This document shows, in pieces, positions 1 through 23,383 of a DNA stretch of 23,383 nt (positions are counted from its first letter, which is position 1; each line of letters begins with the position of its first letter). The stretch is taken from positions 1 through 23,383 of the forward strand of contig MGSU01000001.1 of NCBI GenBank assembly GCA_001799195.1, in the 5' to 3' direction. The position numbers and the translations under genes are program-made. The stretch comes from Deltaproteobacteria bacterium RIFOXYA12_FULL_61_11 (lineage in GTDB: Bacteria > Bdellovibrionota_F > JAHFAK01 > YA12-FULL-61-11). The notes under the pieces were generated by a model. That model searched no databases. It was not told where the DNA came from and saw nothing but the letters and a program-made list of their open reading frames with translations.

Positions 1-1013
1 CGCTCGGGGCAGAGCTGTTTTCCTACACCTGGCACACCGGGGTACTCGACTCGGACCTCCAACCGCTGGAAACCCAGGCCGCGCTGTTCCGTGCCGCTTT
101 GGAACCCTATCTCGGCCGCCCGATCTGGATCGTCGGCCACAGCACCGGCGGGCTGATAGCCCGACAGGCTCTCCTGGACCTCCTCGCCGAGGGGTGGACG
201 CGGCCGTTCGAACGCTTGGCCCTGATCGCGGTGCCGCACTATGGCGTGCTCGCCAATCTGTTGCCGAACCTCCTCACCGAGCGTAACCCTCAACTCGCCC
301 AGCTCCGCTTCGGCAGCTCCTTCCTCGTCCAATTGCAACGCCGCTGGCAAGCCTGTCTCGACGAAAACTACCCGGGCGGCTGCGCCGACCAGCTCCCAGC
401 CATGGTCTCGGTCGGCGGAGCCTTCGCCCTGCCGGTCGAGGGCGATCTGCACGCTTACGTCGACGGCACGGTCACCGCGGCCTCGGCCTGGTTGCCGGGA
501 ACCCCCCTCGTTCTCCTCCAACACCTGCATCCCGACCTAGCCAACGTGACCGCGAGCCCTGAAACCGCGGGGCTCCTCGGACGCTTCTTCGGGCCTGCCT
601 GCCAAGCCAACCCTCTAACCTGTCTTGAAGACCTCGAGACCGGGGGCACACTCCTCGAACGCTTTCCCCCTCAATTCCTGTTCGTGTATCCCGAAGCTTG
701 GGGGGATCCCGAGGTCTTGTTCGAACCCTGGTTCGAGCCCGTCGCCCCTCTCCCCTCGCTGCTCGGCCGGGGCTGGTGTTGCGACGAAGACCAAACCGGA
801 ACGAAGCGGTACTATGTCCTCGACCGCACCTTCTCCGAGAGGCTGACCTCGGCCGGACTCGAAGGGTGGGAAGAACTGGCCGTTTCCTTCCTCGACCGCT
901 CCTGTGGGGTCCCCGTACGCGAGCTCCTCTCCCTGTTGGAGGACCGCCGCACCGTGATCCTCGAATTCGGAGCCGCGGACGGCCGGGGCGCTTGCCGCAC
1001 CAAGACCTGGTGA
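1..1013 (+). CDS. alpha/beta hydrolase (lipase/esterase-like), 5' partial
   Basis: The reading frame is open from the left edge (first full codon at base 3), so the N-terminus lies outside the window. A TTG at 99 is not a credible start because coding continues upstream of it in the same frame. The visible part, about 336 residues, carries a nucleophile elbow GHSTGG with the serine codon at 141-143. Further on is a YVDGTVTAASAW segment that fits the acid-residue loop of lipases, and then LQHLHPDLAN, which could supply the catalytic histidine. This order of Ser, Asp and His suits the LCAT/PGAP1-like branch of alpha/beta hydrolases, which act on esters of lipids or lipid-linked substrates. The substrate cannot be read from sequence. 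The C-terminal 150 residues are not recognised. The next gene begins 3 bases after the TGA, so this is probably the first visible member of the plus-strand glycan operon. Confidence 0.8.
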   Translation, partial: LGAELFSYTWHTGVLDSDLQPLETQAALFRAALEPYLGRPIWIVGHSTGGLIARQALLDLLAEGWTRPFERLALIAVPHYGVLANLLPNLLTERNPQLAQLRFGSSFLVQLQRRWQACLDENYPGGCADQLPAMVSVGGAFALPVEGDLHAYVDGTVTAASAWLPGTPLVLLQHLHPDLANVTASPETAGLLGRFFGPACQANPLTCLEDLETGGTLLERFPPQFLFVYPEAWGDPEVLFEPWFEPVAPLPSLLGRGWCCDEDQTGTKRYYVLDRTFSERLTSAGLEGWEELAVSFLDRSCGVPVRELLSLLEDRRTVILEFGAADGRGACRTKTW

Positions 1014-1016
1014 TCC

Positions 1017-2012
1017 ATGTCAGCATGCACGCCCGAGACCGCCGAACTCGGCGACGAGTTCCTGCCGCTGCTCGCCGACCCCCGCTACCACGACTACCAT
1101 TACCATGGGTTGCTGGACCCTTGTGATCATGCTTCCCACCAACTGGCCCAACTGCGGGCAATCGCGGCGGGCCCGGGAGGAAGGGCTCTCGCGGCGCGCG
1201 AAGGGCTGATTCCGCGGGGGCTCTGCGTCTTTTCGCGGCTCTGCTGGGACAGCGAGCTCCTCGGTCGGTCGATCTGGCAACTCGGCCCGGTGTTGACCGC
1301 GGACGGGACGGCCGAGGCAGTGGCGGCAGAACTTCTCGAACGAGCCCTTACGGCCATTGAAGCAGAGGGGGGAGAGGTGGTGGTGGCCAAGCTCCCGGCC
1401 GAGGATCTCCACGCGGCGCATCGCCTATGCAGCAGGGGCTTTTACCAGTGGGACACGGTGTTGACGTTGGTACACCTACGCGGTGCGCCGCGTCCATCCG
1501 GTTCTCCGCGCTGCGCGGTAGGACCGTTCGAGGATGAGGATCTACCCGTGCTGCAAGACCTTGCCGGAACGAGTTTCCAGGCCAACCGCTACTATCTCGA
1601 TCCTGCCCTGCGTTCCGACCAGGTGGATGACTTGTACGCGACCTGGGTGAGCAACTACAGCCGGGGATTGTTGCCGGGCAGCGCCTGTCTGGTCGCTCGC
1701 GGCGAGGGTCGTCCGTTGGGCTTCCTGTGTTGGCGGAGGGATCAGCTCCTCTTCGAGCGCCTCGGACTCTCGGTCATCGGCCGAGGTCTCATGGCGGTCG
1801 CTCCCGAGGCCCGGGGGCGCGGAGTTGGCGCGGCTCTGGTCGCGGCCACTATCGCCGAAACCGAGGCGCGCCATCTTGCCGCGGAGTTCGATTGCGTGCT
1901 CACCGCGAGCAACGCGATGCGACTCTACGCGGGTTTCGGCCTGCCGATGCTCCGCGCCCGGCAGACCTACCACCTCACCGTTCGCGATCGACCCCGGAAC
2001 CCCATCGCATGA
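1017..2012 (+). CDS. GNAT-family N-acetyltransferase, WecD/RffC-like
   Basis: A 331-residue protein with a C-terminal GNAT fold. The acetyl-CoA binding motif is VAPEARGRGVGAAL (about residues 261-274), followed by a helix and a typical N-A-x-R-L-Y-A-G-F-G segment (299-308). The N-terminal half has CWDSELLGRSIWQL (about 76-89), similar to the opening of dTDP-fucosamine acetyltransferases. The centre has a SFQANRYYLDPALRSDQVDDLY stretch (about 186-207) that also recalls WecD. The likely role is transfer of acetyl to the amino group of a nucleotide-linked aminosugar, in the cytoplasm, during surface glycan synthesis. The substrate assignment is inference. The ATG lies 3 bases after the upstream stop and has no obvious Shine-Dalgarno, so translational coupling is likely. 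Its stop overlaps the next start by 4 nt. The two-part length is longer than a simple 150-residue GNAT, as expected for WecD-type enzymes. Confidence 0.82.
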   Translation: MSACTPETAELGDEFLPLLADPRYHDYHYHGLLDPCDHASHQLAQLRAIAAGPGGRALAAREGLIPRGLCVFSRLCWDSELLGRSIWQLGPVLTADGTAEAVAAELLERALTAIEAEGGEVVVAKLPAEDLHAAHRLCSRGFYQWDTVLTLVHLRGAPRPSGSPRCAVGPFEDEDLPVLQDLAGTSFQANRYYLDPALRSDQVDDLYATWVSNYSRGLLPGSACLVARGEGRPLGFLCWRRDQLLFERLGLSVIGRGLMAVAPEARGRGVGAALVAATIAETEARHLAAEFDCVLTASNAMRLYAGFGLPMLRARQTYHLTVRDRPRNPIA

Positions 2013-3520
2013 AAGCTTCGCCGCGTTCGTGGACCGCGACACTGGCTCCCGCGGCTTGGTTCGCGGCCTTCGCCGGCCTGGGCCTGTATCGTCTCCAGCA
2101 TCACGCGATGTGGAGGGATGAGTTGCAGGACTGGCTGATCGTCCAGGCCAGCCACACGTACTCCGCCTTGCTCGAGCGCATCCAGTACCTCGGCCACCCC
2201 TACCTCTGGCCGACTGCTCTGTACCTGCTCACGCAGCTCGGCTTCGGCGTCGAGGCGATGCAAGGACTTCATCTCCTCATCGCACTCGGCAGCGCCGCTC
2301 TGATCCTCTTCGCCTCGCCGTTGCCCCTCTACCAGCGTGCCCTGGCCGTGTTCGGCTATTACCTCGGTTTCGAATACCTGGTGATCAGCCGGGGATATGC
2401 CCCGGGGATATTCTTCTTGCTCCTCGCCGCATTCGCCCTGGCAAAGAAGCGCGGCCTTGTCGCGGCCTTGCTCTTCGGTCTGGCAGCCCACTGCACGGCC
2501 TACACCGCCCTGGTCGCCCTGGCACTCCAGTTCGGAGCGCTCTTGGACGGACTCGCTTCCCCGGAAACAGCCAAGCGTCGCGAGGCCATCTTTGGCACCC
2601 TCTGCTTCACCCTCCTGCTCCTTCCTGCCATCGTGGCCATGCTCCCGCCTGCTGATGGGTACTGGCAACCGCAGTGGGGAGCACGCTTCAGCCTCGACGC
2701 TCTCTCTGAACGCTTCCTGCTCACCCTCGACGGGCTGGCGCCGATCCCGGAGCGGTGCACCGAGTTCTGGTACACCCATGCCGTGGCTTCGTGGCGCCCT
2801 TGGCCGGAGATCATGCTCCTCGTTCTTGCCGCGTTGAGCCTCGCCCGCTCTCGCCTGGCAACCCTGGTCTTCACCGCCATCCTGTTAGGGATGACCGCCT
2901 TCCAGGTCCTGCTCTACGGGAAAACCCTCTACCGGCACCTCGGTCTGGTGTTCGTCGGGTTCTTGATCTGTCGAGTTCTGGCCGCAACCATCTGGAAGGA
3001 TGGCGGTTGGTTCTGGGCGAGACGACTCCTCGGCCGCGTGGAAACAGTGGCCACGTCGATGCTCTTGCTCCCCGGAGTCCTCGGCGGTCTTATCGCCCTC
3101 GAGGCGACCCTCGAACACCCCTTCTCCAACGCCAAAGCCGTGGCCGGCTATCTGCGAGAAGAAGGGTTAGCCGAATACAGCATCCTGGGCGAACCCGACT
3201 ACGCCGCCTTCGCGGTATGCGGCTATCTGGGGCGGCCTCTGTACGACCTCTTCGGCGTGCCGAGAACCTATGTCAGTTGGGATGCCGGAAGGAGAGGCCA
3301 CGACGGCAAGCTGCGGCCCGAGGTGCTGCGGCGGCTCGCGGCTGAGGGGCCGGTGTTGGTCCTCCTGAACCGGAGGCTCGAGGAGACCTGGCTTGAGCCG
3401 TTGCAAACCTTCTCCGGAGCCGTGGTCCCGGACGAGAACTATGTTCTCTACCGCCTCCGGCCCGAGAAACTTCCGAAGAGCGACGAGGTTTGGCACGGTA
3501 TTGACAGTGAACAACAGTGA
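2009..3520 (+). CDS. polytopic membrane protein, GT-C superfamily (GT39/ArnT-like)
   Basis: About 503 residues. The ATG at 2009 overlaps the stop of the GNAT gene (ATGA), and a hydrophobic segment follows immediately, so this start is preferred over in-frame upstream codons that would place a long non-membrane extension inside the GNAT gene. Roughly nine to eleven hydrophobic segments occupy residues 10-400. The first periplasmic loop carries W-R-D-E (35-38), followed by GHPYLWP (62-68). Both are hallmarks of GT-C glycosyltransferases that use polyprenyl-phosphate sugars: an acidic metal or base motif and a loop histidine. The final 110 residues form a soluble domain ending in LRPEKLP. The probable role is moving a sugar from a lipid carrier to an acceptor on the outer face of the inner membrane. 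The acceptor is unknown. It sits between an acetyltransferase and a family 2 glycosyltransferase, consistent with a glycan module. Confidence 0.72.
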   Translation: MKASPRSWTATLAPAAWFAAFAGLGLYRLQHHAMWRDELQDWLIVQASHTYSALLERIQYLGHPYLWPTALYLLTQLGFGVEAMQGLHLLIALGSAALILFASPLPLYQRALAVFGYYLGFEYLVISRGYAPGIFFLLLAAFALAKKRGLVAALLFGLAAHCTAYTALVALALQFGALLDGLASPETAKRREAIFGTLCFTLLLLPAIVAMLPPADGYWQPQWGARFSLDALSERFLLTLDGLAPIPERCTEFWYTHAVASWRPWPEIMLLVLAALSLARSRLATLVFTAILLGMTAFQVLLYGKTLYRHLGLVFVGFLICRVLAATIWKDGGWFWARRLLGRVETVATSMLLLPGVLGGLIALEATLEHPFSNAKAVAGYLREEGLAEYSILGEPDYAAFAVCGYLGRPLYDLFGVPRTYVSWDAGRRGHDGKLRPEVLRRLAAEGPVLVLLNRRLEETWLEPLQTFSGAVVPDENYVLYRLRPEKLPKSDEVWHGIDSEQQ

Positions 3521-4535
3521 CCGGAAACCGCCTGCGGCGAGTCTCAGCGTGGTGCTGCCGACCTGTGGCCGCCTCGTGCGCCTGCGCGCCTGCCTCGAGG
3601 CGCTGCTCGCCTCTCCAGATCCGATCCTCGCCGAGATCGTGGTGGTGGCCGACGGCCTACGCACCGACCAGCGACAAGAGCTGGAGAACCTCCTGGCCCG
3701 CTATGCAGACTCCGGGGTACGCTGTATCGAAGGTCCGGGCCGCGGCCCCGGTTTTGCCCGGAACGCTGGGGTGGCCGCCAGCCGAGGAGCCCTGATCGCC
3801 TTCCTCGACGATGATTGCCTGCCCGCCCCTGGCTGGCTCACCCGCCTGGCCGCGATCTTCGGTGAGGCCGAGGCCCCCGACGTGGTTGGCGGTCCGGTGC
3901 TGCCGGTGTTCGAGAGGCCCGCACTGGCAGCGGCCCTCCAGCCTCACTACGAGCATCGGATCCTGCAAGCGAGAGACCAGACCTTCCCCTCCAGCGTCTT
4001 CCAGCCCTTCGGGATCCCGATCACCGCCAACCTCGCCCTGCGCAAAGCCTGGTTCCTCCGAGTCGGGGGCTTCCCAGAGGCCTGCTCGTGGTTGGCCGAT
4101 GACGTGGCCCTGCATCACCTCTTGGTCAGGGCGGGAGCGCGGGTCGAGTACCGCAAAGACCTGTTGGTAAAACACGTCTACAGCGAATCTTGGCCCGAAA
4201 TCCTGCACCGCAAGCTCTACCGTTATGGTCGAGCCGATGCCCTCGCCCTGCGGACCTTGTTCCCGGCCACGCTGGTGCTGGAACTGCGCCTGCCCGGACG
4301 GGAGGGCTGGACCTTCCAACGCCCCCTGCGCAGGGGGTCGGTGTATCTGTCGCTTGATGCCGGCAAGCTGGGAAGCCTCGGGCTGCTCTGGCCGCCCTGG
4401 GGTCTTGTCGGCTTGGCCGGTCTTGCCTTGGCGCCGCCCCGTTTGCGGCGGTGGTACTATCTCGGCACGGCCTCACTGGCCCTGCAGCTCGGTCGGCTCA
4501 GAGGTTCTTGGGAATACCACGTCATGTGTTTTTGA
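3507..4535 (+). CDS. glycosyltransferase family 2
   Basis: About 342 residues from a GTG at 3507, overlapping the end of the membrane-protein gene by 14 nt. A TTG at 3501 is an alternative, better placed relative to GAGG at 3485-3488, so the start is uncertain by two codons. The GT-A fold begins with SVVLPTCGR. The nucleotide-sugar and metal motif is FLDDD (99-103), preceded by the GPGFARNAG loop common in family 2 enzymes. A later WLADDVALHHLL segment is the usual acceptor-side acidic motif. A hydrophobic stretch near the C-terminus (LGLLWPPWGLVGLAGLAL) suggests membrane association, as in ExoA-like enzymes. It probably adds a sugar to a lipid-linked intermediate at the cytoplasmic face. Its last 14 bases overlap the end of the oppositely directed methyltransferase gene. 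Confidence 0.85.
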   Translation: MNNSDRKPPAASLSVVLPTCGRLVRLRACLEALLASPDPILAEIVVVADGLRTDQRQELENLLARYADSGVRCIEGPGRGPGFARNAGVAASRGALIAFLDDDCLPAPGWLTRLAAIFGEAEAPDVVGGPVLPVFERPALAAALQPHYEHRILQARDQTFPSSVFQPFGIPITANLALRKAWFLRVGGFPEACSWLADDVALHHLLVRAGARVEYRKDLLVKHVYSESWPEILHRKLYRYGRADALALRTLFPATLVLELRLPGREGWTFQRPLRRGSVYLSLDAGKLGSLGLLWPPWGLVGLAGLALAPPRLRRWYYLGTASLALQLGRLRGSWEYHVMCF

Positions 4536-5205
4536 GCGGGTTTTTCCTTGTAGAAGGCTCCGTCGCTTGGAAGACCATCGTGTTGCGTTCCAGCCAGGGC
4601 AATGGAGCGCAGGTGTGGAACCCTGCACGCAACCTGGCGGTACGGTCTTCGTCGAGGCAGAATCCTCGGGCGGCGAAGCGCTCGCACCACCAGGAGGCAG
4701 GCACGAGGTGCTGATGGCCGACGCCTGCCTCACCGGGACCCGCGGCGCTGAAGACAATGGTCTCCGAGTGAGCACAGAGCGTGGAGACCAGGACCGCTGC
4801 TGCTTTTTCGGGGAGATGCTCGGCGACTTCTTGACACAGGACCACGTCGAAGCGGCGGTGCAGGTCTAGTGGCCGGCGAAGATCGTGGAGCAGGAACGCC
4901 GAGCGCGGCAGAGCTGCTCCTGCCGCCGAACTCCCGTCCACGCCGAGCACATCGACGCCGCGCTGCCGCAAGGCGGCCAAGAAGAGGCCTGCCCCGCAAC
5001 CCAGGTCCAGGACCGAGCGCGGTGAGAACGTCCGGAACACGATGTCGGCGATCGTCTCGGCATAGGGGAGCTCGTGCTTCGCCAGCGAATGCAGGTACAA
5101 GCGGCCGTAGATCCACCTGGGGTTGCCGAAGCCGGGAAGACCGCGTGCTTCCAAGAACAGCAGGACCCGAGCAAAACCCTCGGCAAGGTAATAGGTCGCT
5201 CGCAT
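4522..5205 (-). CDS. class I SAM-dependent methyltransferase
   Basis: About 227 residues from ATG at 5205, which lies 2 nt after the stop of the helicase gene. This start is chosen over in-frame upstream codons because those lie inside the helicase gene and would add low-complexity arginine-rich sequence. Motif I is VLDLGCGAG (65-73), and the motif II acid is in VLGVD (ending D90). The VVLCQEVAEHLPE segment (121-133) resembles the post-II region of UbiG/Methyltransf_11 and Methyltransf_23 proteins. The substrate is unknown; small molecules, lipids and sugars are all typical for this subgroup. It lacks the N-P-P-Y/F motif of adenine-N6 DNA methylases, so DNA modification is not indicated. It is last in the rpsT-acnA-helicase direction, and its 3' end overlaps the convergent glycosyltransferase. 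No intrinsic terminator was found after it. Confidence 0.85.
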   Translation of the reverse strand: MRATYYLAEGFARVLLFLEARGLPGFGNPRWIYGRLYLHSLAKHELPYAETIADIVFRTFSPRSVLDLGCGAGLFLAALRQRGVDVLGVDGSSAAGAALPRSAFLLHDLRRPLDLHRRFDVVLCQEVAEHLPEKAAAVLVSTLCAHSETIVFSAAGPGEAGVGHQHLVPASWWCERFAARGFCLDEDRTARLRAGFHTCAPLPWLERNTMVFQATEPSTRKNPLKNT

Positions 5206-5207
5206 GG

Positions 5208-6683
5208 TCACGGCCGTGGGAGGGAAGGATTGAACAAGGAAGCGAGCGAGCCCTCGGCTCCGAGTTCGAGGATCTCCTGACCCAGGTACACGTGTTGGAG
5301 TTTCTTCTTCCAGAGCTGCTCTGGTTTCGGACCTCGATCGACGTAATCGACCACGGTGCAGACGTCCTTGTCCTCGTGGAGGCGACGCCCGCGGCCGATG
5401 GCCTGGGTGAGGGCGAGTTCCCCCTGGCGCAAGAGCGGCAAGAGGATGCACTCGAGGTTAGGTAGGTCGATACCTTCGCGGAAGATCTGATCGGTGGTGA
5501 GGATGGCCAGCAACTCGCCGTGCCGGAAGGCTTCGAGGAGCTGGTCGCGTTCCGGGGTAGCGGTTTCACCGGTGATCGCGGCGACCTCGGGCCTACCGCG
5601 GAGGAGTTTCTGCAGGTGGTGGATATGCACTAGGCGTTCGACGATGACCAGGGTGCGCCGGCGTTGGCGCAGCAGCTCCTCGAGGTCCTTCGAGAGCAGT
5701 TCGTTGCGCTTGGCATTGCCGTAGATGTTGCGTTGGAGCACGCGGTAATTGCGGAGATCGTTGCCGAAGCGGTAGGCGAAGCCCAACCCCGTCTCGCGAC
5801 GGACCACGCGGAAGCGGGTGATGAGGTGGCGCTCTACTGCCTCCCGGTCGTCGATGACGTGGCGGATCGGTCCGAACACCAGGGCTGGCAAGTCGTGCAG
5901 GTGATCGTCCCGTTCAGGTGTCGCCGAAATACCGTATCGTCTGGCAGCAGGGAGGTGGGGGTAGAGCTGCTGCAGGTGCAGCACGGTCGAGGCATGGCAC
6001 TCATCGCAGAGGACCAAGCCGAAGTCAGGCAAGCAGCCGCCTTCGCGCAGGAGGTTGGAGAGGGTTTGCGGCAGAGCCACGGTGACCTCGCCGAAGGTGC
6101 GTTTCCCGTCGCCGAGGATACCGAGCTCGGTCGGAGCGAGGTCGGTGGAGCGTTCGAGGGCATCGACCCATTGCTGCAGCAGAGCGCGTTTGCCGTTGGC
6201 CACCAAGACAAGCGTGCGGAGACCGAGGTGGGCGATGAGGCCGAGCGCGGTCACGGTCTTGCCAAAGCCGGTGGGAGCCCGGAGCATACCGCAGGGCCAT
6301 GAGGTCAGGGCAGCGAGAGCTTGTTCCTGATCCGGCCTCAGCACGAGGTCGCGAAGGGCGAGGGGGCGTCGCAGGACCGGCGCCGTGGTCTGGTCGCTCA
6401 TCGGCAGGCCGAAACCCTCGACCACCTCGGCGAGTCCCCGCGGCAGGAAGAGGTGCTCTCCCGTGCGGCGGCTGAGGTCGAACTCGGGCGGCAAGGTGCT
6501 CCGGCCGCGAAGTTTGACCTGGTAGGTATAGTCCGGGTTCTCGAAGCGCAGGCGCTTGCCCAGGTCGTCGAGCTGGGCTTGGTCGAGGAGGGTCAGGGGG
6601 ACGCTGACCTCGGCGCCGATAACGACCCGGTCGAGCGGCAGGCCGGGGAGACGAGGTACAGGCGCGGGGTGCAAGACGGTCAT
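5208..6683 (-). CDS. SF2 DEAD/DEAH-type helicase resembling the TOTE-system helicase
   Basis: A 491-residue protein starting at ATG 6683, which overlaps the acnA stop (ATGA). Motif I is APTGFGKT (136-143), motif II DECH (227-230), motif III ISAT (252-255), and motif VI QAIGRGRR (427-434). The arrangement is close to XPB/RadD-type SF2 translocases. The region before the motor holds RFENPDYTYQVKLRGRS (46-62) and LFLPRGL (78-84), and the motor contains VFGPIRHVID. These match my recollection of helicases in TOTE conflict systems, where an F-x-N-P-E/D-Y/F segment and an LPRG segment precede the Walker A motif. Here no archaeo-eukaryotic primase domain or nuclease is attached or adjacent. The protein probably remodels duplex DNA or RNA using ATP, in the cytoplasm. 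The TOTE relationship is inference; the helicase call is firm. Confidence 0.9.
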   Translation of the reverse strand: MTVLHPAPVPRLPGLPLDRVVIGAEVSVPLTLLDQAQLDDLGKRLRFENPDYTYQVKLRGRSTLPPEFDLSRRTGEHLFLPRGLAEVVEGFGLPMSDQTTAPVLRRPLALRDLVLRPDQEQALAALTSWPCGMLRAPTGFGKTVTALGLIAHLGLRTLVLVANGKRALLQQWVDALERSTDLAPTELGILGDGKRTFGEVTVALPQTLSNLLREGGCLPDFGLVLCDECHASTVLHLQQLYPHLPAARRYGISATPERDDHLHDLPALVFGPIRHVIDDREAVERHLITRFRVVRRETGLGFAYRFGNDLRNYRVLQRNIYGNAKRNELLSKDLEELLRQRRRTLVIVERLVHIHHLQKLLRGRPEVAAITGETATPERDQLLEAFRHGELLAILTTDQIFREGIDLPNLECILLPLLRQGELALTQAIGRGRRLHEDKDVCTVVDYVDRGPKPEQLWKKKLQHVYLGQEILELGAEGSLASLFNPSLPRP

Positions 6684-9370
6684 GCGAGGAACTCGCGCAG
6701 GACCATGGGGAGGATACCTCCGTGTTCGAGGAAGCGGGCCTCCATCGGGGTATCGACCCGACAATCGACGACGAAGCGGAGGCTGTGCCCATTCTCGGCC
6801 GTGGCGCTGACCTCGAGGTCCTGACCGGGCAGCAGGTGCTCGGGGAGGTGGAGGTCGAAGCGTTCGTGGCCGGTGAGACCGAGCGACCCGGCGCTCTGGC
6901 CGGATTTGAACTGGAGGGGCAGGACGCCCATGCCGATCAGGTTGCTGCGATGGATGCGCTCGTAGCTGCGGGCGAGGACCGCTCGCACGCCGAGCAGGGC
7001 CACGCCCTTCGCCGCCCAATCCCGAGAACTGCCGGTGCCGTACTCACTGCCGGCGAGGAGGATGAGGGGCACGCCCTCGGAGCGATAGCGCCTTGCAGCC
7101 TCGTAGATCCACATCCGTTCGCCGCTCGGCAGGTGGATGGTGTACCCGCCCTCGACCCCGGGCACGAGCCCGTTCTTCAGCCTGACATTGGCTAGAGTCC
7201 CGCGGACCATGACCTGGTCGTTGCCGCGCCGGGCGCCGTACGAATTGAAGTCGGCGGGCTTCACTCCCGAGGTTTCCAGAAAGGTCGCGGCCGGGCTCCC
7301 CCGCTGGATGGAACCGGCGGGAGAGATATGATCGGTGGTGACGCTGTCGCCGAGCAGGGCCAGGACCCTGGCGCCTCGCACCGGCGCAATCGGAGTCGGG
7401 AGGAGGCCGAGGCCCTCCAGGAACGGGGGTTCTCGGAGGTAGGTCGAGGTCGCATCGAAGGGATAGATCGCCCCGGTAGGGGTCTCCAACTCGGCCCAGG
7501 CCGGACTGTAGGCTCCGAGTTCGGCGTAGGACGAGCGGAACAGGTCCGGATCGTCGGCCGACCGCAGGACTTCGGCCAGCTCTTCGGTGCTCGGCCAGAG
7601 GTCCGAGAGGTACACCGGGTGGCCGGCGTTGTCGTGGGCCAGAGGCTCTGTGGTGAGATCGAGATCGATCCGGCCCGCCAGCGCGTAGGCCACAACCAGG
7701 GGGGGTGAGGCGAGGTAATTGGCCTTGACCTGGGGGTTGATCCGGCCCTCGAAGTTACGGTTGCCGGAGAGAATGGCGGCCACGACCAATTCGGGCTTCT
7801 GCCGTAGGGCCTCGGCGATTGCGGGCGGCAATGGCCCGCTGTTGCCGATGCAGGTCGTGCAACCGAAACCCACGGTGTGGAAGCCCAACTCCTCGAGCGC
7901 GGTCAGGAGACCGGTCGAGGCGAGATAGGCCTGCACGACGCGCGAGCCCGGGGCCAGACTGGTCTTGACGTGTCGGGGCACGGTCAAACCACGGGCGCGG
8001 GCTTTCTTGGCCAGGAGGCCGGCGCCGAGCATGACCGATGGGTTGCTGGTGTTGGTACAGCTCGTGATTGCCGCGAGGACCAAGCTGCCGTGGCGCAACT
8101 CAATGACCTCCGGGGTACCGCTCGTGATCGAGACCTCGAGGTCCTTTGCCGTGAGTCCGAATCCGCCCCTGTCCGGGGCCGACGTCAGGGCTGCGGCAAA
8201 GGTCGCGGGTACGGCCGGGAGTTCGACCCGGTCCTGGGGACGCTTCGGTCCCGCCAGACAGGGGCGTACCTCCCCGAGGTCGATGGTCACATGTTGGTCG
8301 TAACGAGGTATGGGCGAACCGGCCTCGCGCAAGAGCCCCTGGGCCCTGGCGTAGCGCTCGACCAAAGCGACCTGGCGTTCCGGACGTCCGGTTCGGCGCA
8401 GGTAGGCCAAACTCTCGCGGTCCATGGGAAAGAAGCCGATCGTAGCTCCATACTCGGGGCACATGTTAGCAATCGTGGCCCGATCGGGCAGGGTCAGCTC
8501 GGCCACGGCCTCGCCGTGGTACTCGACGAAGGCTCCGACCACGCCGACCTTGCGCAAGCGTTCCGTCACCAGGAGAGTCAGATCGGTGGCCGTGACCCCG
8601 GTCCTCATCCGGCCGCGCAGTTCGACCCCGACCACCTTGGGGCAGGCCATGGTCAAGGGTTTGCCGAGCATCACCGCTTCGGCCTCGATGCCACCCACCC
8701 CCCAACCCAGAATACCCAGGCCATTGATCATGGTGGTGTGGGAATCGGTCCCGACGCAGGAATCGGGCAATACGACTTTCCTGCCCTCGGCTTCCCGGAC
8801 GTGTACTCCCGAAGCAAGATGCTCGAGATTGACCTGGTGGATGATGCCCACCCCGGGAGGTACCACGCGAAGACCGGCGAAGGCCTGTTGTCCCCATTTC
8901 AGGAACACGTACCGTTCGCGGTTCCGCTGCAGCTCGAACTCCATGTTTTTGTTCAGAGCGGTGCTCGTGCCATAGACATCGACCTGAATGCTGTGATCGA
9001 TGACGAGGTCGGCCGGGACCCGGGGTTCGATGCAGCGGGGATCCCCGCCGAGGCGTTGCACGGCCGTGCGCAGGGCGGCGAGATCGACCAGGCAGGGGAC
9101 CCCTGTGAAATCCTGCAGCACGACTCTGGCCGGCAGGAAGGGAAACTCGAAGCTCGGGCCTCCGGGTTCCCAGCCGGCAAGGGCGAGGACGTCCTTGTCG
9201 GTGGCCGAGGCTCCGTCGCAGGTGCGCAGAAGGGCCTCGAGCAGGATGCGCAGGCTGTAGGGGAGGGTCGAGACCTCCCCCAGGCCGCGCTGCTGGAGCG
9301 CGTCGAGCGCGTAATAGGTCAGGGTATTGTCGAGCGGACGCAGAGCGCCGAAGGGATCATGGCTGGGCAC
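6680..9370 (-). CDS. acnA: aconitate hydratase A
   Basis: Full-length 896-residue aconitase of the AcnA/IRP1 type, interconverting citrate and isocitrate in the TCA cycle in the cytoplasm. The three cysteine ligands of the [4Fe-4S] cluster are C438 (in AITSCTNTSNPSVM), C504 and C507 (in GFGCTTCIGNSGP). Other family blocks include LPDSCVGTDSHTTM (about 201-214), LSGNRNFEGR (about 534-543), GDSVTTDHISPAG, and the swivelling C-terminal domain with EYGTGSSRDWAAKG. The start is GTG at 9370, giving MPSHDPFG, typical for the family, with AGGAGG 8 nt upstream. The stop overlaps the helicase start by 4 nt, so the two are probably translated together. The gap to rpsT upstream is 152 nt, with no obvious terminator or promoter. 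AcnA-type proteins can also bind mRNA as apo-protein, but nothing here shows that. Confidence 0.97.
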   Translation of the reverse strand: MPSHDPFGALRPLDNTLTYYALDALQQRGLGEVSTLPYSLRILLEALLRTCDGASATDKDVLALAGWEPGGPSFEFPFLPARVVLQDFTGVPCLVDLAALRTAVQRLGGDPRCIEPRVPADLVIDHSIQVDVYGTSTALNKNMEFELQRNRERYVFLKWGQQAFAGLRVVPPGVGIIHQVNLEHLASGVHVREAEGRKVVLPDSCVGTDSHTTMINGLGILGWGVGGIEAEAVMLGKPLTMACPKVVGVELRGRMRTGVTATDLTLLVTERLRKVGVVGAFVEYHGEAVAELTLPDRATIANMCPEYGATIGFFPMDRESLAYLRRTGRPERQVALVERYARAQGLLREAGSPIPRYDQHVTIDLGEVRPCLAGPKRPQDRVELPAVPATFAAALTSAPDRGGFGLTAKDLEVSITSGTPEVIELRHGSLVLAAITSCTNTSNPSVMLGAGLLAKKARARGLTVPRHVKTSLAPGSRVVQAYLASTGLLTALEELGFHTVGFGCTTCIGNSGPLPPAIAEALRQKPELVVAAILSGNRNFEGRINPQVKANYLASPPLVVAYALAGRIDLDLTTEPLAHDNAGHPVYLSDLWPSTEELAEVLRSADDPDLFRSSYAELGAYSPAWAELETPTGAIYPFDATSTYLREPPFLEGLGLLPTPIAPVRGARVLALLGDSVTTDHISPAGSIQRGSPAATFLETSGVKPADFNSYGARRGNDQVMVRGTLANVRLKNGLVPGVEGGYTIHLPSGERMWIYEAARRYRSEGVPLILLAGSEYGTGSSRDWAAKGVALLGVRAVLARSYERIHRSNLIGMGVLPLQFKSGQSAGSLGLTGHERFDLHLPEHLLPGQDLEVSATAENGHSLRFVVDCRVDTPMEARFLEHGGILPMVLREFLA

Positions 9371-9378
9371 GACGTCGT

Positions 9379-9384
9379 CCTCCT
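9379..9384 (-). promoter_or_regulatory. ribosome binding site of acnA
   Basis: On the minus strand AGGAGG lies 8 nt before GTG 9370. This fixes the GTG as the aconitase start, since no ATG occurs in frame near the family N-terminus. The remainder of the 152-nt rpsT-acnA spacer (9371-9522) shows no recognisable promoter, terminator or small gene. Confidence 0.75.
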
Positions 9385-9522
9385 GGGACAGGGGTGAACG
9401 GAACCGGAGGAATCACCGTTGGACGGAGAACCCGACGCACAACGCCAGGGCTCGGTGGGTGGGGAAAGGCACGAGCGGGAGTAGCAGAACTGGGAACCTT
9501 CGACCGGAGAGCGGGGAAGACT

Positions 9523-9783
9523 TCACAGCGCGTTGTATTTCCTGGTCAGCCGTGAAATCCTGCGCGCCGCGAGGTTGCGATGCACGAGCCCCTTGCCCGC
9601 GAGTTTATCGAGGAAGACGCGGGCGTTCTTCAGCGTCTCACCTGCCACCGTCTTGTCCCCACCCTCGAGCGCGGCTAGAAATTTCTTGATCGAGGTTTTC
9701 ATCGAGGTTTTGAAATACCTGTTGTGAAGACGGCGTTTCACGCTCTGGCGGTAACGTTTCAGAGCGGATGCATGATTGGCCAC
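9523..9783 (-). CDS. rpsT: 30S ribosomal protein S20
   Basis: An 86-residue, strongly basic protein matching S20 in length and pattern. It opens MANHASALKRYRQS, has a central helix with RNRYFKTSMKTSIKKF-like spacing, and ends with the family's GLVHRNLAARRISRL block. S20 binds 16S rRNA early in 30S assembly. The start is GTG at 9783, with AGGAGG 5 nt upstream. The gene has its own promoter signature at 9813-9841. It is monocistronic in many bacteria; here the next gene in the same direction is acnA, 152 nt downstream, and no T-run hairpin separates them, so read-through is possible. A rare initiation codon is notable because rpsT in enterobacteria also uses a non-AUG start that takes part in S20 autoregulation. 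Whether that applies here is unknown. Confidence 0.97.
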   Translation of the reverse strand: MANHASALKRYRQSVKRRLHNRYFKTSMKTSIKKFLAALEGGDKTVAGETLKNARVFLDKLAGKGLVHRNLAARRISRLTRKYNAL

Positions 9784-9788
9784 GGCAA

Positions 9789-9794
9789 CCTCCT
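9789..9794 (-). promoter_or_regulatory. ribosome binding site of rpsT
   Basis: AGGAGG on the minus strand, 5 nt before the GTG start of the S20 gene. It supports the GTG at 9783 as initiation codon. Confidence 0.75.
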
Positions 9795-9812
9795 GGGGTT
9801 CGAGAACGCCCC

Positions 9813-9841
9813 TTCATACGGGAAAGGTCTGGCGTTGTCAA
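9813..9841 (-). promoter_or_regulatory. sigma-70-type promoter of rpsT
   Basis: On the minus strand a perfect TTGACA (9841-9836) is followed after exactly 17 bp by TATGAA (9818-9813), 4 of 6 to the -10 consensus. The predicted transcription start is near 9806, giving a short leader of about 20 nt that contains the AGGAGG ribosome binding site. The fit of both boxes, spacing and position before a ribosomal protein gene makes this the best promoter in the window. Confidence 0.7.
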
Positions 9842-10101
9842 GCGCTTCGTCGGTCAACCGACAGCTGTTCTCCTCGGGAAAGAAGGCACGCCGCGATCTT
9901 CCTCGAGCGCAGAAGAAAAGCCGACCCGAAACCGGCCTCAACTTTTTTTGGCGCGTCGGTGTGCGGCGGTTAGGCCCTTTATTAACGCCACTTCACAAAT
10001 AACTCTGCCAATACAAAATGCTGCAAGAGAAGCGAGTCCCCGTGGCACGAGGAACGACGCTTGATTGAGAGCCCCAACGATTCGCCACCCAGTTTGGTTT
10101 A

Positions 10102-10115
10102 CAGAGATTTCTCTG
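10102..10115. repeat. short perfect inverted repeat, possible operator
   Basis: CAGAGA-TT-TCTCTG, a 6-2-6 perfect palindrome ending 26 bp before the candidate yhaO -35 box. It could be an operator half-site pair for a dimeric regulator. A second, looser pair, ATCGG (10128-10132) and CCGAT (10146-10150), overlaps the -35 box. Palindromes of this size also occur by chance, so this is only a candidate. Confidence 0.25.
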
Positions 10116-10141
10116 GAACAACGGACCATCGGAAATGCAGG

Positions 10142-10170
10142 TTGTCCGATCCCCTTCTGCGGATTACTAT
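10142..10170 (+). promoter_or_regulatory. candidate promoter of yhaO-yhaN
   Basis: TTGTCC (10142-10147, 4/6) and TACTAT (10165-10170, 4/6) are separated by 17 bp, placing a start near 10177 and a leader of about 37 nt before the ATG at 10214. Box quality is moderate; position and spacing are good. Confidence 0.4.
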
Positions 10171-10201
10171 GCCTCCCGTTGGAGGTCATCGCCTGCGTCT
10201 G

Positions 10202-10208
10202 AAGGAGG
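10202..10208 (+). promoter_or_regulatory. ribosome binding site of yhaO
   Basis: AAGGAGG with 5 nt to ATG 10214. This strong match decides the start in favour of 10214 over the open upstream frame beginning at 10061. Confidence 0.8.
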
Positions 10209-10213
10209 TCGGC

Positions 10214-11524
10214 ATGCATCCGTCCGCCCCTCATCTGCCCCGACGGGAAGGCCGCCCCGACTGTAAATTCCTGCATGCCGCCGACCTCCACCTCGACAGT
10301 CCTCTCCGCGGTCTTGCCGCTGAGCAAGACTCTCCCATACAAGCGCTGCGGGGCGCCACGCGCCGGGCCTTCGAAAATCTGGTCGACCTCGCGCTCCAGG
10401 AGGAGGTCGACTTCGTGCTCCTCGCGGGTGATCTCTACGACGGCTCCTGGCAAGACCTCAGCACCGGCATCTTCCTGGCCCGGCAGCTCGGCCGCCTCGG
10501 CGAACACGCCATCCGGGTCTTTGCGGTGGTCGGCAATCACGATGCAGAGAGCAGGATCACCAAGGCGTTGGAGAAACCCCAGAACCTGACCCTGTTCCCG
10601 GCCGATCTGCCACACACGGTGGTCCTCCCGGAACTCGGGGTCGCCCTCCATGGCCAGAGTTATCGCCAACAGCACGTCCTCGACAACCTTGCCGCCGGCT
10701 TCCCTGCCGCGCTCCCGGGTCTCTGCAATATCGGCTTGTTACACACCAGCCTGGATGGCCGCGAGGGCCATGCACCCTATGCCCCCTGCAAACTCGACGA
10801 GCTACGAAGCAGGGGCTATCAGTATTGGGCTCTCGGGCACGTCCACCAGAGCGAAGTGGTCTGCGAAGACCCCTTCGTCGTCTTCCCCGGATGCCTCCAA
10901 GGTCGGCACATCCGCGAGAGCGGGCCCAAGGGTTGTTATCTGGTCACCGCTTCTGAGAACGCCATCACCTCGCTGGACTGGTACCCCTTGGACGTGGTCC
11001 GCTGGTCCCTGTGCCGCGTCAACCTCGGCCGGAGCGCGACTCTCGCCGACGTTGTGACCGAGGTCAGAGAGGCCCTCTCCCAAACCCTGATCCAGGCCTC
11101 GGGCCGCATCCTCGCGGTCAGGATCCTGCTCGAAGGAAACTCGCCGATCCACGCCGAACTCCAAGGCAAGCTCTACTGGCTCCAGCATGCACTGACCGAG
11201 GTAGCCGCGGAACTGGCCTCAGAAGAACTCTGGATCGAGAAGGTCGTCGCCGCTACCACCGACCTCGTAGAACACCAGGCGATCCTGGCCTCGGAAGGCG
11301 CCTTCGGAGGCTTATTGCAGAACATCCGGGACCTGCCGGAAACGCTCGAAGCGCTGCCCGGCCTGTCCGACACCCTCGCTTCTCTGAGGAACAAACTCCC
11401 CCCGGAGGTGATGACCGCGGAACGCGGCTTCGACCTGGAGGATCCCGAGGTACTCGCCCGGCTCATCAGTGAAGCCAAAGAGTTGCTGCTGACAAAACTG
11501 CTCGAGCCCGGAGCGGGAGTATGA
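10214..11524 (+). CDS. yhaO: metallophosphoesterase, YhaO-type DNA repair exonuclease (Mre11/SbcD-like)
   Basis: About 436 residues. Calcineurin-like phosphoesterase motifs appear in order: DLH (24-26, in FLHAADLHLDSP), GDLYD (72-76), GNHD (107-110), a GLLHTSLDG histidine motif, and GHVHQ. The FLHAADLHLDSPLRGL opening is characteristic of the YhaO branch rather than classical SbcD. Family knowledge predicts an Mn-dependent nuclease partner of the Rad50-like ATPase, acting on DNA ends in the cytoplasm. The following yhaN gene overlaps by 4 nt (ATGA), so equimolar synthesis and a complex are likely. The C-terminal 150 residues are helical and probably carry the ATPase-binding segment. The start rests on the AAGGAGG ribosome binding site. 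Expression probably depends on the promoter at 10142-10170. Confidence 0.9.
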   Translation: MHPSAPHLPRREGRPDCKFLHAADLHLDSPLRGLAAEQDSPIQALRGATRRAFENLVDLALQEEVDFVLLAGDLYDGSWQDLSTGIFLARQLGRLGEHAIRVFAVVGNHDAESRITKALEKPQNLTLFPADLPHTVVLPELGVALHGQSYRQQHVLDNLAAGFPAALPGLCNIGLLHTSLDGREGHAPYAPCKLDELRSRGYQYWALGHVHQSEVVCEDPFVVFPGCLQGRHIRESGPKGCYLVTASENAITSLDWYPLDVVRWSLCRVNLGRSATLADVVTEVREALSQTLIQASGRILAVRILLEGNSPIHAELQGKLYWLQHALTEVAAELASEELWIEKVVAATTDLVEHQAILASEGAFGGLLQNIRDLPETLEALPGLSDTLASLRNKLPPEVMTAERGFDLEDPEVLARLISEAKELLLTKLLEPGAGV

Positions 11525-14500
11525 AAATCAAACGGCTCGACCTCCTGGCCTTCGGGCCGTTCACCGCCACTACGCTCGACCTTGGCAGTCCCGGTCTGCA
11601 CGTGGTCTTCGGCCGCAACGAGGCCGGCAAGAGCTCGACCCTCCGGGCCTTGAAGGCCTGGTTGTTCGGCATCCCCATGCAGACCACAGACGCCTTCCTG
11701 CATAGCTATGCCCAACTCCGGGTAGGAGGCATCCTCTCCTTCGAAGACAGGCGTGAGTTCGCCTTCCTGCGGCGCAAAGCTGCCAAGCACAGCCTCCTCG
11801 ATCCGGTTACCGAACAACCCCTCGACGCCGACACACTGACCAGGCTCCTCGGCGGGCTGGACGAACCGCTCTTCACCCGGCTCTTCGGCATCGATCACAC
11901 CGGACTGGTCAAGGGCGGGGAGGATATCCTCGAGGAAACCGGCGAGCTCGGCAAGGCCTTGTTCGGCGCTGCTCTGGGCAGGACCGGTCTGAGCAAGGTG
12001 CTCGGCGACCTCGGGAAGGAGGCCTCGGAGTTGTTCCGACCGACAGCCTCGAGCAAGCTCATCAACAGAAAAGTGGCGAGACTCCGCGACCTGCGCAAAG
12101 AAGAGCGCAGCAGCCTCCTCTCGGTCAACCGGTGGAAGGAATTGCAAAAAGTCCTCGGAGAGGCCGAGGCAGCGGTGACCCGCAGCGACACCCGAATCGC
12201 CGAGGTCGGTCGCCGCATCAGTCGGCTCGAACGCCATCACCGTATTGCCGGACTCCTGGCCGAACGTCGGGAGTTGTTGGAGCGGAAGGCCGAGCTAGCC
12301 GAGGTCTTGCTCCTGCCCCTCGATTTTCCCGAACAGCGCCGCCTCGCCCTCGAGAGCAAGGAACGGATCCGCGCCCAGCTCGAGAAAGACCTCGCCAGAC
12401 ACGAGCGCTGGAAGGCCGACCTCGCCCAGCTCGTGATCCCGCAGGAGCTGCTCGACCACCGCGACACCATCGAAGTCCTGCACCGGGGCCTCGGCGCGGT
12501 CCAGAAAGCGCAAACGGATCGTCCCCAGCTCGACACCAAGCGGAGGGAGTACCGCAACGAAGCCGAGCGCCTCCTCAGAAGCATTCGTCCAGAGCTCGGC
12601 CTCGAGGAGATCGAGCAACTCAGACCCTTGCTCAACCGAGGCCCTCTGGTGGCGCAACTGGCCGAGGATCACCGCTCGATCAACCAGGCCCTCGTCCAGC
12701 TCGACACCTCGTTGCTCACTCTCGAGACGGAACGTGAGGCTCAGCTCCGCGAACTCGGAGACCTCGAGCGGCAGGAACAGGACCCCGCGCCGCTCAAGGC
12801 CGCGCTAACCTCGGCTCGCAAGACCGGGGACCTTTCGGTACGCCTCGCGGATGTGCGCGGCCGGGTCGAGAGCGAAACAATCGCGTGCTCCCGGGAACTC
12901 TCCCGGCTCGGTCGTTTCAAGGGCACCCTCGAGGAGCTGCTCGTCACCTCCTTTCCCGGCCCCACGGTCCTGGACACCTACGAGCGGCTCTTCGAAGAGC
13001 AACGAGAGCGCAAACACGACCTCGAACGCCGCCGCACCGAGAACGAAGCAGCCCAGAACCAGGCCCACGCCGAACTCGGAGCCCTGCTCAGAGCCGGCGA
13101 AGTGCCTTCTCAGGGTGACCTCGAGCGAGCGAGGTCCCATCGCGACCAAGGCTGGACCCTCGTCCGCACCCTCTATGTGGAGGGAGGAACCGCCGGTGAG
13201 GACATGTTCGCCTTCGCCGCCGGGCAGCCCCTCCCCGACGCCTATGAACGAAGCGTCCTCTCGGCCGACGAGGTCGCCGATCGCCTTCGCAAAGATGCTC
13301 GCGAGGTCCAGCAGCGGGTCATGCTCGAAGCGAGGATCGAACAAGCCGAGGCTCTCCGGACGAACCTCGCCGGCGAGGAGGCTCTTGCGGCAGAAGCAGC
13401 CGCGCACCTCGGATCCGCCTGGACCGCCCTCTGGCAAGGGGTGACCTTGGACATCGGCCAACCCCGCGAGATGAAAGCTTGGTTGTTGCGGGTCGACACC
13501 CTGCTCCATCGGACAGAGGCCTTGCACCTGACCAAGAGCGAGGCTTCGAAACTCGCGGCCGAGCACCAGAGCCATACCGCGGCCGTGGTGACCGAACTCG
13601 CACGCTCCGGTTGTGCCTGCGACGGTCTGGAACTCGAACAACTCCTCCTCCGGGCGGAGCAACTCGTCGAGGATGCAGAGAAGACGAACCGGGAGAGGAA
13701 AGCAACCGAACGCTCCCTCGTCCAACTCGAGCGCAAGCTCCAACGCGCCGTCGAAGATCGCAAGCAGGAGCACGACCGGCTCGACCGTTGGAAAGAGTCT
13801 TGGTCCAAGGCCGTCGAGGGTCTGGGCCTGGGGACCGACCCCCATCCGACCCTCGCCCTCTCCACCATGAAACGCCTTGAGGAACTGTTCGGAACCCTGG
13901 ACAAGAGCGATGAGCTTCGGCGGCGCCTCTATGGCATGGAGATGCACGAACAGGAGTACTTGCGCTCGGTGACCGACTTCGTCGCCCGGCTCGGCCTAGC
14001 CTTCGACACCTCCTCTCCGGACGTCCTGGTGCGCACCTTGGACCAGCGCTCGAGGGAGGCCCAGGCGAATGCTGCCAGCCGCACCAAACTCGTGCAACAA
14101 CTCCACGAACTCGAGGAAGACCTCGCCGATCTGAGGATCGAGCAGCGTACGAGCGACGAACGCCTACACGCCCTGCGGTTCCAGGCTCATGCGGCATCAG
14201 ACGAGGAACTCGAACTCCTCGAACAGCGCTCCCATCGAAAGCGGAACCTCGACGAGCGTCTCGAAGCCCTGGAACACCAACTCCGGCAGAGCGGGGACGG
14301 GCTCGACCTCGAAACCCTCGAAACCGAGTCACGCGAGCTCGACCCCGACCGGGTTGCCGACGAACTCGCTCAACTCCGCGTCGACCACGAGGTCGTACTG
14401 CGGACAAGAGACGAGGAACGGGATCGGCGTCGCACGCTCCTGGATGAACTCTCGACCCTGGATGGCAGGTCCCGAGCCGCGGAAGCCGCCGAAGATGCGG

Positions 14501-15018
14501 AACGGCTCGTGGCCGGACTGGTCTCGGACGCAGAGCACTATCTGAGACTCGAATTCGCGATCTCGATCCTGAACCAGGAAATGGAACGGTACCGCCGCGA
14601 GCACCAGTCTCCCCTGCTTCGGCGCGCCGGGGATCTCTTCGCCCGGCTGACCTTGCACTCGTTTTCCGGGTTACGCGACGAGCTGGACGACAACGGCAAA
14701 CCCGTCCTCCTCGGTCTGCGGTCGGACAAGAACGAGGTCCGGGTCGAGGGCATGAGCGAGGGTACCCGCGATCAGCTCTTCCTGGCCTTGCGCCTGGCAA
14801 CCCTGGAACAACGGCTCGAGCACGGGGAACCCTTCCCCTTCATCGTCGACGACATCCTGGTCGGTTTCGACGACCCCCGCAGCAAGGCCTGTCTGGAGAT
14901 CCTGGCCGAACTGGCGCAGAGAACCCAGGTCCTGGTCTTCACCCACCACCAAGCCGTGGCCACGATGGCTCGCGAGTTGGGTCGAGGATCCGAGGTGTCA
15001 GTCCACGAACTCGGGTGA
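11521..15018 (+). CDS. yhaN: YhaN-type AAA ATPase, Rad50/SbcC-like coiled-coil protein
   Basis: An 1165-residue protein. Walker A is GRNEAGKSS (31-39), followed by the family's LFGIP block (48-52). Around residues 100-160 lie LLGGLDEPLF, LFGIDHTGL and the GGEDILEETGELGKALFGAALG segment that marks YhaN. The middle 750 residues are long Leu/Glu/Arg-rich coiled coils. The C-terminus has the ABC signature-like MSEGTRDQLFLALRLA, a Walker B ending in FIVDD (1107-1111), and the H-loop FTHHQ. Two ATP half-sites at the ends of a coiled coil are the Rad50/SMC design. No C-x-x-C zinc hook is present; the only similar spot is CAC within ARSGCACDGLE. With YhaO it should form a DNA-end processing machine. 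Family length is usually 900-1200, so this is complete. Confidence 0.9.
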   Translation: MKIKRLDLLAFGPFTATTLDLGSPGLHVVFGRNEAGKSSTLRALKAWLFGIPMQTTDAFLHSYAQLRVGGILSFEDRREFAFLRRKAAKHSLLDPVTEQPLDADTLTRLLGGLDEPLFTRLFGIDHTGLVKGGEDILEETGELGKALFGAALGRTGLSKVLGDLGKEASELFRPTASSKLINRKVARLRDLRKEERSSLLSVNRWKELQKVLGEAEAAVTRSDTRIAEVGRRISRLERHHRIAGLLAERRELLERKAELAEVLLLPLDFPEQRRLALESKERIRAQLEKDLARHERWKADLAQLVIPQELLDHRDTIEVLHRGLGAVQKAQTDRPQLDTKRREYRNEAERLLRSIRPELGLEEIEQLRPLLNRGPLVAQLAEDHRSINQALVQLDTSLLTLETEREAQLRELGDLERQEQDPAPLKAALTSARKTGDLSVRLADVRGRVESETIACSRELSRLGRFKGTLEELLVTSFPGPTVLDTYERLFEEQRERKHDLERRRTENEAAQNQAHAELGALLRAGEVPSQGDLERARSHRDQGWTLVRTLYVEGGTAGEDMFAFAAGQPLPDAYERSVLSADEVADRLRKDAREVQQRVMLEARIEQAEALRTNLAGEEALAAEAAAHLGSAWTALWQGVTLDIGQPREMKAWLLRVDTLLHRTEALHLTKSEASKLAAEHQSHTAAVVTELARSGCACDGLELEQLLLRAEQLVEDAEKTNRERKATERSLVQLERKLQRAVEDRKQEHDRLDRWKESWSKAVEGLGLGTDPHPTLALSTMKRLEELFGTLDKSDELRRRLYGMEMHEQEYLRSVTDFVARLGLAFDTSSPDVLVRTLDQRSREAQANAASRTKLVQQLHELEEDLADLRIEQRTSDERLHALRFQAHAASDEELELLEQRSHRKRNLDERLEALEHQLRQSGDGLDLETLETESRELDPDRVADELAQLRVDHEVVLRTRDEERDRRRTLLDELSTLDGRSRAAEAAEDAERLVAGLVSDAEHYLRLEFAISILNQEMERYRREHQSPLLRRAGDLFARLTLHSFSGLRDELDDNGKPVLLGLRSDKNEVRVEGMSEGTRDQLFLALRLATLEQRLEHGEPFPFIVDDILVGFDDPRSKACLEILAELAQRTQVLVFTHHQAVATMARELGRGSEVSVHELG

Positions 15019-15019
15019 G

Positions 15020-15047
15020 TTGCATTCTCGGGCGAACCTTTTATACT
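15020..15047 (+). promoter_or_regulatory. candidate promoter of the PEGA-domain gene
   Basis: TATACT (15042-15047, 5/6 to a -10 box) lies 16 bp after TTGCAT (15020-15025, 3/6). The segment between the yhaN stop and the next start is 61 bp and less GC-rich than its flanks. The -10 is good and the -35 weak. It would allow the PEGA gene to be expressed apart from yhaON. Confidence 0.4.
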
Positions 15048-15079
15048 TCCCCTCCAACACCATGGATGGAGCCTCTGCC

Positions 15080-16501
15080 ATGCGCTTCTTGCTTCTGATC
15101 TTCGCCCTGGCCATGTTCTCAGCTCAGGCCTCGGACCTCCGCGTCAAGGTTGCGCTCCTGGGGATCAAGGACAACGGCGGACTCGACCGGAAAATACTTT
15201 CCAAGATCGAAGCCCACTGGTACCAGAGCCTCGGCGAATTGGAATTGTTCGAACTCCTCCCCGCTGACACCCAGCGCAGCACCTTAGCTCAGCACAAGTT
15301 TTCCCTGGCCACCTGCCGCGACGACGAGTGCCTGGTCAAGGCGGGCAAGCTGCTCGGCGTGGACCAGATCATCTTCGGCGTCGTCAATCGCGACCGCAAC
15401 GCCTTCGACCTCAGCGTCTACGTGCGCGACGTGGTCACGGGTGATCTGACCTTCGACCTGCGTACGAGCGGAGAGGGTGCCCCAAAGGTCCTGGAGGACA
15501 TGCTCGACCAGACCGTCGAGAAGCTCGGCGAGCACTTTACCTCGGCCACCCCGGCCTGGGTTCGGATCTCGTCCTTCCCCTCGGGCGCCACGATCTTCAT
15601 CGACGACGCCGAGGTCGGCATCAGTCCCAAGGAAATCTTTTTGCAGGGCGGGCGAACCTATGACATCCGGCTATCCCTCGAGGGCGAGGGAGACTACAAA
15701 TCCGTGGTGAGCCTCAAGGAAGGGGAAGTCCGGGACTTCGACGTCAACCTGCGCAAGTACGGCCGCAGCGATAGGAAGACCGAACAATTCAGCGACCCGA
15801 CCACGCTCGGTCTTGGCTATGTGGTCATCACCACCACCCCGCCCGACGCCGAAATCACCTTCCGCGGGGCGACCTTCCAGGGATCGCCGCTGACCCAGGC
15901 CAACGTGCCGGCTGGTGCCTACGAACTCCAAGTGACCCACCCGAAGTACAAACCCTATCGTCAGATGGTCCAGGTCACGGACGGCAACAACAGCTTCCCC
16001 GTCGACCTGACCTCCTCGGCCCCCTCGGGCGCCGCGAACCTGGGTATCCTCGGGTATGGGCTCGAGAGCCTGCTCTGGGGCTTCGGCGATGACACCTACT
16101 CTTTCCACGGCCTCGTCCTCGGGTACGGCCGCGTGCTCGGCGCGGGCCGCGTGGCCAAGGCGACGCTGCTTCTCGGCGGCGGGGCCCTCGGAGAGCTCAC
16201 CGACCCCGGTCCGGACCTGTTCTACGACCTCCGGCTGGGGATGACCCTCCACCGGCTCTTGCTCTCCGAGTCCCACGAACTGCACCTCGGCGTCGAACTC
16301 GGCCTCCTCGGGCTCGACCTCGGGGCAATCAGTCCCTCCTACCTACCGCTCGGTCTCCCGGTCGAGCTGCTCTGGCGCCTCCACGGCCGCTGGGGTCTGC
16401 TGCTCTCCCTGACTCCCGAATACCTGCTCAGGATCGATGACGACGTCGACCGCCACCTCCTTGGCGTGACCCTCAAGGTCACTCCCTTTGCCTCATTCTG
16501 A
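15080..16501 (+). CDS. exported PEGA-domain protein with CsgG/TolB-like N-terminus and probable outer-membrane barrel
   Basis: About 473 residues from ATG 15080, chosen because GGAG lies 8 nt upstream (15068-15071) and the frame then opens directly on a signal peptide (hydrophobic core LLLIFALAMF, A-Q-A near residue 17). Residues 20-155 contain TCRDDECLVKAGKLLGVDQIIFG (79-100 in part), a pattern of CsgG/TolB-like N-terminal domains in surface-associated proteins. PEGA domain 1 spans about 160-224 (FPSGATIFIDD and GGRTYDIRLS) and PEGA 2 about 247-310 (TPPDAEITFRG and AGAYELQVTHPKYKPY). The last 150 residues alternate amphipathic strands and end in phenylalanine (TPFASF), the classical terminal signature of outer-membrane barrels. 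Inference: a periplasmic sensor or scaffold anchored in the outer membrane. It has no adjacent kinase on the same strand. Confidence 0.75.
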   Translation: MRFLLLIFALAMFSAQASDLRVKVALLGIKDNGGLDRKILSKIEAHWYQSLGELELFELLPADTQRSTLAQHKFSLATCRDDECLVKAGKLLGVDQIIFGVVNRDRNAFDLSVYVRDVVTGDLTFDLRTSGEGAPKVLEDMLDQTVEKLGEHFTSATPAWVRISSFPSGATIFIDDAEVGISPKEIFLQGGRTYDIRLSLEGEGDYKSVVSLKEGEVRDFDVNLRKYGRSDRKTEQFSDPTTLGLGYVVITTTPPDAEITFRGATFQGSPLTQANVPAGAYELQVTHPKYKPYRQMVQVTDGNNSFPVDLTSSAPSGAANLGILGYGLESLLWGFGDDTYSFHGLVLGYGRVLGAGRVAKATLLLGGGALGELTDPGPDLFYDLRLGMTLHRLLLSESHELHLGVELGLLGLDLGAISPSYLPLGLPVELLWRLHGRWGLLLSLTPEYLLRIDDDVDRHLLGVTLKVTPFASF

Positions 16502-16506
16502 GGCAT

Positions 16507-16532
16507 CAGTGACCCACACCAGGTCATTGTTT
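16507..16532 (+). terminator. candidate weak intrinsic terminator
   Basis: CAGTGACC (16507-16514) can pair with GGTCATTG (16522-16529) across a 7-nt loop. This gives an 8-bp stem with one G-U pair, followed by only three T residues. It starts 6 nt after the stop of the PEGA gene, which is the right place, but the short T-run makes it weak. Confidence 0.35.
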
Positions 16533-16657
16533 CCCCAGTTCTTCATCTCATTCGATATGAAAAAATAGTTTTCCATTGTTTTCATTGAGAACGACCGGCC
16601 ACACCGATCCGGCATCGCTCTTGCTGAACCAAGACCCAGCAGGTCCAACTATGTCTC

Positions 16658-16663
16658 AGGAGG
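16658..16663 (+). promoter_or_regulatory. ribosome binding site of the 41-residue exported peptide
   Basis: AGGAGG with 6 nt to ATG 16670. A consensus site at ideal spacing in front of such a short frame is the main reason to accept the gene. Confidence 0.65.
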
Positions 16664-16669
16664 CTCTCC

Positions 16670-16795
16670 ATGAAGCTCATCCTCATCGCGGTCTTCACCT
16701 TCGCGGCGCTCTACAACCTGGCCTCGGCGGCGGAACAGGAGGAGGTCACGCCCCAGAGCTGCGCCGAACACGATGAGCTGTGGAGGATCGAGTAG
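16670..16795 (+). CDS. 41-residue putative exported peptide
   Basis: A short gene, ATG at 16670 to TAG at 16793-16795. The N-terminus is a textbook signal peptide: MK, then hydrophobic LILIAVFTFAALY, then N-L-A-S-A with a likely cleavage after A20. The mature part would be only about 21 residues, acidic (seven Asp/Glu), with a single cysteine in P-Q-S-C-A-E-H. AGGAGG is placed 6 nt upstream. The stop is one base from the end of the convergent MoxR gene. The 168-bp spacer before it (16502-16669) is AT-rich and would hold its promoter, though I could not settle on a -35/-10 pair; CATTGTTT occurs twice there (16525-16532, 16574-16581). I do not recognise a family. Alternatives are a degraded remnant of a longer exported protein, or chance. 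Confidence 0.55.
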   Translation: MKLILIAVFTFAALYNLASAAEQEEVTPQSCAEHDELWRIE

Positions 16796-16796
16796 T

Positions 16797-17804
16797 TCAG
16801 CCGAAATCGTCCTGGTGATGTTCCAGCACGGCGGCGAGAATCGCGCCGGCCCCGATGCCGCTGGACTGACCGTGGAAGTTGATCAGCAGCCGGTGTTTGA
16901 GCACAGGCTCTGCCAAGATCCGCAGGTCCTCGCAGGTGACGCAGTACCGACCATCGAGCAGGCAATACGCCTTGGCCGCGAGGACGAGGTGTTGCACCGC
17001 CCTCGGTCCGGCGCCGTAGGCCACATGCTCGTCGACCAGCGCCAGCCCTCCGCCCTGCCCCGGCCTCGTCGCCCTCACCAACCGCACCGCGTACTTGAGC
17101 ACGTATTCGGAGATCGGCACGGCCAGGGTCAACCGCTGCAAGTCGAGGATCTCGGTCCTGCCGAGCACCACGGCCGGGGTATCGCCCCGCTCCACCGTGG
17201 TCGCGGCGGCGATCCGCAGCTCCTGTTCCTCGTCGGGATAGCCGACGTCCACCTGGAGCATGAAGCGGTCGAGTTGGGCCTCGGGCAACGGATACGTGCC
17301 CTCCTGCTCGATGGGGTTCTGGGTGGCGTAGACCATGAAAGGCGGTTCGAGCGGGTAGGTGGTGCCGGCCACGGTGACCTGCCGTTCCTGCATGGCCTGC
17401 AAGAGGGCCGATTGGGTCTTGGGCGAGGTGCGGTTGATCTCATCGGCCAGTAACAGGTTGGTGAAGACCGGGCCGCGGATGAAGCGGAAGCTGCGCTCGC
17501 GGGTCAGGCGATCCTCGTCGAGGATCTCGGACCCGAGGATGTCGGCGGGCATCAGGTCCGGCGTGAATTGGACCCGGTTGAAGCCCAGGTCGAGCACCCC
17601 GGCCAGGGTGCTGATCAGCGTGGTCTTGGCTAGGCCGGGTACGCCGATGAACAGGCAATGCCCCTTGGCGAGGAGGCCGGTCAGCAGGAGGTCGACGATG
17701 CGCTCCTGGCCGATCACCACCTTGCCGATCTCCCGCTGCAGATCTCCTCTGGCCGCGGCCACCCGCTGCACCAGGACCTCATCCCTCTCCATGGTCGCCC
17801 TCAT
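16797..17804 (-). CDS. MoxR-family AAA+ ATPase
   Basis: A 335-residue MoxR protein. It shows IGQERIVDLLLTGLLAKGH near the N-terminus, Walker A GVPGLAKT (54-61), QFTPDLMPADILGSE (79-93), Walker B LLLADEIN (117-124), sensor 1 ATQNP (160-164), EGTYPLPEAQLDRFM (168-182), and a C-terminal lid. MoxR ATPases act as chaperones that insert cofactors or activate partner complexes, usually with DUF58 and VWA-domain proteins encoded next door. Neither is present here. Instead the gene is coupled by an ATGA overlap to an upstream peptidase-MA/TPR gene, and its own 3' end faces the small exported-peptide gene across a single base. ATG 17804 is preferred because of that overlap; ATG 17792 (MERDEV) is possible. 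The partner protein is unknown. Confidence 0.93.
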   Translation of the reverse strand: MRATMERDEVLVQRVAAARGDLQREIGKVVIGQERIVDLLLTGLLAKGHCLFIGVPGLAKTTLISTLAGVLDLGFNRVQFTPDLMPADILGSEILDEDRLTRERSFRFIRGPVFTNLLLADEINRTSPKTQSALLQAMQERQVTVAGTTYPLEPPFMVYATQNPIEQEGTYPLPEAQLDRFMLQVDVGYPDEEQELRIAAATTVERGDTPAVVLGRTEILDLQRLTLAVPISEYVLKYAVRLVRATRPGQGGGLALVDEHVAYGAGPRAVQHLVLAAKAYCLLDGRYCVTCEDLRILAEPVLKHRLLINFHGQSSGIGAGAILAAVLEHHQDDFG

Positions 17805-19399
17805 CGTTCCAAGACCGCCGCGTTGCGCTGCTCTCGCGCTGCTTCCTCCGGCCGACCGAGGCGTGTATGGACCTCGGCCAGGAGCCGGTGACTCTGCGCC
17901 AGGAAGGGGTTCTGGTCAAGCACGGCCAAGAGGCTCGCGCGGCTCTCCTGCAACCGGCCCCGCTCCAGAAGCAACTGTCCCAGGAGGAGATGCACGGTCG
18001 GCGACGCCACTTCCAGGGCAGCCGCGGCCTCGAGGCTGCGCAGCGCTTCATCTCCTTGCTTCAATTCCATCTGGCACAAGGCCATTTTTCGTAGGACCTT
18101 GGCCGAACCTCGAGCAGCAAGCTTGTCCGCCTTGGCGTACTCTTGCAAGGCCGGGCGGTCGTGCCCGCGATCGCGCAGGAGATCCCCCAAGCGCAAGAAT
18201 TGTTCGACTCGCTCGTCCAGAGGCCTCTCGTCCTCCTCCTCGTCTGCGGTCTCCTTCCCGATGCGGAACCGGGTCTTGATCCGGTCGGCGAGGCGGCGTT
18301 TCGGCCCGAACTTCGGCAACTGCTCTTGGACCCAGCGCTCGAAGCGGTCGAGCTTCATGCCGGTCAGGGCGTGGAGCTCGGACTCCAGGCTGCCGCCCGC
18401 GGCGATGCCTCCGAGCAAGGTGGCCACGGCGTCCTTGCCCCAGCGTTCGAGCAGGGCATGAACCGTGAAAGCGACCTGGGCGAAGGCGCGGTCGACCTCG
18501 TCGGCGCTGTCGAGCAGGGCCATGCTCGGGTGCATCTTGCCGAAGGGCACGAAGTCGCGGTGCTGAAGGAGTTCGGCCAGCACGGTCTCGGTGCGCTGGT
18601 CGAGCTTCGCGGGCCCTCGCCACAGCCCCTGGTAATACCGGGCGATCCCCTCGTGCAACCAGATGGGCACCGCGTACCCGGTGCGCAAGACGATGAGGAA
18701 GTGGATGAACTCGTGGGAGATGGTGTCGAGCCAGGAATACCCGCGCAGCAGCGCGGCGGGAGAGACGATCATCATCCGGTTGAATTTGCACAGGGCCAGG
18801 GTCCCGGTGGTGTCGACCGCCTGCCGCGATAAGGTGGACACGGCGATGAAGTCGTCCACGGTCGGGTAGACCTCCAGCCTCACCTCGCCCTCGCGAGGTG
18901 CTCCGAGGGCCTCGGTCAAAGCCTCATCAATGCGCCGCAGCGGCGTTTCCAGATAATCCAACAAGACCGCGTCGCGATCGTTGGCCACGAAGACCGTGAA
19001 CCGGCCGAACCGGCGCGGCTCCCGTTGCCGGAAGGGCTGTGTGATCCGCTCGGTGGTGGCGACGAGCTCCAGGAACGCGCGCTGGGCTTCGCCGAGACCA
19101 CCGGCCACTCCCGAAAGCCGCCGGGCGAGGTCGAGAGCAGCCACGTAATCTCCGCTGTAGAGCTCCACCCGGGCCCGAAAATACGTGGCGAGCTGCTCCG
19201 CCCCTTCGCGTTCGAGCTGCTCGGCAATGCGCTCGGCGAAGGCGAGCTGCCCGCGCTCCAGTGCCTCTTCTCCCTGAGCCCACAGCTCGGCGGGCCCGAG
19301 GACCGCGGACCGTGCCTCTTCCGCGGGCAAGAACAACCAGGCCAGGATGCACAGCAACGCGGCCAGGCCTATCGGGCAGTATCGACGGGTTCTGCTCAC
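17801..19399 (-). CDS. membrane-anchored peptidase-MA metallopeptidase with C-terminal TPRs
   Basis: A 532-residue protein. Residues 11-26 form an N-terminal signal or membrane anchor after basic RTRR. A helical region (35-115) looks repeat-like. The catalytic part has ISHEFIHFL, the HExxH zinc site at 229-233, and a downstream LHEG glutamate at 250, the arrangement of the peptidase-MA gluzincins. Residues about 394-532 contain three to four tetratricopeptide repeats (for example RLGDLLRDRGHDRPALQEY and VHLLLGQLLLERGRLQESR). The enzyme should face the periplasm and use TPRs to bind a substrate or partner. GTG 19399 directly follows the TGA of the kinase gene with no gap, and the stop overlaps the MoxR start. 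The substrate is unknown. A non-proteolytic role cannot be excluded, but both zinc-binding histidines and both glutamates are intact. Confidence 0.82.
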   Translation of the reverse strand: MSRTRRYCPIGLAALLCILAWLFLPAEEARSAVLGPAELWAQGEEALERGQLAFAERIAEQLEREGAEQLATYFRARVELYSGDYVAALDLARRLSGVAGGLGEAQRAFLELVATTERITQPFRQREPRRFGRFTVFVANDRDAVLLDYLETPLRRIDEALTEALGAPREGEVRLEVYPTVDDFIAVSTLSRQAVDTTGTLALCKFNRMMIVSPAALLRGYSWLDTISHEFIHFLIVLRTGYAVPIWLHEGIARYYQGLWRGPAKLDQRTETVLAELLQHRDFVPFGKMHPSMALLDSADEVDRAFAQVAFTVHALLERWGKDAVATLLGGIAAGGSLESELHALTGMKLDRFERWVQEQLPKFGPKRRLADRIKTRFRIGKETADEEEDERPLDERVEQFLRLGDLLRDRGHDRPALQEYAKADKLAARGSAKVLRKMALCQMELKQGDEALRSLEAAAALEVASPTVHLLLGQLLLERGRLQESRASLLAVLDQNPFLAQSHRLLAEVHTRLGRPEEAAREQRNAAVLER

Positions 19400-21247
19400 T
19401 CACTCCTCCGGCAAGGTGACGATAAAGGTCGAACCCTTGGGCGGCTCGCTCTCGACGACGATCGTTCCCTTGTGCAATTCTATGAAATACTTGACCAGGT
19501 ATAGACCGAGGCCCGTGCCCTTGGCCATGGCCAGGCGATCGTCCTTGATGCGGTAGAACTTGAGGAAGATGTTCTCGAGGTCCTTCTTGGGAATGCCCAC
19601 GCCCTGATCGCGAACCCGCAGCACCACCTTGCCGTCGCCGCCGGTCGTCTGCACGTGGATACGGGTACCGGGGTGGGAGTACTTGATGGCGTTCTCGATG
19701 AGGTTCTTGATCACCTGGCGGATCAGGTCCGGGTCGATCTTGATCGGGAAGAGCGGCTCGAGGTCGGTCTCGAGGACAATGCCCTTGGTCGAGGCATCAT
19801 AGGTCAGGATGTCGACGTTCTCCTTGACCAGGGCGTTGATGTCCCGGCTGGCTAGGTTGAGCTGCACGCCGGCGGACTCAATCTTGGTGAAATTGAGGAT
19901 CTTGGTGATGAAGTCGTTGAACTCGTCGGAACTCTGCAGGATTTTGTCGATGGACTGCCGTTGCGCATCGCTCAGACCGCCCTCGTTGAGGATGACCTCG
20001 GCCAGACCCTGGATCCTCGCGATCGGGGTTTTCAAATCGTGGGTCATCAGGGATAGGAAGTTGGTTTTGAGCTCCTCGACCTTGTTGAGCAACTTCACCT
20101 CCTCCTCGATCTTCCACCTGGCCTGCGATTCCTTGATCAGGCGGTAGGGGATGAAGATGTAGTAGGAGATGAACACGGCCATGAGCGGGTGGAAGATGTT
20201 GAGGTACCAGCCGAAGAGCTTGAGCGAGGTCAGCGCCAGGAGCACCAGGCTGAGGAATTCGAAACCGAGGAAGAGGATGCCCGGCATGGGCGTGGTGCCG
20301 AAGACCATGGCGCAGGTCAGCGCGCCGACCAGGAAGATCAAGAGCGAGGTCAGGGTCTCGGAGCTGAAGCGATGGGCATTGTCGTTGAGCAGGGTGTCGA
20401 CGATATTGGCGTGAATCTCCACCCGGGACATGCTGAACTTGCCCTCAGCGTTCTTGAAGAACGGCGTGCGGTGGTAGAAATCGGTGTTGACCAGATCGTC
20501 GACGCCATAGAGGACGATCTTGTCCTTGAACTTCGCCGGGTCCGCCTGTCCGGAGAGGATGTCGACCATGGGTACCGCGGGGTACCGGCCTCTCGATCCG
20601 GCGAAATTGACGTAACTGAGCTGCTCATACTGCGGATCGGCGCTGAGGTCGCGACCGAGGTATGCGCTGACCACGGCCAGGTCGAGGGTGACGAACTTCT
20701 TGTTCAACACCCAGTAGTAGCCATAGGTGAAACGGGTGTACTTGCGGTATTCCTGAATGGTGTCCCCGCTGCGGAAGACCTGCGAGAAGACGTCACCGGC
20801 CCGCTCCTGGATGCATTCCGGCAGCTCCTCGAGCGAGACCCCGTCCTCGGCGATCTCGCGTCCCCAGATGATATTCTCGGCGCCCTCGACGGCTTGGCAC
20901 AGGGCCAAGACCTCGCTCGAGGCGAAATACTCCTGGGCCCGGATGTGGAAATCCACGCCGATGACCTTGGCCCCGGCTTCGCGCAGGAAGGTCAGCACCC
21001 GCGTGTGGTAGTCGAGCGGGATGGGCCAGGATATCCCCTCGCGTTCGTACAGGTCGCGGGTGACGGTGACCAGGAGGATGCGCGGATCGACCTCGCGTTC
21101 GCCCTTGAGCTTGACGAAGGTGTCGTACAGGTCGAGCTGTTTCCGGCTGAAGGAGAAGAATTCGACGTTGAACACCACGGTCAAGAAGAGACCGAAGGCT
21201 AGGTACAGGACGACCTGGGCGAGGGTGCGGGGGGTAGGCCTGTTCAC
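19400..21247 (-). CDS. CHASE2-domain sensor histidine kinase
   Basis: A 615-residue inner-membrane kinase. Transmembrane segment 1 covers about 9-27. An extracytoplasmic CHASE2 domain (about 36-295) includes ISWPIPLDYHTRVLTFL, AGAKVIGVDFHI and RVEIHANIVDTLL. It is followed by three membrane segments (about 299-366), the usual CHASE2 topology. A short coiled coil leads to the H-box LMTHDLKTPIARI with H403. The N-box is NLIENAIKYS (515-524), G1 is RDQGVGIP (546-553), the F-box LKFY, and G2 GTGLGLYLVK (577-586). No receiver or PAS domain and no adjacent response regulator is present, so the output partner is encoded elsewhere or lies in the co-transcribed genes. The start is GTG 21247, overlapping the stop of a 27-codon leader frame (GTGA). 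The candidate promoter at 21351-21379 would serve the whole kinase-peptidase-MoxR operon. Confidence 0.92.
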   Translation of the reverse strand: MNRPTPRTLAQVVLYLAFGLFLTVVFNVEFFSFSRKQLDLYDTFVKLKGEREVDPRILLVTVTRDLYEREGISWPIPLDYHTRVLTFLREAGAKVIGVDFHIRAQEYFASSEVLALCQAVEGAENIIWGREIAEDGVSLEELPECIQERAGDVFSQVFRSGDTIQEYRKYTRFTYGYYWVLNKKFVTLDLAVVSAYLGRDLSADPQYEQLSYVNFAGSRGRYPAVPMVDILSGQADPAKFKDKIVLYGVDDLVNTDFYHRTPFFKNAEGKFSMSRVEIHANIVDTLLNDNAHRFSSETLTSLLIFLVGALTCAMVFGTTPMPGILFLGFEFLSLVLLALTSLKLFGWYLNIFHPLMAVFISYYIFIPYRLIKESQARWKIEEEVKLLNKVEELKTNFLSLMTHDLKTPIARIQGLAEVILNEGGLSDAQRQSIDKILQSSDEFNDFITKILNFTKIESAGVQLNLASRDINALVKENVDILTYDASTKGIVLETDLEPLFPIKIDPDLIRQVIKNLIENAIKYSHPGTRIHVQTTGGDGKVVLRVRDQGVGIPKKDLENIFLKFYRIKDDRLAMAKGTGLGLYLVKYFIELHKGTIVVESEPPKGSTFIVTLPEE

Positions 21248-21327
21248 GCGGCCCTCGGCTCGTCGGACCCGTCGGACCTGGTCCCGGTCGTTCGGTCATC
21301 GCGCTGGTGGTGGTTCTCGTGGCTCAT
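21244..21327 (-). CDS. 27-codon leader ORF overlapping the kinase start
   Basis: ATG at 21327, preceded by GAGG at 5 nt, opens a frame that reads M-S-H-E-N-H-H-Q-R-D-D-R-T-T-G and stops at 21244-21246, so that its TGA lies within the GTG start of the kinase (GTGA). The peptide is hydrophilic and rich in His, Asp and Arg, with no signal or membrane segment. The geometry equals the 4-nt overlaps seen between the accepted genes of this window, which suggests translational coupling of the kinase to a leader peptide. It could also be a chance frame in GC-rich sequence, or an independent small protein. The kinase GTG has only a weak ribosome binding site of its own. Confidence 0.35.
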   Translation of the reverse strand: MSHENHHQRDDRTTGTRSDGSDEPRAA

Positions 21328-21350
21328 CCCGGCCTCACCGCAGGTCGAGG

Positions 21351-21379
21351 ATACTACACCGCTGGCCGCACGGAGTAAA
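21351..21379 (-). promoter_or_regulatory. candidate promoter of the kinase-peptidase-MoxR operon
   Basis: On the minus strand TTTACT (21379-21374, 4/6) and TAGTAT (21356-21351, 4/6) are 17 bp apart. They lie between the end of the family 4 glycosyltransferase gene (21391) and the leader ORF (ATG 21327). The predicted start is near 21344. It would uncouple this operon from the glycosyltransferase genes upstream; no terminator hairpin separates them. Confidence 0.4.
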
Positions 21380-21390
21380 CAGGTATGGTG

Positions 21391-22569
21391 TCACCTCTTC
21401 GTAGGTCCTCCCGCCCGGTAGATTCCTTCCAGCCGCCTCAGATGGTCACCGAGCGTCGGCAAGGTCCCGCGGCATTCCGGGAGCGTACCTGCTGCGAGGG
21501 TCTCGACGAGATGAGAGATCCCATCGGCCAAGGCCTCGGCATCCCCGGGGTGAACGAGGTAGCCTCCTTGGTGCCGGCCGTGCAGCTCGGCGATACCGCC
21601 GAGGTCCGAACCGAGGTACGGGACACCTCGGGCCAGGGCCTCGAGCACGACCAGCGGACCGATCTCGGGCCACAGCGAGGGCACGAGCAGGCCGTCGATG
21701 GTTTTCCACAGCTCGTCCATGGCCTCGAAATCCAGGAGCGGCAGCGCCCTGCACCCGGGAAGACCGAGATCCAGTCCTGGCGTGAGGAGTTCGAAGTCGC
21801 GCTTGCGCAGCAGGCCGAGAGCCTGGCGCAAGACGTCGAAGCCCTTGTGGACCTGGGTCCCTCCCGCATAGAGCAGCCGCGGTCGTTTCCCAGGCGGCCT
21901 TGTGCGGGGGCTTACCCCGCTCGGCGCGAAGTGGTTCAGGCGACGCAGGCCCACTCCGGGGAAGGCCGCGGCCAGGGGTGCCGCCAGGTGTTCGGCGGGC
22001 AGGAGCAAGGCTTCTAAGGACCGGAAAGCCCGGCCGAGGGTGTGCCGATACCAGCGGAGGAATAGCGGGGCCAGGGTGCGCCGGAGCGGATCGCGGCCTC
22101 TCCCGAGGCACCGGGCACAAACGGCAAGCCCAGGGCCGCGGCAGGGGGTACCGTCCTGATCCAGCAGGTGCAAGCGCGGGCAGAGCAAGAAGTGATCGTG
22201 CACGCTCAGGAAGACCCGCGCTCCCAGCTCCGCGGCTCTCGGGATCAATCCCGGGGAAAAACCCAGGAGGTGCTGGAGATGGACGACCTCGGGCTGGAAG
22301 GAGCGCAGTTCGGCCACACACGCCTGAGTGGTATCCTTATTATAGACCGCGGTGAGCAGACCGCTCGCCCCCCCGTGGGAGACCCTGACGTGCGAGACCC
22401 CGCTCTGTTCGAACTTCCGGAGAGCCGGTCCGCGACCCGACTCGGCCGCAGCAACCCACAACACTTGGTGCCCCGAGGCGGCCAAGGCCTCGACAACCGT
22501 GTGGGTGTAACGCTCGATCCCCCCGAACCCCTCGGGTGGAGCACAGTGCGACACGAGGGCGATCCTCAT
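21391..22569 (-). CDS. glycosyltransferase family 4 (GT-B fold)
   Basis: About 392 residues from ATG 22569, whose ATGA overlaps the stop of the family 2 glycosyltransferase. In-frame sequence upstream of this ATG lies inside that gene and is discarded. The N-terminal domain opens MRIALVSH and carries the glycine loop GFGGIERYTH (14-23) and SVHDHFLLCPRLHLL (122-136). Cysteines at 130, 143, 151 and 154 form a C-x12-C-x7-C-x-x-C cluster seen in a subset of family 4 enzymes, perhaps binding a metal. The C-terminal donor-binding domain has RLLYAGGTQVHKGFDVL and the E-x7-E motif within PEIGPLVVLEALARG. The enzyme should transfer a sugar from a nucleotide donor to a glycan or lipid at the cytoplasmic face. 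Sugar and acceptor are unknown. Confidence 0.88.
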   Translation of the reverse strand: MRIALVSHCAPPEGFGGIERYTHTVVEALAASGHQVLWVAAAESGRGPALRKFEQSGVSHVRVSHGGASGLLTAVYNKDTTQACVAELRSFQPEVVHLQHLLGFSPGLIPRAAELGARVFLSVHDHFLLCPRLHLLDQDGTPCRGPGLAVCARCLGRGRDPLRRTLAPLFLRWYRHTLGRAFRSLEALLLPAEHLAAPLAAAFPGVGLRRLNHFAPSGVSPRTRPPGKRPRLLYAGGTQVHKGFDVLRQALGLLRKRDFELLTPGLDLGLPGCRALPLLDFEAMDELWKTIDGLLVPSLWPEIGPLVVLEALARGVPYLGSDLGGIAELHGRHQGGYLVHPGDAEALADGISHLVETLAAGTLPECRGTLPTLGDHLRRLEGIYRAGGPTKR

Positions 22570-23369
22570 TGCCGCTTCGCCCCCCCCCGGACGAGGTCCT
22601 TCCACCCCCATTTCCGCGCGTAGCGCAGAAGGCTGACCCCGTGGTGCAGCACCACGCTGTTGAGGCCGAACGTCCGGGAGCTCTGCCGGGCATGGTGATG
22701 GTACATCCGCGCCGCAGGCACGTAACGGACTTCGTACCCCCGTTCGGCAAGGGAACGGCACAGGTCGACATCCTCGAAGTACAGGAAATAGCGTTCGTCG
22801 AGCCCACCGAGTTCCTCGAGGACGCGTCTCCTGAGCAAGAACGACGCTCCGAGGACCCAATCCACCGCCACCTCCCGGTCGTGGCAGCAATCCATCATCA
22901 GGTGCCGGCGGAGGGTCTGTCCCAGGAAGGGTTGGAAGGGAAGGCGCGACGCCAGCAAGGCCGACAGGGTGTAGAAGCGGCGGCACGAGTACTGGAGCGA
23001 GCCATCGGCATCGAGCAGGCAGGGCGCGGCCAGACCGACCCTCGGGTCGGTCTCGAGGGTCTCCAGCAACCGCTCGACCGCACCGGGACACACCACCACG
23101 TCGGGGTTGAGCACGAGCAAGAATTCGCCGCGGCTCACGCGCAGTCCTTGGTTCACGGCCCTGGCAAAACCGACGTTGCGTTCGTTGAACACAAAGGAAC
23201 AGCGGCAGGAGGGGGGGAGGTTTCCGCACAGGGCGACGAGGTCGGTGAGACCGTTCTCGACGACCACAACCTCGGCTTCGAGCATCGCGAGCTCCTCGAC
23301 CAGGGCTTCGAGACAGATGGAGAGTACGTCGGGCTGGTGGTAGTCGATGATGACGACCGAGAGCTTCAT
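22566..23369 (-). CDS. glycosyltransferase family 2, rhamnosyltransferase-like
   Basis: A 267-residue protein from ATG 23369. The GT-A core starts SVVIIDYHQ, with the NVGFARAVNQG loop (65-75), the metal motif LNPD (87-90), and DWVLGASFLLRR (170-181). The acceptor motif FLYFEDVDLCRSLAERGY (195-212) is the WbbL-type pattern, in which ED binds the acceptor hydroxyl. By family, such enzymes often add rhamnose or another deoxysugar to O-antigen or similar polymers. The actual sugar is not determined. It overlaps the following family 4 gene by 4 nt. Upstream sequence ends 14 bases beyond the start, so the rest of the cluster is outside the window. Confidence 0.88.
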   Translation of the reverse strand: MKLSVVIIDYHQPDVLSICLEALVEELAMLEAEVVVVENGLTDLVALCGNLPPSCRCSFVFNERNVGFARAVNQGLRVSRGEFLLVLNPDVVVCPGAVERLLETLETDPRVGLAAPCLLDADGSLQYSCRRFYTLSALLASRLPFQPFLGQTLRRHLMMDCCHDREVAVDWVLGASFLLRRRVLEELGGLDERYFLYFEDVDLCRSLAERGYEVRYVPAARMYHHHARQSSRTFGLNSVVLHHGVSLLRYARKWGWKDLVRGGAKRQ

Positions 23370-23383
23370 CGCCGCTCTCGCAG

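Follow-up and report, generated by a model that had tools for sequence, protein, structure and literature searches.

Few substrates are known for MoxR-VWA systems, widespread as these are. The locus considered here raises the question whether a MoxR ATPase, packed together with a CHASE2 sensor histidine kinase and a peptidase-MA/TPR protein (PepMA), constitutes a signalling system of its own. A first-pass annotation had read it in this way, as a novel, self-contained signalling unit of the envelope that lacks DUF58 and VWA proteins. The window, by which we mean the whole stretch of DNA that was analysed, is an entire contig (C1) of 23,383 bases from a draft bin of 4.64 Mb in 342 contigs, 87% complete, whose phylum is represented by one other genome in our comparison set. 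With a probability of roughly 60%, we consider that the PepMA-MoxR pair of the window belongs to a conserved MoxR-VWA envelope module and forms its upstream half; in this genome, the module is split into at least four loci, and the upstream half has been placed locally under or beside a sensor kinase.

In the order of transcription, the minus strand of the window encodes the glycosyltransferases GT2 (22566–23369; Pfam Glyco_tranf_2_3, 9.2e-18) and GT1 (21391–22569; Glyco_trans_1_4, 4.7e-15), a 27-codon leader open reading frame (21244–21327), the CHASE2 histidine kinase (19400–21247; 615 aa, GTG start), PepMA (17801–19399; 532 aa) and MoxR (16797–17804; 335 aa). Pfam matches on this strand bear out the last three genes as they had been annotated, and the sequence confirms the tight junctions: a GTGA overlap between leader and kinase, a zero gap between kinase and PepMA (TGA directly followed by GTG, with a Shine-Dalgarno-like GGAGG ahead) and an ATGA overlap between PepMA and MoxR. 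Of the proposed four-part set, the leader is unproven as a gene: its codon score of 1.6 bits, which about 97% of the contig’s real coding 81-mers but also 24% of antisense 81-mers equal or exceed, lies at the low edge of coding stretches and within non-coding reach. GT2 and GT1 are likewise joined by an ATGA overlap. As only 63 nt separate the end of GT1 from the leader, and both have the same orientation, the transcription unit of the trio may begin further upstream, at the glycosyltransferase genes. Scanning the locus for promoters and terminators returned nothing above chance; a weak candidate promoter, TTTACT-N17-TAGTAT (21351–21379, minus strand, 8 of 12 matches), was read directly off the sequence between GT1 and the leader and falls below the scan threshold.

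MoxR is the last gene of the minus-strand row, and the adjacent gene, which encodes a PEGA-domain protein (15020–16501), is convergent, ending at 16501. This gene, which possibly starts further downstream at an ATG, lies directly 3′ of an AAA_27 gene that forms, with a metallophosphatase gene, a YhaO/YhaN- or SbcCD-like pair on the plus strand (10061–15018), again with an ATGA overlap.

The kinase contains CHASE2 (5.5e-28), HisKA (1.4e-13) and HATPase_c (1.5e-29) domains with a phospho-accepting histidine, and its H box (THDLKTP), N box (NLIENAIKYS) and G boxes are all present, as in CHASE2 histidine kinases generally. MoxR shows the AAA_3 core (1.4e-61), the AAA_lid_2 domain (2.1e-14) and the Walker A (GVPGLAKT) and Walker B (LLADEINR) motifs of its family; the nearest solved structure is 2r44 (E 1.5e-79). 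PepMA (Peptidase_MA_2, 2.7e-10; TPR_16, 8.2e-11) consists of an N-terminal membrane helix, a gluzincin peptidase domain (residues ~126–372) and C-terminal TPRs (residues ~396–531). Its HExxH motif (18701–18715, minus strand; H229, E230 and H233) and the glutamate E250 (18650–18652, minus strand), 17 residues past the second histidine, are invariant in alignments of 9 and of 30 homologues, and the pattern of the gluzincin family makes E250 the probable third zinc ligand. The full-length AlphaFold model has a mean pLDDT of 89.5. Because TPR proteins made up nearly all matches of a fold search with this model, a separate model was built for the peptidase domain (pLDDT 95.2), which resembles collagenase, M30 and M1 peptidases with Z of 13–17 over about 200–229 residues. 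With HExxH, the downstream glutamate and a zincin fold on the predicted model, PepMA is a gluzincin metallopeptidase of the peptidase MA clan with intact active site and fold, for which activity is predicted.

Overlapping or zero-gap junctions, together with a CHASE2 domain and a peptidase that are both predicted to face outwards, would be in line with a dedicated signalling unit, in which the kinase would be the sensor, PepMA would operate in the periplasm and MoxR would remodel the kinase or a partner without recourse to DUF58 or VWA proteins. Among the window proteins scanned, none adjoining the trio is a DUF58 protein, a VWA protein or a response regulator, as had been stated. Against such a unit, however, speaks that in various phyla the PepMA-MoxR linkage exists with no kinase involved. 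Within a first sample of 59 relatives, nearly all from other phyla, eight encode full-length PepMA orthologues (26–31% identity, invariant HExxH...E), and in seven of these eight PepMA directly precedes MoxR. A larger sample of 386 genomes yielded 35 with a strong PepMA match, from which 30 loci were fetched, including the window’s own locus and eight from first-sample genomes; MoxR adjoins PepMA in 22 of the 29 non-window loci. The best 80 PepMA loci of named genomes, a biased sample as far as proportions are concerned, stem from Myxococcota (36), Nitrospinota (14), Planctomycetota (13), Binatota (4), Elusimicrobiota (2), Pseudomonadota (2) and others. Here, DUF4175 is found directly upstream of PepMA in 69 of 74 evaluable loci, MoxR directly after PepMA in 38 of 72 and DUF58 after MoxR in 18 of 63. 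Altogether, the link between peptidase and MoxR is strongly supported.

In several of these loci MoxR is followed, in turn, by DUF58, a membrane VWA protein of the BatA type, DUF4159 and a further VWA protein that has a GATase1-like part; directly before PepMA there usually stands a DUF4175-family protein of about 1,000 residues. The full order DUF4175-PepMA-MoxR-DUF58-BatA-DUF4159-VWA is present in L040/L073 (a single locus contained in two collections), L043, L041, L046 and L087. Among the papers searched, none describes this seven-gene module, and none mentions MoxR alongside DUF4175 or alongside both DUF58 and DUF4159. The module is separable: Nitrospinota have DUF4175-PepMA-MoxR with no DUF58 after MoxR, Planctomycetota and many Myxococcota have DUF4175-PepMA with no MoxR beside it, and in Brocadia-type and Myxococcaceae loci PepMA does not adjoin MoxR. 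Further genes with weak matches to the PepMA profile, probably to TPRs, lie near the main PepMA gene in L072, L104, L109 and L115.

All seven module families are encoded in the genome of the window as well, at four places, with the VWA gene cut by contig ends. Contig C94 carries DUF58, BatA and the genome’s only DUF4159 in overlapping frames and without MoxR; DUF4175 (E 2.5e-92) is located on C315, apart from other module genes; and the VWA/GATase1-like gene (E 4.1e-108) runs off the end of C78, its C-terminal part being found at the end of C260. Hence, the supposed independence from DUF58 and VWA proteins is not supported, given that DUF58, BatA as a VWA protein, DUF4159, DUF4175 and a second VWA protein are all encoded elsewhere in this genome. 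The separation of PepMA-MoxR from DUF58-BatA-DUF4159 is not a contig-end artefact, because both groups have further genes beyond them.

Several neighbours of the scattered parts deserve mention. On C94 (L135), a 589-aa protein without Pfam or NCBIfam match (1304–3073) overlaps DUF58 by 4 nt and is a candidate for an additional module subunit. A HAMP histidine kinase (7162–8892) follows 355 nt past DUF4159, so that a kinase is found beside the module’s other half too. On C78 (L144), two genes that look FHA-domain-like by sequence (10435–14111) directly precede the VWA/GATase1-like gene, the second overlapping it via ATGA.

Apart from C94, DUF58 is encoded at only one further place in the genome, C247, in a canonical-looking Bat row. 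MoxR proteins are conserved enough to be interchanged in principle, and the window MoxR might serve this Bat operon, or act alone as a general chaperone. Yet C247 has its own MoxR directly before DUF58, and in both families the C247 protein belongs to another lineage: PepMA-linked MoxRs include that of the window (SH-aLRT 92) but not that of C247, and PepMA-linked DUF58s are the nearest relatives of the C94 DUF58, again with that of C247 apart, where the forks placing the window MoxR and the C94 DUF58 have moderate support, below 95%. We thus regard service to C247 or a solitary chaperone role as highly improbable. A further MoxR, on C14, is very divergent and has no DUF58 neighbour; it could serve C94. 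Family membership and phylogeny, rather than genetic linkage, would connect C1 with C94, C315 and C78. By tetranucleotide composition, C94, C315 and C78 resemble C1 no less than the rest of the bin does, which gives no hint of misbinning as the cause of the scatter, although this is a weak test, since r within the bin is 0.68–0.82 and one foreign genome reaches 0.75.

The kinase is the part of the trio that sets the window apart. CHASE2 was sought in all open reading frames of the PepMA loci and found in the window locus only, in none of the 88 others, and no kinase precedes PepMA in the 29 non-window loci of the larger sample. CHASE2 proteins as such are encoded in 28 of 50 PepMA-bearing genomes, never beside PepMA. 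In the window, the CHASE2 kinase is located at the place where other genomes have DUF4175. Among the matches listed for the kinase in the 59 relatives, besides the window itself, only the kinase half (residues ~304–615) is covered, and the plasmid matches listed are likewise partial, over the kinase half. Of the three families, the PepMA-MoxR pair is retained across phyla, and among the loci checked a kinase stands before it in the window only. A gene order peculiar to this genome and DUF58/VWA partners at another locus are two outcomes that the first-pass annotation had itself named as refuting its reading. With no kinase ahead of PepMA in any other genome checked, and with PepMA-MoxR being half of a wider system whose DUF58/VWA partners lie elsewhere in the genome, the trio is probably not a new self-contained signalling system, and we deem a dedicated unit of kinase, peptidase and MoxR improbable.

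The same observations bear on whether the kinase is merely a passenger, brought in front of PepMA by a chance junction after rearrangement and sharing a transcript with the pair but not a function; PepMA-MoxR would then still be half of a scattered module. Such an origin would fit a kinase unique to the window locus, the seemingly unrelated glycosyltransferase genes that lie ahead of it in the same orientation, and a module that is rearranged elsewhere, too. In L127 (10576–14586), MoxR-DUF58-BatA is inverted with respect to DUF4175-PepMA, making the module halves convergent, and in L116 the module is shortened. On the other hand, the zero-gap junction with its Shine-Dalgarno-like GGAGG suggests coupled translation, though junctions of this kind are common. 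We consider a passenger kinase rather unlikely, less so than a dedicated unit.

For the preferred reading, a split module with a sensor kinase set over or beside its upstream half, we propose the following scheme. The pairing of MoxR with VWA proteins has been described as a functional unit (PMC5898192, PMC7159879), and we follow the literature on such pairs (PMC5898192, PMC7159879, PMC3557215) in regarding MoxR as a chaperone ATPase for partners and complexes that bear VWA domains. Judging from family knowledge and conserved linkage, the cytoplasmic and presumably hexameric MoxR would engage DUF58 and, by their VWA domains, BatA and the second VWA protein, and so assemble or remodel a membrane complex of DUF4175, BatA, VWA and DUF4159, with DUF4175 and DUF4159 as its putative large extracytoplasmic parts. 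PepMA, anchored by a single N-terminal helix and facing the periplasm, would be the zinc peptidase of the module; its TPRs may recruit the peptidase to a partner or substrate, and the output of the module would then include cleavage of an envelope protein by PepMA.

In this lineage, the CHASE2 kinase gene would have taken the usual place of DUF4175. The kinase may respond to a cue from outside the cytoplasm and, by way of a response regulator encoded elsewhere, adjust the expression of the surrounding envelope genes, PepMA-MoxR included. Given its position in this one genome, expression control via an unlinked response regulator is the likeliest role of the kinase; a physical link of the kinase with PepMA or MoxR is not indicated. 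That a two-component system can control a MoxR operon is known from Riemerella anatipestifer, where PhoP of the PhoPR system acts on the moxR gene in the Bat operon (PMC11834572). More tentatively, the lineage may have been rewired, in that the peptidase and the ATPase were separated from their VWA partners and came directly under the CHASE2 kinase, such that envelope sensing gates the proteolytic arm; we hold this to be possible but less likely than not.

How does the locus compare with known systems? As a sensor, the kinase resembles other CHASE2 histidine kinases in its CHASE2, HisKA and HATPase_c domains and complete kinase boxes; it differs from them in having no adjoining response regulator and in its linkage to PepMA-MoxR. 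With the MoxR-vWA ternary conflict systems (PMC7159879) the window shares a MoxR chaperone with a VWA partner, and the bpMoxR profile matches with 41 bits, but the window MoxR scores far higher with AAA_3 (207 bits), and no VMAP, iSTAND, FtsH, beta-propeller or effector was recognised beside it among the Pfam-identified neighbours. An anti-phage or conflict system was rejected on the ground that neither PepMA nor MoxR has a PADLOC match; those of the kinase are limited to three PDC-M43B models, via the kinase/ATPase region.

The Bat (Bacteroides aerotolerance) operon, moxR-DUF58-VWA-TPR, is closer: it has in common with the present genome MoxR, DUF58 and a BatA-type membrane VWA protein (on C94), a TPR protein and, in one reported case (PMC11834572), two-component control. 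DUF58 and VWA genes, which in Bat operons adjoin moxR, are absent from beside the window MoxR and present on C94. Unlike in the Bat operon, the TPRs here share one protein with a gluzincin peptidase, which is encoded directly ahead of MoxR; DUF4175 and DUF4159 proteins are the partners, and the parts are scattered; moreover, this genome has a separate canonical-looking Bat-type locus in C247.

The closest counterpart is the seven-gene cluster of Myxococcota, other former deltaproteobacteria, Pseudomonadota and further phyla, of which shorter forms occur in Nitrospinota, Binatota and Planctomycetota. All seven families are shared, and PepMA is kept directly upstream of MoxR. The window departs from this cluster in that the parts are split over C1, C94, C315 and C78/C260, and that a CHASE2 kinase, not DUF4175, lies directly upstream of PepMA, DUF4175 being on C315. 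As a case of a scattered module, the window shows which genes keep together, namely PepMA-MoxR and DUF58-BatA-DUF4159. The interest of the locus resides in the conserved peptidase-MoxR pair, in the seven-gene row and in the way this lineage has its parts dispersed: a conserved gluzincin peptidase fused to TPRs, which regularly adjoins MoxR in several phyla, would offer a concrete enzymatic output for MoxR-VWA systems.
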